Assembly (NCBI RefSeq): GCF_002943105.1
Contig: NZ_PTPZ01000003.1
Span: forward strand, 310,001-374,000
DNA: 64,000 bases
Reading direction: 5' to 3'
Source of the DNA: Cloacibacterium normanense
Lineage (GTDB): Bacteria; Bacteroidota; Bacteroidia; Flavobacteriales; Weeksellaceae
The notes beneath the pieces are model-generated. The model searched no databases, was not told where the DNA came from, and worked only from the letters and a program-made list of their open reading frames with translations. How positions within the stretch are numbered: position 1 is the first letter of the stretch; each line of letters opens with the position of its first letter. The position numbers and the translations under genes were made by a program. Shown here piece by piece: positions 1-64,000 of the stretch.

Positions 1-7
1 TATTTAA

Positions 8-106
8 TTAGATAAAGTCTCTACTTTCTACTGCAATACCTAACTGAAAAAGTGATTTTACACCATATAATTTTTTCAATCTTTTAATTGTACGACTTCC
101 AATAGC
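8..106 (-). pseudogene. C-terminal remnant of a gene cut by the insertion sequence
   Basis: Reading the minus strand, an open frame of 33 codons ends in TAA at 8-10 and runs without a stop up to the left end of the insertion sequence at 107, where the next in-frame codons give a stop inside the IS. The residues (AIGSRTIKRLKKLYGVKS, then FQLGIAVESRDFI) look protein-like. The SRT-I-K-R-L-K part faintly resembles the recognition helix of a LuxR-type helix-turn-helix, but this is a guess from too few residues. I read it as the tail of a gene whose front was lost on IS insertion or later rearrangement; no matching front half is visible right of the IS. Confidence 0.35.
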
Positions 107-125
107 GTCCTAAATAAAAAAATAA
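107..125 (+). repeat. Left terminal inverted repeat of the IS
   Basis: GTCCTAAA followed by an A/T-rich run matches the inverted right end at 1408-1427. The first eight bases are identical and the rest is imperfect. Weak extension outward is possible, because AATA stands a few bases outside both ends in inverted orientation. Confidence 0.6.
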
Positions 126-182
126 GAAGGAATTAAAGTAACTCAAAGTATCTTTGAGGTTGCACAACAAAAAAACCTTCTT

Positions 183-1355
183 ATGGATTCAAAATTAACA
201 TTATTTTCCCAAATCATTTCAAAAATAGACCGAGGGATTTTCAAAAAAATAGTAATTGAGAAGAAAACCGATTACCGAAATAAAGGATTTGATAGTTGTA
301 ACCACTTAGTTTCTATGCTTTTCTGTCATTTTGCCAAAAGCACTTAGGTTCGGGACATTTCCAACGGGCTTCGCAGTGCCATAGGAAACCTGAATCATTT
401 AGGGATAAAAACAGCACCTTCCAAATCTTCTATTAGCTACCAGAATGGAAAACGAGATGCAGATTTGTTTAAAGACGTGTATTTCAAACTATTAGAACAA
501 TTAGGACAGCACACGAAAGAAAGACGGATAAAACTCAAAATAAAAGTTCCTGTCTATTTATTAGATTCTACCCTTATTTCTCTATGCCTGTCTTTGTTCG
601 ATTGGGCAACATATCGAACTAAAAAAGGAGCCGTGAAAATGCATACCTTACTTGAATATGACGGGAAACTTCCTGTTTATGTGAATATTACCAAAGGAAG
701 TGTTGCTGATAACAAGGGAGCGGAAAACATTCCTTTGGAAAAGGGAGCAGTCATTGTTGCAGACCGATTCTATAACGATTTTCCAATGCTCTCTATTTGG
801 GACAGCAAAGGTATTTTCTTCGTAATAAGACATAAAGAAAATCTGAAATTTGAAACTTTACAGGAACGAGAACTTCCACCAAAAGGAGCTCAAAGCATCC
901 TAAAAGACGAAGAAATAGTACTCTCAAATCCTTTATCCAAAGAAAAATATCCAAAAAAATTAAGAAGAGTGGCTATTTGGGATAATGAAAACAAGCAAAC
1001 CATTGAAATGATTTCCAATAATTTCTCTTGGGCTGCTTCTACCATAGCAGAATTATACAAGCAAAGATGGCAAATTGAGATCTTTTTTAGAGATATCAAG
1101 CAGTTGCTTCACATCAAAACCTTCATTGGAACTTCTGAAAATGCAGTGAAAATCCAAATCTGGACTGCACTTATCTCTATTCTCATTCTGAAATACCTGA
1201 AATCCATCGCTAAATATAATTGGCAATTATCAAATCTGGTAGCTTTTATCCGATTGAATATTTTTGTTAAAATTAATCTTCAATTTTGGCTCGACAAACC
1301 ATTTGAGCAACCGCCTGAAACCCCCAAAAACTATTATCAAGGGGTTCTTTTTTGA
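183..1355 (+). pseudogene. IS4-family transposase with in-frame amber stop
   Basis: Starting at ATG 183 the frame encodes MDSKLTLFSQIISKIDRG and continues to 345-347, where TAG interrupts the segment FCHFAKST*VRDISNGLRS. The same frame then runs on to 1355 (about 390 codons in all). Family features are visible: DUF4372-like N-terminus, first acidic residue in LLDSTLISL, second in VIVADRFYND, and the Y-(2)-R-W-x-I-E-x-F-F-x-x-x-K signature in YKQRWQIEIFFRDIKQ near the end. This is the DDE chemistry of IS4-type cut-and-paste transposases. The stop could have arisen from a serine TCG by one base change. Without suppression only a 54-residue peptide, or a late-starting fragment lacking the N-terminal DNA-binding part, would be made. 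Confidence 0.85.
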
Positions 1356-1431
1356 AATTAAATGTAAAGCTAAATGTAAAATAGGTATTTAGGCTGTTTC
1401 TATTTTTAATAATTTTTTTTTTAGGACAGTA

Positions 1432-1461
1432 TTGAAACTTCAAAAATATTTCCTACATTTG
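1432..1461 (+). promoter_or_regulatory. Bacteroidetes-type promoter next to the IS right end
   Basis: The -7 element TACATTTG (1454-1461) fits TAnnTTTG. A TTG at 1432-1434 lies 19 bases upstream, the usual -33 spacing. The gene start at 1479 follows 17 bases later. The -33 box is only five bases outside the IS end at 1427, so the insertion may have reshaped this promoter. Confidence 0.6.
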
Positions 1462-1478
1462 TACTGTTTTACTTTATA

Positions 1479-1895
1479 ATGCACGGTAATTTAAAAATAC
1501 TATTCCTTTCCTTTACACTCGCGTTATTTCTGGCGCCGGGGATATCTTTAGCTTGCAGCAAAAAGGAGAAGCAGCTTTTTAAAAACCGGGCACATACGGA
1601 AACTTTCATCAAACAGTCATTCGCGACGATCCACCCATCTTGCGACAGTGGCGATTGCAAAGACGAATGCTGTCACCCCAAATCACACAATTGTCAAACT
1701 GAAGGATGCTCAGGAAACTGCAGCGGAAACCTTTGCAGTTCTGCTCAATACACTTTTTTAGCGGATAGTAAATTTTTAGAGGATTTTAAAAATGAAGACT
1801 CCGGCTATTATAGCAACAATTCCAATTTCTATTATCAGAATCCCCATTACTCTGGTGGATTCCATACCGTTTGGATACCGCCCAAAATAGGGTAA
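1479..1895 (+). CDS. Secreted cysteine-rich protein, DUF6660-like, at head of copper cluster
   Basis: This 138-residue protein begins with a signal peptide (MHGNLKILFLSF..., cleavage probably after the small residues near ISLACS). Its middle is rich in Cys and His (CDSGDCKDECCHPKSHNC, then CSGNCSGNLC), and it ends in WIPPKIG. The ending W-x-PPKIG is shared with the protein at 15870-16190 and is typical of DUF6660-like small exported proteins found before metal-efflux genes in Flavobacteriia. The Cys/His cluster suggests periplasmic metal binding or sensing; no activity is known to me. The ATG lies 17 bases after a good promoter and the gene is separated from the next by 228 bases with hairpins. 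Confidence 0.7.
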   Translation: MHGNLKILFLSFTLALFLAPGISLACSKKEKQLFKNRAHTETFIKQSFATIHPSCDSGDCKDECCHPKSHNCQTEGCSGNCSGNLCSSAQYTFLADSKFLEDFKNEDSGYYSNNSNFYYQNPHYSGGFHTVWIPPKIG

Positions 1896-2123
1896 TACTT
1901 CTTTCTTACAGCCCGAGTTATGTCCGGTCGTGAAGTGTTTTTAACACTTTATCCCTGATGACTTATCAGCGCTGTATATTCCTTTGAACTTCAACTTTTC
2001 CTTTAAAAGTAAATCTTTCACAAAAGATTTTCCTTTTGGAGCGAGGACTCTTTTGAAGATCTGAATGTTCGTAAGCAGTTTCTTAACAAGGAAACTTAAA
2101 ATTAACCTGTAATCTAAAATTTA
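1896..2123 (+). other. Leader region with three hairpins ahead of the copper operon
   Basis: This gap holds AAGTGTT-ttt-AACACTT (1933-1949), CTGAT-gactt-ATCAG (1955-1969) and AAATCTTT-caca-AAAGATTT (2011-2030). None has a clean U-run on the plus strand, so they are as likely to be leader RNA structures as terminators. No TAnnTTTG promoter is obvious before the gene at 2124, so transcription may read through from 1454. Confidence 0.35.
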
Positions 2124-2507
2124 ATGAAAAATATTCTTTTGGGAATACTGGCTTTTGCATCGGTATTTCTCGTTTCCTGCAACAATTCAAAAGCTGAAAA
2201 CACCCAAATCTCGGTCGCAAAGTTCACCACCGGCGACATTGTTCCGCACGATCAGGTATGTATGGTAAATAACGCCTATATGGGTAAAAAACAACTCGAA
2301 GTACAGCACGAAGGTAAAACGTATTACGGCTGCTGCGAAAACTGCAAACTGAGAATCCCGCAGGAAGAAAATGCACGAATGGCATACGATCCGATTTCTC
2401 ATCAACTCATCGATAAAGCAACCGCAATTATAGCGATATCCGATAAAAACGACAATGTCGTGTACTTCGAAAACAAAGCAAACTACGAAGCCTTTTTTAA
2501 TAAATAA
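2124..2507 (+). CDS. TRASH/YHS-like metal-binding lipoprotein
   Basis: The 127-residue product starts with a lipoprotein signal ending FLVSC (lipobox Cys near residue 19). Its core, CMVNNAYMGKKQLEVQHEG followed by TYYGCCENCKLRI, has the C-x(n)-CCxxC pattern and the Tyr-Tyr-Gly-C of TRASH/YHS-type heavy-metal binding folds. It would sit on the periplasmic face of a membrane and bind copper or a similar soft metal. It is 26 bases ahead of a second lipoprotein and stands in the same orientation as the whole copper cluster. The assignment to the TRASH/YHS superfamily is by motif only; the exact family name is uncertain. Confidence 0.7.
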   Translation: MKNILLGILAFASVFLVSCNNSKAENTQISVAKFTTGDIVPHDQVCMVNNAYMGKKQLEVQHEGKTYYGCCENCKLRIPQEENARMAYDPISHQLIDKATAIIAISDKNDNVVYFENKANYEAFFNK

Positions 2508-2533
2508 TAAATAACCTTTAAACTTATAAAATA

Positions 2534-3157
2534 ATGAAAATACTAGTATTCAGCCTTTTGGCAATCGGAACATTGGCACTCACTTCTTGTAAAGAAAACA
2601 AAGAACAGAAAAGCACTACTGAAACATCCATGCAGCACGATATGAGCATGATGTCTGACAATTCAACAATGGGCGATATGCCTATGGATGAAAAGGTAAC
2701 CGTGATTGACGCAAAAAAAACTTCCGCAAATCTTACAGAACTCTATTCCCATTACACCCACCTTACATTTGCACTCTCAGGTGATGATGATAAAGAAGCA
2801 GTTAATACAGCCAAAGGAATTCTGGAAGCATTGCCTAAAATAAACAAAAACGGATTTTCCGCTGAACAGAAAAAAGAATATGCAGAACTGGAATCAAGCA
2901 TTAAGGAACACGCACAGCATATTGCGGATAATGCCGGAAACATTGATCATCAGCGCGAACATCTGGATTTAATGAGTGAAGATTTTTACGACCTGCTGAA
3001 AGACTTCGGAACATCAAAAACGGTGTACAAAATATTCTGCCCGATGTATAATGACAACAAAGGGGCCTTCTGGCTCAGCGATTCACGCGAGATCAAGAAC
3101 CCTTATTACGGCAAAAAAATGGCTTCATGTGGTGAGGTTCAGGAAGAAATTAAGTAA
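2534..3157 (+). CDS. DUF3347 lipoprotein of the copper efflux operon
   Basis: A lipoprotein signal (TLALTSC) is followed by a Met/His/Asp-rich stretch (MQHDMSMMSDNSTMGDMPM, residues about 33-52), a typical loose copper ligand region. The rest is a DUF3347 domain: a helical part and then the signature CPMYNDNKGAFWLS, IKNPYYGKKM and a late Cys (MASCGEV). In Bacteroidetes DUF3347 is often fused to or adjacent to CusB-type adaptors. Here it stands alone, 14 bases before cusA. The likely role is handing periplasmic Cu(I)/Ag(I) to the pump; this is inferred from context and composition. Confidence 0.8.
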   Translation: MKILVFSLLAIGTLALTSCKENKEQKSTTETSMQHDMSMMSDNSTMGDMPMDEKVTVIDAKKTSANLTELYSHYTHLTFALSGDDDKEAVNTAKGILEALPKINKNGFSAEQKKEYAELESSIKEHAQHIADNAGNIDHQREHLDLMSEDFYDLLKDFGTSKTVYKIFCPMYNDNKGAFWLSDSREIKNPYYGKKMASCGEVQEEIK

Positions 3158-3171
3158 ATAGATTCTAAATC

Positions 3172-4455
3172 ATGATTCAAAATTTAATCAAACTCTCCCT
3201 CCGCAACAGGTATTTCGTTTTGCTGATTGCAATCGGCCTTTTTATCTGGGGTATTTTTGCGGTAAGGGACAATCCCATCGATGCCATTCCGGATCTGAGT
3301 GAGAACCAGGTCATCGTTTTTACCGAGTGGATGGGCAGAAGTCCCCAGATTATTGAAGATCAGGTGACTTTTCCTCTGGTCAGTAACCTTCAGGGAATTC
3401 CGAAAATTAAGAACATCCGCGCCTCTTCCATGTTTGGGATGAGCTTCGTATATGTTATTTTCGAAGATAATGTGGATATATATTGGGCCAGAACCCGCGT
3501 AATGGAACGGCTCAATTATGCGCAGCGTTTACTCCCACAAGATGTCACCCCTACGCTCGGACCGGATGGCACCGGTGTTGGTCACGTTTTCTGGTACCAT
3601 TTTGATGCACCCAAAATGGATTTGGGAGACCAGCGCGCACTCCAGGACTGGTACGTGAAATTTGCCTTGCAGACGGTTCCCGGTGTCGCGGAAGTGGCAT
3701 CCTTTGGCGGCTTCGAAAAACAGTACCAGCTTATCGTAGATCCTGTAAAATTGCAGTATTACAACGTCTCCCTCATGGAGGTGATGAATAAGGTAAAGGC
3801 TAACAACAACGATGTAGGGGGACGGAAATTTGAGATGGCCGATATGGCCTACGTCATCCGTGGACTTGGTTACATTAAGAATGTAGCCGATATCGAAGAA
3901 ATCGCGGTGGGAAATTACAACGGTATTCCCGTGCGGGTGAAAGATATTGGCTCGGTACAAATGGGTGGAGATCTTCGGCTGGGTATTTTTGATGCGGACG
4001 GTGAAGGTGAAGTCGTGGGCGGTATCGTGGTGGCACGGTATGGCGAAAATGCGGATAAGGTCATCAACGATGTGAAAGAGAAAATGAAGGACGTTGAAAA
4101 AGGACTCCCTGAAGGCGTCACCTTCAAGACATCGTACGACCGCAGTACGCTGATTGAAGGGGCAATAGACAATATTAAAACCAAGCTGATTGAAGAAATT
4201 ATCGTGGTGGCAATCATTGTTATTCTGTTCCTATTCCATTGGCGAAGTGCATTGAGCATCATCATTCAGATTCCAGTCACCATTGCCATCAGTTTTATTC
4301 TGCTCAATGCGTTTGGACTTTCCTCCAATATCATGTCCCTTACAGGAATTGCGCTGGCAATTGGGGTGATCGTGGATAACGGAATTATCATGTCTGAAAA
4401 TGCATATAAAAATCTCTCCGATTGGCAGAACCATCAACAAAATAAAACCCCCTAA
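3172..4455 (+). CDS. cusA: CusA-type Cu/Ag RND pump, N-terminal half (split gene)
   Basis: These 427 residues match the first part of CusA/CzcA-family permeases: TM1, the first periplasmic porter part (SENQVIVFTEWMGRSPQIIE, then GPDGTGVGHVFWY), and TM2-TM4. The TM4 motif IALAIGVIVDNGIIMSENAY is the copper/silver (HME4) type, lacking the D-F-G of zinc/cobalt pumps. The frame stops at TAA 4453-4455 in the cytoplasmic loop after TM4, right behind a run of five Cs. The rest of the pump begins at 4458 in another frame. Adding one C to the run would join the two halves, giving about 1,080 residues, the usual CusA length. It may be a sequencing error, a frameshift mutation or a real two-chain pump. 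Confidence 0.85.
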   Translation: MIQNLIKLSLRNRYFVLLIAIGLFIWGIFAVRDNPIDAIPDLSENQVIVFTEWMGRSPQIIEDQVTFPLVSNLQGIPKIKNIRASSMFGMSFVYVIFEDNVDIYWARTRVMERLNYAQRLLPQDVTPTLGPDGTGVGHVFWYHFDAPKMDLGDQRALQDWYVKFALQTVPGVAEVASFGGFEKQYQLIVDPVKLQYYNVSLMEVMNKVKANNNDVGGRKFEMADMAYVIRGLGYIKNVADIEEIAVGNYNGIPVRVKDIGSVQMGGDLRLGIFDADGEGEVVGGIVVARYGENADKVINDVKEKMKDVEKGLPEGVTFKTSYDRSTLIEGAIDNIKTKLIEEIIVVAIIVILFLFHWRSALSIIIQIPVTIAISFILLNAFGLSSNIMSLTGIALAIGVIVDNGIIMSENAYKNLSDWQNHQQNKTP

Positions 4456-4457
4456 CA

Positions 4458-6416
4458 ATGAAGACCAACTGGTTTAAAAATATATTCAGAAAAAAAGAGA
4501 AGGAGAAAGACAGTTACGTTAAAATTCCCGAAGACATTCGGTTGAAGATTATCGAAAAATCATCCTTACAGGTATCCAGAGGCGTATTTTTTTCTACGGT
4601 AATCATCGTGGTTTCTTTTCTCCCGGTATTTATGTTGACCGGTCAGGAAGGTAAACTTTTTCATCCGCTGGCGTACACTAAAACATTCATCCTGATTGTT
4701 GATGCAATCCTGGTGCTTACCCTTGCCCCGGTGCTCATCTCCTTTTTCATGAAGGGAAAATTTAAGGACGATAATAAAAACCCAATAAACAGAGGCTTGG
4801 AACGGATTTACGAACCGCTGATAAGATGGTGCATGAAATGGAAAAAAACCACGCTGGGAATTAATATTTTGGCACTGCTCATCAGTATTCCAATGATAAT
4901 GAACCTTGGACGTGAGTTTATGCCGCCTTTGGATGAAGGATCCCTGCTCTTTATGCCGGTTACCCTTCCCGATATTTCAAACTCTGAAGCCAAAAGATTA
5001 CTGCAGGTACAGGATAAAATCATTAAGGGAATTCCGGAAGTGGATCATGTCCTCGGAAAAGCCGGAAGAGCCAACACGGCGACAGATAATTCACCCATCT
5101 CCATGATTGAAACCATTATTTTGTTGAAACCGCAAAGCGAATGGCGCGAGGGCAAAACAAAAGATGATCTCATCAATGAGCTGAATGCCAAACTGCAGAT
5201 TCCAGGCGTAACCAATGGCTGGACCATGCCGATTTCCAACCGAATCAATATGCTTTCAACCGGGATCAGAACGGATGTGGGCGTAAAAGTATACGGACAG
5301 AACCTGGACAGTATTGCCGTCCTTTCAGAAAAGATTAAAAAGGAACTCACAGGAATTGAAGGGATCAAGGACATGTATGTCGAACCGATTACCGGCGGAA
5401 AATATGTGGACATTCAAGTGAAACGCGAAGAAGTAGGAAGATACGGGCTAAGCGTGGATGATGTAAATGCAGTCGTAGAAAGTGCCCTTGGCGGAATGAA
5501 ACTAACCACCACCGTCGAAGGCCGACAGCGATTCTCGGTAAACGCCAGGTACGGCCAGGATTTCAGAAATAATCTGGAGTCACTGAGAAGACTGCCTATG
5601 CAGACCATGGAATTTGGTTCCATCCCACTGAGTGCAGTGGCGGACATCCGCCTTACAGAAGGTCCACCAATGATTAATTCTGAAAATGCCATGTTACGCG
5701 GAACTGTTCTGTTCAACGTCCGTGATCGGGATTTAGGCAGTACCGTAGCAGAAGCACAGAAAAAACTCAACAGCATGGTCACCAAAATGCCTAAAGGCTA
5801 TTTCGTGGAATGGAGCGGCCAGTATGAAAACCTGATTCGGGGTGAGCAGACCTTAAAAATGATTATGCCACTGGTATTGGTCGTGATTTTCCTCTCCATG
5901 TATTTTGCATTCAATTCTTACCGCGAAGCTTTTTTTAATCTCATCAGTATTCCTTTTGCATTAATCGGGGGCGTTTTTATGATTTCGATTTGGGGGGTGA
6001 ACCTTTCCGTAGCAGTAGCAGTAGGATTTATTGCCCTATTCGGACTTGCGGTGGAAACCGGAATCGTGATGGTCATCTACCTGAACGACGCCATGGTTCA
6101 GCTTATTGCAAAAAATGGCAACTCAAGGGAGACCATCACCAATGAAGAACTTCGTGAATATGTCATTCATGGTGCAGCCAAAAGATTAAGACCAAAGATT
6201 ATGACGGTTTGCGTGACCCTCTTCGGGCTTGTACCCATCCTGTGGAGCCACGGCGTGGGAAGTGATATGATGAAACCAATCGTATTGCCGATGGTTGGTG
6301 GTGTTTTCACTTCGGCCATTCACATCCTTTTGGTAACACCAATTATCTTTTATATGCAGAAGGAATGGGAACTGAACAAACTAGGGAAAATTGACGTCCT
6401 CGACGCTGCCCATTAA
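4458..6416 (+). CDS. cusA: CusA-type Cu/Ag RND pump, C-terminal half (split gene)
   Basis: The 652 residues begin in the cytoplasmic loop (FKNIFRKKEKEKD) and run through TM5 onward (FSTVIIVVSFLPVFMLTGQE), the second porter domain and the final TM bundle. Three methionines align with the metal-relay Met triad of E. coli CusA: LLFMPVTLPD, SPISMIETI and RINMLSTGIR. This supports Cu(I)/Ag(I) as substrate. The ATG at 4458 is two bases after the stop of the N-terminal half; upstream in this frame there is a stop at 4443, so any single-chain product requires a +1-type change in the C run at 4448-4452. If both chains are translated they could reassemble, since the break is in a non-membrane loop. Confidence 0.85.
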   Translation: MKTNWFKNIFRKKEKEKDSYVKIPEDIRLKIIEKSSLQVSRGVFFSTVIIVVSFLPVFMLTGQEGKLFHPLAYTKTFILIVDAILVLTLAPVLISFFMKGKFKDDNKNPINRGLERIYEPLIRWCMKWKKTTLGINILALLISIPMIMNLGREFMPPLDEGSLLFMPVTLPDISNSEAKRLLQVQDKIIKGIPEVDHVLGKAGRANTATDNSPISMIETIILLKPQSEWREGKTKDDLINELNAKLQIPGVTNGWTMPISNRINMLSTGIRTDVGVKVYGQNLDSIAVLSEKIKKELTGIEGIKDMYVEPITGGKYVDIQVKREEVGRYGLSVDDVNAVVESALGGMKLTTTVEGRQRFSVNARYGQDFRNNLESLRRLPMQTMEFGSIPLSAVADIRLTEGPPMINSENAMLRGTVLFNVRDRDLGSTVAEAQKKLNSMVTKMPKGYFVEWSGQYENLIRGEQTLKMIMPLVLVVIFLSMYFAFNSYREAFFNLISIPFALIGGVFMISIWGVNLSVAVAVGFIALFGLAVETGIVMVIYLNDAMVQLIAKNGNSRETITNEELREYVIHGAAKRLRPKIMTVCVTLFGLVPILWSHGVGSDMMKPIVLPMVGGVFTSAIHILLVTPIIFYMQKEWELNKLGKIDVLDAAH

Positions 6417-6434
6417 TCCTTAAATGATTACAAA

Positions 6435-7682
6435 ATGAAAAAATTAATAATAACAGCAGTACTGGCCTTCCTTTACACTACCATTGATGCTCAGCAAATG
6501 TCCCTGCCCGCAGTAATGGACAGTATCGCAGCCAACCATCCGGTGGTAAAAATGTACAATGCCGAAATCCGGTCAATGGATGCTGCCGCAAAAGGAGCAA
6601 GAAGCTGGATGCCTCCAACCGTAGGAGCAGGTTTCTTCATGACGCCCTATAATGCAAAACTCTGGCAGCGCGACGGCGATATGCTCGGCATGGGCTCAGT
6701 AGCAGTTTCGGTGGAACAGATGTTTCCTAACAGAAAGAAACTCAACGCCAACGAAAATCTGATGAAGGCAATGTCTGCTGTAGAAAAGGAAAAACTTTAT
6801 GCCGCCCTCAATGAAAACTTTCAGGATGCAAAAAAACTGTATTACAGTTCCATTGTCCTGGATAAAAAGCTGAAGGTCGTTAAGGAAAACGAAAAGATGC
6901 TGGACTTTATGATTAGAAACGCCGAAATCCGGTACAAAAACGGACTTTCCAAAATATCCGCCTATTACAAAGCCAAAGCGGCCCTCGGAAGTTCAAAAAA
7001 CATGCAGCTCATGTATGAGAATGACCTGCGCGTCAACCGCATCCGGTTGAATGCCCTCATGGGAAGAGACGCGTTCGCACCGCTGGAAATCCTGCCTGAG
7101 TACAACTTGAACGATTATTCCCTGAAGACCTTTGGTCAGGATCTTTTTGAGCAGAACAGAAGTGACTTGCGTGGCATCGACCGGGAAATTAATATTGCCA
7201 GACTCAAACAGGATCTGGAAAAGCAGAATCTAAAGCCGGAATTTGGCGTAAAGTTCGAAAACATGTTTGGTTTTGGTGGCCAGCCCATGCAGTTTTCTCT
7301 GATGCTGATGGCAAAACTGCCTTTCGTATCCTGGGCTTCAGGCATGAATAAAGCCAATATTGAAAGCCTGAAACTGAAAGAAGAAGCCTTGCAGGCACAG
7401 AAAGAAATGATGGTGAACGAATACAGCGGAATGGCCTACGGAATGCGCAATGAACTGGATCTGAATAAAAATCAGCTGAAACTCTATGAAGACACCATTA
7501 TTCCGGCCTTAAAAAACAACTACAAATCCATGCAGTTGGGCTATGAGCAGAATACGGAAGAACTCTTCATGTTATATGACGCATGGGAACAGCTGAATAT
7601 GGCCCAACTGGAATATTTCGAGATCCTTACCAAAGCACTGCAGACGCAAACTGAAATTGACCGCTTAATTGAAAGAAGATGA
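6435..7682 (+). CDS. cusC: TolC/CusC-family outer-membrane efflux factor
   Basis: A signal peptide ending in DAQ precedes a 415-residue protein with the long coiled-coil repeats of outer-membrane factors. It has no lipobox. The two repeats are seen as about residues 25-215 and 225-415, with alternating helices such as MDSIAANHPVVKMYNAEIRS and the late IERR end. Its place right after cusA and before two adaptors marks it as the trimeric exit duct of the copper RND pump. Its TGA overlaps the next ATG (ATGA at 7679-7682), so translation is probably coupled. Confidence 0.85.
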   Translation: MKKLIITAVLAFLYTTIDAQQMSLPAVMDSIAANHPVVKMYNAEIRSMDAAAKGARSWMPPTVGAGFFMTPYNAKLWQRDGDMLGMGSVAVSVEQMFPNRKKLNANENLMKAMSAVEKEKLYAALNENFQDAKKLYYSSIVLDKKLKVVKENEKMLDFMIRNAEIRYKNGLSKISAYYKAKAALGSSKNMQLMYENDLRVNRIRLNALMGRDAFAPLEILPEYNLNDYSLKTFGQDLFEQNRSDLRGIDREINIARLKQDLEKQNLKPEFGVKFENMFGFGGQPMQFSLMLMAKLPFVSWASGMNKANIESLKLKEEALQAQKEMMVNEYSGMAYGMRNELDLNKNQLKLYEDTIIPALKNNYKSMQLGYEQNTEELFMLYDAWEQLNMAQLEYFEILTKALQTQTEIDRLIERR

Positions 7683-8929
7683 GAAAAATTATAATATTCA
7701 CTATGCTTTTATTTGGTTTGACGGCGTGTGACAAAGTTAAGTTCTGGGAAGATAAGCACTCGGCAGAAGCTGCAATGCATACTTATACCTGTCCGATGCA
7801 CCCGGAAGTGATTTCAGACAAACCCGGCAAATGTCCCAAATGTGGGATGGATTTGGTCCTGAAAGATGCCCCTGAAAAAAAGGAAGAGGGGATTAAACTC
7901 GACGATCTGTTGAAACCAACCAATGAATTTGTAGTGTCGGAACAGCCCGTAATAAAAGTAAAAAGAGAAAACATACCCACCACGGTTGATGCTTTAGGGA
8001 CGGTAGAATACGATACTCGACAGATTGGTAGTATTTCCTCACGCGTTGCGGGCCGTATCGAGAAACTCTATGTGCGGTATAAATACCAGAAAGTGTCCAA
8101 AGGCCAGCGTATTTTAGATATATACAGCCCGGAACTTTTAACCGCACAGCAAAACCTGCTCTTCGTTATTAAAAATGACCGCTCAAACAAAACAATGATC
8201 GATGCTTCACGCCAGAAACTCCTTCTTTTGGGAATGCCGGCTTCACAGATACAGAAAGTCATCCAGCGAGGGAAACCTGATCTCACAGTTCCGGTTTTCA
8301 GCAATTACAGCGGACACATTCAGCAGGCAGGATCGGCCGGAAGCATGGGGTCATCACCACAATCTGCACCCGCAATGGCTTCAAATACGGCAGCCACCGC
8401 TGAACTACCCCTAAAAGAGGGAATGTATCTCCAGAAAGGACAGAATATTTTCAGTGTCTACAATCCCAACAGAACCTGGGCCCTGATCAATATTTTCTCT
8501 GAAGACATTGCACTGGTCAGCAAAGGACAGTCAGTCATGATCATCCCGGAAGCCAATCCTGAAAATCGCTTCAAAGGAACCATCGGTTTTATTGAACCCT
8601 TTTTCAGGCAGGGCAGCAAAACCGTAACGGCGCGCGTCTATTTTGATAATTCCACCGCAAAAATTCCTGTCGGAAGTCAGGTTAAAGCGGAGATTATGAG
8701 CCACAACAGAATGGCAGATTGGCTGCCGAAATCAGCGGTGGTTTCTTTGGGGATTGATAAAATAGCGTTCAAAAAAGTTGAAGGCGGTTTTATTGCCCAC
8801 AAGGTTGTTACCGGCGCGGTGGTAGGCGATAAAATTCAGATCGTCAGTGGTTTGCTTCCTGAAGATGGAGTTGCCGAAAATGCACAGTACCTGATGGACA
8901 GCGAAAGTTTCATAAAAATTAACAGATAA
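7679..8929 (+). CDS. cusB: CusB-type RND adaptor with N-terminal heavy-metal-binding module (first copy)
   Basis: A lipoprotein signal (FGLTAC) is followed near residues 36-62 by a metal-binding module, YTCPMHPEVISDKPGKCPKC then GMDL. This Cys/Met/His motif recurs in three further genes downstream. The rest is a periplasmic adaptor: beta-barrel and lipoyl parts (GRIEKLYVRYKYQKVSKGQR), helical hairpin (LLTAQQNLLFVIKN) and membrane-proximal domain. An unusual Gly/Ser/Ala/Pro-rich insert (about residues 219-245) sits inside the lipoyl region. The gene overlaps cusC by four bases and would connect CusA to CusC and present Cu(I)/Ag(I). Confidence 0.85.
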   Translation: MRKIIIFTMLLFGLTACDKVKFWEDKHSAEAAMHTYTCPMHPEVISDKPGKCPKCGMDLVLKDAPEKKEEGIKLDDLLKPTNEFVVSEQPVIKVKRENIPTTVDALGTVEYDTRQIGSISSRVAGRIEKLYVRYKYQKVSKGQRILDIYSPELLTAQQNLLFVIKNDRSNKTMIDASRQKLLLLGMPASQIQKVIQRGKPDLTVPVFSNYSGHIQQAGSAGSMGSSPQSAPAMASNTAATAELPLKEGMYLQKGQNIFSVYNPNRTWALINIFSEDIALVSKGQSVMIIPEANPENRFKGTIGFIEPFFRQGSKTVTARVYFDNSTAKIPVGSQVKAEIMSHNRMADWLPKSAVVSLGIDKIAFKKVEGGFIAHKVVTGAVVGDKIQIVSGLLPEDGVAENAQYLMDSESFIKINR

Positions 8930-8940
8930 AAATTGATAAG

Positions 8941-10146
8941 ATGAAATTTAATATTTTAATGCTGGCCTTGCTGGTTTTTCTTTACTCCTGTAAAAAGGAG
9001 GAAGATCCGCATGCCGGCCACGATATCTACTACACCTGTTCCATGCACCCGCAGGTAGTCTCCGATAAACCCGGAAAATGCCCCATTTGTCACATGGATT
9101 TGGTGCCTGTGGAGAAGAAAAAGAATGCGGATCCTAACGAAATTGTTTTGAATGACGAGCAGGTTAAACTTGGGAATATCAAAACAGTCGCGCTATCTGA
9201 TGGGTCTATGGCCGACAAACTTACCCTGACTGGAACACTCAATTTTAATCAGTACCAAATGCAGGCAGTAAGTTCCAGAGTAATGGGCAGAGTTGAACGG
9301 TTGTATTATAAAAACATTGGCGATTTTGTTCCGAAGGGGGCGCCGTTGGTCGATATTTACAGTGAAGAACTCAATAATGCAAAGCAGGAATATTTGCTGG
9401 CATTAGAAAGACGCAAACTGTTTGTCGGCAATACTTCCATTGATTTTGATCAGTTGCTCCAAAGTTCCCGCAACAAGCTTTATTTATGGGGAATGTCCGA
9501 AGGCCAGATCAAACAGCTGGAAAGATCAGGAAAAGCCACGCCAACCACTACTGTGTTCAGCAATGCAGCCGGTTACATCACCGATCTGAGCATTGCCGAA
9601 GGCGATTATCTTGCCGAAGGTGGCACCATCGTGAATCTGGCAGATCTTTCATCGCTTTGGGCAGAGGCGCAGGTCTATTCTTCCCAAATGGCTCTCCTTC
9701 AGAAAGACAGCAAGGTCACCGTATATATTCCCGATCTGGATAATCTGAAGATTAATGGGAAGGTTGATTTTACAAACCCTGAAATAAGCGCCTCCAGCAG
9801 GATAAATCTGGTCCGCGTTTCCGTCCCCAACCAAGGAAATCTCCTGAAACCCGGAATGCCGGTATATGTTCTGGTGGAAAACAAATCCCGCGATGGCCTT
9901 TCAATGCCTGTGGATGCAGTAATCAGGGATGGTAAATCCTCCACGGTCTGGGTGAAAACCGCGAAGAATACCTTCGTAAACAGAATGGTGGAAACGGGTC
10001 TCGAATATGAAGACAGAATAGAAATCACCTCCGGAATTAAAGCGGGAGACGAAGTGGTGGTTTCCGGGGCTTACCTGCTGAACAGTGAATACATATTCAA
10101 GAAAGGAGCTGATCCCATGGCGGGTCACGATATGAGCACCATGTAA
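8941..10146 (+). CDS. cusB: CusB-type RND adaptor with heavy-metal-binding module (second copy)
   Basis: This is a second lipidated adaptor (signal ending LYSC) with a module at about residues 29-57, YTCSMHPQVVSDKPGKCPIC, in which the usual C-G-M is C-H-M. The lipoyl part (MGRVERLYYKNIGDFVPKGA), hairpin (ELNNAKQEYLLALERR) and barrel domains follow, and the tail carries a His/Met ending GHDMSTM. It is clearly diverged from the adaptor just upstream, so it is an old duplication. RND trimers need six adaptor protomers, and a mixed ring of two adaptor types is possible. It is 11 bases downstream of the first adaptor. Confidence 0.85.
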   Translation: MKFNILMLALLVFLYSCKKEEDPHAGHDIYYTCSMHPQVVSDKPGKCPICHMDLVPVEKKKNADPNEIVLNDEQVKLGNIKTVALSDGSMADKLTLTGTLNFNQYQMQAVSSRVMGRVERLYYKNIGDFVPKGAPLVDIYSEELNNAKQEYLLALERRKLFVGNTSIDFDQLLQSSRNKLYLWGMSEGQIKQLERSGKATPTTTVFSNAAGYITDLSIAEGDYLAEGGTIVNLADLSSLWAEAQVYSSQMALLQKDSKVTVYIPDLDNLKINGKVDFTNPEISASSRINLVRVSVPNQGNLLKPGMPVYVLVENKSRDGLSMPVDAVIRDGKSSTVWVKTAKNTFVNRMVETGLEYEDRIEITSGIKAGDEVVVSGAYLLNSEYIFKKGADPMAGHDMSTM

Positions 10147-10147
10147 T

Positions 10148-10609
10148 ATGAGAAAATTGAATATGATAGGCTGGCTGGCGGTGCTAGTGGTGGCTATTGT
10201 TTTAGTCATTCAGGTCATACCGGTGGAGCGAAATGTCTCCACCGTTCCGCCAGGTCAAAGTTTTGAAAAAACCGAAAAGGTGCCCGCCAACGTGGCTGCA
10301 ATCCTTAAAGTTTCCTGCTATGACTGTCATTCAAATAATACCCGTTATCCCTGGTATTCGGTATTACAGCCGGGCGCGTGGTTCATGGCCCGGCATATTA
10401 AAAAAGGCAAAGAAGAACTCAATTTTGATGAGTTCAATAACTATTCAAAAAGACGTAAAAAAGCAAAAATAAAAAGCATAATTAGCCAGATTGAAAAAAA
10501 AGAAATGCCTTTAAAATCTTATCTACTGTTGCACAGTGATTCCAAATTAACAGCAGAGGAAAGAAAGATGCTGTTAGATTTTTTTACTTCAAGAACAAAC
10601 CCACAATAA
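10148..10609 (+). CDS. Haem-binding-domain protein (single CxxCH)
   Basis: One N-terminal membrane segment (MIGWLAVLVVAIVLVIQVIP) anchors a periplasmic domain with the sequence SCYDCHSNNTRYPWYS, a c-type haem attachment motif CxxCH, and the following W-Y-S-x-L-Q-P-x-W typical of the haem-binding domain family common in Bacteroidetes (Pfam PF14376, from memory). Length 153 residues is normal for it. The ATG lies one base past the stop of the adaptor. A redox role next to a copper oxidase is plausible but not demonstrated by sequence. Confidence 0.8.
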   Translation: MRKLNMIGWLAVLVVAIVLVIQVIPVERNVSTVPPGQSFEKTEKVPANVAAILKVSCYDCHSNNTRYPWYSVLQPGAWFMARHIKKGKEELNFDEFNNYSKRRKKAKIKSIISQIEKKEMPLKSYLLLHSDSKLTAEERKMLLDFFTSRTNPQ

Positions 10610-10619
10610 ACCGAAAATC

Positions 10620-12746
10620 ATGAAAAAATACACCTGTCCCATGCATCCCCAGATATTGAAGGACGAACCGGGGAAATGTCCACTTTGCGGAATGAACTTA
10701 ATTCCCTTGGGAGGAACCGCCCGACCTGAAAAAGACGAACACAGCCATCATCATCAGAATCATGATCATCACTTAGAATCTGATAGTTCAGCGGCGGGAT
10801 TTGACAAACATGCAGGTCATCATACTCCGGATTTTCTAAAAAGATTCTGGATTACACTGGTACTTTCTGTCCCGGTGCTGCTGCTTTCCCACATGATTCA
10901 GCAGTGGCTTGGTTTCACCATAGCTTTTCAAGGCGATAAATACGTGCTGTTGGTTTTGGGAAGTATTATTTATTTCTACGGTGGAATGCCTTTTTTCAAA
11001 GGGTTTTTGGGCGAAGTGAAAGCCGGAGCTATTGGGATGATGACGCTCGTTGCTTTGGCGATTACCGTAGCTTATGTCTATTCCGTTGCCGTCGTATTCG
11101 GGCTGCCGGGCATGGATTTCTTTTGGGAGCTCGCCACCCTAATTGTCATCATGCTTCTGGGTCATTGGCTCGAAATGCGTTCACAGATGGCAGCTTCAAA
11201 AGCGTTACAATCCTTAGTGGCATTGCTACCAAATGACGTAACCGTCGAGCATAACGGAAGTCCGGTTAAAATAAAACTGGAACAGCTGAAAAACGGAGAT
11301 ACAGTAATCATAAGACCGGGCGAAAAAGTCGCCGCTGACGGTCTGATTGTCGAGGGCAGTTCCTATTTAAATGAAAGCATGCTGACCGGAGAAAGTGTTC
11401 CTGTAAGAAAAGAGTCCGGTGGAAAGGTTATCGCAGGGTCTATCAATGGAGACGGGGCTTTAAAGATAAAAGCAACAGGGGTTGGAAAGGATTCGTACCT
11501 CAATAAGGTCATTAATTTGGTTCAGGATGCGCAGGCAGCAAAGTCGAACACTCAGAATCTGGCGGATAAAGTAGCCAAATGGCTTACTATAGTAGCAATT
11601 GTGGTGGGAGTAGGAACTTTCGCTTACTGGTACATCACCATGGGAGATTTGGCTTTTGCTCTGGAACGGATGGTAACGGTAATGGTAACGGCCTGCCCTC
11701 ATGCTTTAGGAGTGGCAATCCCTCTGGTGGTGGCCATTTCCACTACACTTTCAGCGACAAATGGTTTACTCATCAGAAACCGCACGGCTTTTGAAACCAC
11801 CAGAAAATTATCGACCATTATTTTCGATAAAACCGGCACCCTTACGAAAGGTTCCCACACTGTGCAGAAAATCATTCCTCTAACGGAACACTATTCGGAA
11901 AACGATTTACTCCAGTATGCAGCAGCAGTGCAGCAGAACTCCGAACATCACATTGCAAAAGGAATCATGCAGACCCTTTCTGAGAAAAAACTGGAGCTAT
12001 GGAAGTCAGACAATTTCCGCTACATGCAGGGAATTGGAGTTACAGGAATGGTTAGTGGTAAATCGGTAGTCGCGGCCGGTCCTAATTATTTTGTTCAAAA
12101 CAATAAACAGGTACCTGCCATTCCGGAAGAAATCAACCAGGATGCAGAAACAGTGAACTTTATTCTGATTGATGATGTGCCAGTGGGTATTGTTTCTTTA
12201 GCAGATACCATTCGCGAAGGCGCAAAAGAAGCTATTGACCAACTTCGAAGCATGAACATTAAATCATTCCTGCTTACAGGTGATAACGAAAAGGTAGCGG
12301 CGGCGGTGTCAAAGCAATTAGGAATGGACGGATATTTGGCAAATGTACTTCCGCACCACAAACAGGAAAAAGTAAAAGAATTTCAGGATAAAGGGGAAAT
12401 CGTTGCGATGACAGGTGACGGCGTAAATGATGCACCGGCTTTGGCAGCAGCAGATGTAGGCATTGCAGTTGGCAGCGGAACTGATGTTGCTGCCGAAACC
12501 GCAGATATTATTCTGGTCAACAGTGACCCTCTAGACGTGGTGAAAATGATAGATTTTGGAAAGAAAACCTACAACAAGATGATCCAGAATCTCGTATGGG
12601 CAGTGGGCTACAACGTCGTGGCTATTCCACTTGCTGCGGGTGTTCTGTATCCTACATTTGTCCTGAGTCCAGCCATGGGTGCTGTACTGATGAGTGTCAG
12701 CACCATAGTGGTTGCCATTAATGCAAGTTTGTTAAAAATTAAATAA
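10620..12746 (+). CDS. copB: CopB-type copper-exporting P1B-ATPase (CPH motif)
   Basis: The N-terminus (residues 4-30) is the same heavy-metal module (YTCPMHPQILKDEPGKCPLC), followed by a His-rich stretch (HSHHHQNHDHH). The ATPase core shows TGES, the membrane motif TACPHALG near residue 359, DKTGTLTKG with the phosphorylated Asp near 403, and MTGDGVNDAPAL. CPH plus the late YN and MSVSTIVVAINA motifs define the P1B-3 (CopB) group, which exports Cu ions from cytoplasm to periplasm. The nucleotide-binding His-Pro dipeptide normally seen as SEHP reads SEHHIAKG here. The gene is 10 bases after the haem protein and 7 before the oxidase. Confidence 0.9.
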   Translation: MKKYTCPMHPQILKDEPGKCPLCGMNLIPLGGTARPEKDEHSHHHQNHDHHLESDSSAAGFDKHAGHHTPDFLKRFWITLVLSVPVLLLSHMIQQWLGFTIAFQGDKYVLLVLGSIIYFYGGMPFFKGFLGEVKAGAIGMMTLVALAITVAYVYSVAVVFGLPGMDFFWELATLIVIMLLGHWLEMRSQMAASKALQSLVALLPNDVTVEHNGSPVKIKLEQLKNGDTVIIRPGEKVAADGLIVEGSSYLNESMLTGESVPVRKESGGKVIAGSINGDGALKIKATGVGKDSYLNKVINLVQDAQAAKSNTQNLADKVAKWLTIVAIVVGVGTFAYWYITMGDLAFALERMVTVMVTACPHALGVAIPLVVAISTTLSATNGLLIRNRTAFETTRKLSTIIFDKTGTLTKGSHTVQKIIPLTEHYSENDLLQYAAAVQQNSEHHIAKGIMQTLSEKKLELWKSDNFRYMQGIGVTGMVSGKSVVAAGPNYFVQNNKQVPAIPEEINQDAETVNFILIDDVPVGIVSLADTIREGAKEAIDQLRSMNIKSFLLTGDNEKVAAAVSKQLGMDGYLANVLPHHKQEKVKEFQDKGEIVAMTGDGVNDAPALAAADVGIAVGSGTDVAAETADIILVNSDPLDVVKMIDFGKKTYNKMIQNLVWAVGYNVVAIPLAAGVLYPTFVLSPAMGAVLMSVSTIVVAINASLLKIK

Positions 12747-12753
12747 TCACAAA

Positions 12754-15669
12754 ATGAAATACCTACTATCGCTCTTAATGTTTGTGGCAATATCCATAAA
12801 TACCTATTCACAGAGCACCAAAACTGTTTACACCTGCCCGATGCATCCGCAGGTGGTGAAATCAGCACCCGGTAACTGCCCCATTTGCGGTATGACCCTG
12901 GTGAAGAAAACCCTTACTGAGAAAAAAACGGCGGCCAAATCCGCGCCCGCTCCTAAAAAGGCCACCGCAGTTAAAAAAACTACGATTCAGAAACCTGAAG
13001 TGACCCCTGCAAAAACAAAGACAAAAGCGGAAGTTAAAAAACCGGTGATGCCAAAGACTAAAGCAGTACCGAAAGATCCAACAAGCGTCAAAACGCCGGA
13101 ACATTCAACAACTGCTCCCCATCCGCATGAAGCAGCGCAAAAGATGTACACTTGTCCGATGCACCCCGAGGTGGTTTCGGACAAACCCGGAAAGTGTCCC
13201 AAGTGCGGTATGAATCTGGTCCCTCAGAAGGAAAGCGGCCGGCATCAGGCTACCGGCAAAACCCCGGAACATCAAACTTCAGATGCGCATCAGCATGAAG
13301 AAGCGCAAAAGATGTACACCTGCCCGATGCATCCCGAGGTGATATCGGACAAACCCGGAAAGTGTCCCAAGTGCGGTATGAATCTGGTGCCTCAAAAAGG
13401 AAAGAAGGAAGATCATTCTGCACATGGAAACATGCAGATGCATAGTGAACACAAAATGGTCATGCCGATGCCTGAAAAGCACCTAAAAGGCGGACGCAAA
13501 GTGACCTACCATCTTTATGTGAAAGACACCCTGGTAAATTTCGCGGGCAAACAGAAACGCGCCATTGCCGTAAACGGGCAGATTCCGATGCCAAAGCTGG
13601 AGTTTTATGAGGGCGATACGGCGGAAGTGATTGTCCATAATTTAATGGATGAAGAAACTTCTCTGCACTGGCACGGTCTTCATCTACCAAATAAAGAAGA
13701 TGGGGTTCCCTGGCTTACCCAAAAACCCATTCCACCCAAATCCACTTATACATATTCCTTTCCCATCATCCAAAACGGAACCCACTGGTATCACTCACAT
13801 ACTGGTCTGCAGGAGCAGATTGGAATGTATGGGATGATGATTCTGAAAAAACGTCCCGAAGATCCTACTTTCCGACCGGGGATTGATAATTTGCCCACGG
13901 AGCACCTTATCCTGAGCGAGTGGACAAACCTGAACCCCAATAATGTTCAGCGGATGCTCCGCAATGCGAACGACTGGTTCGCAATCAAGAAGGGCGCTAC
14001 GCAGAGCTATTCTGAAGCCATAAAACAGGGACATTTCAAAACCAAGCTTACCAATGAGTGGAAGCGCATGCTGGCCATGGATGTGAGCGACGTTTACTAT
14101 GACGCATTTCTGGTTAACGGGAAAACCGAAAGCCAGCTGGCAGGATACAAAGCCGGTGACAAAGTGCGGCTTCAAATTGCCAACGGCGGTGCTTCCTCCT
14201 ATTTTTGGCTCAATTATGCAGGAGGAAAAATTAAAGTAGTGGCCAGTGATGGATTGGACATTGAACCGGTAGAAGTTGACCGTCTGATCCTTGCGGTTTC
14301 CGAAACGGTGGATATCGTAGTGGAAATTCCTGAAAAAAACACCTCCTACGAACTCCTTGTTACGCCCGAAGACCGCACAAAATCGGCTTCCGTTTACATT
14401 GGCGAAGGAATTAAAAAAGCCCAGGCACCCTTACCCAAACTCAAATATTTTGAAGGAATGAAGATGATGAATGACATGATGAAGATGAACGGTGACATGA
14501 AGGATATGGGCATGGAGATGAGTTACCAGACCATGGATATGAATCAGGTGATGTATCCTGAAATTATTGCTGAAAATAATGAAGCAATGCCAATGGACAA
14601 GATGGACAACAATGATGCGGAAATGGATCATTCAAAGCACCAGATGCCTGCGTCAGGGATTACGACATTGAATTACGGAATGATGAAGTCGCCCTATGAC
14701 ACTTCACTCCCGAAAGACAGTCCCGTGCGCGAGCTCAAGTTTACCCTTACGGGAAACATGAACCGCTACGTTTGGAGCATGGACGATAAAGTTCTGGCAG
14801 AATCGGACAAAATATTGGTGAAGAAAGGCGAAATTCTCCGCATTACTCTATTCAATAATTCGATGATGCGCCACCCGATGCACCTGCACGGATTTGATTT
14901 CCGCGTACTCAACAAAAATGGTGTTCAGGCACCCCTCAAAAATGTGTTGGATGTTATGCCCATGGAAACCAATGTCATAGAATTTGAAGCAAAAACGGAT
15001 GGGGACTGGTTCTTCCACTGTCACATCCTCTATCACATGATGGCAGGGATGAACCGTGTTTTTGCAGTAGGCGATTATCAGAATCCTTTGCTGCCGGATA
15101 AAGCTTCAGCTTATAAAAAACTTCAGCGCGAAAGTAACATGTGGCACCTGATGGCCGAAAACGATTTCGCCACCAATGGTAACGACGGGATGGCGAGAAT
15201 TTCAAATGCCCGCTGGGAATTGGGAACAGAATGGCGTTTAGGTTACAATCCCCATCACGGCTACGAGGTGGAAACCCAACTCGGCAGGTATGTGGACCGT
15301 ATGCAGTGGCTGAAACCATTTATCGGATTTAACTACCATTATAGAAAGATTGACAGGAATAATATCGAAAAAAACCTTTTTGGACAGGCATCTACTAAAG
15401 ATGAAAGAAAAACTTTCAGCGCTGGTATCATGTATAAACTCCCGATGTTGGTGGACCTGCAGGCAGAAATATTTACAGACGGAATTGTAAGGTTCCAGCT
15501 GAAACGTGAAGACATTCCGTTGACTGCGCGTTTGCGCGGGGCATTCATGGTCAATACCGACAAAGAATATATGGCAGGTCTTAAATATATCGTCACAAAA
15601 AATATCGGAATCTCAACCCACTACGACAGCGATATGAGCTGGGGTGCAGGGATTACACTGAACTATTAA
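12754..15669 (+). CDS. Multicopper oxidase with three N-terminal metal-binding modules and a barrel-like C-terminus
   Basis: After a signal peptide (INTYSQ) come three YTCPMHP...CGM modules at about residues 26-52, 131-158 and 187-214, joined by Lys/Pro/Ala and His-rich linkers. A CopA/PcoA-type multicopper oxidase follows (about 245-780) with all four copper sites: LHWHGLHLP, HWYHSHTG, HPMHLHGFD and HCHILYHMMAGM. A Met-rich insert (about 570-630) resembles those of Cu(I) oxidases. The last 170-180 residues alternate like outer-membrane beta strands (LGTEWRLGYNP...WGAGITLNY) and resemble CopB/PcoB. So oxidase and outer-membrane anchor are one chain of 971 residues, longer than usual. It would oxidise Cu(I) in the periplasm at the outer membrane. 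Confidence 0.88.
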   Translation: MKYLLSLLMFVAISINTYSQSTKTVYTCPMHPQVVKSAPGNCPICGMTLVKKTLTEKKTAAKSAPAPKKATAVKKTTIQKPEVTPAKTKTKAEVKKPVMPKTKAVPKDPTSVKTPEHSTTAPHPHEAAQKMYTCPMHPEVVSDKPGKCPKCGMNLVPQKESGRHQATGKTPEHQTSDAHQHEEAQKMYTCPMHPEVISDKPGKCPKCGMNLVPQKGKKEDHSAHGNMQMHSEHKMVMPMPEKHLKGGRKVTYHLYVKDTLVNFAGKQKRAIAVNGQIPMPKLEFYEGDTAEVIVHNLMDEETSLHWHGLHLPNKEDGVPWLTQKPIPPKSTYTYSFPIIQNGTHWYHSHTGLQEQIGMYGMMILKKRPEDPTFRPGIDNLPTEHLILSEWTNLNPNNVQRMLRNANDWFAIKKGATQSYSEAIKQGHFKTKLTNEWKRMLAMDVSDVYYDAFLVNGKTESQLAGYKAGDKVRLQIANGGASSYFWLNYAGGKIKVVASDGLDIEPVEVDRLILAVSETVDIVVEIPEKNTSYELLVTPEDRTKSASVYIGEGIKKAQAPLPKLKYFEGMKMMNDMMKMNGDMKDMGMEMSYQTMDMNQVMYPEIIAENNEAMPMDKMDNNDAEMDHSKHQMPASGITTLNYGMMKSPYDTSLPKDSPVRELKFTLTGNMNRYVWSMDDKVLAESDKILVKKGEILRITLFNNSMMRHPMHLHGFDFRVLNKNGVQAPLKNVLDVMPMETNVIEFEAKTDGDWFFHCHILYHMMAGMNRVFAVGDYQNPLLPDKASAYKKLQRESNMWHLMAENDFATNGNDGMARISNARWELGTEWRLGYNPHHGYEVETQLGRYVDRMQWLKPFIGFNYHYRKIDRNNIEKNLFGQASTKDERKTFSAGIMYKLPMLVDLQAEIFTDGIVRFQLKREDIPLTARLRGAFMVNTDKEYMAGLKYIVTKNIGISTHYDSDMSWGAGITLNY
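13089..13400 (+). repeat. 168-bp in-frame tandem duplication in the oxidase gene
   Basis: The segment beginning at 13089 (CAAAACGCCGGAACAT) is repeated beginning at 13257 with a period of 168 bases (56 codons). It contains a His-rich linker plus one metal-binding module. The module DNA is nearly identical in the two copies (for example AAGTGTCCCAAGTGCGGTAT in both), which indicates a recent duplication. The first module of the protein (from 12830) is clearly more diverged. Confidence 0.9.
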
Positions 15670-15693
15670 AGGAGTTTTTAGTGTGTCAATTTT

Positions 15694-15736
15694 AAAGAGT
15701 GCAGCTGCCAAATAAAGACCGGTTGCACTCTTTTTT
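15694..15736 (+). terminator. Terminator of the copper cluster
   Basis: AAAGAGTGCA (15694-15703) pairs perfectly with TGCACTCTTT (15724-15733), and the stem runs into six Ts. It lies 25 bases after the oxidase stop and closes cluster 1. Confidence 0.85.
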
Positions 15737-15869
15737 ACAGCGTATAACGACCGCCGGAACCACAGATTCTCATGAGGCAAACAATACCAGCCTACAACCT
15801 GAGGAATCATTGCAGTAATATAAGCTAAGACATAAGTTCAAGTAAATATATTTTTATTAAATTAGCACC

Positions 15870-16190
15870 GTGAAAATTTTTTCCTTTTTTCTTTCCTTAT
15901 TCTTCATGGTACTAACGATGGTACCATGCAGCGATGCTGCGAAAGGTTTAGGCGAAAAAGTTTGTTTGGCAGAAAACGTTCATTTAGAGCAAGGTCAGGA
16001 TCAGCATGCTGATCTTTGTACGCCTTTCTGCGTTTGCAACTGTTGTGGAATGTCAATGACTGTCATGCTGCTGAAAAAATTACTCCCTGAGAAGATTGCT
16101 CTTTTAATTAAAGACACTCTTCCTGAAAAGAATTACAACTACGCAGTCCTCCATACTGTCGGTATCTGGCAACCTCCCAAAATAGGTTAA
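15870..16190 (+). CDS. DUF6660 small exported protein at head of zinc/cadmium cluster
   Basis: The start codon is GTG. A signal peptide (FFMVLTMVPCSDA) is followed by the DUF6660 signature CTPFCVCNCCGMS and the ending GIWQPPKIG. Length 106 residues is typical. The family's biochemical role is not known to me. Its Cys cluster and constant placement ahead of RND metal pumps suggest metal sensing or delivery in the periplasm. It is the counterpart of the protein at 1479-1895. A T/A-rich stretch just upstream (near 15850-15868) may carry the promoter, but no perfect TAnnTTTG is seen. Confidence 0.8.
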   Translation: MKIFSFFLSLFFMVLTMVPCSDAAKGLGEKVCLAENVHLEQGQDQHADLCTPFCVCNCCGMSMTVMLLKKLLPEKIALLIKDTLPEKNYNYAVLHTVGIWQPPKIG

Positions 16191-16225
16191 TTCTCTTTCC
16201 TTCGGATTCCTTCCGTAGGACATTA

Positions 16226-16242
16226 CGACTATCTGATAGTCG
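16226..16242 (+). promoter_or_regulatory. 17-bp perfect palindrome before the CzcA-type gene
   Basis: CGACTATC-T-GATAGTCG is an odd-centred perfect inverted repeat in the 112-base gap between the DUF6660 gene and the pump gene. It could be an operator or the stem of a small RNA hairpin; there is no U-run directly after it, so a terminator is less likely. Confidence 0.4.
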
Positions 16243-16302
16243 CTCATTTTCGTAGACAATACGGAACATGCTTTTCTTGTCAATTAACCTTAATTTTTAC
16301 AA

Positions 16303-19300
16303 ATGCTATATAAAATTATACAGTTTAGTGTAAAGAACAAGTTCATTATTGGGCTCATGACTTTTGCACTAATCCTTTGGGGGGTGTATAGTGCTACTAA
16401 ACTCCCGCTGGATGCCGTACCCGATATTACAAATAATCAGGTACAGATCATTACCAGCACACCAACATTAGCCGCACAGGAAACAGAACAGTTGGTTACC
16501 TTTCCAATTGAGCGGAGCCTCGCAAACATTCCCGGAATTACCGAAATGAGATCGATCTCAAGATTTGGTCTCTCAGTGATTACTGTGGTTTTTGATGAAA
16601 GCGTCGATGTGTATTTTGCACGTCAGTTGATAACTGAAAAACTGAAAGAAGCTGAAGAAAACATCCCTAAAGGTATTGGTACGCCAGAAATGTCTCCGGT
16701 ATCCACCGGCTTAGGTGAAATTTACCAATATGTGATTCACCCTAAAAAAGGGTCAGAAAACAAATACTCTCCTACAGACCTTCGAACGATGCAGGATTGG
16801 GTGATTGCCCGGCAGCTTTACGGTACACCGGGTGTTGCTGAAATTAATAGTTTCGGCGGAAAGCTTAAGCAGTATGAAGTAATTATCAATCCATACAGAC
16901 TTAAGGCAATGAATGTCTCCATTGCTGATATTTTCACTACCCTTGAGAAAAATAATCAAAATACCGGCGGTGCTTATATTGATAAAAAACCAAATGCATA
17001 TTTTATCCGGGGGATTGGCCTGATTTCCTCTTTAGATGATATTTCTAATACCGTAATAAAAACGGTTAATGGCATTCCGGTGCTTATAAAAGATGTCGCA
17101 GAAGCCCGCATCGGCAGTGCTGTCAGATATGGTGCCTTAACTTATAACGGCGATAAAGAAGCAGTCGGTGGCATTGTAATGATGCTGAAAGGCGAAAATT
17201 CAGCGGAAGTAGTGAGCCGGGTGAAAGAAAAAATGCTCACTATTCAAAAGTCACTTCCTGCCGATATTATCGTGGAACCATTCGTGGACCGTTCTAATTT
17301 GGTCGACCGTGCTATACGCACCATAGAAACAAATTTAGTCGAAGGGGCACTCATCGTTGTTCTTGTTTTGGTTCTGTTTCTGGGGAATCTTCGGGCCGGG
17401 CTTATCGTAGCTTCTGCAATACCTTTGTCGCTGCTTTTTGCCCTCGGGATGATGAACGTCTTTGGAGTGAGTGCAAATTTGATGAGTCTTGGGGCAATTG
17501 ACTTTGGACTTATTGTAGATGGCGCCGTAATTATTGTTGAAGCTACCCTGCATTTTCTGGCAGTCCACCACCGATCTCAGAAACTGTCTCAACATACGAT
17601 GGATCAAGCCGTACAGTCAAGTGCAAAAAAAATGATGAGTTCGGCAGCGTTTGGGCAGATTATCATCCTCATCGTTTATCTCCCGATTCTTTCACTTCAG
17701 GGGATTGAGGGTAAGATGTTCGTCCCTATGGCAGAAACGGTGTCTTTTGCAATTATAGGGTCATTAATTCTCTCCCTTACATATATACCAATGATGTCTG
17801 CCCTGTTTCTGTCTAAGAATATTAGCACAAAGAAAACCTTCGCAGACAGAATGATGGCCAGTGTCCACAATTTCTATATTCCGCTGTTGCAGAAGGCCAT
17901 TGCGTTTAAATATGCGGTTGTCGGTGCCGCAGTTGCTTTGCTGGCTGTTTCGCTATTCTTATTTTCGAGGATGGGAGGTGAATTTATACCACAACTTCAG
18001 GAAGGCGATTTTGCGGTACATTGCATACTTCCACAAGGCACCTCTCTTTCCCAGAGTATTGAAACTTCAATGCAGGCAAGCCGCATTTTAAAATCTTTTC
18101 CTGAAGTGAACACGGTGGTGGGTAAAACCGGGAGTGCAGAAGTCCCCACAGATCCGATGCCTCCTGAAGCAACTGACCTTATCGTTACATTAAAACCCAA
18201 AAAAGAATGGAGGGACAGTGGTAAATCTTATCAGGATTTGAGCGCTGAGATGATGGAAAAACTCAAAATGATTCCGGGAGTATTCTTTGAAGTCTCACAG
18301 CCGATACAAATGAAATTCAACGAGTTAATGACTGGGGTACGGCAGGATGTGGCGGTGAAAATATTTGGTGAAAATATTGACACGCTTGCTAAACTCGCAC
18401 CCGAAGTTGCAAAAGTGGTTCAGACAGTGCAGGGAGCTACGGAACCACAGATCGAGCAGACTGTTGGTTTACCGCAAATAACAATAACGTATGATAGAGC
18501 AAGGCTCGCCTCTTACGGTCTCAATATCGAGGACATAAACCATACCGTAAGTACTGCGTTTGCTGGCGAAACTGCTGGCGTAGTGTTTGAGGATGAAAAG
18601 AAATTTAATTTGGTTGCACGTCTGGACAGTGTAAACCGTAGTTCAATTGAAGACGTCAGCAATCTGTTTATCCCAACCGCCAATGGTGTGCAAATTCCGC
18701 TCTCTCAGGTAGCAAAAGTTCAATTTAAAGAAGGACCGGCGCAAATCAGCCGTGAAGATGGAAAGCGCAGGATCGTCGTAGGCTTTAATGTGAAGGATAG
18801 AGATGTTGAAAGTGCAGTAACCGAAATCCAGCAAAAACTGAATGACGCAAACATTCTGCCTGCAGGCTATTACTATACGTATGGAGGAACATTCGAAAAT
18901 TTGAAGCAGGCCTCTTCACGACTGCAAATAGCGGTTCCTGTAGCATTAGCCCTTATCTTTCTTTTGCTTTTCTTCACCTTCCGCAACTTCAAAGACAGCA
19001 TTCTTATTTTCACCGCAATACCAATGAGTGCTATTGGTGGGGTCTTTGCCCTGCTGATTAGGGATATGCCATTCAGTATTTCAGCAGGAGTCGGCTTTAT
19101 TGCGCTATTTGGGGTAGCAGTTCTTAATGGCATTGTTCTGGTAAGCACCTTCAAGGATCTTCAGAAATCTGGAGTTAATAATATTATTCGAAGGGTAATT
19201 CAGGGAACCAGTATACGGTTACGTCCAGTGCTAATGACCGCAGCAGTAGCTTCATTCGGATTTTTTCCCATGGCTTTTTCTAATGGTAGCGGTGCAGAAG

Positions 19301-20631
19301 TACAGAGGCCATTGGCAACAGTAGTAATTGGCGGTTTGGTAACAGCAACCTTCCTTACCTTATTTGTCTTACCCCTACTGTATATCATATTTAATTCTAA
19401 GAATCAAATCAAAAACAAATTGAGAAATAGTAAAAACACGTCGTTTGTAGCGCTGGTAATTTTACTGTGCTCTTCCGCAGGTGCACTTACTGCGCAGGAA
19501 AGAATTTCACCAAATGACGCGGTGAAAATAGCGCTGGAAAATAATCTGCAGTACTCGGTAAACAGTGCCCAGGTAAATAAAGCTTTACTGGAAACTAAAA
19601 CTGCACGTGAAATTCCCAAAACCGGCATCTTTGTAGAAAATGAGGATATGAGGCCTAGTGATCCCGACGGCGATTTTAAAATTGGAATCCAGCAATCCGT
19701 CCAGTGGCCGGGCTTATATAAGGCGAAAAGAAAGTATTTTGAGGAGCAGTTGAAATTTCACCAGCTGAATAAAAGCATGTTGGACGCAGTGATAAAAAGG
19801 GAAGTAAATACTGCTTTTTATCAGTTGTGGTACCTTCAGGATGTTGGTAAGCTCTACCAAAAACTTGATGAGTATTATACGTCCATGTACAAAGCAGCAA
19901 ATCTTCGTTTCAAAACCGGCGAAGCTGCTGGTCTCGAAAACATTGCTGCGGAGGCACGGATGAAAGAGCTCCAGGCTCAGAGACAGCAAAACGAACAGAA
20001 TATTTCGGCACAGCAGCAACAACTCAGTCTGTTTCTTAATAGTCAGGTGCTATACTTGCCGGAAGACACAAACTTGCAGAAATTGGATTTGGAAGATTTA
20101 CCATCAGACAGTTTTCATCCCTCATTGGCTCTGCAGCAGCAGAATATAGAAATAGCAAGGGCGAATATAGAGGTTCAGAAAATGCAGAACAAACCTGACT
20201 TTTCGGGAAGAATATTTTCCCAGAGATTATACGGAATGAAGGATCCCATAACAGGCTTTTCAGTAGCTGTAGAATTTCCCATTTTTGGAAAGACTGCTTA
20301 CAAAGCCAAATTGCAGTCTGCAGAAGCCGAGGTCGAAATTCAACAATCTCAGCTGCGCTATCAGGAAAATCAGTTCGCGGCACAAACCCGCTCCAGCTAT
20401 ACTGAAATTCTGAAAGCTGCTGAAATGCTTAAATATTATGAAAGTATAGGTTTGAAACAGGCAGACCAAATTTTCGATGCGGCAATGCTGAGTTACAAAG
20501 CTGGGGAAATAGGGTTTTCTGAAATGCACCAGTTTTTCACCCAAGCTATAGACATTAGAAAAAACTATTTGATTGCACTGAACGAATACAACATGGCAGT
20601 AATACAATATAACTACTATATTAAAAATTAA
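16303..20631 (+). CDS. czcA: CzcA-type Zn/Cd/Co RND pump fused to its TolC-like outer-membrane factor
   Basis: The first about 1,035 residues are a complete heavy-metal RND permease. Its TM4 motif AIDFGLIVDGAVIIVE carries the D-F-G...D-G-A...E pattern of HME1 (zinc/cobalt/cadmium) pumps, unlike the copper pump at 3172. After the last TM (VLPLLYIIFNS) a basic linker (KNKLRNSKN) leads into a second hydrophobic stretch, SFVALVILLCSSAGALTAQE (about 1047-1066), that looks like a signal peptide with an ALTA cleavage site. A TolC/CzcC-like domain of about 370 residues follows (ISPNDAVKIALENNL ... IQYNYYIKN). Such 1,440-residue fusions occur in Flavobacteriia. How an inner-membrane pump and an outer-membrane duct are made from one chain is unclear; cleavage at the internal signal is the simplest idea. 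Confidence 0.88.
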   Translation: MLYKIIQFSVKNKFIIGLMTFALILWGVYSATKLPLDAVPDITNNQVQIITSTPTLAAQETEQLVTFPIERSLANIPGITEMRSISRFGLSVITVVFDESVDVYFARQLITEKLKEAEENIPKGIGTPEMSPVSTGLGEIYQYVIHPKKGSENKYSPTDLRTMQDWVIARQLYGTPGVAEINSFGGKLKQYEVIINPYRLKAMNVSIADIFTTLEKNNQNTGGAYIDKKPNAYFIRGIGLISSLDDISNTVIKTVNGIPVLIKDVAEARIGSAVRYGALTYNGDKEAVGGIVMMLKGENSAEVVSRVKEKMLTIQKSLPADIIVEPFVDRSNLVDRAIRTIETNLVEGALIVVLVLVLFLGNLRAGLIVASAIPLSLLFALGMMNVFGVSANLMSLGAIDFGLIVDGAVIIVEATLHFLAVHHRSQKLSQHTMDQAVQSSAKKMMSSAAFGQIIILIVYLPILSLQGIEGKMFVPMAETVSFAIIGSLILSLTYIPMMSALFLSKNISTKKTFADRMMASVHNFYIPLLQKAIAFKYAVVGAAVALLAVSLFLFSRMGGEFIPQLQEGDFAVHCILPQGTSLSQSIETSMQASRILKSFPEVNTVVGKTGSAEVPTDPMPPEATDLIVTLKPKKEWRDSGKSYQDLSAEMMEKLKMIPGVFFEVSQPIQMKFNELMTGVRQDVAVKIFGENIDTLAKLAPEVAKVVQTVQGATEPQIEQTVGLPQITITYDRARLASYGLNIEDINHTVSTAFAGETAGVVFEDEKKFNLVARLDSVNRSSIEDVSNLFIPTANGVQIPLSQVAKVQFKEGPAQISREDGKRRIVVGFNVKDRDVESAVTEIQQKLNDANILPAGYYYTYGGTFENLKQASSRLQIAVPVALALIFLLLFFTFRNFKDSILIFTAIPMSAIGGVFALLIRDMPFSISAGVGFIALFGVAVLNGIVLVSTFKDLQKSGVNNIIRRVIQGTSIRLRPVLMTAAVASFGFFPMAFSNGSGAEVQRPLATVVIGGLVTATFLTLFVLPLLYIIFNSKNQIKNKLRNSKNTSFVALVILLCSSAGALTAQERISPNDAVKIALENNLQYSVNSAQVNKALLETKTAREIPKTGIFVENEDMRPSDPDGDFKIGIQQSVQWPGLYKAKRKYFEEQLKFHQLNKSMLDAVIKREVNTAFYQLWYLQDVGKLYQKLDEYYTSMYKAANLRFKTGEAAGLENIAAEARMKELQAQRQQNEQNISAQQQQLSLFLNSQVLYLPEDTNLQKLDLEDLPSDSFHPSLALQQQNIEIARANIEVQKMQNKPDFSGRIFSQRLYGMKDPITGFSVAVEFPIFGKTAYKAKLQSAEAEVEIQQSQLRYQENQFAAQTRSSYTEILKAAEMLKYYESIGLKQADQIFDAAMLSYKAGEIGFSEMHQFFTQAIDIRKNYLIALNEYNMAVIQYNYYIKN

Positions 20632-20652
20632 GGATCCAAAAGAGAATATAAC

Positions 20653-21888
20653 ATGAAAAAATATATCACCCTAATTTTTGCGGTCTCTGTCTTGTTGACA
20701 GGATGCAAAAAAGAATCAGAAGTCACTGAAACCAAAGAAGCAACTGCAGTAGAGAAGCCCGATGAGCACGAAGAACCTGGTGTGGCACATTTCACCGAAG
20801 AACAGATTAGGACAGTTGGAATTCAAATGGGAAGTATTGAAAGTAAGGAGCTTTCTAATACCATAAAAGTGAGCGGTATGCTCACGGTGCCGAATCAGAA
20901 TAAGGCATTTGTCACGCCCTCATACAGCGGTATAGTACGCTCCCTGTATGTACAACCTGGAAGTTATGTATCAAAGGGAAAAGTTATAGCAACCATTTCA
21001 AACCCCGATTTAATCGTGATGCAGCAGCAGCTTCAGCAGGTTAATGGTCAGATCAGAATGGCAGAACTGGAAGTTACCCGTGCCCAGCAGCTTTATAAAG
21101 GAAATGCTGCACCGTTAAAGAAATTTCAGCAGGCACAGACAGATCTTGCAACATTACGAAGCCAGCGCTCCGGACTGCAGAAACAGCTAGGCAGCATCGG
21201 TGCAGCTCAGGGTTACAGCTCGTCCCTTTCTGTTCGCGCGCCCATCAGCGGAACGGTAAGTAAAGTGATAGCGCAAATAGGGAGTAATGTGGACATGGCT
21301 TCGCCAATTGCCGAAATTGTAAGCAACTCAGCGCTTCATTTGGATATCTATGTATATGAAAAAGATCTGGGTAAAGTACAGCCAGGACAAACCATTCATT
21401 TTACACTTACCAACAGTCCAGGTAAAGAGTATGATGCAAAAATAACTTCAATAGGTACAGCCTTTGAAGGAGAAAGCAAAACTGTTCCTGTTCACGCACA
21501 AGTCGTCGGTGACCGATCAGGTCTTATTGATGGCATGAATGTTACCGCAGTCATAAGTCTTGATAAGCAAACTACTGCATCCGTTCCTACTGAAGCTATA
21601 GTTAATGATAAGGGACAGGATTTTATCTTTATAATGCAGTCCGATCATGATAAAGAAGAAAATAACGAAAAAGTATCAACTTCAACAAACGGAAATAACA
21701 AAAAAACAATTGTGGAAAAGGAAGTAGGTTTTGAAAAAATTCCTGTTGCTAAAGGGGTTACTGCTTTAGGCTACACACAAATTACACCTTTAAAACCAAT
21801 TCCTGCCGATGCTAAAATCGTAATTAAGAACGCCTTCTTTATCTTGGCTAAGTTAAATAATAAGGGAGAGGAAGGTGATGGTCATTAA
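20653..21888 (+). CDS. czcB: CzcB-type RND adaptor lipoprotein
   Basis: The lipoprotein signal (VLLTGC) is followed by an acidic/His segment (EHEEPGVAHFTEE) and a standard adaptor: lipoyl half-motifs (YSGIVRSLYVQPGSYVSKGK and VRAPISGTVSKVIAQIG), alpha-hairpin (about 125-180), beta-barrel and membrane-proximal domains. Unlike the two copper adaptors it lacks the YTCPMHP module, which supports a different metal. A charged, Asn/Lys/Glu-rich loop (HDKEENNEKVSTSTNGNNKK, about 332-352) interrupts the last domain. It lies 21 bases after the pump gene and would bridge the pump and its fused outer-membrane domain. Confidence 0.85.
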   Translation: MKKYITLIFAVSVLLTGCKKESEVTETKEATAVEKPDEHEEPGVAHFTEEQIRTVGIQMGSIESKELSNTIKVSGMLTVPNQNKAFVTPSYSGIVRSLYVQPGSYVSKGKVIATISNPDLIVMQQQLQQVNGQIRMAELEVTRAQQLYKGNAAPLKKFQQAQTDLATLRSQRSGLQKQLGSIGAAQGYSSSLSVRAPISGTVSKVIAQIGSNVDMASPIAEIVSNSALHLDIYVYEKDLGKVQPGQTIHFTLTNSPGKEYDAKITSIGTAFEGESKTVPVHAQVVGDRSGLIDGMNVTAVISLDKQTTASVPTEAIVNDKGQDFIFIMQSDHDKEENNEKVSTSTNGNNKKTIVEKEVGFEKIPVAKGVTALGYTQITPLKPIPADAKIVIKNAFFILAKLNNKGEEGDGH

Positions 21889-21936
21889 GAAATAGCACTT
21901 CAAAATAAGAATTAATACATTATTAAAATAAAACTT

Positions 21937-24057
21937 ATGGCAAATAATAAATTACATACACATACTTTCGACGAAAATGGTCGTCAGTTGTGCTGCACGC
22001 CTCAGGAAGGTAAAATTTATAAAGATGCAGGAGCAGAAAAGTTAGTCCAGGACAGCTGCTGTACAACCAGTGATAAAGCGAATGCACCGCTCACGCAAAA
22101 GACAGGCGTGACTGACAGCCATAAAAAGGACGCTGGGCATAACCATGCTGATGAACATACCGACGATGATGGTCACGATCACTCTACTCAGGGAAAGTCA
22201 ACTTTTCAAATGTTTCTGCCTGCAATTATTTCATTCGTAGTCTTAATGGCAGGATTGGGAATCGATTATTTGATCCCTCAATCTTGGTTCAATGATTGGT
22301 TGCGGGTTGGTTGGTATGCAGCGGCATATCTTCCGGTAGGTTTACCGGTTCTTAAAGAAGCGTTTGAAAGTATCAGGAAGGGAGATGTGTTTTCGGAGTT
22401 TTTTCTAATGTCTATTGCCACGATTGGGGCTTTCGCCATTGGTGAATATCCGGAAGGGGTAGCTGTAATGCTCTTCTATTCAGTAGGCGAAGTTTTCCAG
22501 ACTTTAGCCGTTCAGCGCGCAAAAGGAAACATAGCAAAACTTCTCGATCAGCGTCCCGATGAAGTGACCATCTTGGTGGATAACCGCCCACAAACGGTAA
22601 AAGCGGCGGAAGTTGCACTGGATTCGGTTATTCAGCTGAAACCGGGAGAAAAACTGGCCCTGGATGGAATTTTGATTTCAGACAGTGCTTCGTTCAATAC
22701 TTCGGCACTTACCGGTGAAAGCAAACCGGATACAAAACAGAAAAACGATACCGTCCTTGCAGGAATGATTAACCTGAATACGGTAGCAAAAGTGCAGGTC
22801 AATACCCTCTACAATGATTCGAAACTTTCAAAGATTCTGGAATTGGTACAGAATGCGACTGCACAGAAAGCACCCACCGAATTGTTCATCAGGAAATTTG
22901 CCCGCATCTATACCCCAATCGTGGTATTTCTCGCTGTGGCAATCTGTCTGTTACCCTATTTGTTTGTCGATGAATATATTTTCCGGGACTGGTTATATCG
23001 CGCCCTTATATTCCTGGTAATATCCTGTCCATGTGCATTAGTAATTAGTATTCCACTAGGATACTTTGGTGGCATTGGTGCCGCAAGCAGAAATGGAATT
23101 TTATTTAAGGGCAGTAACTTTCTGGATGCGTTGGCAGAGGTCAAAAATGTGGTTATGGATAAGACCGGAACCATGACTGAGGGCGTCTTTAAAGTACAGA
23201 CCGTCAATCTAAAGCAGGAATTTGACCGGGATTTAATTCTAAAATTAGTGAATGTAATCGAAAATTCATCAACCCATCCGGTGGCAACTGCAATTCATGA
23301 ACACCTCGGTGAACCCGACCATACTATAATTCTCGACAATGTAGAAGAAATAGCGGGACATGGCCTGAAGGGATCGTATCAGGGAAAAGAGTTGCTCGTA
23401 GGAAACTTTAAACTGATGGATAAATTCAATATCCAATATGATGTAAATCCAAACGATATTGTAGAAACATTGATTGCCATAGCTTATGAAGGAAAATTTG
23501 CGGGATACCTTACCATTGCGGATAGCATCAAAGAAGACGCTGCCGAAACTGTACAGAAACTTCAAAGTTTAGGAGTAAAAGTTACCATGTTGAGCGGTGA
23601 TAAAGCAACGGTAGTCAAAGCTGTAGCAGGAAAACTGGGCATACCTAATGCTTTTGGCGATTTATTGCCGGAAGATAAAGTGAATAAAGTCAAAGAAATA
23701 AAAGCACGGAATGAAACGGTTGCATTTGTTGGCGACGGAGTCAACGATGCGCCGGTTGTAGCTTTAAGTGATGTTGGCATAGCGATGGGTGGCCTTGGGA
23801 GTGATGCCACCATTGAAACCGCTGATGTGGTAATTCAGGACGACAAACCTTCAAAAATCCCAATGGCCATTAATATTGGCAAGCAAACCAAAAAAATTGT
23901 TTGGCAGAACATCGCGTTGGCCTTTGGAGTAAAAGCAGTGGTCTTGGTATTAGGAGCAGGGGGGGTAGCCACGATGTGGGAAGCAGTCTTTGCAGATGTG
24001 GGCGTAGCATTGCTTGCCATACTAAATGCGGTAAGGATTCAGAAAATGAAATTTTAA
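21937..24057 (+). CDS. Zinc/cadmium/lead-type P1B-2 ATPase (ZntA/CadA-like)
   Basis: The 706-residue protein has a Cys/His-rich N-terminus (CCTPQEG, DSCCTTSDK, HNHADEHTDDDGHDHS) in place of a classic GMTCxxC domain. The core shows TGES, SCPCALVIS near residue 364, DKTGTMTEG with the phosphorylated Asp near 408, HPVATAI (intact His-Pro) and VGDGVNDAPV. The last membrane helices carry FGVKAVV and ADVGVALLAILNA. CPC together with this late K...D-x-G pair is the signature of P1B-2 pumps for Zn(II), Cd(II) and Pb(II). It would load the periplasm, from which the CzcA-type system exports. It closes cluster 2. Confidence 0.9.
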   Translation: MANNKLHTHTFDENGRQLCCTPQEGKIYKDAGAEKLVQDSCCTTSDKANAPLTQKTGVTDSHKKDAGHNHADEHTDDDGHDHSTQGKSTFQMFLPAIISFVVLMAGLGIDYLIPQSWFNDWLRVGWYAAAYLPVGLPVLKEAFESIRKGDVFSEFFLMSIATIGAFAIGEYPEGVAVMLFYSVGEVFQTLAVQRAKGNIAKLLDQRPDEVTILVDNRPQTVKAAEVALDSVIQLKPGEKLALDGILISDSASFNTSALTGESKPDTKQKNDTVLAGMINLNTVAKVQVNTLYNDSKLSKILELVQNATAQKAPTELFIRKFARIYTPIVVFLAVAICLLPYLFVDEYIFRDWLYRALIFLVISCPCALVISIPLGYFGGIGAASRNGILFKGSNFLDALAEVKNVVMDKTGTMTEGVFKVQTVNLKQEFDRDLILKLVNVIENSSTHPVATAIHEHLGEPDHTIILDNVEEIAGHGLKGSYQGKELLVGNFKLMDKFNIQYDVNPNDIVETLIAIAYEGKFAGYLTIADSIKEDAAETVQKLQSLGVKVTMLSGDKATVVKAVAGKLGIPNAFGDLLPEDKVNKVKEIKARNETVAFVGDGVNDAPVVALSDVGIAMGGLGSDATIETADVVIQDDKPSKIPMAINIGKQTKKIVWQNIALAFGVKAVVLVLGAGGVATMWEAVFADVGVALLAILNAVRIQKMKF

Positions 24058-24060
24058 ACA

Positions 24061-24084
24061 AAGCGGGCTTCGGTCCGTTTTTTT
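24061..24084 (+). terminator. Terminator with C(UUCG)G tetraloop after the zinc ATPase
   Basis: AAGCGGGC-TTCG-GTCCGTTT forms an 8-bp stem with two G-U pairs and the very stable UUCG loop closed by C-G. It is followed by a T-run to 24084 and starts four bases after the ATPase stop. Confidence 0.85.
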
Positions 24085-24519
24085 ATGGGAGATATTGTGC
24101 ATAAATAATGAGCCTCCAAAAAATCCCCGCTGCCACAGCAAGTAACATAATGACAATTATACGCACAGGCCAGCCGCTACAACGTTGCCCTCCATTCCGC
24201 ACGCCTGTGCTGAGCCTGCCGAAGTGCTTCATTACGTGCAAACCAGCACCATAGTGCCTATAATTGAAAATTATGTAAAATGCCTTCCTACATTCCACCA
24301 CCACAGGTGGTTCCATTTCCTACGCTTTGCAGCCGCTCGTGTAATTATAATTAAGAAGCTTCATCACAACCCAAAAACCTGCAAATCCCCGCCACCCTTT
24401 TATAGGAGTACAGAAAATGGTGTACAAGCTTTCTATTTGCCAGTACCTCCAGCAAACCACTGCCAAAAAAATCTTTATAAAAAGAAAAAGATTTTTTTGT
24501 CATTGGTCAGCTTCCAGTA

Positions 24520-24687
24520 CCGCGCACAGTAGTATTAGAGCTGAAAAAAATCACTTTTACCCTCCGCTATATTATCAGACGGCACAAAGCATAATAGTAG
24601 TCAAAGTCTTTTATATGGTCTATGCTCTGCGCCATCTGATAACGCCAACAAAAAGCAATTTTTTTCAGCTCTAATACCACTGTCTTT
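24520..24687. repeat. MITE-like long palindrome, 158 bp between arm ends
   Basis: The left arm from 24526 (ACAGTAGTATTAGAGCTGAA...) matches the inverted right arm ending at 24683 (ACAGTGGTATTAGAGCTGAA... on the minus strand) over about 30 bases with few mismatches. A second inner match follows, ATTATCAGACGGCACAAAGC against the inverted GTTATCAGATGGCGCAGAGC. It could fold into one long hairpin centred near 24604. Outer borders CCGCGCACAGT (24520-24530) and ACCACTGTCTTT (24676-24687) recur at the element 24897-24953. It encodes nothing, so it is a MITE- or REP-like element rather than an IS. Confidence 0.75.
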
Positions 24688-24896
24688 CCCTCCGCTTATC
24701 ACGGTCAGTTATATATTTACGTTTTTGCCTAGTTGATTTTTTCTACACCACCATTTTCTGCACGAAGTGTTTACCCCGTTTTTCCAGCACCATTCCCAAT
24801 TTCCACCGCTTCCCAAGTTCCTGCAGCCCATGTTCTGCATTCCCTTCACGGAAATAGGTCCGTTTCATTCCTGCCTCACATGCGCTGACTAAGGAA

Positions 24897-24953
24897 CCGC
24901 GCACAGTCGTGTGCTTTTCCCTCAACTAAGCCGAAGGGCACACCACTGTCTTT
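24897..24953. repeat. Short palindromic element with the same borders as the 24520 element
   Basis: It starts with CCGCGCACAGT and ends with ACCACTGTCTTT, exactly as the larger element does, but has a different 34-base interior. Its own arms CAGTCGTGTGC and GCACACCACTG pair with one mismatch. Confidence 0.65.
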
Positions 24954-25014
24954 GCCATTTCTTCCCATTGTAGAGATTTTGTATATTAGTATAAATTAAT
25001 AAATCAAATTTACC

Positions 25015-25542
25015 ATGATTGAAAATTCAGAACTTCAGAAAATAATCGATAATTTAGGATTATCTAAAAACGACTACCTCTTTTTGACCATTAAAACAGT
25101 TTACTTATATCACATGAAGTCTGGCGAAAAGAATGTGGAATACAGAGAACCTAGCGATTTTATTTTCACTCGTTTGTATGATAATTACTCAAAAAACAAG
25201 TTCTCAAAACCCAAAAATATTTCCCATATTTTATTCCAAGCGGGCTATAATCCAGATAGCCCTCGTATGCTCATTGAATTAAAAGGTTGGAACTATAAAG
25301 GAAAGAATACACCACAGAATGTAAACACTAAAGGGCATGTAATAGATGATTATTCTGTCAATCTTTTATTGGGAAACATTCTCTATGAAAATTTAGATAT
25401 GTCTAGAGAAAAAGAGTTTTCCAAAAAAGAAGAAAGAACAGTTGCCACCTCGAATAAATCCCCAAAATCTAAAGCAGTCTTACAATCAAAACTCTCTATT
25501 CGTAGATCCAAAATTAGCAACACCAGTAATAGAAAAAAATAA
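25015..25542 (+). CDS. Small protein with probable ASCH/PUA-like fold
   Basis: The N-terminal 125 residues contain TIKTVYLYHMKSGEKNVEYR, the L-x-I...I-x-S-G-x-K-x-x-E-Y-R pattern of ASCH domains (PUA-like RNA-binding fold). A beta-rich part (ISHILFQAGYNPDSPRMLIE) and LLGNILYEN follow. The last 45 residues are low-complexity and basic (Lys/Ser/Arg/Asn, ending SNRKK), as in nucleic-acid-binding tails. ASCH proteins are thought to bind RNA or modified nucleotides. The gene has no operon partner and uses AT-rich codons, unlike the metal genes to the left. The assignment rests on the motif alone. Confidence 0.55.
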   Translation: MIENSELQKIIDNLGLSKNDYLFLTIKTVYLYHMKSGEKNVEYREPSDFIFTRLYDNYSKNKFSKPKNISHILFQAGYNPDSPRMLIELKGWNYKGKNTPQNVNTKGHVIDDYSVNLLLGNILYENLDMSREKEFSKKEERTVATSNKSPKSKAVLQSKLSIRRSKISNTSNRKK

Positions 25543-25607
25543 AAAAAAAAGAAAGTAAAGGTATACGTCCGGGAAAAATGCGCTGACAATATCTAGCCCA
25601 TAAAGGG

Positions 25608-25665
25608 TTTTTTGAAAAAACTATGTGCGTGAAAAGCAAAAAACGCCCATACTTTTTTCAAAAAA
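25608..25665. repeat. Long intergenic hairpin
   Basis: TTTTTTGAAAAAACTATG (25608-25625) is inverted at 25648-25665 with one mismatch, and the stem extends inward through GTGCG/CGCCC. The total stem is about 22 bp with a loop of about 12 bases. The U-rich 3' arm could terminate transcription from 25015, or serve in a structured RNA. Confidence 0.6.
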
Positions 25666-25747
25666 ATATTGCATCGCATTTTCCCTCCTGTAGAATAGAA
25701 CACTTTCTTTTTTTTCCTTTTTTTTCTTTTAGAAATTTTCCTGCGAA

Positions 25748-25774
25748 GCATAACTTTTAAATCCCGAGTTATGC
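25748..25774 (+). promoter_or_regulatory. Hairpin covering the start codon of the DUF6943 gene
   Basis: GCATAACT (25748-25755) pairs perfectly with AGTTATGC (25767-25774), and the ATG at 25771-25773 lies in the second arm. In the mRNA this would bury the start codon in an 8-bp stem with an 11-base loop, so initiation could depend on unfolding. Confidence 0.45.
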
Positions 25775-26196
25775 AAAATTTCAAAGTACGTACATACGAT
25801 GTACAACAGGCAACGCCAAAAACCGCAATTTTTATTCTGAACCGTGGCAGAAATGCTGGAAAACCACTCCGCCAACCGTGCCCGAACTGCTTCATTATCT
25901 ACTGCAAAGACGAAAATGAAGTTGAAAACTACTACTGGACATTTTTTTCCCTCTGGAAATCTAAATTTTTTCACCGTTTTTTGTGTGGTTCTGTCATTGA
26001 TATGCTCAGAATTACTGATCTGAAAAAAATTCTTATTGAAAAAGTCCAACCAAACTTCGAAAATTTTGAGAAAAATGAAATCTTAATTGAAAGACTCAAA
26101 ACCGTTGAAAAATTGAATTCCGAATATTCCAGAAGAATCCAAGTTCTTCAAAAGCTAAGGTATCAATTGATCTATCACTTTTATTTTGTGAAATAA
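25771..26196 (+). CDS. DUF6943 family protein
   Basis: The 141-residue protein contains FILNRGRNAGKPLRQPCPNC, followed by FIIYCKDENE and the aromatic run YYWTFFSLWKSKFFHRFLCG. This is the signature of DUF6943, a Bacteroidetes family of unknown function often found in accessory regions. The CPNC pair could bind metal. The rest is helical and Lys/Glu-rich (TVEKLNSEYSRRIQVLQKLR). It converges on the minus-strand cassette, and a strong hairpin terminator sits between them. No enzyme activity can be assigned. Confidence 0.7.
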   Translation: MQNFKVRTYDVQQATPKTAIFILNRGRNAGKPLRQPCPNCFIIYCKDENEVENYYWTFFSLWKSKFFHRFLCGSVIDMLRITDLKKILIEKVQPNFENFEKNEILIERLKTVEKLNSEYSRRIQVLQKLRYQLIYHFYFVK

Positions 26197-26200
26197 GAAA

Positions 26201-26228
26201 AGCCTCTCCAACTCGGAGAGGCTCTTTT
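26201..26228. terminator. Strong terminator between DUF6943 and the minus-strand cassette
   Basis: AGCCTCTCC-AACTC-GGAGAGGCT (26201-26223) is a perfect 9-bp stem followed by TCTTTTTT. It ends the DUF6943 transcript. On the other strand the A-rich left flank gives a weaker U-run for the cassette. Confidence 0.85.
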
Positions 26229-26249
26229 TTATCCAAATAGTCACCACAA

Positions 26250-26441
26250 CTAAGGATTAGGTTTTTTTTTCATCATTTGGAGTAATCTCTTAACCAAAAG
26301 TGTTGCTACAAAACTCGATACACCACCCAAAAATCCAAGAATGATGGTCTTCAGAATATCTTCGGCTTGTAGGTTAACAAATATACTTAAAACCGTCCCA
26401 AATGCAGTGCTAAATTTTGTCGAGTTATCCACGTAATTCAT
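26250..26441 (-). CDS. Small membrane protein A of the MARQK cassette
   Basis: This 63-residue protein has one clear hydrophobic helix (KTIILGFLGGVSSFVATLLV, about residues 31-50) and a basic tail (KRLLQMMKKKPNP), so an N-out, C-in single-pass protein is likely. It is last in a minus-strand set with the next small membrane protein 41 bases upstream. Size, single helix and charged tail are holin-like, but no holin family can be named from sequence. Confidence 0.6.
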   Translation of the reverse strand: MNYVDNSTKFSTAFGTVLSIFVNLQAEDILKTIILGFLGGVSSFVATLLVKRLLQMMKKKPNP

Positions 26442-26482
26442 AGCAAATCAATATAAAATGAATACCCATCGACCAAAAAATG

Positions 26483-26695
26483 CTAATCATCACGATATAC
26501 TGCAGCTTGACTTACCGCCGAAGCAATGCCTCCAGCTACTGCCAAATATCCTGCTACACTCACCACCAAAGCTGGAAGCGAAACAGGAGCGGTCACAATA
26601 ACGCCACTTACAGCTGTTAAGGCTAAACCAATATTTCTAAGCTTGCGGAAAAACTTCGGCGTTGGTTCCTGAATTCTTTGCACTAATTTTTTCAT
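26483..26695 (-). CDS. Small membrane protein B of the MARQK cassette
   Basis: Seventy residues: a basic N-terminus (KKLVQRIQEPTPKFFRKLRN), then two hydrophobic stretches (IGLALTAVSGVIVTAPVSL and ALVVSVAGYLAVAGGIASAV) rich in Gly, Ala and Val, ending YRDD. A two-helix hairpin with its N-terminus in the cytoplasm fits a small pore former or holin. It starts one base after the stop of the DUF5675 gene on the same strand, so the two are very likely co-translated. Confidence 0.6.
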   Translation of the reverse strand: MKKLVQRIQEPTPKFFRKLRNIGLALTAVSGVIVTAPVSLPALVVSVAGYLAVAGGIASAVSQAAVYRDD

Positions 26696-26696
26696 A

Positions 26697-27101
26697 CTAT
26701 TTTATTTTTTTGGTAACAATGAGTTCTACTACAAAACCATTCTCTAAATAGGGGAAAACCAAATTTTTGAGCTTCTCAAAAGCTTTTCTCGATTCATTTC
26801 CTCTACCTTCTCCTGTAATTTGACTTACTGGAGCAATACAACCATTCAACTCCTTCAAAGCGTTATTGGCTGGATGTAAAAGAATGTATTTTCTATTTTT
26901 TACATTGATCAACTCCAAGTGCCACTTAAACTTTGCACTATAACGCTTTCGGATTTTGTATTTTCCCTCTGGAATACACGAAACTCGAGCTTTATTATTT
27001 CGCCAAGGCAATTCTATCGTTTTACAAATTTCTTTGCCGTTTAGACTTAAAAAGCCGTTCGTTCCTTCGGGAAAATACATCCTTTCCAATACGATTTCCA
27101 T
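26697..27101 (-). CDS. DUF5675 family protein
   Basis: The 134 residues show the DUF5675 pattern: CIPEGKYKIRKRYSAKF, WHLELINVKNRKYILLHPAN and LNGCIAPVS. Two conserved Cys, the W-x-L-x-x-V/I-x-x-R strand and the HPAN / GCI motifs are in the order seen in phage and contractile-injection loci, where the family is thought to act on or near the cell wall. The GCI motif recalls L,D-transpeptidase-like folds. No signal peptide is seen, so export would need a helper, such as the two neighbouring membrane proteins. It lies nine bases after the 252-residue gene's stop. Confidence 0.75.
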   Translation of the reverse strand: MEIVLERMYFPEGTNGFLSLNGKEICKTIELPWRNNKARVSCIPEGKYKIRKRYSAKFKWHLELINVKNRKYILLHPANNALKELNGCIAPVSQITGEGRGNESRKAFEKLKNLVFPYLENGFVVELIVTKKIK

Positions 27102-27109
27102 GTATTTTT

Positions 27110-27868
27110 TTACACTGGTGTATCAACTTTCACAATCGACAATGCGTTGAAAGCTCCATTTTTCAATGGGTATTTTTCTCCATTCACTTCTTGGAAGAAT
27201 TCTACTCCTAAAAACAAGAAGATGGGGTGAGGGCTATTTGGCGTTAATTCATTATCCAAAATGAATTCGTCCGTAGCCGTTTCATTCCACGCTTGAACTG
27301 GAGACTCATTCATCTGAGTTTCAAAAACACCATTTTCAAAATCCACTGCAGCTGCAGCTGTTACAATTTTGAAATGAGTAGTTCCCCCAGGAGCAGCAAT
27401 CATCACCGTTGGCGTAAAAGCTGGAATGTTCACTTGGCATAAACCACTGGTTCTGGTGATATCCACCGTTTTCGGTGCGAAAAGCGTGTTCCCCAACTTC
27501 CCATTGATATTGAAGTCAAAACCATCTAAAAGGATAGCTTCGCCATCAATCACGTTTCGAGCTCCTCTAGGGTTAGTTTGGTCCATTTGGATAACCTTAA
27601 CCATTTCTTTGGTTAATCTGCTGACCATTCTGGAATCAGAAGCTCTTAACAAAAGCGGACGTATAGCATTTCTGAGAACTTTCCCAGAATTTCCCGCTCT
27701 CCCGAATTCTGAACCATTTTCTCGGGTTCTCTGGAAGGTAGGGTCATTTTTAATTCTTTCCGCCGATACACCGCCTTTCTCTCTTGCGAGGTAGCCGTCT
27801 TTAGATTTGTAAAAGGTGATACCTCCAATGGTACCATCTAATTTGATAATACTTTTTTGTCTTGCCAT
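27110..27868 (-). CDS. MARQK-type 252-residue protein, cassette lead gene, function unknown
   Basis: The protein opens MARQKSIIKLDGTIGGITFY and continues KSKDGYLAREKGGVSAERIK, then NDPTFQRTRENGSEFGRAG. The layout (short G-x-I-G strand pair, Y-x-x-R, then a charged helix) recalls DUF6266-like proteins, but I cannot assign it firmly. The second half is beta-rich with no Cys motif (VNIPAFTPTVMIAAPGGTTH; LFLGVEFFQEVNGEKYPLKN). There is no signal peptide or membrane helix. Similar proteins are common in Bacteroidetes accessory DNA, as far as I recall beside DUF5675 and small membrane genes. Size and beta content would suit a structural (shell- or tail-like) subunit; that is speculation. Confidence 0.65.
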   Translation of the reverse strand: MARQKSIIKLDGTIGGITFYKSKDGYLAREKGGVSAERIKNDPTFQRTRENGSEFGRAGNSGKVLRNAIRPLLLRASDSRMVSRLTKEMVKVIQMDQTNPRGARNVIDGEAILLDGFDFNINGKLGNTLFAPKTVDITRTSGLCQVNIPAFTPTVMIAAPGGTTHFKIVTAAAAVDFENGVFETQMNESPVQAWNETATDEFILDNELTPNSPHPIFLFLGVEFFQEVNGEKYPLKNGAFNALSIVKVDTPV

Positions 27869-28144
27869 TTTTTTTACTTTTTACTAGATTTATTTTTCAG
27901 ATGATGAGGTTCACCTGTTCAAACCTTCGCGAATTCACATGACAAAATTTGAGAATTTATGCCCCCAAAACAAATATTAAAGCGGTTCTACCCATATTTA
28001 GCGGAAAACGATACTTTCAGTTGTAAACACAACTTTTAGCGGATTTAGAGCTTTTTATAACAATTAGTGTATTTAGAAAATAATTAAATTTGATATCAGT
28101 ATACCACACCTAAGTCAACTCCATATCAAAAGTATAGATAGTGT
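27869..28144. promoter_or_regulatory. Divergent control region between the MARQK cassette and the HTH-like gene
   Basis: On the plus strand TAAATTTG (28085-28092) fits the -7 box for the gene at 28145. On the minus strand TACTTTTG (28127-28134) fits a -7 box directed toward the cassette, about 260 bases ahead of it. Between the divergent genes are AGTTGT-aaac-ACAACT (28019-28034) and three AGCGG motifs starting at 27981, 28000 and 28038 (spacings 19 and 38). Overlapping divergent promoters beside a small DNA-binding-like protein suggest a switch. The long untranslated leader of the cassette is unusual. Confidence 0.45.
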
Positions 28145-28348
28145 ATGAAAAAAAGATTTTTTAGGCTGTGCATCTACCCAAAAGACGTAATGAAAATTAC
28201 AGGCAAAAGTGAAACCTATTCACGCACACTTCTCTCCAAAATTAAAGCCTCATTAAACAGACCTCCACACCAGTTCATCACCATAGAAGAATTCTGCCAA
28301 TACACTGGTCTAGAAATAGAAAAAGTACTAGAAATAATCACGGATTAG
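28145..28348 (+). CDS. Small HTH-like DNA-binding protein, divergent from the cassette
   Basis: The 67 residues MKKRFFRLCIYPKDVMKITG, SETYSRTLLSKIKASLNR and ITIEEFCQYTGLEIEKVLEI read as a basic strand followed by a helix-turn-helix-like core (DVMKITGKSETYSRTLLSKI) and a second helical pair. MerR/excisionase-like folds have this layout (short domain, helix naming the start of binding). It faces away from the cassette across 276 bases holding both promoters, so it is the natural candidate for its regulator. It could also be an excisionase, given the tRNA-like site 160 bases downstream. Confidence 0.65.
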   Translation: MKKRFFRLCIYPKDVMKITGKSETYSRTLLSKIKASLNRPPHQFITIEEFCQYTGLEIEKVLEIITD

Positions 28349-28351
28349 CAT

Positions 28352-28453
28352 ATGAATTCTTTGGTATTACTAGAAGATTATCGTAAATTTGCTAAACCTA
28401 AAGATTCAATCAAAATGTATCAAAATAGGAGGGGGAAAAGTAGGGGTCTTTGA
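28352..28453 (+). CDS. Possible 33-residue peptide after the HTH-like gene
   Basis: An ATG three bases past the HTH-like gene's stop opens a frame reading MNSLVLLEDYRKFAKPKDS and ending QNRRGKSRGL before TGA. Composition is plausible and basic at the end, but there is no recognisable motif and such short frames arise by chance. It could be the front of a longer gene lost at the element edge. Confidence 0.25.
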   Translation: MNSLVLLEDYRKFAKPKDSIKMYQNRRGKSRGL

Positions 28454-28506
28454 AAAATTAAGTTTATCAAATTATTATAAACAAAGGTTTTTAAAGGTTA
28501 TTAATA

Positions 28507-28524
28507 AGTCCCGTCCGGATCGCA
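28507..28524 (+). other. tRNA 3'-end remnant (tRNA-Asp type), probable attachment site
   Basis: AGTCCCGTCCGGATCGCA matches the end of the T-loop, the T-stem 3' strand and the acceptor 3' strand of a tRNA, most like Bacteroidetes tRNA-Asp (TTCGAGTCCCGTCCGGACCGCA, from memory). No 5' part of a tRNA precedes it: the bases before it are AT-rich with no complementary arms. A terminator follows. Such lone 3' ends mark one edge of elements integrated in tRNA genes; the intact tRNA should then lie at the other edge, left of this window. Confidence 0.55.
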
Positions 28525-28546
28525 AGCAGAAATGCAAAATCTAATG

Positions 28547-28584
28547 AAACCCTTTAATTTTAATTTAAAGGATTTTATTTTTTT
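28547..28584 (+). terminator. Terminator after the tRNA-like remnant
   Basis: AAACCCTTTAA (28547-28557) pairs with TTAAAGGATTT (28565-28575) with one mismatch, followed by ATTTTTTT. It is placed as a tRNA gene's own terminator would be. Confidence 0.7.
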
Positions 28585-28667
28585 AACTTATATTTTTTGA
28601 TAAAAACTAAAATCTTAAAGAAATCAATACAATTAAATTCTATACAGAAAAATTAAGGAAATCAACT

Positions 28668-29336
28668 ATGAAGACTAAACTATTTTTATCTATAGCTTCT
28701 TTGTTAACATCCATTTCAATTTTAAAAGCTCAAGAAACGGCTACAGTAGAGGTGAAAAATCCTCCTGTGATTGTAGAAACTGTTTTTGGAGACAAAGCTT
28801 TAGGATTTCAAACTAATTTTCAGAAAAAACTGACAAGTGCTCCTAAATTTGGAATATTTGCAGTAAGTGATATTATTGGAACATGGGATAAGGATGATAC
28901 TGACGGTTTTATGGTACAAGGGAATATTACCTATGAATTTGCCCAAAATTTAAATTTAATGGGAGGTTTTCACATGGCTACAGGTGTTGATATCAGACCA
29001 GCAGTAGGAGTGATTTATTCTAAAGGCTCTCCAGATTATGTAATTGTATTTAATCCGCGTTACTATATAGATGATAACGGAGAAATGGAGGCTTTTTTAA
29101 TGGGAGAGTATAAACCAAAGCTTTCAGAAAATTGGAGATTTTATTCTAAAATTCAAGCGATGTATGCTGCACTTACTAATGAAGGTAATCCTCACACGAG
29201 AAGCTATCTTAGATTAAGAGCAGGTGTTAATTACAACGAGATTTCTTTTGGTTTAGCCAGTAATTTCGAATATTTTGGATCACCAAAGTTTAACCAAAAT
29301 AATTTTGGACTTTTCGTATCAACTGCATTATTTTAA
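28668..29336 (+). CDS. Exported beta-barrel-like protein, unknown function
   Basis: A signal peptide (SILKAQE) is followed by about 200 residues of alternating polar and hydrophobic strands with Gly/Asn turns and a C-terminal aromatic (FVSTALF), as in small outer-membrane barrels. Strands such as YEFAQNLNLMGGFHMATGVD, MEAFLMGEYKPKLSENWRFY and LRLRAGVNYNEISFGLA repeat about every 10-20 residues. I cannot name a family. It is the first gene right of the tRNA-like site and has core-like AT-rich composition. The 319 bases before it hold the tRNA remnant and terminator and nothing else convincing. Confidence 0.65.
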   Translation: MKTKLFLSIASLLTSISILKAQETATVEVKNPPVIVETVFGDKALGFQTNFQKKLTSAPKFGIFAVSDIIGTWDKDDTDGFMVQGNITYEFAQNLNLMGGFHMATGVDIRPAVGVIYSKGSPDYVIVFNPRYYIDDNGEMEAFLMGEYKPKLSENWRFYSKIQAMYAALTNEGNPHTRSYLRLRAGVNYNEISFGLASNFEYFGSPKFNQNNFGLFVSTALF

Positions 29337-29398
29337 AAAAGTTTGCTCAGTTTGTCTTTTAAGAAGAAATAAGTTGATAATTTTATAAAAATTTTAAA

Positions 29399-29782
29399 AT
29401 GAAACTGGTTCACATCAAAGAAATTGTAGTAAGCGACGAGCATTTAGACCAAAATAATCATGTGAATAATGTTCAATATGTGCATTGGGTAGAAGAAATG
29501 GCAAAAGAACATTGGGATATTTTAAAAAATAGTACACCTTATTCAGATGATTTTTGGGTGCTTTCTGACCATCATATCCAGTATAAGAAGCAGGTTTTTA
29601 AAGGTGAAATACTTACACTGAAAACATATCCCGAAAAACCAGAAGGAATAAGACAGCCTAGAAAAGTAGAGTTTTACAGAGGTGAAGAATTGGTGGTAGA
29701 TTCTAGAACGCTTTGGATTCTGATGGATAGTCAGAATTTAAAAATTAGAAGAGTTCCAGAGGATTGGTTAGAAAAAATTTAG
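29399..29782 (+). CDS. Acyl-CoA/acyl-ACP thioesterase, hotdog fold
   Basis: The 127-residue protein has the 4HBT hotdog signature DQNNHVNNVQYVHWVEEMAK, where the Asp of D-x-N-x-H-V-N-N is the usual catalytic or positioning residue. The later KGEILTLKTYPEKPEG and SRTLWILMD strands complete a YbgC/FatA-like single hotdog. It would hydrolyse a thioester of a short or aromatic acyl chain in the cytoplasm. Length is typical. It ends six bases before the converging radical SAM gene. Confidence 0.85.
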   Translation: MKLVHIKEIVVSDEHLDQNNHVNNVQYVHWVEEMAKEHWDILKNSTPYSDDFWVLSDHHIQYKKQVFKGEILTLKTYPEKPEGIRQPRKVEFYRGEELVVDSRTLWILMDSQNLKIRRVPEDWLEKI

Positions 29783-29788
29783 AAATTT

Positions 29789-30751
29789 CTAAACGCTCAT
29801 TTCTCCTCTATACTCACTTCCTTGAAGGATGTTTCTTCTTTCCAGTTCTGCATCGATGTAATTTTGAATTTGAGACTTTTTTAAGCCCCATTTTGGTGCG
29901 ATGAGCATATCTACATCAGATAAAGCAAAAAGTCTCTGAATGACGATGTCTGGCCTTAATTTTGGCAGAATTTCACAGAGAATGTCAGTATATTCTTCTA
30001 AAGTGAAGAGTGGGAAAGGTTCTCTTTTGTATTTTACACCCATAATAGAACCTTTCACGATGTGTAAGTGATGAAACTTCACGAAATTAATTTTCTCAAA
30101 CTTGTTGATTTCATTTGCGTATTTTACAATCATTTCTCGAGTTTCGCCCGGTAAACCCAAAATGGTGTGAACGCAAACATCTAACGAAGAATTTTCTAAA
30201 AGTTTCATAGCAGAAATAAAATCTTCATGAGTGCAACCACGATTAAGATTTTGCAAAGTTTCATTGTAAATAGATTCTATTCCCAGTTCTATATCTACCT
30301 CTAACCCTCTGTTTTTGTAACTTTCTAGAAGTTCTATAATTTTCGCGTCAAGACAATCGGGGCGTGTTCCTACGGATAAACCAACAATGTTTTCTGAATT
30401 TATTTTTAACGCTTCATCGTACATTAATTTGAGTTCTTCTACTGGCGCATAAGTATTAGAATTAGGCTGAAAATAAATGATAAATTTTTCTGCTTTATAA
30501 TTTTGAGTAGCGTTTTCCATGCCATGTAAAACCTGTTCACGAATAGAATCTAGATTTCTAGAAGCGGGAGTAAAAGAATCTGTATTACAATAGGTACAAC
30601 CGCCATAACCTTTGGAGCCATCTCTGTTCGGACAGGTAAAACCACCGTCTACAATGACTTTGTACACGCGCTTTCCGTGATATTTTTCTCTGAGGTAAGC
30701 ACTGTAATAATTATAGTTTTTTTCTCCGTAAGCAAGCGTTTTGATAGACAT
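29789..30751 (-). CDS. TIGR01212-family radical SAM protein (YhcC-like)
   Basis: The cluster motif is CPNRDGSKGYGGCTYC near residues 40-55, with the C-x12-C-x2-C spacing of the TIGR01212/YhcC family rather than C-x3-C-x2-C. Other family features are IYFQPNSNTYAP, VGLSVGTRPDCL, ELGIES and VHTILGLPGET. At 320 residues it is full length. It binds a [4Fe-4S] cluster and S-adenosylmethionine; the substrate is not established to my knowledge. Confidence 0.88.
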   Translation of the reverse strand: MSIKTLAYGEKNYNYYSAYLREKYHGKRVYKVIVDGGFTCPNRDGSKGYGGCTYCNTDSFTPASRNLDSIREQVLHGMENATQNYKAEKFIIYFQPNSNTYAPVEELKLMYDEALKINSENIVGLSVGTRPDCLDAKIIELLESYKNRGLEVDIELGIESIYNETLQNLNRGCTHEDFISAMKLLENSSLDVCVHTILGLPGETREMIVKYANEINKFEKINFVKFHHLHIVKGSIMGVKYKREPFPLFTLEEYTDILCEILPKLRPDIVIQRLFALSDVDMLIAPKWGLKKSQIQNYIDAELERRNILQGSEYRGEMSV

Positions 30752-30783
30752 TTTAAAATGAAATTAATGCGTAGGTTTTTCTG

Positions 30784-31281
30784 TCAGTTAAGAATGGAAT
30801 TTTCTGCAAAATTTTTGAGTTTTTCCATTTCGGTTTTTGCTTTTTTCTGCCCGATTTTTGTGGCCAAAAAAGTAAGCAATAATAAAACCAATGCAAAGAT
30901 AGAAAGATAAATTGCCCAAGGAAAATCTTGGCTGTTAATTTGTTTCGTTACAAGCCAAATGGTGATAAAAACCATGAAAATAATAGAAAAAATGAAGTAA
31001 AGGAACATGAAAAAAGTCCAAACAGCTGCACTTGGACCAAAAATTCCTCTGATAAAGGTTTTTTCATCTTCCTTTTCTACTCTGAGTGAAAGATAAGGTT
31101 TCCAAAATTCATTATGAGCGGTTTTTACCCAAATAGAAGCCACTTCTTTATTGATATTTCCTTGGATTTCAGTATTTTTTTGAAGTTCGGTTTTTAAATT
31201 TAATTCAAAATCCTCTTTACTCAAATCAGTTTCTAATTTGAATCGAGGTCTGGTTCTGATGGTATTGAGTTTTTTATCCAT
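30784..31281 (-). CDS. Membrane protein with two TM helices, unknown function
   Basis: The 165 residues start with a soluble part (about 1-78, charged), then two hydrophobic helices (VWTFFMFLYFIFSIIFMVFI and AIYLSIFALVLLLLTFLAT) and a Lys-rich cytoplasmic end. The gene's ATG overlaps the stop of the aspartyl protease gene by one base, so the two are probably translated together. I recognise no family. Confidence 0.7.
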   Translation of the reverse strand: MDKKLNTIRTRPRFKLETDLSKEDFELNLKTELQKNTEIQGNINKEVASIWVKTAHNEFWKPYLSLRVEKEDEKTFIRGIFGPSAAVWTFFMFLYFIFSIIFMVFITIWLVTKQINSQDFPWAIYLSIFALVLLLLTFLATKIGQKKAKTEMEKLKNFAENSILN

Positions 31282-32627
31282 TAATTTTCTTGATAAGGAA
31301 TAGGGTCTTTTAGAATAAATTCTTTGATTAAAGTTAAAGAATTTCTTAGAAGTTTTAGGGTAATTGTTTTTTCTTCTTCAGACATGAAAACCTCATTGAT
31401 TTGTTGAAGAGTCATGTCAGAAGTCTTTTTACCATTGATTTCTATAAGTTTATCTCCTTTTTTGATGTCTGCTAAAAATCCCGGTGAATTTTCTCTAACT
31501 CCAGCCACAGAATATTCTGGTTTCAACACAAATTTGTATTGAAATTCACTCGCGTCTTGAATTCTTATTGTGGTTCCTCTGTCGTTATTTGTAGATTCTG
31601 GAAGTTTTGGAAGTTCAACTTTTACCAAATCTTTTTCCCATTTCATGCCATCATGTTTGATGTCTAAACCGCTCATGTTAAATCTGAAAGGTTCTTTGAT
31701 AGATTTGGTTTTTTTGATGAAAAATAAGCCATTTTTATAGTCGAAACCAATAGTAAATCTTTTTAAAACATCTGCGCCGATAGAACCAATTCTTTCTTTT
31801 ACGAAATTCATAGATTTTACCGATTCTTCGCTCGGCATTGCTACAATGGGTTGATTTAGAATATTATTTCCAAGTTTCAGCGCATGCATTCTACTGCGTT
31901 TTCCATAGATGTCTCCATTAAATCCTCTTCCGAGAAAATCATCTATATTTGGTCTATTATAGTTGAAATTGGGAATTCTATTTGGGAAAAGCCACATTGC
32001 ATCACTATTTCCTAAGTCAATAAGCATTTTTGCGGGGAAAAACTCCTTAGTTTGCTGTACTTCGGCAGTGTGATACGGTTTTTGGGATTCTACACTTATA
32101 GGTAGTTTCTCAAATTTTCTGAAAGTTTTCTCAGAATAATATTTTCTATTGTAAACCGTAATAATATGCCTTTCGAAATCTATTTTTAGAGGATTATTTT
32201 TAAAAAAATGATAACCGATAATGCCATTTACAGGAATTCCTACGTGAGAAGAAAAATTGAAGTCTTCGTCTAAGATGATGTAAATTTCGTGACTGAAATC
32301 CACTAAAGTTTTATTGACTTCTACCTTGTTTTTAGTAGATTTTATGCCTTCTATATAATTGCTTCCGCCAAGTCCTGTAAATCTTATTTTTTCTACATTT
32401 TCGAAGACAACTTCTTTGTTTTCTAAGCTAAAAAGTAAAGTTTCGGAAACGCCAGTGTCTAACAAAAAAGTAAGGTCTACATTATTGACTTTTAAATCCA
32501 AAAAAACTAAATTATTGATTTGCCGAAAAGGAATGTTTATCTTATTCTTATCCTCTAATATCTGAAAGCCATCTTGAGCATTGATGGATAAAGAAAAAAT
32601 CAGAAAAAGAAAGTATAAGATTTTCAT
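31281..32627 (-). CDS. Exported retropepsin-like aspartyl protease with PDZ domain
   Basis: After a signal peptide (SLSINAQ) two half-domains carry the aspartyl-protease motifs: FLLDTGVSETLLF (about residues 56-68), with the classic D-T-G, and MLIDLGNSDAMWLF (about 201-214), where the second site reads D-L-G. The DLG form is common in this Bacteroidetes family. A PDZ domain closes the protein (PGFLADIKKGDKLIEINGKK, about 379-440). The role is probably periplasmic or surface proteolysis with substrate recognition by PDZ. It forms a two-gene unit with the overlapping membrane protein downstream. Confidence 0.85.
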   Translation of the reverse strand: MKILYFLFLIFSLSINAQDGFQILEDKNKINIPFRQINNLVFLDLKVNNVDLTFLLDTGVSETLLFSLENKEVVFENVEKIRFTGLGGSNYIEGIKSTKNKVEVNKTLVDFSHEIYIILDEDFNFSSHVGIPVNGIIGYHFFKNNPLKIDFERHIITVYNRKYYSEKTFRKFEKLPISVESQKPYHTAEVQQTKEFFPAKMLIDLGNSDAMWLFPNRIPNFNYNRPNIDDFLGRGFNGDIYGKRSRMHALKLGNNILNQPIVAMPSEESVKSMNFVKERIGSIGADVLKRFTIGFDYKNGLFFIKKTKSIKEPFRFNMSGLDIKHDGMKWEKDLVKVELPKLPESTNNDRGTTIRIQDASEFQYKFVLKPEYSVAGVRENSPGFLADIKKGDKLIEINGKKTSDMTLQQINEVFMSEEEKTITLKLLRNSLTLIKEFILKDPIPYQEN

Positions 32628-32687
32628 AGTCTGAAATTACAAAGAAAATTTTAATAAAATTCAAAATATTTTGCAGATACATAAAAA

Positions 32688-32712
32688 AACTCCTCAAAAT
32701 TTCTGAGGAGTT
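32688..32712 (-). terminator. Terminator of ahcY
   Basis: AACTCCTCA (32688-32696) pairs with TGAGGAGTT (32704-32712), and the A-run to its left becomes a U-run on the minus strand. Confidence 0.85.
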
Positions 32713-32766
32713 GTAGTATAAATTAATTTTCAGTCTTCCATCTTCCGATTTCTGACTTTCAACTTT

Positions 32767-34080
32767 TTAGTATCTGTAGTATTCTGGTTTGAAAGGACCT
32801 TCTACTTCTACACCAATATATTTAGCTTGTTCTGGAGAAAGTGTTTCTAACTCTACACCTAATTTTTTAAGGTGAAGTGCTGCTACTTTTTCATCTAAAT
32901 GTTTTGGTAACATGTACACTTTGTTTTCGTATGCTTCAGAATTTGTCCAAAGTTCAATTTGAGCTAGAGTTTGGTTGGTAAATGAGTTAGACATTACAAA
33001 ACTTGGGTGACCAGTTGCGCAACCAAGGTTTACCAATCTACCTTCTGCTAAAATGATGATTTCTTTGCCATCTACATTGTAAATATCTACTTGTGGTTTT
33101 ACTTCAGTTTTGGTGTTACCATAGTTTTCGTTTAACCAAGCCATATCAATTTCGTTATCAAAGTGACCAATATTACAAACGATGGTCTTATCTTTCATTT
33201 TTTTGAAATGTTCAGCTCTTACGATATTAAAGTTACCAGTAGTAGTGATTACAATATCAGCATTTTCGATTACGGTGTCTAGTTTTTTCACTTCGTAACC
33301 TTCCATAGCAGCTTGTAAAGCACAGATTGGGTCAATCTCTGTAACAGTAACGATAGAACCAGCTCCTCTAAATGAAGCAGCAGTACCTTTACCTACATCT
33401 CCGAAACCACAAACTACCACTCTTTTACCAGCTAGCATTACGTCTGTCGCTCTTCTGATTGCATCTACAGCAGATTCTCTACAGCCGTATTTGTTGTCGA
33501 ATTTAGATTTAGTAACAGAATCGTTTACGTTTATTGCAGGCATTACTAGAGTTCCGTTTGCCATTCTTTCGTATAATCTGTGAACACCAGTAGTTGTTTC
33601 TTCAGAAAGACCTTTGATTCCAGCAGTTAATTCTGGGAATTTATCAAAAACCATATTGGTTAAGTCACCACCATCATCCAGAATCATGTTTAATGGTTTT
33701 CTGTCTTCTCCAAAGAAAATGGTTTGTTCAATACACCAATCGAATTCTTCTGCATTCATTCCTTTCCATGCGTAAACTGGGATTCCAGCAGCAGCAATAG
33801 CAGCAGCAGCGTGATCTTGGGTAGAGAAAATATTACAAGAAGACCAAGTTACTTCTGCACCAAGGTGAACCAAAGTTTCGATGAGAACAGCAGTTTGAAT
33901 AGTCATGTGAAGACAACCCGCAATTCTAGCGCCTTTTAATGGTTGAGAAGGACCATATTCTTCTCTTAACGCCATTAAACCTGGCATTTCTGCTTCAGCC
34001 AATTGAATTTCTTTGCGTCCCCATTCTGCTAGGGAAATATCCTTAACTTTGTAAGGTAAATATTGAGTTTTAGTTTCCAT
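32767..34080 (-). CDS. ahcY: Adenosylhomocysteinase
   Basis: The enzyme hydrolyses S-adenosyl-homocysteine to adenosine and homocysteine in the methyl cycle. Visible motifs are [35 protein letters not shown], the NAD-binding [17 protein letters not shown] and the C-terminal [10 protein letters not shown]. The ATG at 34078-34080 ([11 protein letters not shown]) is chosen over a longer non-ATG start seven codons upstream. This gives 437 residues, the normal length. It stands alone, with its own promoter and terminator. Confidence 0.95.
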
Positions 34081-34098
34081 TAATTGAAAAAATTTTTG

Positions 34099-34106
34099 CA
34101 AAAATA
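34099..34106 (-). promoter_or_regulatory. Probable -7 promoter box of ahcY
   Basis: On the minus strand TATTTTTG fits TAnnTTTG, and the start codon lies 18 bases downstream. A TTG-type -33 box is not evident, so this is moderate evidence. Confidence 0.4.
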
Positions 34107-34226
34107 CAATATATTTTTTTAAAAAATTTGAAATAATTACAGTTAAAATCTATCATAATCATCCATTAAAAACTCCACTACAGAAAAATCCATAGCAGAG
34201 TTTCGGTTGATAGAAAAAACAATATA

Positions 34227-35666
34227 TTATTTCCAACCTCCGCCTAAACTTTTATAAATTTCGACTACAGAGGTGAGTTGGTTTTTCTGTGCTTCTATAA
34301 GTTCTATTTTAGCATCTAATAAATCTCTATTATTCATCAATACTTCTAGATAGTCTGCTCTAGAATTTTTGAAAAGAAGTTGAGCAATGTCTATAGATTT
34401 TTCTAATGCTTTACTTTCTTGATTTTTCAATTCATAGTATTGATTAAGGTTTTTGATTTTTGACATTTTGGTAGAAACCTCTAGGTAAGCGTTCAGTATG
34501 GTTTTATCATATTCATACAATGCTTCTAGTTGTTTAGCATTGGCATACTGAAAATTGGCTTTAATTGCAGATTTATTAATCAGTGGTCCTGCTAATTCAC
34601 CAGCAAGGTGATAGGCTACTGATTCTGGAAATTTTACCAAATAATTTGGTTTAAAAGCTTCCAAACCTAGCGAAGCTGATATTCCCAAAGAAGGGTAGAA
34701 CTCTTTACGAGCCACTTCTACATCTAATTTTGAAGCGGTAAGTTCATATTCTGCTTGTCTAATGTCTGGTCGATTTTCTAGCAATTGAGAAGGAATCCCT
34801 GTAAAAATTTGTTCAGGAAGTGGTGGCATCAAGTTTTCGGTAGAACGTTCAATATTTTGCGGAAATCTTCCCGTTAAAGCATTAATTATGTTTTCTTTTT
34901 CGGTAATGTCTTGTTTGATGACATATTCTTGGGCTTTTGATTTTGCTAATTCTGCCTCAAATTTTTTCACCGCTAGTTCGGTAGTTGCCGCTGCTTCTTT
35001 TTGAATTTTTGCAATTTCTAGAGCCTTTTCATTAATTTGAATATATTGATGAATAATATCTAACTGGCGGTCAAGAGCAATAAGTTCATAGTAATTGTTT
35101 GCAATTTCTGCAATTAAATTGGAGAGAATGAAATTTTTCCCTTCTACAGTAGACAGATAATGAGCTACAGCAGCATCTTTTTCGTCTCTTAACTTTTTCC
35201 AGATGTCTATTTCCCAACTTGCATTTAATCCGCCTTCATAATTAAATAATGGGTCTGGAATAGGGTGGTCTCCTTCCATATTGGTGCTTGCATCACCAGC
35301 GCCTTCACTGGTGTATCTTCCTGCTTTTTTTACGCCAATAGAGCCACCTGCATTTACAAAAGGAGAGAGTTTCCCTTTTTGATAAAGAACATTGCTTTTG
35401 GCCATTTCTATTTCTTGATATGTTTTCATCAGTTCTTGGTTATTAACAAGAGCTGTTTCTATCAATTTTTGAAGATTTAGGTCGGTGAAAAATTCTTTCC
35501 AAGGAGTATTTCCTATGTTTTTCGTTTCATCATTACTAGATTGAGCGAAATTTTTAGGGAGATTTTCTTTCGTTTCATCTTTAATCACTGTAGCCATAGG
35601 TGCTTTACAACCTATTAATAATATGGTGAAAAAAGAAAGGCTTATGTTTTTATAAAATCGGTTCAT
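34227..35666 (-). CDS. OprM/NodT-type outer-membrane efflux lipoprotein
   Basis: The lipobox ILLIGC follows an ATG at 35664-35666 (MNRFYKNISLSFF); a TTG three codons earlier is a less likely start. The protein has two outer-membrane-factor repeats: NTPWKEFFTDLNLQKLIETA, INASWEIDIWKKLRDEKDAA, and LENRPDIRQAEYELTASKLD before the second coiled-coil repeat. About 479 residues is typical. It overlaps the end of the RND pump gene by 17 bases. This is the exit duct of the AcrAB-like system. Confidence 0.9.
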   Translation of the reverse strand: MNRFYKNISLSFFTILLIGCKAPMATVIKDETKENLPKNFAQSSNDETKNIGNTPWKEFFTDLNLQKLIETALVNNQELMKTYQEIEMAKSNVLYQKGKLSPFVNAGGSIGVKKAGRYTSEGAGDASTNMEGDHPIPDPLFNYEGGLNASWEIDIWKKLRDEKDAAVAHYLSTVEGKNFILSNLIAEIANNYYELIALDRQLDIIHQYIQINEKALEIAKIQKEAAATTELAVKKFEAELAKSKAQEYVIKQDITEKENIINALTGRFPQNIERSTENLMPPLPEQIFTGIPSQLLENRPDIRQAEYELTASKLDVEVARKEFYPSLGISASLGLEAFKPNYLVKFPESVAYHLAGELAGPLINKSAIKANFQYANAKQLEALYEYDKTILNAYLEVSTKMSKIKNLNQYYELKNQESKALEKSIDIAQLLFKNSRADYLEVLMNNRDLLDAKIELIEAQKNQLTSVVEIYKSLGGGWK

Positions 35667-38600
35667 TATTGTCAATTTCTTCGGTTAAAGGATTTTCGTC
35701 TTCGTGTTCTGCCATTCTAAGTTTATCTGAAATCACTCCGAAAAGGTAATATAAACCAGGAATAATGATAAGTCCAAAAACGGTTCCTATCAGCATTCCT
35801 CCAGCAGCGGCTGTTCCTATGGTTCTATTTCCTATAGCTCCTGGTCCAGTTGCTATGGCTAGTGGAATAAGCCCAGCAATAAATGCAAATGAAGTCATCA
35901 AAATAGGTCTAAAACGTAAAGTAGCGGCTTGGATAGCTGCTTTGGCAATTTCTTCTCCAGCAGCTCTTCTTTGTACAGCAAATTCTACAATTAGTACTGC
36001 ATTTTTCCCCAATAAACCTATGAGCATAATCATGGCAATCTGTGCATAAATATTATTTTCTAAGCCAAATAATTCTAAGCACAAAAACGCTCCGAAAATC
36101 CCAATAGGTAAGGATAAAATAATAGGTAATGGTAAAACAAAGCTTTCGTATTGTGCGGACAAGATGAGGTACACAAATCCTAAACAAACTAAGAAAATAT
36201 AAACGGCTTCATTTCCTCGGCTTACTTCATCTTTAGAAATACCTGCCCAATCAATGTCAAAACCTCTAGGTAAAGTTTTTTCGGCCACTTCTTTTATGGC
36301 ATTAATCGCTTCACCACTACTGTATCCTTCAGCGGGATTACCACTTACCTCAGAAGAATTGTAAAGATTATGACGAGTAATTTCAGACATTCCATATACT
36401 TTTTCTAAGTGCATAAAATCTGAATAAGGAACCATTTGGTCTTTATCATTTTTAGTGTACAATTTGAGTAAATCTTGCGGCAATGCACGATATTGTGGCC
36501 CAGCTTGAACAATCACCTTGTAAGGTCTGTCAAATCTTATAAAACCTGTTTCGTAATTAGATCCAATAAGTGTAGAGAGATTATCCATGGCTTTTCCTAC
36601 ACTTACTCCTTTTTGTTCTGCCATATCATTATCTACTCTCATCATATATTGAGGGAAACTTGCGGAATAAAAAGAAAAGGCATTACCAAGTTCTGGTCTT
36701 TTTTTAAGATCTTCTACGAATTGTTTGCTCACTTCTTCCATTTTATGATAATCACCACTGCCAGCTTTATCTAATAAACGAAGTTCAAAACCTCCTGCTG
36801 CTCCATAACCTGGGATAGAAGGTGGCTGAAAAAACTCAATATTAGCTCCTGGAATTTCTTTGGCAATCTCTTCTAACTGTTCTATGATTTCTGTAGCAGA
36901 ATGTTTTCTATCACTCCAATTTTTAAGATTAATTAAACAAGTCCCGGTATTAGAACCTGTTCCTTCGGTAAGGATTTCGTACCCGGCTAATGAAGACACA
37001 GACTGTACACCTTCTATCTTTTCCGTTTTTTTCTGCAGGTCTAAAGCAATTTTATGAGTTCTCTCTAAGGTAGAGCCTGGCGGAGTTTGTACTATGGCGT
37101 AAATCATTCCTTGGTCTTCTCCAGGGATGAATCCAGAAGGAACTTTGTTACTCAAGAAAAATGTTCCCAAACAAAAAATCAATAATATCGGAAGAGTAAA
37201 CATTTTCTTAGTCACAAATTTTTGAAGTAATCCTTCGTATTTATTTGCACCTCTGTTGAAGAAGTTATTAAATCGATCTAGAAAATTATTGACAGGTGTT
37301 TTCTTTCTTTGTTTTCCGTGATTATTTTTGAGAATTAAAGCACATAGAGCAGGGGTTAAAGTAAGAGCAACTAACCCAGATAGAATAATGGCAGAAACCA
37401 TAGTAATGGAAAATTGTCTATAAAAAACACCTACAGGTCCAGACATAAAAGCAATAGGGATAAATACAGATGCCATTACTAAAGTGATGGCAATGATTGC
37501 ACCGCTTATTTCGTGCATGGCTTCTTCAGTAGCTTTTAAAGGAGAGAGATTTTTTTCTTCCATCTTGGCATGTACTGCTTCTATTACTACTATGGCGTCG
37601 TCTACTACTACCCCAATTGCCATCACTAATGCAAATAATGAAATAAGATTTAAGGTAATCCCAAATGCAGACATTACCGCGAAAGCTCCAATTAATGAAA
37701 CGGGTACGGCAAGTGTAGGAATAATGGTGGAGCGTAAATCTCCTAAGAATAAAAATACAACAATTGATACCAGAATAAACGCCTCGAAAAGAGTATGAAC
37801 TACTTTTTCCATAGAAGCATCTAAAAATCTAGAAACATCATAACTTATTTCATAATGCATCCCTTTTGGGAAATCTTTTTTTTCTAATTTGGCCAAAAGT
37901 TCTTTTACATCTTTAATTACTTGACTCGCATTTGAGCCATAAGATTGCTTAATGGTAATTGCTGCAGAAGGTTTCCCGTTTAAGGTAGAGTAGATGTCGT
38001 ACATCATGCTTCCAAATTCTACATCTGCTATGTCTTTTAACCTTACAAATTCTCCATTAGAATTCGCTTTTATAATAATGTTTTTGTATTCTTCTTCTTT
38101 GGTAAATCTACCCGGATATTTGATGACATATTCAAAACTTTGTGAGACTTTACCAGAACTTTCGCCAGTTCTTCCCGGAGAAGCTTCTAAACTTTGTTCG
38201 TTTAAGGCTTCCATTACTTCATCAGCAGAGATGTTGTATGCGGTCATTCTATCTGGCTTTAACCAAATTCTCATGGCGTACTGTCGGTCTCCTAAAATAT
38301 CTGCAAAACCTACACCATCTATTCTTTTGAGTTCTGGAAGAATATTGATGTCAGCATAGTTGAACAAGAATTTTTGGTCTGCTTTCTTGTCATTACTATA
38401 AAGGTTTACATACATCAACATGTTGGGTTCTTCTCTGGTGATTTTCACCCCTTCTCTTACTACGATTGGCGGAAGTTTATTAACTGCAGACGAAACTCTG
38501 TTCTGTACATTTACTGCAGCAATATTAGGGTCTGTTCCTAGGTTAAAAACCAATTGTATAGAGCCTTCTCCGTCATTTCCAGCATCAGAAGTCATGTATT

Positions 38601-38826
38601 TTAAACCGGGAATTCCATTCAGAGATTGTTCTAATGGAATGATTACCGATTTTACCATTAATTCATTATTAGAACCAGGATATTCTACCGTAATATTTAC
38701 TTTGGGTGGCGAAATAGATGGAAACTGCGTCACTGGCAATTCTATGAGAGCAAGCGCACCAAGAAACACTACAATCAATGAAATGACTATAGAGAGAACG
38801 GGTCTTCTTATATATTTATTAAACAT
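35650..38826 (-). CDS. AcrB-type (HAE1) multidrug RND pump
   Basis: At 1,058 residues it is full length: TM1 (RRPVLSIVISLIVVFLGAL), porter domains, TM4 with the proton-relay pair VVVDDAIVVIEAV, and TM10 with the relay lysine GLLGKNAVLIVEF. The D-D pair and the LRFRPILMTSFAF region mark the hydrophobe/amphiphile exporter class, not a metal pump. Substrates are likely drugs, bile salts or dyes. The adaptor gene lies 23 bases upstream and the duct gene overlaps downstream. Confidence 0.93.
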   Translation of the reverse strand: MFNKYIRRPVLSIVISLIVVFLGALALIELPVTQFPSISPPKVNITVEYPGSNNELMVKSVIIPLEQSLNGIPGLKYMTSDAGNDGEGSIQLVFNLGTDPNIAAVNVQNRVSSAVNKLPPIVVREGVKITREEPNMLMYVNLYSNDKKADQKFLFNYADINILPELKRIDGVGFADILGDRQYAMRIWLKPDRMTAYNISADEVMEALNEQSLEASPGRTGESSGKVSQSFEYVIKYPGRFTKEEEYKNIIIKANSNGEFVRLKDIADVEFGSMMYDIYSTLNGKPSAAITIKQSYGSNASQVIKDVKELLAKLEKKDFPKGMHYEISYDVSRFLDASMEKVVHTLFEAFILVSIVVFLFLGDLRSTIIPTLAVPVSLIGAFAVMSAFGITLNLISLFALVMAIGVVVDDAIVVIEAVHAKMEEKNLSPLKATEEAMHEISGAIIAITLVMASVFIPIAFMSGPVGVFYRQFSITMVSAIILSGLVALTLTPALCALILKNNHGKQRKKTPVNNFLDRFNNFFNRGANKYEGLLQKFVTKKMFTLPILLIFCLGTFFLSNKVPSGFIPGEDQGMIYAIVQTPPGSTLERTHKIALDLQKKTEKIEGVQSVSSLAGYEILTEGTGSNTGTCLINLKNWSDRKHSATEIIEQLEEIAKEIPGANIEFFQPPSIPGYGAAGGFELRLLDKAGSGDYHKMEEVSKQFVEDLKKRPELGNAFSFYSASFPQYMMRVDNDMAEQKGVSVGKAMDNLSTLIGSNYETGFIRFDRPYKVIVQAGPQYRALPQDLLKLYTKNDKDQMVPYSDFMHLEKVYGMSEITRHNLYNSSEVSGNPAEGYSSGEAINAIKEVAEKTLPRGFDIDWAGISKDEVSRGNEAVYIFLVCLGFVYLILSAQYESFVLPLPIILSLPIGIFGAFLCLELFGLENNIYAQIAMIMLIGLLGKNAVLIVEFAVQRRAAGEEIAKAAIQAATLRFRPILMTSFAFIAGLIPLAIATGPGAIGNRTIGTAAAGGMLIGTVFGLIIIPGLYYLFGVISDKLRMAEHEDENPLTEEIDNNEPIL

Positions 38827-38849
38827 AATTTTTCAAAGGATTTATGAAA

Positions 38850-39938
38850 TTAATTCGCTTTTATTTTTAAAGATTTAAAAACTTCTTGTGGGTTTACAAA
38901 TTTTATTTGTACTTGTTGATTGTCTTTTACTTTTTGTACGCCTTCTAGCAAGAATTTTTCATTTTCTTGAAGTCCGTTTGAAACCACGTAAATATCTGGT
39001 AGTTCATGAGCAATCGTTATTTCTCTAGACTTTATTTTCCCGTTTTGGTCTACTATAAAGACATATGTTTTGTCTTGAATTTCGTAAGTTGCTTTTTGTG
39101 GAATCTCGAGAATATTCTCCAGAGGCAATGACATTTTTATTTTTCCTGTTTCTCCGTTTCTTAGTAATTGATTAGGGTTAGGGAACTTAGCACGGAAAGC
39201 TATATTTCCTGTCTCACTATCGAATTCACCTTCTATGTTTTGAATAAATCCCTTTTCTGGGAAAAGTTCACCGTTTGCCATGACCAGATTCACTCCTTTG
39301 TCACCTCTTTCAGCAGCATGCATTTGATAGTTAAGATATTCTGGTTCAGAGAGGTTGAAATAAGCATAAATGCCGGAATTGTCTGATAATGAAGTAAGTA
39401 AATCTCCCTCATCTACCAAACTTCCTAATTTTAAAGGAATTCTATTGATAATCCCTGAAAATGGCGCTCTAATGGTGGTAAAAGATAATTTGGTTTGTGC
39501 CAGTCTTAATTCTGCTCTTGCTGCATCTAGTTTTGCTTTTGCCATTCTTTGTTCGTTTCTAGAAACTACATTATTTACCGATAGTTTAGTCGCATTTTCT
39601 AGTTCTATTATAGATTGGTCTACTTCGGCTTTTGCTTTCATCACTTCTGCCTGTAGAATTTGAGGCATAATTTGAAACATGGGTTGTCCTGCACGTACAT
39701 ATTGACCTTCGTCTACGTATATTTTTTGTAGAAATCCTTTTTCCTGAGCACGAATTTCAATGTTTTTAGCAGATTGAATTTTGGCTACATATTCTTTAGT
39801 AATATCTGTATTTGTTTTTAAAGGAATAGTAGCTGGATAAATGGAATTTTCTACTTTTTCTTCTTTTTTTTCTGAACAGCTTAATGCCAGAAATAATACC
39901 ATTAGACTTGCTAATGATGTGATTTTTTTGATCATCAT
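38850..39938 (-). CDS. AcrA-type RND adaptor lipoprotein
   Basis: The signal ends FLALSC. The two lipoyl half-motifs flank a hairpin: KGFLQKIYVDEGQYVRAGQP and TIRAPFSGIINRIPLKLG. Barrel and membrane-proximal domains follow. With 362 residues it is normal. It is the first gene of the acrA-acrB-oprM set on the minus strand; the intergenic spacing is 23 bases. Confidence 0.9.
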   Translation of the reverse strand: MMIKKITSLASLMVLFLALSCSEKKEEKVENSIYPATIPLKTNTDITKEYVAKIQSAKNIEIRAQEKGFLQKIYVDEGQYVRAGQPMFQIMPQILQAEVMKAKAEVDQSIIELENATKLSVNNVVSRNEQRMAKAKLDAARAELRLAQTKLSFTTIRAPFSGIINRIPLKLGSLVDEGDLLTSLSDNSGIYAYFNLSEPEYLNYQMHAAERGDKGVNLVMANGELFPEKGFIQNIEGEFDSETGNIAFRAKFPNPNQLLRNGETGKIKMSLPLENILEIPQKATYEIQDKTYVFIVDQNGKIKSREITIAHELPDIYVVSNGLQENEKFLLEGVQKVKDNQQVQIKFVNPQEVFKSLKIKAN

Positions 39939-40059
39939 ATGATTTGAAAATTTATGAAATTTAAAATGATAAAATGCACATAGTCAATGATTAATGACTT
40001 GTGTGTAAGGGGTTTTTCTCTTAAAGAAGAGAAATTTTAAGAAAGGAAAAATGGAGAAA

Positions 40060-40452
40060 TCAAATTCGCAGATTACGAACCAAAATGTAAATTTTAGATT
40101 GTAGAGTGAGTAAGATTTTGTTTCTTAATTCTATTTTCTTCCAAATAAAATCATTGGGAATATTAAAATTAAGATGATAAAGATTATCTGTTAAAGAAAA
40201 ATCAGAGAAACTTCCAGTATGTGAAAGTTCTTCTTCATCTAGTTCAAAAATTACATTATCTAAATCTTGTAATTCATCTGAAATGCTGATGAAATTATTG
40301 TCTGCTGAATGTTTTTCTATGTTTTTGTGTGAAGAAATTTTCTCAGCAGAAAAAGTTTTAGGAGAAACATGAAGTTTTCCTCCTACTAATAAAAGCAGGA
40401 GAATATTGGTAATAAAAAATTTAGTCCAAGTCTTCACGTAGTATTTTTTCAA
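40060..40452 (-). CDS. Membrane-anchored or exported small protein, unknown
   Basis: The 130 residues begin with a hydrophobic helix (FFITNILLLLLVGGKLHV, about 12-29), either an uncleaved anchor or signal. An acidic middle follows (DELQDLDNVIFELDEEELS) and a basic tail (TLQSKIYILVRNLRI). No Cys or catalytic motif is seen. It lies 121 bases upstream of the AcrA-type gene on the same strand and may share its control. I do not recognise a family. Confidence 0.5.
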   Translation of the reverse strand: MKKYYVKTWTKFFITNILLLLLVGGKLHVSPKTFSAEKISSHKNIEKHSADNNFISISDELQDLDNVIFELDEEELSHTGSFSDFSLTDNLYHLNFNIPNDFIWKKIELRNKILLTLQSKIYILVRNLRI

Positions 40453-40585
40453 GGGACAAAATTACTATTATATTGAATAGTTAAATCATGATTAACAAAA
40501 ATTAACATTCTTAAACTTTTAAATTAAACGTTTTAAAAAATTATAGAATTGAAATTATTTAGTAATTTTACCGTAAAATAAATAT

Positions 40586-41218
40586 ATGCCTTTCTATCAT
40601 GATTATTCTGATGAAAATGCTGTAATTCTTTACTGGAAGTATAGTGATGACGACGAATTTAACGCAGAAGAACTCATAGAACCCGAAAATCTGGAAAATG
40701 CCAAAGATTATCATCCCAAAAAGTTATTAGAACATTTGATGGTAAGAAAAATGCTCAAAATGCTACTTCCAGAGCACAAAATTCTCTATAAAACCATCGG
40801 CGAACCTTATCTCTGGCCAGATTCCGCACATATTTCTATCACGCATTCTTTTCCATTTGCTTCTTTAGCGGTTTCTAAAAATAGAGTAGGAATAGATTTA
40901 GAGAAAATAAGTTCTAAAATTCTAAGAATCAAAGATAAATTTCTACACGAATCAGAACATATTTGGACTCAGAACAGAGAAAATGAAGTAGATTTATTGA
41001 CGATTATTTGGGTCATCAAAGAAAGTCTTTACAAAGTTCACTTGTCTAAATATTGGTCGTTAAAAACTCATTATCAGGTGTTTCCTTTTGATGTCAATAA
41101 CCTTTCTGAAATAAAATGTAGAGTTTTTGATGATTTTTTCAGTCATGATTTCACTGCAAAAGTCTTTAAAATAGAAGATTTTTACTTCGCCATTGTAGAA
41201 GAAAACCGTGATTTATAA
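40586..41218 (+). CDS. 4'-phosphopantetheinyl transferase superfamily protein
   Basis: The Sfp-type motifs are present: SITHSFPFASLAVS, VGIDLEKIS with the Mg-binding Asp, and IIWVIKESLYKV carrying the W-x-x-K-E-S-x-x-K pattern. The enzyme transfers phosphopantetheine from coenzyme A to a carrier-protein serine. At 210 residues it resembles the Sfp type rather than AcpS, so it may serve secondary-metabolite carrier proteins as well as ACP. It ends two bases from the converging FUSC gene. Confidence 0.88.
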   Translation: MPFYHDYSDENAVILYWKYSDDDEFNAEELIEPENLENAKDYHPKKLLEHLMVRKMLKMLLPEHKILYKTIGEPYLWPDSAHISITHSFPFASLAVSKNRVGIDLEKISSKILRIKDKFLHESEHIWTQNRENEVDLLTIIWVIKESLYKVHLSKYWSLKTHYQVFPFDVNNLSEIKCRVFDDFFSHDFTAKVFKIEDFYFAIVEENRDL

Positions 41219-41220
41219 GA

Positions 41221-43455
41221 TTAATCAGTTACTTTTTCTGCAATTTTTCTTTGGTCACGAGCTTGATTATAAATCAGTTCTAGTAATTCTCTGATGTTTT
41301 TGAGCTCAGTAAGATGAGAAATATTTTTAGGATCTCGTCTGTCATAGAATTCATTTTCGGTGATTTCTTCTTTTCTTTTTTCTAAAAGTTCATTTACCAA
41401 ATCTTCTGGTGTAAGTTTGCTTTCTGCAAAATCATCTTTTCTAATTTCTTGTTTTTGTAAAATCGCAATAGTACGAGAAAGTTCAGCATTAATCTTATTT
41501 TTCCAATTTTCGAAGTCTATTTCACGATAAACCGCGTTTTTTTGTGCATACTGAGAAAGAGATGCGCTGTAAGCGGTAAAAAGGTGAGAAGTGGTCACGA
41601 ATTGGTGAACGTTTTCTAGATTTTTCTGTTGACCTTTTGGGTCAGAAAGCATTTTCTGGAAATTATCTGAAAGATTGGCCAAACTTACTACAGCGTGTTT
41701 TCGGCTGATTTTATAGTCTTGAATAGGAATGTTTTTTTGCTGAAGAATCTCAATGATAGTATTCAAATATTTATGATTGGCAAGGATGTAATTCAGCATA
41801 AAAGTTCTGTTTTTCTGATGTTCCCAAACGGGCAAAACCAAGTAAGAAACCAGAAATACAATGACTCCAGCAATTGCTGTGTCAATCAACCTTTCCATAA
41901 AAAGTTCTGAGAAGTCTCCAGGTTTTAGAAAGTTGAACATCAAGAAAATATAAATCGTCATAAAGAAAACAGACCACGCATATTTATCTTTGAGAAAACT
42001 GAAAGTGAGCACCAAACAGATTAGGAAAATCACAAATTGTGTAGGAGGATTGGTGATGAAATAGATCACAAACAATCCAGCAGCAGCACCGCCGATTGTT
42101 CCGTATAATCTAAGGATATTTCTGTGTTTGGTAATGCTGTAAGCAGGTCTCATAATCGCCAAAATGGTGATGAGAATCCAGAACGTTTTTTGAATATGAA
42201 AAATTTCAATTTTAGAAATAGCGTAACCTACTAATAATGCGGTAGTTATTCTTACGGCGTGTCTGAAATGATTCGATTTGATAGAGAAATTTTCTAGGAA
42301 AACTTTTGAGTTAAGTTTTTCATCTTTTTGTACGAATTTTTCTAAATCTAAGCCTGTAGAAAGGCTTTTTGCCAATTTGATATCTTGAGATTTTAAAAGA
42401 TATATTTTTTGAGTTTCTTCTGAAATGGCAGAAATTCTGTGCATTATTTGTCTCAAAATCATGAAATCCTCAAGCGTTTCAGCGTTCAGGTGTTGATTTC
42501 TGAGTTGGTAGTATTCTTCGTGTAAGGCATGAAGTTCTGCAGAAATATCAGCAATGGGAGCGGTTTTTAATCCACCTTGAATAGAAATCCCGATGTGAAC
42601 CAATTCATTCGATAATAAATTGAGGTAATTGTGGATTTTTTCTAAAATATTTTTATTTCCAAAAGTATTTTGGAGTTTTCGGTAGTCATTGGTTGAGGTC
42701 AATAAAATTTCGTAAAGGTCAAGTGAATTGAGGAAAAGCTGCATTAGTAATCTACTGGTAGAAGTAGATTCTCTTACGATTTGTCGGGTTTTGAAAACCA
42801 CTTCTCTTGTCGCTTCTTGGTGTTCTTTGATTCTGACTTGTAATGCAAAAATTTGCTTATACAAAACATCGAAATCTGGCTTAGAATGGTAAAAATGAGC
42901 TTTTAGTTTCAAATAATTACCGAGTTCTATGTAATTTTCGCCAATCATTTGTTCTGCCAGTTTATAAGGTTTTATTACCGTTACCAGCATGAAAACCAAG
43001 ATGAACCAAATTCCACCTAAAGTAAAAACCAATGCATTATAAAACGCAGAATGACCACCAGGAGCGCCATCTATAAAAATGGCTAAAACGACTAATGTGA
43101 GGGAACCTACTGCTGCTAAACGTTGTCCGTAAACGCCTAACATGGTAAAAAACATCCCGAAAATGATTATTTCTAAAAAAATTAGCGGTGGGAAATCTTT
43201 CAGCAATCCTGCAATCAGCGAGACAAAGAAATAAAATCCAGAGGCAACGATGAGTGCGTTTCTTCTTCGGTGAAAAGGACCTGTAGAATCCGTAAGTGCT
43301 AGGAAAAGGGTTCCGAGTGGAAATAAGAAAAATTCTTTCAGCAAACCTAAATACGCCAAAATAATACTCGGGATTACAACGGCTAAAGCAATTCTGGTTC
43401 CTGAGTAAATATATTGACTGGTAATAAATTTTTTAAGTTCCGAAGCATAATTCAT
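41221..43455 (-). CDS. FUSC-family membrane protein (YccS-like)
   Basis: The protein has two blocks of TM helices separated and followed by long cytoplasmic helical regions. The first (about 20-160) includes ALAVVIPSIILAYLGLL and LAAVGSLTLVVLAIF; the second (about 395-530) includes AVRITTALLVGYAIS and RILRLYGTIGGAA-type FUSC signature TKHRNILRLYGTIGGAAAGL. 744 residues matches YccS. FUSC proteins are proposed aromatic-acid or envelope-stress exporters; the substrate is not shown by the sequence. Confidence 0.85.
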   Translation of the reverse strand: MNYASELKKFITSQYIYSGTRIALAVVIPSIILAYLGLLKEFFLFPLGTLFLALTDSTGPFHRRRNALIVASGFYFFVSLIAGLLKDFPPLIFLEIIIFGMFFTMLGVYGQRLAAVGSLTLVVLAIFIDGAPGGHSAFYNALVFTLGGIWFILVFMLVTVIKPYKLAEQMIGENYIELGNYLKLKAHFYHSKPDFDVLYKQIFALQVRIKEHQEATREVVFKTRQIVRESTSTSRLLMQLFLNSLDLYEILLTSTNDYRKLQNTFGNKNILEKIHNYLNLLSNELVHIGISIQGGLKTAPIADISAELHALHEEYYQLRNQHLNAETLEDFMILRQIMHRISAISEETQKIYLLKSQDIKLAKSLSTGLDLEKFVQKDEKLNSKVFLENFSIKSNHFRHAVRITTALLVGYAISKIEIFHIQKTFWILITILAIMRPAYSITKHRNILRLYGTIGGAAAGLFVIYFITNPPTQFVIFLICLVLTFSFLKDKYAWSVFFMTIYIFLMFNFLKPGDFSELFMERLIDTAIAGVIVFLVSYLVLPVWEHQKNRTFMLNYILANHKYLNTIIEILQQKNIPIQDYKISRKHAVVSLANLSDNFQKMLSDPKGQQKNLENVHQFVTTSHLFTAYSASLSQYAQKNAVYREIDFENWKNKINAELSRTIAILQKQEIRKDDFAESKLTPEDLVNELLEKRKEEITENEFYDRRDPKNISHLTELKNIRELLELIYNQARDQRKIAEKVTD

Positions 43456-43529
43456 TTTGCAAAGATAGCAATTGTCTCGTAAGTCTGAGATTCTGGAATA
43501 TTACTAAACTCTGAATTTTTGTAAAAAAA

Positions 43530-43560
43530 CACCGCGCCGAATTTTCAATTCGGCGCGGTG
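43530..43560. terminator. Strong bidirectional terminator after porV
   Basis: CACCGCGCCGAATT-TTC-AATTCGGCGCGGTG is a perfect 14-bp stem with A-runs on both sides, so it terminates on either strand. It closes the porU-porV transcript. Confidence 0.92.
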
Positions 43561-43581
43561 AAAAAAATATTTTATTAATCG

Positions 43582-44706
43582 TTAATAATCTTCATTATTG
43601 TAAGATTCTTCGCCAATATTCCAAGTAAGACCAAATCTTAAGGTATTGTCTAAAGCTGAATTAACTTTAGATGTATTAACAAGGTAAGATAAATCTAAAC
43701 CAAAAGAATTATAATTAAGACCTACACCAACTGTAGCATATTGTCTTCCTCCTTGGAGCTCACTTTCTCTAAAAAAACCTGTTCTTACAGCAAAAGCATT
43801 ATCATAAGAGTATTCTACAGAACCGCTGTACATAATACTTTCTTTGTTGCTGAAAGATTTTCCGATTCCTTCTATTACCCCCACATTTGGAACGTTTCCA
43901 GCGCTGTCTGGTCCAGGAACAAGTAATTTAGAAGCTTCTAAAGTTACACCCACTTTGTTTACTTCGTCTAGAAATAAATCATAACCAGCACCTAATCTGA
44001 AAGAGGTAGGTAGATAAGAACGTGAGTTTTCGTCTCCAGTATAATCTAATCTTGGACCTAAATTTTGAATTGCCCAACCAGCTCTTACTCTTCCTTCATA
44101 ATCACCAAAACTGGTGTGTTTATAAGTTTGTAAGTACCCCGAAACATCTACTGCGAATGAATTGGCTGGTTTCAATGAACTGTCAGTATTGAACCCTCCA
44201 GATAAATCAGAACGAATAAACCTACCTGTTACAGCCATTGAATATGTATCTGATAATTTTAAAGCATACGCCAAATCTATAGAAAACTCATTTGGTTTTA
44301 TAGTACCAGAACTTAATTCTGGAGTTTCTAGGGAGCGTAAATCTACCTCTCCCATATTGAAATAATAAATACTAGCAGAAAGAGATGAACGGTCTTCTTC
44401 TCCTAGCATGGTATTAAAACCTAAATACATTAAAAATACATCATTCGTTAGTTTTCCCATCCATGGAGTATAACTTACTGCGGCAGAAGAGGTATTTCTA
44501 CTAAATGGATATTTAGAAGCATTCCAAAATTGTGAAAAAGCATCTGCGCTTGTTGCCACACCTTGGTCTCCTAAACCTCCAGCTCTAGCATCTGGAGAAA
44601 TCCTTAAAAAAGGAGCTCCTGTAAGCACAGGATTAGTACTTTGCGCCATCGCCAAACTTCCGATTCCAATACTTAGTCCTAAAAAGAGTTTTTTTGTTAA
44701 TTTCAT
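43582..44706 (-). CDS. porV: Type IX secretion outer-membrane protein PorV
   Basis: A signal peptide (IGSLAMAQ) is followed by the PorV/LptO signature NPVLTGAPFLRISPDARAGG and LGDQGVATSADAFSQFWNAS, and then a 14-strand barrel of the FadL/PorV type. PorV shuttles type IX cargo from the SprA translocon to the PorU sortase complex. Residue count 374 is normal. It lies 12 bases after porU on the same strand, the arrangement usual in Flavobacteriia. Confidence 0.95.
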   Translation of the reverse strand: MKLTKKLFLGLSIGIGSLAMAQSTNPVLTGAPFLRISPDARAGGLGDQGVATSADAFSQFWNASKYPFSRNTSSAAVSYTPWMGKLTNDVFLMYLGFNTMLGEEDRSSLSASIYYFNMGEVDLRSLETPELSSGTIKPNEFSIDLAYALKLSDTYSMAVTGRFIRSDLSGGFNTDSSLKPANSFAVDVSGYLQTYKHTSFGDYEGRVRAGWAIQNLGPRLDYTGDENSRSYLPTSFRLGAGYDLFLDEVNKVGVTLEASKLLVPGPDSAGNVPNVGVIEGIGKSFSNKESIMYSGSVEYSYDNAFAVRTGFFRESELQGGRQYATVGVGLNYNSFGLDLSYLVNTSKVNSALDNTLRFGLTWNIGEESYNNEDY

Positions 44707-44717
44707 ATTTGTTTTTT

Positions 44718-47700
44718 CTATTTTAAAATCACTAATTTTTCTACTAAAGAGGCAGTTCCTTTACATTTTTCTTGATTTTGACTCTTTACTAAAACTTTGT
44801 AAATATAAGTTCCTTTACCAACTGGAGCGCCAAAATCATCATTTCCGTCCCATTCTATAGCAGTTCTGTGTGTTCTATATCCTTCTAAAAATGGAGTAGA
44901 AGTCACTGTGGTACTGAATGTTCGTACTAATTTTCCAGTGATTGTATAGACTTGAACATTTACTTCTAAAACATCATCACAATTGTGTTCAAACTGTATA
45001 TACGTTTTATTGGTAAAAGGATTCGGCCAATTTAGTAATTTTTTAACAACTAAATTTTCGGCTTCTGGGTCTCTTACTACAAAGTTTAACGTTTGAGTAG
45101 TCGAATTATTGTTAATGTCCCAAACTTTAAAGGTCAATTGGTGATTTCCAGGTTTTAAATTCTGGAAAGGATAGAGTACAGAGCCTTTCTGATAGTCCAA
45201 GAAAGAAGCGTTAATACAACCATTTCCTATTCCCGGAGTGTAAAAATCGTTCAGAACAGTGGTATTGATAACTTCGCCGTCAAGAATTACAGTGATGTCA
45301 TGACCAATTCCCGAACCTGTAGAGTTAATTCCTGTATTATCTGTTACACAAGCCAAAAGATTTGGATTAGAGTCTGTAATTCCTCCATCTACAAAATTGG
45401 TGTTGTTTAAGTACAATTGAACCTTTGGAACTTCATTATCATTAATTCCGTTTGGATTTATGTCTCCAATTTTTTGTGTTTTATTATTGAAAACATCAAA
45501 AACATTATTATCTGCATAAGCCAATAATCTTCCGTCTCCCACAGTATAATTAATGTCTTTTGGCATGTAGAATTCTACGGTGAAAGTTCCATTGGTAACC
45601 GTTCCAGAAGCTTTCACTATAGGACTTCCTTCTTCGAAATAATTGAGAATAGGAACTAAATCCCCATCATTGTTGAGGGTTTTCTTGGCTAATTTTTTGT
45701 CAAAAATATTGATGACTACTTTACCATTAAAGGTATTGTCAATCGCTCCTGATTGATTATTGACATGCCCAGTAATTTTCACAAAATCTAGCGCTCTTAG
45801 TTGACCAACAACTGGTGAATCTATATTGTCTATGCTGATAAGATTTTTCGGTCTGCTAAGTTTGAGAGCTGGATCACCAAGAAGATTTACTTTTAAGTGG
45901 TTAGAGTCCGCACCATATTCTGCTTTTGCTGCAATAAAAGCATCTCCTACTGATAAAAAGTCATTGTTAGACAGCTTAAAAAGATTTCTGGTGAAAGTTT
46001 CTGTAAAAAGTCTTCCATAAAATGTAGCAATAGCTCTAGAAGAGGTAATCATAGAATTTGCACCGCCTTGTGGTAATTTCATCAATTGTTCTCCTGCAGA
46101 TGAAGTATTGTGGTCATCCCAAAGTGTAAATTCACAAGTAATGGTACTGATAAAAGGAAATCTGCTGTAAGCGTTATTATAATTATTAAAAGCTGTAATT
46201 TCTTGAGTGGTTAAAACTCTTTCTTGAGCCCAACCGTTAATTCCTCCATGTCCGAAATAATACAGATACAAACTGTTGCTCATTGCATTCGTAATGGCTT
46301 GGTTTACCTGCGGAAATCTCTGTCCACCTGCTGTACTTTGTCCAGGGAAAGCATCTAAGTATAATTTTTTTATATTATATTCTGGTTTGTCTGTATTTCC
46401 TTCAAAATTATTGACTAAAACTGTGTTCATTACATCATGGAAGGTTCCTTTAAGATAAGGATTAGAACTAGAATCTATTCTTCCATCTTGGTCATCATCT
46501 ACCACAAAATTCATTTTTAATCTCCAATCTCCAAAAGGCGAAGATTGTCCCGGAACTGCATTGTAATAAGATAGTGTTTTATCAACTAAATTTTTTGCTT
46601 CAGCAATATTTTCTGCTGGTAATCTGCCTACTGGAACATCAGGTAGAACGGCGTAAATATAAGGAGCATTTTGTGGATAAGTCATTCCAAGATAATCATC
46701 TGTCACAAAAGATGCCTCGTAGTTTTCGCTGTAGTCACTTTGATAGCTTGGGATGTTGGTTTTATTCTTAGTAGTAATATTTCTGAAATCAAAGGAAGTA
46801 TCTCCTAAAATAAGTACATATTTCAGCGTTCCTGATGGAGTATTTAGTTTGGTAATAAAATCCCTAATCGCTGTTAAATCTTGTCCCCCAGAAGAAAATT
46901 CATTATATATTTTCTTTACATCCGCTACTTCTACATGATAATTTTTTTGACTTCTGTAATAATTGGCTATTCTTTCGGCTTGAGGAGTAAAATCACGATT
47001 GGTAACGATGAGGTAGTCTACATTTTTCAAACCAGACAAGTCTTGATTGTCTACTTTTTCTACAAAAAGTGGCTCAAAGGCGGCAGAATTTTTAAACGCT
47101 ACAAACTCATTATTGAAATAAGGAGAGTTTGTAGTATATCCAAAAGAAAATTGCGTCCCTGAAGCTTTATTTACAATTTTTTTGGCGTTTGTAATGTCCG
47201 AAACATCCCAAATTTGCTCTATATTTTTGGCATTTTCTACAGTAAAACCGAAAGTCTCTCCAGAGCCAGTAGGAATATCAAAAACTCTAAAATTCATCTG
47301 CTCCTCATTGTATACTAAATCTTGTTTATATTGGACTTCTAAGTAGTCTAAGTAATAAGTCACAAGAGGATTGGTTGATTCTAGAATGTAATCAAACTTT
47401 ATGGTATTTCCGCTTAAGTTATTAATTTGACTTTCCCATGGAATTTCTCTAATTTTAATATCAGCAGAATTACTAATAATGTAAGTGCCGCTATTTTGTC
47501 CATTTATGTTCAGAGTAATTTTATCATTCGTTGCATTTTTTACAAATATTGTAGATTTCACTTTTACAGAATCAGTAGATTTAAGAGGCGTTTTTGTGTT
47601 AAAAGTAATAGATTTATTGGCATTAAAACCATCACCAACCCAAAGTCTTCCAATATTCAGAAAATTATTTTTTTCTTCATTAATAAATTGATAGTCATCA

Positions 47701-48638
47701 TAGCTAGTATACAAATTTGGGGAAGGATTAATATCAGAGGAAGTTACTCTTTTCCCTTCTCCTTTGTCAAAGTTGATAAAATAATACGAAAAATTTTCAT
47801 ATACATTTACGCTATTATTGCTAATGTGTGCCAATCTTGTATCTTTGCGCTTATAACCTTTTCCATTATTTTCATTATATAGGTTGTAACCATGAGGCCC
47901 TTGAGCGTAAAAAAGTGCATAATCATTTTCGTCCCATTTTCCATCCTCTTCGCCGATAACTTGAATCGCGTTTTCTTGTAAAGCGGCATATCTGAAATCC
48001 TGATTGAATTCTGGCAACATTAATCCGCCATTTCCATAAATCCTGAAATTTTTAGGATTAATGCTCGAAGGATTGATGCCATTATCTCTAAGGAATTTTG
48101 TCGTAATTTTGAAAATTCCAGACTTATCAACTTTGATTTTATAGAAATTTCCAGATTTTAAAGGATTTTCGGTAGTGCCCATTAAATCAGAAGTTCTAGA
48201 TGTTCTTTGGTTGTTAACCGTTTTTTTTACCAGTTCAAAAGAAGTTAATCTATAAAGTGTATTTTTATCTTTTTTTATGGTTGCAATGACTACATTAGTG
48301 AGAAATTGTCCGTTGATGGTTTGTTTTTGACTATTAGTGTATGCAATTTCTTTAGTAGAAACATGATCTGCAATTAGACCAAATACTTCTTTAGCTGGAA
48401 TTTTTTCCCAAATTAAGTTTTTGATATCATATTGAGAAGATTCCTTTTCTTTTTTAGAAAAAGTGAGATAAGGAACTCCATTTATGACAGAATAATTTTC
48501 ATTTCTAAAAAATGGAAGATTGTATTTGAAACTTCCGTAATCCATTATTGTATTCCCTGACCATTCTACAGAAATTTTTTGACTAAAAATAAAATTAGCA
48601 AATGTCAATAGGATAAATAATAATAACTTTTTTTTCAT
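44718..48638 (-). CDS. porU: Type IX secretion C-terminal signal peptidase (sortase) PorU
   Basis: The 1,306-residue protein has a signal peptide (NFIFSQ), an N-terminal propeptide-like beta region, and a gingipain-like peptidase C25 domain (about 550-900). The catalytic His lies in YYFGHGGINGW (about residue 796) and the Cys in STITCEFTLWDD (about 834). The C-terminus is a FlgD-like Ig fold (NWPNPFTNKTYIQFE ... GKGTYIYKVLV). PorU cleaves the CTD signal of type IX cargo and attaches proteins to the surface lipid. It pairs with porV downstream and with gldJ divergently. Confidence 0.95.
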   Translation of the reverse strand: MKKKLLLFILLTFANFIFSQKISVEWSGNTIMDYGSFKYNLPFFRNENYSVINGVPYLTFSKKEKESSQYDIKNLIWEKIPAKEVFGLIADHVSTKEIAYTNSQKQTINGQFLTNVVIATIKKDKNTLYRLTSFELVKKTVNNQRTSRTSDLMGTTENPLKSGNFYKIKVDKSGIFKITTKFLRDNGINPSSINPKNFRIYGNGGLMLPEFNQDFRYAALQENAIQVIGEEDGKWDENDYALFYAQGPHGYNLYNENNGKGYKRKDTRLAHISNNSVNVYENFSYYFINFDKGEGKRVTSSDINPSPNLYTSYDDYQFINEEKNNFLNIGRLWVGDGFNANKSITFNTKTPLKSTDSVKVKSTIFVKNATNDKITLNINGQNSGTYIISNSADIKIREIPWESQINNLSGNTIKFDYILESTNPLVTYYLDYLEVQYKQDLVYNEEQMNFRVFDIPTGSGETFGFTVENAKNIEQIWDVSDITNAKKIVNKASGTQFSFGYTTNSPYFNNEFVAFKNSAAFEPLFVEKVDNQDLSGLKNVDYLIVTNRDFTPQAERIANYYRSQKNYHVEVADVKKIYNEFSSGGQDLTAIRDFITKLNTPSGTLKYVLILGDTSFDFRNITTKNKTNIPSYQSDYSENYEASFVTDDYLGMTYPQNAPYIYAVLPDVPVGRLPAENIAEAKNLVDKTLSYYNAVPGQSSPFGDWRLKMNFVVDDDQDGRIDSSSNPYLKGTFHDVMNTVLVNNFEGNTDKPEYNIKKLYLDAFPGQSTAGGQRFPQVNQAITNAMSNSLYLYYFGHGGINGWAQERVLTTQEITAFNNYNNAYSRFPFISTITCEFTLWDDHNTSSAGEQLMKLPQGGANSMITSSRAIATFYGRLFTETFTRNLFKLSNNDFLSVGDAFIAAKAEYGADSNHLKVNLLGDPALKLSRPKNLISIDNIDSPVVGQLRALDFVKITGHVNNQSGAIDNTFNGKVVINIFDKKLAKKTLNNDGDLVPILNYFEEGSPIVKASGTVTNGTFTVEFYMPKDINYTVGDGRLLAYADNNVFDVFNNKTQKIGDINPNGINDNEVPKVQLYLNNTNFVDGGITDSNPNLLACVTDNTGINSTGSGIGHDITVILDGEVINTTVLNDFYTPGIGNGCINASFLDYQKGSVLYPFQNLKPGNHQLTFKVWDINNNSTTQTLNFVVRDPEAENLVVKKLLNWPNPFTNKTYIQFEHNCDDVLEVNVQVYTITGKLVRTFSTTVTSTPFLEGYRTHRTAIEWDGNDDFGAPVGKGTYIYKVLVKSQNQEKCKGTASLVEKLVILK

Positions 48639-48733
48639 AGTTCGAATTGCGCTACAAAATAAACGAAAAAAACAAAATTTTCATATCAAACAATAAAATA
48701 AATTTTAATCCGTTAAAAAATCATAAAAAATCT

Positions 48734-48741
48734 TACTTTTG
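48734..48741 (+). promoter_or_regulatory. Probable -7 promoter box of gldJ
   Basis: TACTTTTG fits TAnnTTTG and lies 59 bases before the gldJ start in the divergent gap with porU. The -33 region is A/T-rich without a clear TTG. Confidence 0.4.
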
Positions 48742-48800
48742 ATGTTTGATTAATAAAATAAATTATTTTTCTTTGTAGCTCGAAATTATCTAAAACAATT

Positions 48801-50417
48801 ATGAAAAAACTAAAGTTTATTTCATTGCTTGCATTAGGCGCAACATTGTTTCTAACCAGCTGTGGTGGAGGCGGTAACGTGAAAAATGGAGGCGGTTCTA
48901 AAAATAAGACAGGAATGAACGGTTGGAAAACCAATGATCCAAAAGGATGGTTCTTTTCTGGAAAACAACAAAAACCAAAAGGTTGGCCTAATATGGTCTA
49001 TGTAGATGGAGGTACTTTTACCATGGGGTTGGTAAAAGACGATGTGATGCATGATTGGAACAATACCCCAAGAAGAATGCAGGTAAGTTCATTTTTTATT
49101 GGTGAAGCAGAAATTACAAATGCAGATTATAGATCTTATGTAACATGGCTAAAATTTGTTTTTCCTCCCTCTGATCCTAACTATAAAAATATTTATACAG
49201 GAGCATTACCGGATACTCTTGTTTGGAATAATAAATTATCTAGGAATGATTATGCAGAAAACTATTTCCGTGCTCCAGAATACGACTATTATCCTGTAGT
49301 AGGAGTTTCTTGGCAACAAGCCGCAAGATATTGTGATTGGCTGACTGATAGAGCAAATGAAGTAGAACTTATGAAGCAAGGAATTATCAACAAGAATGAC
49401 TATTACTCTAATGATTCTTTTAATCAAGGTGCAAATGCATTTAATTTAGATAAATATAAAGCAAATGATCCTGAATTAGAAGCTTATCTTAATAAGCAAA
49501 AACTACAACAAAAATCTGGTATCAAAAATTCTAACCCAAGAATTCAAGCAGCAAACAGAAATGCAACTGTTGGTTTAGTAGCTAAATTCCGTCTTCCTAC
49601 AGAAGTAGAATGGGAATATGCAGCTCTTGGTTTACAAAAAAATAGAGAATACAATAACTACCTAGGAAAAGAACCTGAAATTGAAAAATTAAGAGGTAAA
49701 AAAGGTAAAAACAGAGGAATGTACCTAGAAAACTTTAAACAAGGTAGAGGTGACTATTCTGGTGTTGGTGGTTGGAATAATGACGGAGCTCCTACAACTG
49801 CAGATGTGAGACAATATCCATCTAATGATTTAGGAATTTATGGAATGTACGGAAACGTAGCAGAATGGACTGCGGATGTTTACAGACCTATCATAGACGA
49901 AGAAGCGAGCGATTTCAATTATTACAGAGGAAATATGCCACAGCAAACCGTGAAAAATGCTGATGGAACTTATAAAAAAGTAGATCCTAAAGACATGAAG
50001 TTCGAAAGATTAGCGGATGGTAGAGAAATCTACAAAGGCTTACCTGGATCTTATGAGAAAAGAACTGTTGAAGATCAAAGAAGTTTCAGAGATGGTGATT
50101 TTATGTCTTCACTAGAAGCTGGTTATGGTAAAGAAGCAGACAGTTCTATGGCAGATTACAATATGTATAATTCACCTAAAACTCAATTTATCGTAGATGA
50201 TAAAGGCAGAGTTATACTACAAAGAGATAACAAACCTAGAACAACTAAAGTTTCTAACACAGCTAGAGTAGTAAAAGGAGGTTCTTGGATGGATACAGCA
50301 TATTGGTTAGACCCAGGACAAAGAAGATTCAAAGAAGAATCAAAATCTTTCGGATGGATTGGTTTCCGTGTAGCACAAGATGCTAGAGATACCAATAATA
50401 AGAGAACGAAGAGATAA
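48801..50417 (+). CDS. gldJ: Gliding motility lipoprotein GldJ
   Basis: The lipobox LFLTSC is followed by a formylglycine-generating-enzyme-like (SUMF1) fold: YVDGGTFTMG, RLPTEVEWEYAA, GNVAEWTADVY and the last block VVKGGSWMDTAYW ... GWIGFRVAQ. GldJ is structural and not an enzyme; it is required for gliding and type IX secretion in Flavobacteriia. At 538 residues it is normal. It is transcribed away from porU and followed by a terminator and then murF, the conserved order of this group. Confidence 0.95.
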   Translation: MKKLKFISLLALGATLFLTSCGGGGNVKNGGGSKNKTGMNGWKTNDPKGWFFSGKQQKPKGWPNMVYVDGGTFTMGLVKDDVMHDWNNTPRRMQVSSFFIGEAEITNADYRSYVTWLKFVFPPSDPNYKNIYTGALPDTLVWNNKLSRNDYAENYFRAPEYDYYPVVGVSWQQAARYCDWLTDRANEVELMKQGIINKNDYYSNDSFNQGANAFNLDKYKANDPELEAYLNKQKLQQKSGIKNSNPRIQAANRNATVGLVAKFRLPTEVEWEYAALGLQKNREYNNYLGKEPEIEKLRGKKGKNRGMYLENFKQGRGDYSGVGGWNNDGAPTTADVRQYPSNDLGIYGMYGNVAEWTADVYRPIIDEEASDFNYYRGNMPQQTVKNADGTYKKVDPKDMKFERLADGREIYKGLPGSYEKRTVEDQRSFRDGDFMSSLEAGYGKEADSSMADYNMYNSPKTQFIVDDKGRVILQRDNKPRTTKVSNTARVVKGGSWMDTAYWLDPGQRRFKEESKSFGWIGFRVAQDARDTNNKRTKR

Positions 50418-50436
50418 AATTTCTTTTAAATAATTT

Positions 50437-50468
50437 AAAATCCTTTCCTTTTTTGGAAAGGATTTTTT
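50437..50468 (+). terminator. Terminator of gldJ
   Basis: AAATCCTTTCC pairs with GGAAAGGATTT around a T-rich loop, followed by a T-run to 50468. It separates gldJ from murF, whose start is only 13 bases on, so murF probably has its own weak promoter or relies on read-through. Confidence 0.85.
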
Positions 50469-50480
50469 TATTTTTACCAA

Positions 50481-51755
50481 ATGAATATTACAGATTTTTA
50501 TGCGCTTTATTTACAAGCCAATAAAGTAACCATAGACAGCAGAAAAATTGAAAAAAACGATATTTTTTTTGCTTTTTCTGGTGAGAATTTCAATGCTGCT
50601 ACTTTAGCTGAAACAGCTATGGATAATGGTGCTCTTGCCGTAATTGTAGAAGATAAAAATTTTGAAGATACCGCTAGAAATATATTTTATGTAAAATCTA
50701 CTCTAGAATTTTTACAGGATTTAGCAAAACATCACAGAGCACAGTTGAATATTCCTATTATAGCTTTAACAGGAAGTAATGGGAAAACTACGACCAAGGA
50801 AATCATTCACGCTGTTCTTTCGCAGAAATACAATACCCAATATACTTTTGGGAATCTCAATAATCACATTGGTGTTCCTTTAACCATTCTTTCCATAAAA
50901 CCAGAGCACGAAATGGCGGTGGTAGAAATGGGTGCTAATCACCAAAAAGAAATAGAGTTTTTATGCACTATTGCTCAACCTAATTTTGGATATATTACCA
51001 ATTTCGGGAAGGCACATTTAGAAGGTTTCGGTGGAGTAGAAGGTGTAATCAAAGGAAAATCTGAATTGTATGATTACCTCAAATCTAATAATCAATTTGT
51101 AGTTGTGAATGAAAACGATCCTATTCAAGTTGAAAAAACAGATGGATATGATTTGGTGATTCCTTTCGGAAGAAGAGATTCTGAGTTTTATTTCGAGAAA
51201 TTTACAGAGAATAATTGCGTAGGAATTATTTATAATGAGGTAGAAGCACTTTCAAAACTTACGGGAGATTACAATTTTACCAATCTTTGTGCGGCTACCA
51301 GTTTAGGTTTGTATTTCGGGATTGATTTTCATTTAATCAAAAAAGCCATTGAAGAATACACTCCAACCAACATGCGTTCGCAAATTGTGAAAAAAGGAGA
51401 CAAAACCTTAGTTTTAGACACTTACAACGCGAATCCTAGTTCTATGAAGGTTTCATTAGAAAATTTCAATGATTTTATTGGAACTAAGACCATCATCATT
51501 GGTGATATGCTAGAATTGGGCGAAGAAAGTGTAACAGAACATTCTCAAATTTTAGAATTGGCAAAATCACTCAGTTTTGATGAAATCATTACAGTTGGTC
51601 CACATTTTAAAGAAGTAAATGTTTCTGGAGTGGCCTTTTTAACTACACAAGATTTAATCCATTATTTAACCGAAAATGAAATTCATTCGCAGAACATATT
51701 GCTGAAAGCTTCACGAGGAATCGCGCTAGAAAAAGCTTTGGAATTCATTAAATAA
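50481..51755 (+). CDS. murF: UDP-N-acetylmuramoyl-tripeptide--D-alanyl-D-alanine ligase
   Basis: The Mur ligase domains are in order: N-terminal uridine-binding part (VTIDSRKIEKNDIFFAFSGE), the P-loop ALTGSNGKTTTKEI, central motifs (NNHIGVPLT, EMGANHQKEIEFL, NFGKAHLEGF), and the C-terminal domain with DTYNANPSSM and DMLELGEES. It adds D-Ala-D-Ala to the peptidoglycan precursor in the cytoplasm. 424 residues is normal. Confidence 0.95.
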   Translation: MNITDFYALYLQANKVTIDSRKIEKNDIFFAFSGENFNAATLAETAMDNGALAVIVEDKNFEDTARNIFYVKSTLEFLQDLAKHHRAQLNIPIIALTGSNGKTTTKEIIHAVLSQKYNTQYTFGNLNNHIGVPLTILSIKPEHEMAVVEMGANHQKEIEFLCTIAQPNFGYITNFGKAHLEGFGGVEGVIKGKSELYDYLKSNNQFVVVNENDPIQVEKTDGYDLVIPFGRRDSEFYFEKFTENNCVGIIYNEVEALSKLTGDYNFTNLCAATSLGLYFGIDFHLIKKAIEEYTPTNMRSQIVKKGDKTLVLDTYNANPSSMKVSLENFNDFIGTKTIIIGDMLELGEESVTEHSQILELAKSLSFDEIITVGPHFKEVNVSGVAFLTTQDLIHYLTENEIHSQNILLKASRGIALEKALEFIK

Positions 51756-51760
51756 AAAAG

Positions 51761-51792
51761 AAAAGGTGGAAATTTTAATTTCCACCTTTTTT
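51761..51792. terminator. Bidirectional terminator between murF and the NUDIX gene
   Basis: AAAAGGTGGAAATT and AATTTCCACCTTTT form a 14-bp perfect stem with a 2-4 base loop and T/A runs on both sides. It touches the stop codon of the minus-strand NUDIX gene. Confidence 0.9.
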
Positions 51793-52402
51793 ATATTGCA
51801 AAAACCTCGCTCAAAATCAGTTTGATGTTTTTAAAAGTATTGGGCAAAACTTCGTCGTTAATTTCGGTTTGCGTTTTCCATTCTACTTTTGTAATTCCTT
51901 CTTCAGTTTGAGGAATCGGTTCTTTTTGACCTACATAAGTCATTTTAAACCAATGCGTAGCTTTCAGAATTCTTTCCTCTTTTCCTTGTTTTTTTTCTTT
52001 ATAAATATGGAAAGTAGTATTCACAAATTCTTCTAAAATAAGCTCTGCAAGTCCAGTTTCTTCTTCTAATTCTCTTAGCGCAGCATTTTCTAGAGATTCT
52101 TCTGGCTCTATTTTACCTTTCGGCAAGTCCCATCTTCCTAATCTGTGGATGAAAAGGATTTTATTTTCTTGGTTGAAAACAATTCCACCCGCAGCTTCTA
52201 CAACTCGTAACATACCCGTCAATTCTTCCCAAATTTGCTCTAAATTCTCACCGTAAATGTTAATTTCTGAGGTAGAAGTATTTTCGAGCAAATCTATGGC
52301 GATTTCCAAGGTGGTGGTTTCTTCATAAGGCAAGTTCTTCTCAATGGGAATTGGAGATTTACTGATGCTTAATCTTTTTTCATTGACAAAAACTTTATAC
52401 AT
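51791..52402 (-). CDS. NUDIX hydrolase
   Basis: The Nudix box GKIEPEESLENAALRELEEE-TGL is complete (G-x5-E-x7-R-E-x-x-E-E-x-G), at about residues 95-117. The N-terminal 70 residues (VFVNEKRLSISKSPIPIEKN) are an extra domain seen in a Bacteroidetes branch of the family. The enzyme hydrolyses a nucleoside diphosphate linked to another group in the cytoplasm; which one cannot be read from the sequence. It is divergent from the SRPBCC gene. Confidence 0.88.
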   Translation of the reverse strand: MYKVFVNEKRLSISKSPIPIEKNLPYEETTTLEIAIDLLENTSTSEINIYGENLEQIWEELTGMLRVVEAAGGIVFNQENKILFIHRLGRWDLPKGKIEPEESLENAALRELEEETGLAELILEEFVNTTFHIYKEKKQGKEERILKATHWFKMTYVGQKEPIPQTEEGITKVEWKTQTEINDEVLPNTFKNIKLILSEVFAI

Positions 52403-52439
52403 TTGTAATTATATTAATTTTTACAAAAATATTAAAAAA

Positions 52440-52829
52440 ATGAATTTAGAAGGAAGAAAAGTTATAGTAAATAAATCTTCTGAGCAACTTTTTCAAATGC
52501 TTAAAAATCCTGAAGATTATAAACACTTAATGCCAGATAGTTTAACCAGTTTTGAGCACAGAGAAGATGGCTTTAAATTTGGTTTAAAAGGAATGCCAGA
52601 AGTTGCCCTTAAAATCGCTGAATTGGTAGAAGGTCAAAAAGTAGTTCTGAAATCTGCAAGTTCTTCATTAGATTTTTCACTTACAGGAAACATCTCTCCA
52701 GTAAACGAAAACCAAACAGAAGTTCAGTTATTATTCGATGGAAATTTTAATCCATTTATCAAAATGATGGTAGAAAAACCATTACAAAACTTCTTAAATG
52801 CACTTACAGACAAGTTAGAGCAATTATAA
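52440..52829 (+). CDS. SRPBCC-family (START-like) protein
   Basis: The ATG at 52440 gives MNLEGRKVIVNKSSEQLFQM, then LKNPEDYKHLMPDSLTSFEH and a late helix (FIKMMVEKPLQNFLNALTDK), the helix-grip layout of the SRPBCC superfamily. A longer frame from upstream non-ATG codons overlaps the divergent NUDIX start and is not credible. 129 residues is typical for orthologues in this group. It probably binds a hydrophobic ligand; the exact role is unknown. Confidence 0.85.
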   Translation: MNLEGRKVIVNKSSEQLFQMLKNPEDYKHLMPDSLTSFEHREDGFKFGLKGMPEVALKIAELVEGQKVVLKSASSSLDFSLTGNISPVNENQTEVQLLFDGNFNPFIKMMVEKPLQNFLNALTDKLEQL

Positions 52830-52848
52830 TAACGTTTATAAGATAATT

Positions 52849-52881
52849 AAAAGGTTTTAGATTTCTTCTGAAACCTTTTTT
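52849..52881. terminator. Terminator between the SRPBCC gene and anmK
   Basis: AAAAGGTTT (52849-52857) pairs with AAACCTTTT, and a T-run follows. It serves the plus-strand gene and perhaps anmK in reverse. Confidence 0.75.
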
Positions 52882-53927
52882 TATACCAATATTCCGCTGC
52901 AATGATTCTCTGAACTTCCAGTTGCTGAACAAAGTACATTGACCTCATTTCTGAGTCTTAAAACGCCCATAAAAGCAAAGATTAAAGCTTCTTTGAAGTT
53001 GATTATATTTTCGTCAGGAACAATCAATTCTGTCTGAGATTTTTCTCGAATTTTTTCTAATAAATAAGTATTGAAAGTTCCGCCACCAGTTACCAAAAGG
53101 GTTTTGAGTTGATTGTCATTAAAAACTTTGGCAATTTGTTCGGCAATATGTTCGGTAAAAGTAGCGATGATATTTTCAGGAGTTTCGTCTTTTAACAAAG
53201 GAAAAATCTCAGAATTTACAAATTCTACTCCTAAAGATTTGGGAGCTGATTTTTGATAAAAGGTTAAAGCGTTCAATTGCTCTAAAATTTTAAAATTAAT
53301 AGCGCTATTTCTAGCAAAATCACCGTTTTCATCATAGTTTTTGCCTAATTTTTCAGCAAAATAATTTAAAACTACATTCACTGGTGAAATATCAAAAGCA
53401 ATTCTTTGATGGTTTTTCTGTAAAGAAATATTAGAAAATCCGCCCAAATTGAGACAAGCATCATATTGCGAAAATAAAAGTTCATCTCCAATCGGAACTA
53501 ACGGAGCGCCATTTCCGCCCATTAAAACATCTTGACTTCTAAAATCGTAGATTACGGGCTTTTTGGTTGTTAATTTTATGGCTCTTCCATCACCGATTTG
53601 CAAGGTGAATTTTCGTTGTGGTTGATGAAAAACAGTATGACCGTGAGATGCGATAAAATCTAAATCAGTAATATTATTTTTGGAAATAAATTCTTGTGTT
53701 TTTTCGCCAAGATAGAAGCCATATTCTTTATCTAACGCCAATAAATCTTCAGCCGAAAGCAGAATAGCATTTTGCAGCCGATTTTTCCATTCTATAGAGT
53801 AAGGAATGGTTTCGGTTTTTAGAATTTCAAATTCCCAATGGGTAATATTTTGGAATTTTGCATAGCAAATGTCTAAACCATCAAGGCTGGTTCCAGACAT
53901 TAGACCAATGGCGAAATATGTTTTCAT
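52881..53927 (-). CDS. anmK: Anhydro-N-acetylmuramic acid kinase
   Basis: The protein begins with MKTYFAIGLMSGTSLDGLDI, the ASKHA phosphate-binding motif of AnmK. Further motifs are SHGHTVFHQPQ, LQIGDGRAI, NLGGFSNIS, the substrate loop DFARNSAINF and VTGGGTFNTYLLEKI. It phosphorylates and hydrolyses anhMurNAc during peptidoglycan recycling. At 348 residues it is slightly shorter than the E. coli enzyme (about 370) but complete. Confidence 0.93.
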   Translation of the reverse strand: MKTYFAIGLMSGTSLDGLDICYAKFQNITHWEFEILKTETIPYSIEWKNRLQNAILLSAEDLLALDKEYGFYLGEKTQEFISKNNITDLDFIASHGHTVFHQPQRKFTLQIGDGRAIKLTTKKPVIYDFRSQDVLMGGNGAPLVPIGDELLFSQYDACLNLGGFSNISLQKNHQRIAFDISPVNVVLNYFAEKLGKNYDENGDFARNSAINFKILEQLNALTFYQKSAPKSLGVEFVNSEIFPLLKDETPENIIATFTEHIAEQIAKVFNDNQLKTLLVTGGGTFNTYLLEKIREKSQTELIVPDENIINFKEALIFAFMGVLRLRNEVNVLCSATGSSENHCSGILV

Positions 53928-54052
53928 GAATTAGAATTAATAAACCACAAAAGATACAAAAGATATCTAAGGAAAATTTATTCAAAAGTAAAAAAAGTAA
54001 ATCAAAATCCTAAATCTCTACCTCAACCTTTTCCTCTACCTTTGCCTCAATC

Positions 54053-54646
54053 TCAATTTCCAGAATTTGGCATTTTCTTCACATTGAAGTCTCCAGAATT
54101 GTTGTAGAAGGTATATTCTGAGAAATCATCTTTTGCATTCATTCCGTTTGCTGCGACGAAAATTGAACCGTCTTTATCTGTAATGAATACGGTGTCTTTA
54201 GTGTACATTCTTTGTTTTGCTTTGTCCCAATAAATAGACTGCATGGCAAAAGTTTGTCCTTCGTTATTGATAACTTTTACATTTCCTCTGGCTTCGTAGA
54301 ATTGTTTTTTGTCAATCATTTTGGCATATTTTGCCCAAAGTTTTCCTGGAGTTTTGGGTTTTTTAGAATCATAAAATTCTAAATATAATCCTTTTCTTAC
54401 CACTACATAAGGAGTGTCTACAAATTCATATTCTTCTAGCAATGGCGCTTTGAAACGCACTTTTACCATTCCAGAATCTTTTTTTACAATGTCTGCATTG
54501 TAGATGATTCTAGAAGCGAAATTGGTGCTTTTTTTATCGTTTACTTTAGCCAAATCTTCTTCGCAAGAAGTCAAAGCAAAAAATATAGCCAAACCTGAAA
54601 AGGTGACTATATTTTTAAATAATATTCTTGAGAATTTTTTTTGCAT
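54053..54646 (-). CDS. lptC: LPS export periplasmic protein LptC
   Basis: The ATG at 54644-54646 (MQKKFSRILFKNIV) gives a lipoprotein-like signal (FFALTSC). The longer open frame upstream overlaps the preceding gene's end and is not used. The body has the LptC/OstA-like strand repeats: PYVVVRKGLYLEFYDSKKPK, KQFYEARGNVKVINNEGQTF and TKDTVFITDKDGSIFVAANG. LptC bridges LptBFG and LptA in lipopolysaccharide transport. It sits 48 bases after an outer-membrane protein gene on the same strand. Confidence 0.88.
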   Translation of the reverse strand: MQKKFSRILFKNIVTFSGLAIFFALTSCEEDLAKVNDKKSTNFASRIIYNADIVKKDSGMVKVRFKAPLLEEYEFVDTPYVVVRKGLYLEFYDSKKPKTPGKLWAKYAKMIDKKQFYEARGNVKVINNEGQTFAMQSIYWDKAKQRMYTKDTVFITDKDGSIFVAANGMNAKDDFSEYTFYNNSGDFNVKKMPNSGN

Positions 54647-54693
54647 TTTTATAGATTTAACTATAAAATTTATGAATAAGTGTATTGTTCGGT

Positions 54694-55968
54694 TTATTCG
54701 TAAACTCTTTTCTGGAACCATTTATCAGCAAAATTAATTCCAACTTTTACGTTGAAGAAATTTTGTTGGATAAGATTGTTTTCTAAGGTTCCTCTTCTAC
54801 CAAATTCTAATCCTAAATCTATCCCGCTCATTCTTACAGCATTCGATTTTTCGAAAGGTAAAGTAACTCCAGCAGTGATTCCGTATTGGTTAATATTGGT
54901 TCCGTTGATGCTAAGATTTCCTTTTTCAAAGAAAGCACCATATCTGTAAACTACACGGTTAAAATAGCTTCTGAAGTCATTATAATTTGGTAAATACCAA
55001 CCACCTGCAGAAATTCTATAAGAATCTTGGTAAGAAAAAGGCTGTCCTAAAAACATGGTAGTAGAACCTTTCTTATAATCTACTTGAGCAGAAGCAAACC
55101 ATTTTGCGTCATGACCATAACCAATCCCTAAAGAAGCTTCTGTAGGAATAAGATTTTTGTCTTCGCTGGTTTTGTTTTCTATTTCGGTAACGTTTAATTT
55201 TTGGTCTAGATAATAGTAATAAGTACTGTTTATGAACTGGGTTTTTACATTACCTGTGGTTCCAAATGTATAGGTAGCACCTAAGGTAAGTTTTTTCTCA
55301 TTTTTAAATTTTTTCTGATAAGTAGAACCAAATGTAAAGTTAAAACTTTTAATTCTATTAGATGTTTCAAAACCATTAATCAGTTCAGCATTAGAATAAG
55401 CCAGTTCTTCTACATCTGATAATTTTCCGAAGTAGAAATTACTTCTTAAACCTACTGCGAATTCTTTGTTGACTTGATAACCAAAAGCAGCTTGAATTGT
55501 ATTCAATGTCCCATCACCATAAAAACGATTTGCTTTTACAGTACTGTCTGCAAGGATTTTAGAAGTTATAATATCATATCTTTTAGAACTATAAGGTTGA
55601 TATCCTAATCCAAATTTCAATTTTTTAGAAACGGGGAAAGCTATAGAAATATTAGAAAGATAATTAGAATGTTTGTTAGCGCTTAATCCATTAAAATCAG
55701 ATTTTAAAGATTGGTTCTCATTGGTCATTTGAACCCTGAAAGAAGTAAGCTCTAGATTGGTGTTTGCAGCTGGATTTTTAAAATTAAAACTGTTGTTGAA
55801 ATCCCAAATGTAGGCAGTGTTTATGCCACCCATTGAACTGGTTTCTACAGGGTTATCATATTTTACTTCGCCGATACCAAATGCTGCATAAGGAGAATTA
55901 CCTAAACTTTGCGCTTCTACACTTAAACCAACAGCAATGAAAGGTAAAAGAAAAATTCTTTTTATCAT
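54694..55968 (-). CDS. Outer-membrane beta-barrel protein (FadL/PorV-like)
   Basis: A signal peptide (GLSVEAQ) is followed by a start reminiscent of PorV/FadL proteins (LGNSPYAAFGIGEV, SSMGGINTAY, PAANTNLELTSF), then repeated amphipathic strands to the C-terminus (FFNVKVGINFADKW). 424 residues would make a 14-strand barrel. This protein precedes lptC in many Flavobacteriia. Its cargo is unknown. It is the first gene of the pair on the minus strand. Confidence 0.75.
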   Translation of the reverse strand: MIKRIFLLPFIAVGLSVEAQSLGNSPYAAFGIGEVKYDNPVETSSMGGINTAYIWDFNNSFNFKNPAANTNLELTSFRVQMTNENQSLKSDFNGLSANKHSNYLSNISIAFPVSKKLKFGLGYQPYSSKRYDIITSKILADSTVKANRFYGDGTLNTIQAAFGYQVNKEFAVGLRSNFYFGKLSDVEELAYSNAELINGFETSNRIKSFNFTFGSTYQKKFKNEKKLTLGATYTFGTTGNVKTQFINSTYYYYLDQKLNVTEIENKTSEDKNLIPTEASLGIGYGHDAKWFASAQVDYKKGSTTMFLGQPFSYQDSYRISAGGWYLPNYNDFRSYFNRVVYRYGAFFEKGNLSINGTNINQYGITAGVTLPFEKSNAVRMSGIDLGLEFGRRGTLENNLIQQNFFNVKVGINFADKWFQKRVYE

Positions 55969-56135
55969 TATCTTTTTTAATTAATGCGCAAATATCTTAA
56001 TTATTACTGAAACGTGAAAGTTAATAAGCGTTAAATTTCACAGGATTAAAGACGAATTTATCAGAAAATTCATTGAATTTAACTCAAAATTGAAAAAACT
56101 TGTAGCATCTGTCTTTTCACTTTCCACCAAATTCT

Positions 56136-56143
56136 TATCTTTG
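56136..56143 (+). promoter_or_regulatory. -7 promoter box just ahead of holB
   Basis: TATCTTTG fits TAnnTTTG and ends only five bases before the holB ATG at 56149. The transcript would start at or next to the start codon, so the mRNA may be leaderless. Confidence 0.5.
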
Positions 56144-56148
56144 AAACT

Positions 56149-57267
56149 ATGAATTGGGAAGAAATTGTAGGACAAAAAAAAGTTATAGAAACGCTTAAAG
56201 ATGCCATAGATAAAGAAAGAGTAGGACATGCTCAGTTATTTATTGGCGAAGAAGGTTTCGGCGTTTTAGCATTGGCTCTAGCTTATGCTAAAGAAATTCT
56301 CAAAAGAGAAAATGAACATGCTGCTTCTAAAGTAGAGCATCTCAATCACTTAGATTTACATTTTAGTTTCCCCGTTTTTACAGAAAAAAACAATTCTTTG
56401 AGTCAAAGATTGTTTGAGGATTTCAGAAATATGATTATAGAAAATCCTTACGCTTCCATTAATGATTGGAATGAAGTTTTAGACGCTCAAAACAAGCAAT
56501 TGTTTATTTCTGCTGATGAAGTAGACGCGCTGAATCAGAAATTTGCGCTAAAAAGTTTCGAAGGTGGAACTAAAATTCTCATTGTTTGGCGAGCCGATAA
56601 AATGAACGTGACAGCAGCCAATAAATTTTTAAAATTTCTAGAAGAGCCACCAAAAAAGACCATTATTTTGCTTCTTGCAGAAAAAATAGACACCATTTTA
56701 CCTACTATTTTATCAAGATGTCAAGCGATAGAAGTGCCTAGAATAGATGATGAAAGCTTAGAACAAGCAATCAGAAATCAATTTGATGTTTTCGAAGCAA
56801 AAATAAAAGAAGTCATTCATCAAGCGCAAGGAAATTACAATACTGCGCTACAATTGCTTCAAAATGATTCTGCGAATGAAGAATTTGAAGAACTTTTTAT
56901 CGATTGGGTGAGAAATGCTTTCATGGCGAAAAAGAAACCAGAAGTTTTGAGAAATATCGTTCTGTGGGGAAGAAATATCGCTTCTTGGAATAGAGAAAAA
57001 CAGAAAAATTTCTTAGATTTTTGTTCTGAGATGTTCAGATTGGCATTATTGCAAAATTATGATGCTGAACATTTGGTTTACAAACGTTTATCTAAAAACG
57101 GATTCAACTGGGAAGCGTTTACCAATTTTATTCACGGCGCTAATATTGTAGATATTTTAGAAGAAATCTCCGATGCTGATTTGCATCTTTACAGAAATGC
57201 AAATGCCAAAATTGTTTGGACGGATTTAGGCATAAAATTAACCAGATACATTCACCGAAGTGCATAA
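56149..57267 (+). CDS. holB: DNA polymerase III subunit delta'
   Basis: The opening MNWEEIVGQKKVIETLKDAI and AQLFIGEEGFGVLALALAYA match delta'; the Walker A is degenerate, as usual for this subunit. The sensor and SRC motifs are visible as KFLEEPPKKT and ILSRCQAIEVPRI. The usual zinc-binding Cys cluster is absent, as in other Bacteroidetes delta' proteins. 372 residues is normal. It opens the sliding-clamp loader for DNA replication. Confidence 0.9.
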   Translation: MNWEEIVGQKKVIETLKDAIDKERVGHAQLFIGEEGFGVLALALAYAKEILKRENEHAASKVEHLNHLDLHFSFPVFTEKNNSLSQRLFEDFRNMIIENPYASINDWNEVLDAQNKQLFISADEVDALNQKFALKSFEGGTKILIVWRADKMNVTAANKFLKFLEEPPKKTIILLLAEKIDTILPTILSRCQAIEVPRIDDESLEQAIRNQFDVFEAKIKEVIHQAQGNYNTALQLLQNDSANEEFEELFIDWVRNAFMAKKKPEVLRNIVLWGRNIASWNREKQKNFLDFCSEMFRLALLQNYDAEHLVYKRLSKNGFNWEAFTNFIHGANIVDILEEISDADLHLYRNANAKIVWTDLGIKLTRYIHRSA

Positions 57268-57293
57268 AAAAATCCCGAAATTTTCGGGATTTT
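57268..57293. terminator. Bidirectional terminator after holB
   Basis: AAAATCCCGAAA and TTTCGGGATTTT form a perfect 12-bp stem with A- and T-runs on both sides. It is shared by the convergent holB and the small gene at 57301. Confidence 0.9.
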
Positions 57294-57300
57294 ATTTTTA

Positions 57301-57516
57301 CTAAGCTGCTTTTTCCTTTTTAGCAGCACAACAAGATTTTTTGTCTTTGTTGGCTTCAGCTTTACAGTCTTTTTTGTCTTTAGAAGCGCACTCTTTCTTT
57401 TCTTTTGCGCTACATTCTTTTTTATCTTTTGCTGCGCAACAAGATTTTTTCGGTGTTTCTTGAGCCATTCCTAATGTAAATACTGATATGGCTAATACTG
57501 CGATGATTCTTTTCAT
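57301..57516 (-). CDS. Small exported Cys/Lys-rich protein
   Basis: A signal peptide (VFTLGMAQE) is followed by about 51 residues that are almost only Lys, Cys, Ala, Asp and Glu, in repeats such as SCCAAKDKKECSAKEKKECA and SCCAAKKEKAA. Eight Cys residues at regular spacing suggest metal binding or disulfide ladders in the periplasm. A CCAAK motif stands near each end. No domain family is recognised. It is convergent with holB and divergent from the TetR-family gene. Confidence 0.7.
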   Translation of the reverse strand: MKRIIAVLAISVFTLGMAQETPKKSCCAAKDKKECSAKEKKECASKDKKDCKAEANKDKKSCCAAKKEKAA

Positions 57517-57585
57517 ATGGTTTAATATTTAGTTCATCAAAAGTAATAAAAATTATATTATCTAACATTTTACATTGATAAAATA

Positions 57586-57629
57586 AATCAATCAATCGTT
57601 TGATTGATTTCTAAATTTGCTTACATTTG
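57586..57629 (+). promoter_or_regulatory. Promoter with overlapping TetR-type operator
   Basis: AATCAATCAA-TCGT-TTGATTGATT (57586-57609) is a near-perfect palindrome with 10-base arms. It covers the -33 box TTTG (57599-57602). The -7 box TACATTTG (57622-57629) follows after exactly 19 bases, and the TetR-family gene starts at 57650. A repressor bound here would block its own operon. Confidence 0.75.
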
Positions 57630-57649
57630 CGCCTTCAAAAATCAAAATA

Positions 57650-58279
57650 ATGGAACATTCTACGGATAAAAAAATTCTCTATACTGCAGAAAAACTATTT
57701 GCAGAAAAGGGTTTTGACGCTACTTCTACTAGAGATATTGCAAAATCTGCTGGGGTAAATGTCTCGATGATTTCTTATTATTTCGGGTCAAAAGAAAAAC
57801 TTTTCGAGGAAATTTTTAAAGTGAGAATGAAAGAAGGACAATCTTTTGCCTATGAAATTTTAGAAAATCCGCAGCTTAATGAATGGGAAAAACTCATTAA
57901 AATTATAGGAAATTACATTAATCGTGTGAAGACTTTGCCAGAATTTTATTCTATTCTTCAATCGGTTTATAATATCAATAATAGCGGAAACGAACAGATT
58001 TTAAGTTTTCTAAGAACTTCTAAAATTGGTTATATCAAAATTTACCAAAGAATTTTAGAAGAAGGTTGTGAGAATGGTGTTTTTACCAAAAAGCCCGATT
58101 TGTTTTTTCTTCATTCTGTGATTGTAGGAACAGTTTTTTATTCTAAACAAGGCATGAATTTGTATAGAGAACTTTCTGGAAATCAATCAGATGAATATTA
58201 TAATATCTATTACGACAATCTTACCCAAAATTTAACCATATTATTAAAAGACCTTTTAGGTTATGAACAAGAAAATTAG
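57650..58279 (+). CDS. TetR-family repressor of the efflux operon
   Basis: The ATG at 57650 gives MEHSTDKKILYTAEKLFAEK, then the TetR helix-turn-helix GFDATSTRDIAKSAGVNVSM and YYFGSKEKLFEEIF. The longer frame upstream uses non-ATG starts within the promoter. 209 residues is typical. The C-terminal ligand domain is helical and aromatic-rich. Its operator lies immediately upstream, and its end overlaps the start of the TolC-type gene by 17 bases, so it is co-transcribed and likely autoregulatory. Confidence 0.92.
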   Translation: MEHSTDKKILYTAEKLFAEKGFDATSTRDIAKSAGVNVSMISYYFGSKEKLFEEIFKVRMKEGQSFAYEILENPQLNEWEKLIKIIGNYINRVKTLPEFYSILQSVYNINNSGNEQILSFLRTSKIGYIKIYQRILEEGCENGVFTKKPDLFFLHSVIVGTVFYSKQGMNLYRELSGNQSDEYYNIYYDNLTQNLTILLKDLLGYEQEN

Positions 58280-59573
58280 AAACATCTTTGGGATTTTACT
58301 TTTTAGCATGAGTATTTCCCAGATTTCGAGCCAAGAAACGAGAGCTATTTCTCTGAATGAAGCGGTAAAACTCGGAATCGAAAATAGCAAAAATCTAAAA
58401 ATAGATGCTGCTAAAATAGAAGAAAGTACAGCGCAATTGCTGGAAGCAAAGAACAATCAGCTTCCTAGCCTGAAATTGGGAGCTACTTATTTACATCTTT
58501 TCAGCCCAAATGTTAATCTTAAAACAGAAAGTGCAGGTGCGGCGAATAGTTTGAAAATCAATGATGTAATGTACGCTTCTGCCAATCTTTCTTATCCCAT
58601 TTATGCAGGTGGAAGAATAAAATACGGAATTCAGTCTGCTGAATATTTGGTAGAAGCTTCTAAATTATCTGCAGAAAATGACAAGGAAGCCATTGCTTTT
58701 AACATTTCTCAGGCTTACAATAATTTGTTCAAAGCATCTCAAATCATCAAAGTTTTAGAAGAAAATCTTTCGGCTTCACAGAAAAGAGACGAAACATTTT
58801 TGAAATTAGAAAATAACGGTTTGATGGCAAGAAATGACCGATTGAAAGCTCAGTTGCAAACGTCTAATATTGAACTTCAGCTTTTAGATGCCCAAAATAA
58901 TTACAGCATTGCCAATATTAATATGGATTTGCTTTTAGGTTTGCCCGAAACTACCATTCTAAAAGTAGATGAAGATTACATCAATGAAATTTTTGAAAAT
59001 CAGCCTGTTTCTTATTACTTAAGTCAAGCTTTGCAAAACAGAAAAGATTTACAAGCACTCGATTATCAGAAAAAAGCAGCAAATTTAGGAACCAAAGCAG
59101 CAAAAGCTGAAAATTTACCAAGTTTGGCAATTACAGGTGGTTATGTTGCGGCAGATATTCCAGGATTTGTAACCATTACTAATGCGATTAATATAGGATT
59201 GGGTGTTTCATATAACCTAGATAATCTTTGGAAGAAAAATTCTTCTTTGCTAAAATCTCAAGCCAGAGAAAAACAATTAGAAGCCAATAATGAACTTCTG
59301 AATGACCATATAAAACTAGAACTCAATAAGGATTTCCAGAATTCTAATTTGGCCAAAAAGAAAATAGAAGTTTATGAGCGCGCATTAGAACAAGCTACAG
59401 AAAACTACAGAATTACCAAAAATAAATATGATAATGGCTTAGCAAATATTACCGATTTGCTAGAAGCAGATGCAGCTTTGGTAGGTGCTAAAGTAAATGT
59501 AATTAATTCTAGAGCAGATGCAGCATTAGCATACAAAAAACTATTACAAACCTCAGGAATTCTTAATCAATAA
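58263..59573 (+). CDS. TolC-family outer-membrane efflux protein
   Basis: A signal peptide (SISQISSQE) is followed by two outer-membrane-factor repeats, AISLNEAVKLGIENSKNLKI and a second from about residue 230 (SYYLSQALQNRKDLQALDYQ), ending ADAALAYKKLLQTSGILNQ. It has no lipobox. At 436 residues it is normal. It starts inside the TetR gene's last codons and precedes an EmrA-type adaptor, making it the exit duct of an Emr-like tripartite pump. Confidence 0.9.
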   Translation: MNKKIRNIFGILLFSMSISQISSQETRAISLNEAVKLGIENSKNLKIDAAKIEESTAQLLEAKNNQLPSLKLGATYLHLFSPNVNLKTESAGAANSLKINDVMYASANLSYPIYAGGRIKYGIQSAEYLVEASKLSAENDKEAIAFNISQAYNNLFKASQIIKVLEENLSASQKRDETFLKLENNGLMARNDRLKAQLQTSNIELQLLDAQNNYSIANINMDLLLGLPETTILKVDEDYINEIFENQPVSYYLSQALQNRKDLQALDYQKKAANLGTKAAKAENLPSLAITGGYVAADIPGFVTITNAINIGLGVSYNLDNLWKKNSSLLKSQAREKQLEANNELLNDHIKLELNKDFQNSNLAKKKIEVYERALEQATENYRITKNKYDNGLANITDLLEADAALVGAKVNVINSRADAALAYKKLLQTSGILNQ

Positions 59574-59608
59574 TCAAACTCAAATTTAGATATAAACATT
59601 ATTATAAA

Positions 59609-60694
59609 ATGGAAAATCAAACAAAAAATAAAAAAAGTCCAGTTTTTGGGATTATTTTAACCATCGTTATTGTGGTAGGTGCTATTTATGGTTACAAAAA
59701 ATGGTCTTACAGCAACGCTCACGAAGAAACAGATGATGCGCAAATTGCATCTAATGTAAGTCCTGTTATTTCTAAAATTTCTGGTTATGTAGCAGAAGTA
59801 AGGGTAAAAGACAATCAGTTTGTGAAAAAAGGAGATACCTTAATTATCCTTGAAAATAAAGACCAATTAATGACTTTACAACAAGCTGAAGCTGCGCTAG
59901 GAACTGCTAAAAGCAATTTAAATACCGCTCAAGCTGGTGCTGCAGCAGCGAATAAAAGCATCAGTACATCAAACGCAGCAGTAGCTACTGCAAATGCACA
60001 GATTGAAGCAGCGAAAGTAAACGTTTGGAAAACTACTCAAGATTTGAAACGTTATGAAAATCTAGTGAAAGACCATTCCATTACGCAACAACAATATGAC
60101 CAAGTTCTGGCAGCGAAACAAGCAGCAGATAAACAATTGCAAATTTTGGTAGAACAAAGAAATCAAGCGGCTCAGCAAACAGGTTATGTGTCTTCTCAAT
60201 CAGAAGCAACTTCTCAACAAATTGGCGTAGCAAGTTCTATGATTAAACAAAGAGAAGTAGATGTGCAAAATGCTAAATTAAATCTTTCTTATACCGTAAT
60301 TACCGCGAAACAAGATGGTTATGTTTCTAAAATTCCAGTGCAGGTAGGTCAGTTTTTACAAGCAGGAGCACAGTTATTCAGCATTGTTTTAAATAATGAC
60401 AAATGGATTGTGGCAAATTTTAAAGAAACACAATTAAACAAAATGGTAGAAGGTCAAAAAGTAGAAATTAAAATAGATGCTTTCCCAGATGATGAGTTCG
60501 AAGGAGTAGTAAGTTCTATTTCGCCAGCTACTGGTTCTACATTTTCTTTACTTCCTCCAGATAATGCAAGTGGAAACTTCGTAAAAGTAGTTCAAAGAGT
60601 TCCTGTGAAAATCACTTTTAAGGATTTAAAACCTGAAGTTGCCAAAAAATTAAGAGCTGGAATGAATGTTTTAGTAGACGTAGAAGTAAAGTAG
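59609..60694 (+). CDS. EmrA/HlyD-type membrane fusion protein
   Basis: One N-terminal TM (FGIILTIVIVVGAIYGYKKW) anchors the protein. Two lipoyl half-motifs (ISGYVAEVRVKDNQFVKKGD and TVITAKQDGYVSKIPVQVG) flank a long hairpin with Ala/Gln-rich repeats, and the beta-barrel ends with LRAGMNVLVDVEVK. EmrA adaptors link MFS pumps to TolC; here the partner is the MFS gene 72 bases downstream. Confidence 0.92.
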   Translation: MENQTKNKKSPVFGIILTIVIVVGAIYGYKKWSYSNAHEETDDAQIASNVSPVISKISGYVAEVRVKDNQFVKKGDTLIILENKDQLMTLQQAEAALGTAKSNLNTAQAGAAAANKSISTSNAAVATANAQIEAAKVNVWKTTQDLKRYENLVKDHSITQQQYDQVLAAKQAADKQLQILVEQRNQAAQQTGYVSSQSEATSQQIGVASSMIKQREVDVQNAKLNLSYTVITAKQDGYVSKIPVQVGQFLQAGAQLFSIVLNNDKWIVANFKETQLNKMVEGQKVEIKIDAFPDDEFEGVVSSISPATGSTFSLLPPDNASGNFVKVVQRVPVKITFKDLKPEVAKKLRAGMNVLVDVEVK

Positions 60695-60766
60695 AAAAAA
60701 AGTAAATGAGAAAAGTTTAGAATGGAATAAATTCTAAACGAAACTCAAAACTTGAAATAAAAATTT

Positions 60767-62344
60767 ATGCAAGATTCATTAGTAGAATATGGTGCAAGAC
60801 GAGTGATTATTACCATCACTGCAATTCTCTGTGCATTGCTAGAGATTGTAGACACTACTATAGTAAATGTAGCGCTGAACGAGATGAAAGGAAATCTGGG
60901 CGCTACACTTTCTGAGGTAGGTTGGGTAATTACCGCTTATGCGATTGGTAACGTAATTATAGTTCCTATGACGAGTTGGCTTTCGCAACAATTCGGGAGA
61001 AGAAATTATTTTGCGGCTTCTATTGTTATATTTACGGTTTTCTCATTTTTATGTGGAAATGCGAGCAATATTTGGGAACTCGTTATTTTTAGATTATTAC
61101 AAGGAATAGGAGGTGGTGCACTTTTGGTAACTTCTCAAACGATTATTACAGAGTCTTATCCCATCGAAAAAAGAAGTATGGCGCAAGCTATTTATGGTTT
61201 GGGTGTTATTATTGGACCTACATTAGGTCCGCCATTGGGAGGTTATATTGTAGATAATTTCAGTTGGCCTTATATATTTTATATCAATATTCCTATTGGG
61301 ATTGTAGCGACTTTGCTTACGCTTCAGTTTGTAAGAAGTCCTAAATATGCTGAGAAAAAATCTGCAAGTGATGTAGATTGGTTAGGGATATTCTTGTTGG
61401 CAATAACGGTAGGTTCTTTACAATATATTTTAGAAAGAGGTCATGAAGATGATTGGTTCGAAAGCAAAGTAATTCTTTCCCTTACTTTGATTTCTTTCTT
61501 TGGACTTATCTTCTTTATCTGGCGAGAATTAACGTACAAATATCCAATTGTAGAACTTAGAGTTCTTAAAAACGGAAATCTTAGAATCGGAACAGTTATG
61601 TCCTTTATTTTAGGCTTTGGTTTATACGGTTCTACCTTTATTATTCCGCTTTATACACAGAGTATTTTAGGTTGGACAGCTTTACAATCAGGTGCTTTGA
61701 TGATTCCCGCGGCATTAACCACCGCTTTTATGATGCCAATAATAGGTCGATTATTAACCAGAGGAGCAAAACAGCAAGTTTTAGTAGCTTTAGGATTGTT
61801 TATCTTTTTCATTTATAGTTTTTGGGGATATAAATTATTAACTCCAGATACAGGAAAAGACGCCTTCTTCTGGATGCTTATTGTGAGAGGAGCAGGTTTA
61901 GGATTGTTATTTATTCCTATTACATCACTTTCATTAAGTACATTAAAAGGAGCTCAAATTGGTCAAGGAGCCGCTTTTACAGGGATGATGAGACAGTTGG
62001 GAGGTTCTTTTGGCGTAGCTGCAATTACCACTTTTATTGCTAATCAAAATATGTTTTACAGAAGTGATTTGGTGGCGAAGTTAGATGTCAATAGTTTACA
62101 GGTTCAACAAAGAATTGCTGCGTTAAAAGCTAATTTTATTGCCAAAGGAATGACGCCTGATCAAGCGCTCGCTTCGGCGTATAAAATTTTAGATTTTTCT
62201 GTAATGAAACAAGCTACGGTGCTTTCTTATATGGATGTCTTCCTCTATTTAGGAATTATGTTTCTTATTTGTATTCCTTTTATTTTATTCATCAAAGAAA
62301 GAAAAGGAGGCAGAACCATAGATCCAAGTGAAGCCATGCACTAA
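60767..62344 (+). CDS. EmrB-type DHA2 MFS drug transporter
   Basis: This 525-residue protein has 14 predicted TM helices. Family motifs are LEIVDTTIVNVALNEM (TM1), GWVITAYAIGNVIIVPMTSW, SQQFGRRNYF (motif A), and GVIIGPTLGPPLGGYIV (motif C of antiporters). The D1 acidic residue in TM1 is intact. It is a proton-driven multidrug exporter, probably paired with the upstream adaptor and TolC and controlled by the TetR gene. Confidence 0.93.
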   Translation: MQDSLVEYGARRVIITITAILCALLEIVDTTIVNVALNEMKGNLGATLSEVGWVITAYAIGNVIIVPMTSWLSQQFGRRNYFAASIVIFTVFSFLCGNASNIWELVIFRLLQGIGGGALLVTSQTIITESYPIEKRSMAQAIYGLGVIIGPTLGPPLGGYIVDNFSWPYIFYINIPIGIVATLLTLQFVRSPKYAEKKSASDVDWLGIFLLAITVGSLQYILERGHEDDWFESKVILSLTLISFFGLIFFIWRELTYKYPIVELRVLKNGNLRIGTVMSFILGFGLYGSTFIIPLYTQSILGWTALQSGALMIPAALTTAFMMPIIGRLLTRGAKQQVLVALGLFIFFIYSFWGYKLLTPDTGKDAFFWMLIVRGAGLGLLFIPITSLSLSTLKGAQIGQGAAFTGMMRQLGGSFGVAAITTFIANQNMFYRSDLVAKLDVNSLQVQQRIAALKANFIAKGMTPDQALASAYKILDFSVMKQATVLSYMDVFLYLGIMFLICIPFILFIKERKGGRTIDPSEAMH

Positions 62345-62350
62345 AAATAT

Positions 62351-62378
62351 AAAAGACATCAAATTTTTGATGTCTTTT
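62351..62378. terminator. Terminator between the Emr operon and corA
   Basis: AAAAGACATCAAA and TTTGATGTCTTTT form a perfect 13-bp stem with T- and A-runs on the two sides, so it can end both converging transcripts. Confidence 0.9.
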
Positions 62379-62381
62379 TTT

Positions 62382-63284
62382 TTACCATTTTTTTCTTCTT
62401 ACATATATAAAGGTGATAATAACAATGAGTCCCATCAAACCTAATGTTGCAAAGTAACCATAAGGTTTTGTGATTTCTGGCATATACTCGAAATTCATTC
62501 CGTAAACTCCTGCTATAAAAGTAATAGGTAAGAAATAAACCGAATAAATGGCGAGCATTTTCATTACCTGATTGGCTTTTTGGTCAGAAAGCGCCAGAAA
62601 CATACTCATTAAGTTATTGGTTTGCAAATGCAAATGGTCAAAATCACTGATGGCATCTTTATAACTGTCTTTCAAGTCCTTTATTTCTACAGAATCTAGA
62701 GGTAATTTTTCAAAAGAACTTACCCAATCTGATGAAAGATTTAGCACTTTCAAATTCAATCCTACTTTTCTTTTGAAACGATAGAGCCTTTTCAGTTGAG
62801 CAGAATTAGAAACGTTTTTTAGAAAAACTTCGTTTTCCATTTTATCTAATTGGTCTAGAAGCACCTCGTTTTCATGTTCAAAGGAAATAAATATTTTTTG
62901 TCCTAAATGAAGCGCTAATTGATAAGGAGTTTTGAAATTTTCTGGGTGAATTGCAATTTCTTTCAATAGAGATTTTATCGCATCGTTTTCTATTCTGTGT
63001 ACCGTAAGAATGAGATTGTCTTTCAAGAAAATTCCTAATTTGGTACTTACATCACTTATGGTATTGAGGATGAGTCTTTCGGTAGAAGTATTTAATCTGG
63101 TCAGGAAAAATTTTAGATTGCCATTGTCTTCGAATTTTGGCAAGTGATTCGGGTCTATACAGTCTTCTAACCAATAGTGATTGATATCATATTTTTTTGA
63201 AATTTCGGCAATGTCTTCTTGCTTCATTTCTAAGATATCTATCCATTCATATTCTATGGTTTTGTGAAGTGTACTCTCTGTCAT
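62382..63284 (-). CDS. corA: CorA-family magnesium/metal-ion transporter
   Basis: The N-terminal cytoplasmic funnel (about 1-230) precedes two TM helices at the end. The selectivity motif is GMN in FIAGVYGMNFEYMPE, with TM1 SVYFLPITFIAGV and TM2 YFATLGLMGLIVIITFIYV, ending in VRRKKW. 300 residues fits CorA pentamer subunits. Mg2+ is the usual substrate; Co2+ or Ni2+ are possible. Transcribed away from fabH across 169 bases. Confidence 0.92.
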   Translation of the reverse strand: MTESTLHKTIEYEWIDILEMKQEDIAEISKKYDINHYWLEDCIDPNHLPKFEDNGNLKFFLTRLNTSTERLILNTISDVSTKLGIFLKDNLILTVHRIENDAIKSLLKEIAIHPENFKTPYQLALHLGQKIFISFEHENEVLLDQLDKMENEVFLKNVSNSAQLKRLYRFKRKVGLNLKVLNLSSDWVSSFEKLPLDSVEIKDLKDSYKDAISDFDHLHLQTNNLMSMFLALSDQKANQVMKMLAIYSVYFLPITFIAGVYGMNFEYMPEITKPYGYFATLGLMGLIVIITFIYVRRKKW

Positions 63285-63421
63285 GGTCTAATTGCGTTAA
63301 TTTTATCAAATGTATAAATTTTTATAAATCTATAAAGACACATGAGTATATAATTATTTATAAAACATTTTAATACATAATATTTATGACTCATGTTAAT
63401 TATATGTTAAAAATAAAATCT

Positions 63422-63429
63422 TACTTTTG
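63422..63429 (+). promoter_or_regulatory. -7 promoter box of fabH
   Basis: TACTTTTG fits TAnnTTTG; transcription would begin close to the run of Cs near 63432-63435. The start codon is at 63454. Confidence 0.5.
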
Positions 63430-63453
63430 TACCCCACAAATTTTAAAAACTTT

Positions 63454-64000
63454 ATGATTAAGAGTGTAATAAAAGGATATGGTTATTATGTTCCTGAGAA
63501 TGTGGTAACTAATGACGATTTGTCTAAGTTGATGACTACTAATGATGAGTGGATAACAGAGAGAACAGGCATCAAAGAGCGCCGTCACAGAAAAAATAGA
63601 AATGACAGCGAAGAAACGACAGCTTTTTTAGCAAAAAAAGCAGCTGAAAAGGCTCTAGAAAAAGCAAATCTAACGGCTAAAGATTTAGATTTTATCGTTT
63701 TTGCAACTTTAAGTCCAGATTATTTCTTCCCAGGAAGTGGTGTAGTTTTACAAGAAATGCTAGGTTGTGATACCATCGGTGCATTAGATGTAAGAAATCA
63801 GTGTTCAGGATTTGTTTATTCTATGAGTGTTGCAGATGCCTTTATCAAAGCGGGAACTTATAAAAATATATTAGTTGTAGGAGCTGAAGTTCATTCTTTT
63901 GGTTTGGATTTTACAGATGAAGGAAGAGGCGTTTCTGTCATTTTCGGTGATGGAGCAGGAGCGATTATTCTTTCTGCAAATGAAGACGAAAACGAAGAAG
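63454..64000 (+). CDS. fabH: Beta-ketoacyl-ACP synthase III, partial at window end
   Basis: The first 182 residues are present: MIKSVIKGYGYYVPENVVTN, TNDEWITERTGIKERRH, and the active-site cysteine in DVRNQCSGFVYSMSV (about residue 116). GDGAGAIILS follows; the catalytic His and Asn lie beyond the end. The enzyme condenses acetyl-CoA with malonyl-ACP to start fatty-acid synthesis. FabH rather than another thiolase-fold protein is inferred from the TERTGI-x-x-R-R and QCSGF motifs. Confidence 0.9.
   Translation, partial: MIKSVIKGYGYYVPENVVTNDDLSKLMTTNDEWITERTGIKERRHRKNRNDSEETTAFLAKKAAEKALEKANLTAKDLDFIVFATLSPDYFFPGSGVVLQEMLGCDTIGALDVRNQCSGFVYSMSVADAFIKAGTYKNILVVGAEVHSFGLDFTDEGRGVSVIFGDGAGAIILSANEDENEE

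Follow-up and report, generated by a model that had tools for sequence, protein, structure and literature searches.

A group of small genes in the window (the 64,000-nucleotide stretch of Cloacibacterium normanense DNA analysed here) is, on sequence evidence, the conserved attR-side or right arm of a larger mobile element and not a stand-alone system. That element, 55.9 kb long in this genome, is almost certainly one that integrates into a tRNA gene, and its family, widespread in Bacteroidota, is apparently undescribed. The initial annotation saw a compact, self-contained cassette, a reading that the sequence does not support: the integrase and replication-type genes of the same element lie outside the window. 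Its remark that no integrase is visible is correct for the window and incorrect for the element, which carries an integrase at its other end. Of 197 sampled genomes of the host's family, 112 carry relatives of the marker gene, full cassettes being less frequent, and across Bacteroidota such relatives occupy over 500 genomic places. There is almost no literature on the families of the module: DUF5675 appears in two phage papers, and the literature searched had nothing on DUF6943 or DUF6876.

Borders and left arm of the element

The right half of the element occupies positions 1-28524 (+) of the window; the whole spans G000:C13:282,610-338,524, its left half lying beyond the window. Identical 18-nt repeats of the tRNA-Asp 3' end start at C13:282,610 and 338,507, and the latter is the attR core (28507-28524, +), which duplicates the final 18 nt of tRNA-Asp(GTC). 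The intact tRNA-Asp gene is located 55.9 kb upstream of this copy, outside the window, and congeners (G039, G070, G056) have an empty insertion site. A second element of this genome, 37.7 kb long, sits in a tRNA-Ser gene with a 17-nt repeat, and the core of that repeat has only two copies in the genome. The check for tRNA genes proposed in the initial annotation supported such a location, with a tRNA 3' end beyond HTH67 at 32 of 82 loci versus 3 of 2000 controls. A strict scan for arm repeats found pairs in 51 of 114 HTH67-side regions versus 40 of 570 mononucleotide shuffles, and no pair in the window itself. Some genomes hold several copies, and compact versions exist in which the left and right arms are adjacent. 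The Marivirga p1 'plasmid', which comes from another species and has broken frames, is circular and joins HTH67 to the integrase through an attP-like junction; it looks like a circular form of such an element.

What is encoded at the far end? The intact tRNA-Asp is followed by a tyrosine integrase (Pfam domains Arm-DNA-bind_5, Phage_int_SAM_5, and Phage_integrase), RteC (E=1.8e-75), an excisionase-like regulator of the HTH_17 type (PF12728), the replication-type protein REP310, and a DnaC-like helicase loader. REP310 and the right-arm gene MARQK face each other in 17/17 linked cases, and a relative of REP310 adjoins a replication gene in phage Freya. No DUF3987/DUF5906-type primase was matched in Pfam; REP310 and the loader are present instead. 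Capsid, tail, and terminase genes were not recognised in the 55.9-kb element. In neither of this genome's own elements were mating-pair (tra) or conjugation genes recognised, RteC alone being present, nor was a relaxase recognised among the element ORFs compared with Pfam and a few hypothetical ORFs inspected by eye.

Genes of the right arm

Four genes lie in tight succession on the minus strand: MARQK (27110-27868), a 252-residue ORF of unknown family with a C-terminal beta sandwich; the DUF5675 gene (26697-27101; 134 residues; PF18925, E=1.8e-32); and two genes for small membrane proteins, tm70 (26483-26695), with the conserved motif PTP..F....RN.GL, and tm63 (26250-26441). The positions and the gaps of 8, 1, and 41 bases agree with those first annotated. 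HTH67 (28145-28348, +), a small DNA-binding-like protein with a weak Cox-like match, adjoins attR and faces away across a divergent intergenic region (27869-28144) that is conserved in close relatives, while the DUF6943 gene (25771-26196, +; PF22105, E=2.7e-45) converges from the other side; both orientations had been correctly noted. The statement that these genes travel together in Bacteroidota was also borne out. DUF5675, tm70, and tm63 follow MARQK in this order at 80 of the 111 MARQK loci with room for the following genes, a divergent HTH67 lies within 800 bp at 83, and a convergent DUF6943 lies within 6 kb at 62. Even in distant genera the module keeps its fixed place beside attR. Between the window and the second own copy, dN and dS are 0.025 and 0.895 for MARQK, 0.076 and 0.499 for DUF5675, 0.033 and 0.59 for tm70, and 0.028 and 0.363 for tm63, values that place the cassette codons under purifying selection. 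The recurrent order and orientation across loci, together with this selection, argue that the gene set is not a product of chance.

MARQK has no Pfam family match and no known-structure match. Foldseek gave no match at E<=0.001 in PDB or BFVD, and a sequence search of the PDB with the MARQK profile gave chance-level matches only. VIA matches with Z of ~6-7 point to a common Ig/C2-like sandwich and cover only residues ~125-252, not 1-124. The structural comparison suggested in the initial annotation therefore returned no significant capsid, tail-tube, sheath, or enzyme match, and a capsid, tube, or sheath identity was dropped. Membership of DUF6266 (PF19781) was likewise rejected: these multi-copy Bacteroidota proteins have a similar length and N-terminal look, lie near excisionase-like genes, and occur once near DUF6943 (L192), but they lack profile similarity to MARQK (hhalign probability 0.1%), which has no Pfam match to them. 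No relatives of MARQK were found in IMG/VR or phage records, and none of tm70 or HTH67 in phage records, although such collections select for viral hallmark genes. MARQK is kept in Chitinophagaceae versions that lack DUF5675 and the membrane genes, and it may bind DNA or be associated with particles.

The predicted structure of DUF5675 has an L,D-transpeptidase (YkuD) fold: the 46 best VIA matches all belong to this fold, with Z of 5.9-9.9, and the next match scores 2.8. His61, His76, Gly87, and Cys88 are conserved in at least 98% of 79 sequences. Pgp2, DpaA, and Tlde1a share the predicted fold (Z 8.5-9.9) and the conserved His and Cys. In contrast to these proteins, DUF5675 has no YkuD Pfam match, is small and single-domain, and is encoded beside small membrane proteins, both here and often in phages, the latter being a raw observation without a control count. 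Phage-borne DUF5675 shows no tie to secretion systems. On the viral contigs that bear it, the one other gene resembling the right arm encodes a protein with weak similarity to tm70 (E=0.016), in L255. By a simple scan of hydropathy, tm70 and tm63 each have one strong membrane segment.

Cargo and the conserved hairpin

According to Pfam, positions 2534-24057 (+) carry copper/silver/zinc-type resistance genes, comprising RND pumps, outer-membrane and fusion proteins, P-type ATPases, and a multicopper oxidase. Next comes a non-coding block rich in inverted repeats (24120-25000), which is common to other elements and at which homology begins or ends in several loci (24119-24123). An element end at 24120 was considered and rejected, because that position has no tRNA copy and the actual left att lies 55.9 kb from attR; the position marks the shared non-coding block. 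The D175 gene (25015-25542, +), a relative of phrog_625, is present in both own elements and missing from most others.

A conserved hairpin of ~200 nt (25531-25730) ends in the pyrimidine tract CTTTCTTTTTTTTCCTTTTTTTTCTTTT (25703-25730) and has folding z values of -8.1 as RNA and -7.0 as DNA. It covaries in relatives, as read from alignment A5, in which rows L093 and L101 align poorly; the cross-family alignment A7 was left out of the pair counts. The hairpin is found at 61 sites upstream of DUF6943 or the unrelated DUF6876, and an Rfam search over 23.9-29.4 kb gave no family near its gathering score. Between DUF6943 and tm63 lies a cargo site (26197-26249), empty here but filled in many relatives by 0.4-3.2 kb of swapped genes, which are exchanged between nearly identical flanks. 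Several of these are anti-phage genes, and defence genes also occur in both own elements. The suggestion of a defence cassette is thus relevant as regards cargo, which in relatives includes defence genes; where present, that function is swappable, and the slot of this copy is empty.

Proposed life cycle, rival explanations, and known systems

How would such an element move? We propose that the integrase, with the HTH_17 protein and/or HTH67, excises a circle, the step in which we place most confidence. REP310 and the DnaC-like loader would replicate this circle, which is less secure; less secure again is an exit module, with DUF5675 to cut or edit peptidoglycan after tm70/tm63 had opened the inner membrane. 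The least confident step is spread inside helper-phage particles, proposed because capsid, terminase, relaxase, and conjugation genes of the element's own were not recognised. The defence genes seen in relatives would shield the host and keep rival phages out. For the MARQK-DUF5675-tm70-tm63 operon we lean slightly towards a lysis or exit role, the putative holin function of tm70/tm63 being suggested by size, hydropathy, and analogy. This operon is not essential to the family, since the Chitinophagaceae versions do without DUF5675 and the membrane genes.

Spread as a phage satellite has a little less than an even chance, and the whole chain, a satellite-like, helper-dependent element with a lysis or exit operon, is evenly balanced. 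The lysis-module and satellite options of the initial annotation are thus still open, given the co-travelling genes, their location at tRNA genes, and the phage DUF5675 relatives beside small membrane genes. Against the satellite chain stand the lack of a known helper phage, the size of 56 kb, large for a satellite, and the finding of no MARQK, tm70, or HTH67 relatives in the phage and viral collections named above. It is tempting, though tentative, to see here a Bacteroidota-wide, undescribed satellite-like class with its own wall-opening exit operon and a defence slot flanked by a covarying DNA or RNA hairpin, so that host immunity genes would spread together with metal or sugar cargo along a helper-dependent lytic route. 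To our knowledge, few satellites are known in Bacteroidota. If helper-dependent, the elements would explain the movement of defence systems, restriction-modification, metal resistance, and polysaccharide loci in this phylum, and the fixed site between DUF6943 and tm63 offers a new place to seek unknown defence genes.

Alternatively, the element might be integrative and mobilizable, transferred by conjugation with a relaxase borrowed from a co-resident conjugative element. The hairpin would then be an oriT, RteC would govern excision in the manner of CTnDOT-type elements, and DNA would be helped through the wall by the L,D-transpeptidase-like protein. The RteC match fits this proposal, as does a covarying hairpin that keeps the same non-coding position upstream of either of two unrelated genes, and oriT-bearing elements without a relaxase are a known kind (PMC11389934). 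We nevertheless consider it unlikely, as neither own element has a recognised relaxase or mating gene, and the phage-type replication pair and the combination of DUF5675 with membrane genes are more phage-like than conjugative. Decay to an immobile prophage remnant that kept lysis, replication, and integration genes could account for phage-type integrase, replication-type, and lysis-like genes without structural ones. Strong purifying selection, intact order across genera, several copies per genome, cargo exchange between nearly identical flanks, and the apparent circular form in Marivirga instead point to an active lineage and make a remnant improbable.

The module might also be a competition or altruistic-suicide cassette for which the element is the carrier, with DUF5675 as a Tlde1-like toxin, tm70/tm63 to deliver or restrain it, and HTH67 in control. 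Tlde1a scores near the top of the structural matches of DUF5675 (Z 8.5), and the adjacent cargo site of relatives holds defence genes. Unlike cargo, however, the module stays beside attR even in distant genera, neither a secretion signal nor an immunity or delivery gene was identified, and the phage proteins have no tie to secretion systems, so this idea is very doubtful. It is hardly credible that the block of ~2.8 kb (25.5-28.35 kb) moves or functions as a unit by itself. Although its genes are conserved together and the cargo site next to it is exchanged, the window contains a single att copy, on the HTH67 side, and no second was found there; the matching end is 55.9 kb off, next to the integrase, and the second own element is built likewise, with its far end beside the integrase.

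Known elements resemble the one described here in part. NBU/IME-type elements and CTnDOT-type ICEs of Bacteroidota also combine a tyrosine integrase with RteC; they differ from it in that relaxase and mating genes were not recognised here. PICI/PICMI satellites (PMC10803314) likewise have an integrase, an HTH_17-type (PF12728) excision regulator, site-specific insertion, replication genes, and anti-phage cargo without virion genes. In contrast to these satellites, the element shows no DUF3987/DUF5906 primase, a criterion of the PICMI model, is much larger, has no known helper, and carries its own lysis-like operon. Tycheposons are described as having a complete tRNA at one border, a tyrosine recombinase, a partial tRNA at the other end, a size of 4-200 kb, and variable ecological cargo without obvious transfer genes (PMC10872708), all of which are found in this element. 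Unlike tycheposons, it belongs to Bacteroidota, encodes RteC, REP310, and a DnaC-like loader, and has a conserved right arm with the hairpin, DUF6943/DUF6876, MARQK, HTH67, and a lysis-like operon.

Borders of the insertion and its relatives

In the genome of a congener (G039), the window's right flank begins directly 3' of an intact tRNA-Asp gene (L172, 8705-8779), whose final 18 nt, AGTCCCGTCCGGATCGCA, recur at window 28507-28524; chance alone would not be expected to produce this match within the window. In the genome that contains the window, the sequence lying 5' of the congener's tRNA is found at C13:279,847-282,627, with two tRNA-Asp genes at its end. The 18-nt copies at C13:282,610-282,627 and C13:338,507-338,524 are identical and bound an insertion of 55.9 kb, of which window 1-28,524 is therefore the right half.

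Immediately inside the left border (attL) lies a tyrosine integrase gene (Arm-DNA-bind_5, SAM_5 and Phage_integrase domains), with an RteC gene nearby (E=1.8e-75). The left end also encodes an HTH_17 protein, a DnaC-like helicase loader and REP310, a replication-type protein that has no Pfam match and whose N-terminal region is similar to a gene of Polaribacter phage Freya located just before a DNA replication gene. The cargo begins with type I restriction-modification and AbiD, followed by a SusCD-type sugar locus that encodes GH31 and GH97 enzymes and then by the window's metal-resistance genes. One RND pump gene (3172-6416) is split into neighbouring ORFs of 427 and 652 aa that match the two parts of a single ACR_tran profile. 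A non-coding region at 24120-25000, which holds several large inverted repeats, is kept in other elements.

The same genome contains a second complete element. The repeat AATCCCTCTTTCTCCGC occurs exactly twice in that genome, at tRNA-Ser(TGA) (C11:393,560) and at C11:431,221, about 0.23 kb beyond another copy of HTH67, the 67-residue HTH-like protein found beside the right border. The 37.7 kb between them (C11:393,560-431,237, covered by L185, L186, L189 and L032) encode an integrase, RteC, an HTH_17-like protein, REP310 and the loader, as well as type I restriction-modification genes, the candidate defence protein PDC-S19 and a UmuC-like gene (by eye). The right part carries D175 (a gene upstream of the hairpin described below), DUF6943 and the operon module.

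Across loci, 32/82 regions have a tRNA 3' end (Ser, Asp, Phe, Val or Tyr) in the 700 nt beyond HTH67, a lower bound given a small tRNA library, compared with 3/2000 control stretches. A match to MARQK, the 252-residue protein, lies within 60 kb on the same contig for 17 of the 27 full-length REP310 matches, and in 17/17 linked cases the two face each other, about 2-51 kb apart. The loader gene adjoins tm63 in L041 and L046, and the arms there thus form a compact unit. At several loci an integrase lies beyond HTH67, oriented as a tandem insertion would predict. In L134, L136 and L090 HTH67 is within about 60 bp of an integrase.

Marivirga 'plasmid p1' (L031, NZ_CP129969.1), circular, 25.3 kb and deposited as a plasmid, has the look of an element of this family in its circular form. 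Its HTH67 joins the integrase across GTGTCCA repeats flanking a tRNA-like core (20264-20830), the arrangement expected of an attP. Reading frames are broken in some genes of p1, with MARQK, DUF5675 and the integrase each split.

Two compact elements from different genera (L187, L188) share similar cargo beyond RteC, comprising DoxX-like, S9 peptidase-like, SusD-like and SusC-like genes (by eye). DUF6266 (PF19781) genes may be part of a sister family of such elements, since they occur in several copies per genome adjoining excisionase-like HTH genes and once near DUF6943 (L192-L206).

The operon and its proteins

ORF calling bore out the genes, strands and gaps (8, 1 and 41 bases) of the initial annotation. 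DUF5675 belongs to PF18925 (E=1.8e-32) and DUF6943 to PF22105 (E=2.7e-45). MARQK, HTH67 and the small membrane proteins tm70 and tm63 have no above-noise match in Pfam, NCBIfam, PHROGs or PADLOC, except that HTH67 weakly matches a Cox-like excisionase family (E=0.0024).

A MARQK relative is present in 112/197 genomes of the window's family, in part of them as distant paralogues only. One scan of genome contigs gave 529 related stretches, and the 80 kept are from Bacteroidota throughout (Flavobacterium, Chitinophagaceae, Saprospiraceae and others). With profiles built from the loci themselves, the order MARQK-DUF5675-tm70-tm63 is unbroken in 80 of the 111 loci with room for it, frequently with ATGA-type overlaps; a divergent HTH67 lies within 800 bp in 83 and a convergent DUF6943 within 6 kb in 62. 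Each of the four operon genes has a dN/dS below 0.2 between the window and the second own copy.

The predicted structure of DUF5675 (pLDDT 96.3) matches Pgp2 (Z 9.9), DpaA (Z 8.8) and Tlde1a (Z 8.5); the best 46 structural matches all have the L,D-transpeptidase fold, and the next one falls to Z 2.8. With Foldseek alone there was no match at E<=0.001. His61, His76 and Gly87-Cys88 are conserved among 79 sequences. MARQK (pLDDT 86.3) is predicted to have a low-confidence N-terminal hairpin, a helical middle and a C-terminal Ig/C2-like sandwich, with no PDB or BFVD match at E<=0.001.

Among phages, DUF5675 is found in tailed phages, crAss-like phages and one Microviridae genome, often adjoining small membrane-protein genes, an arrangement that, by analogy, would be compatible with lysis. 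Viral contig L255 (2337-2543) encodes DUF5675 together with a protein weakly similar to tm70 (SPTPE motif, E=0.016), hinting that the operon may have originated in phages.

The hairpin and the cargo site

The region at 25525-25740 folds much better than its shuffles (z -8.1 as RNA, -7.0 as DNA). The pyrimidine tract of this hairpin precedes DUF6943 at 50 sites (median z -4.4), and at 11 more (median z -3.4) it precedes DUF6876, which is unrelated to DUF6943. Across 21 Flavobacterium-type homologues, compensatory double changes are seen at 11 of the 40 predicted pairs (A-U 11 and U-A 9, for instance) and the apical loop is hypervariable. Such folding and compensatory changes argue that the structure is conserved. 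It has no Rfam match; an RNA leader, oriT, a replication origin and a recombination site are candidate roles.

The gap between tm63 and DUF6943 is 53 bp in the window and 0.4-3.2 kb in many relatives, with genes mostly on the DUF6943 strand. It holds a NACHT-type protein (L095), REase-nSTAND3 PDC-S73 (L117), DUF4365 with Shedu SduA (L125), a DUF2326/ABC-3C set (L133), a Viperin-associated NERD protein (L142), a metallo-beta-lactamase-type defence relative (L144) or genes without a known defence role (L124, L151). L125 and L133 share flanks of 97% identity on one side and 93% on the other, and carry entirely different cargo. By these comparisons the site is swappable, and in those first six loci it carries recognised or candidate anti-phage genes; an apparent enrichment of defence genes there is an impression rather than a counted result. 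In L037 the site holds an IS3-looking transposon (9193-10628), with a near-identical inverted copy at 5311-6739.

Proposed mechanism and known kinds of element

How might such an element move? From its anatomy, integrase-mediated integration at tRNA 3' ends is near certain. A circle would likely be replicated by REP310 and the loader, because both are present. The position of HTH67 beside att, and close to an integrase in L134, L136 and L090, suggests a directionality factor or regulator.

The MARQK-DUF5675-tm70-tm63 operon would serve as an exit module for release of the element from the cell together with a helper phage. Counting against this are the absence of evidence for a helper, the large size, and several Chitinophagaceae versions that keep HTH67 and MARQK without DUF5675 and the membrane genes, DUF6876 replacing DUF6943. 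Conjugative transfer, with the hairpin as oriT and with RteC, is a serious rival. The 55.9-kb element, a few of whose hypothetical ORFs were assessed by eye alone, showed no recognisable gene for a capsid, tail, terminase, relaxase or mating function.

No literature on DUF6943 or DUF6876 was found. Among openly accessible papers we found no Bacteroidota element of such make, and an earlier description is possible. Known kinds include tRNA-bounded cargo elements (tycheposons; PMC10872708), satellites (PICMI; PMC10803314) and elements without a relaxase (PMC11389934).
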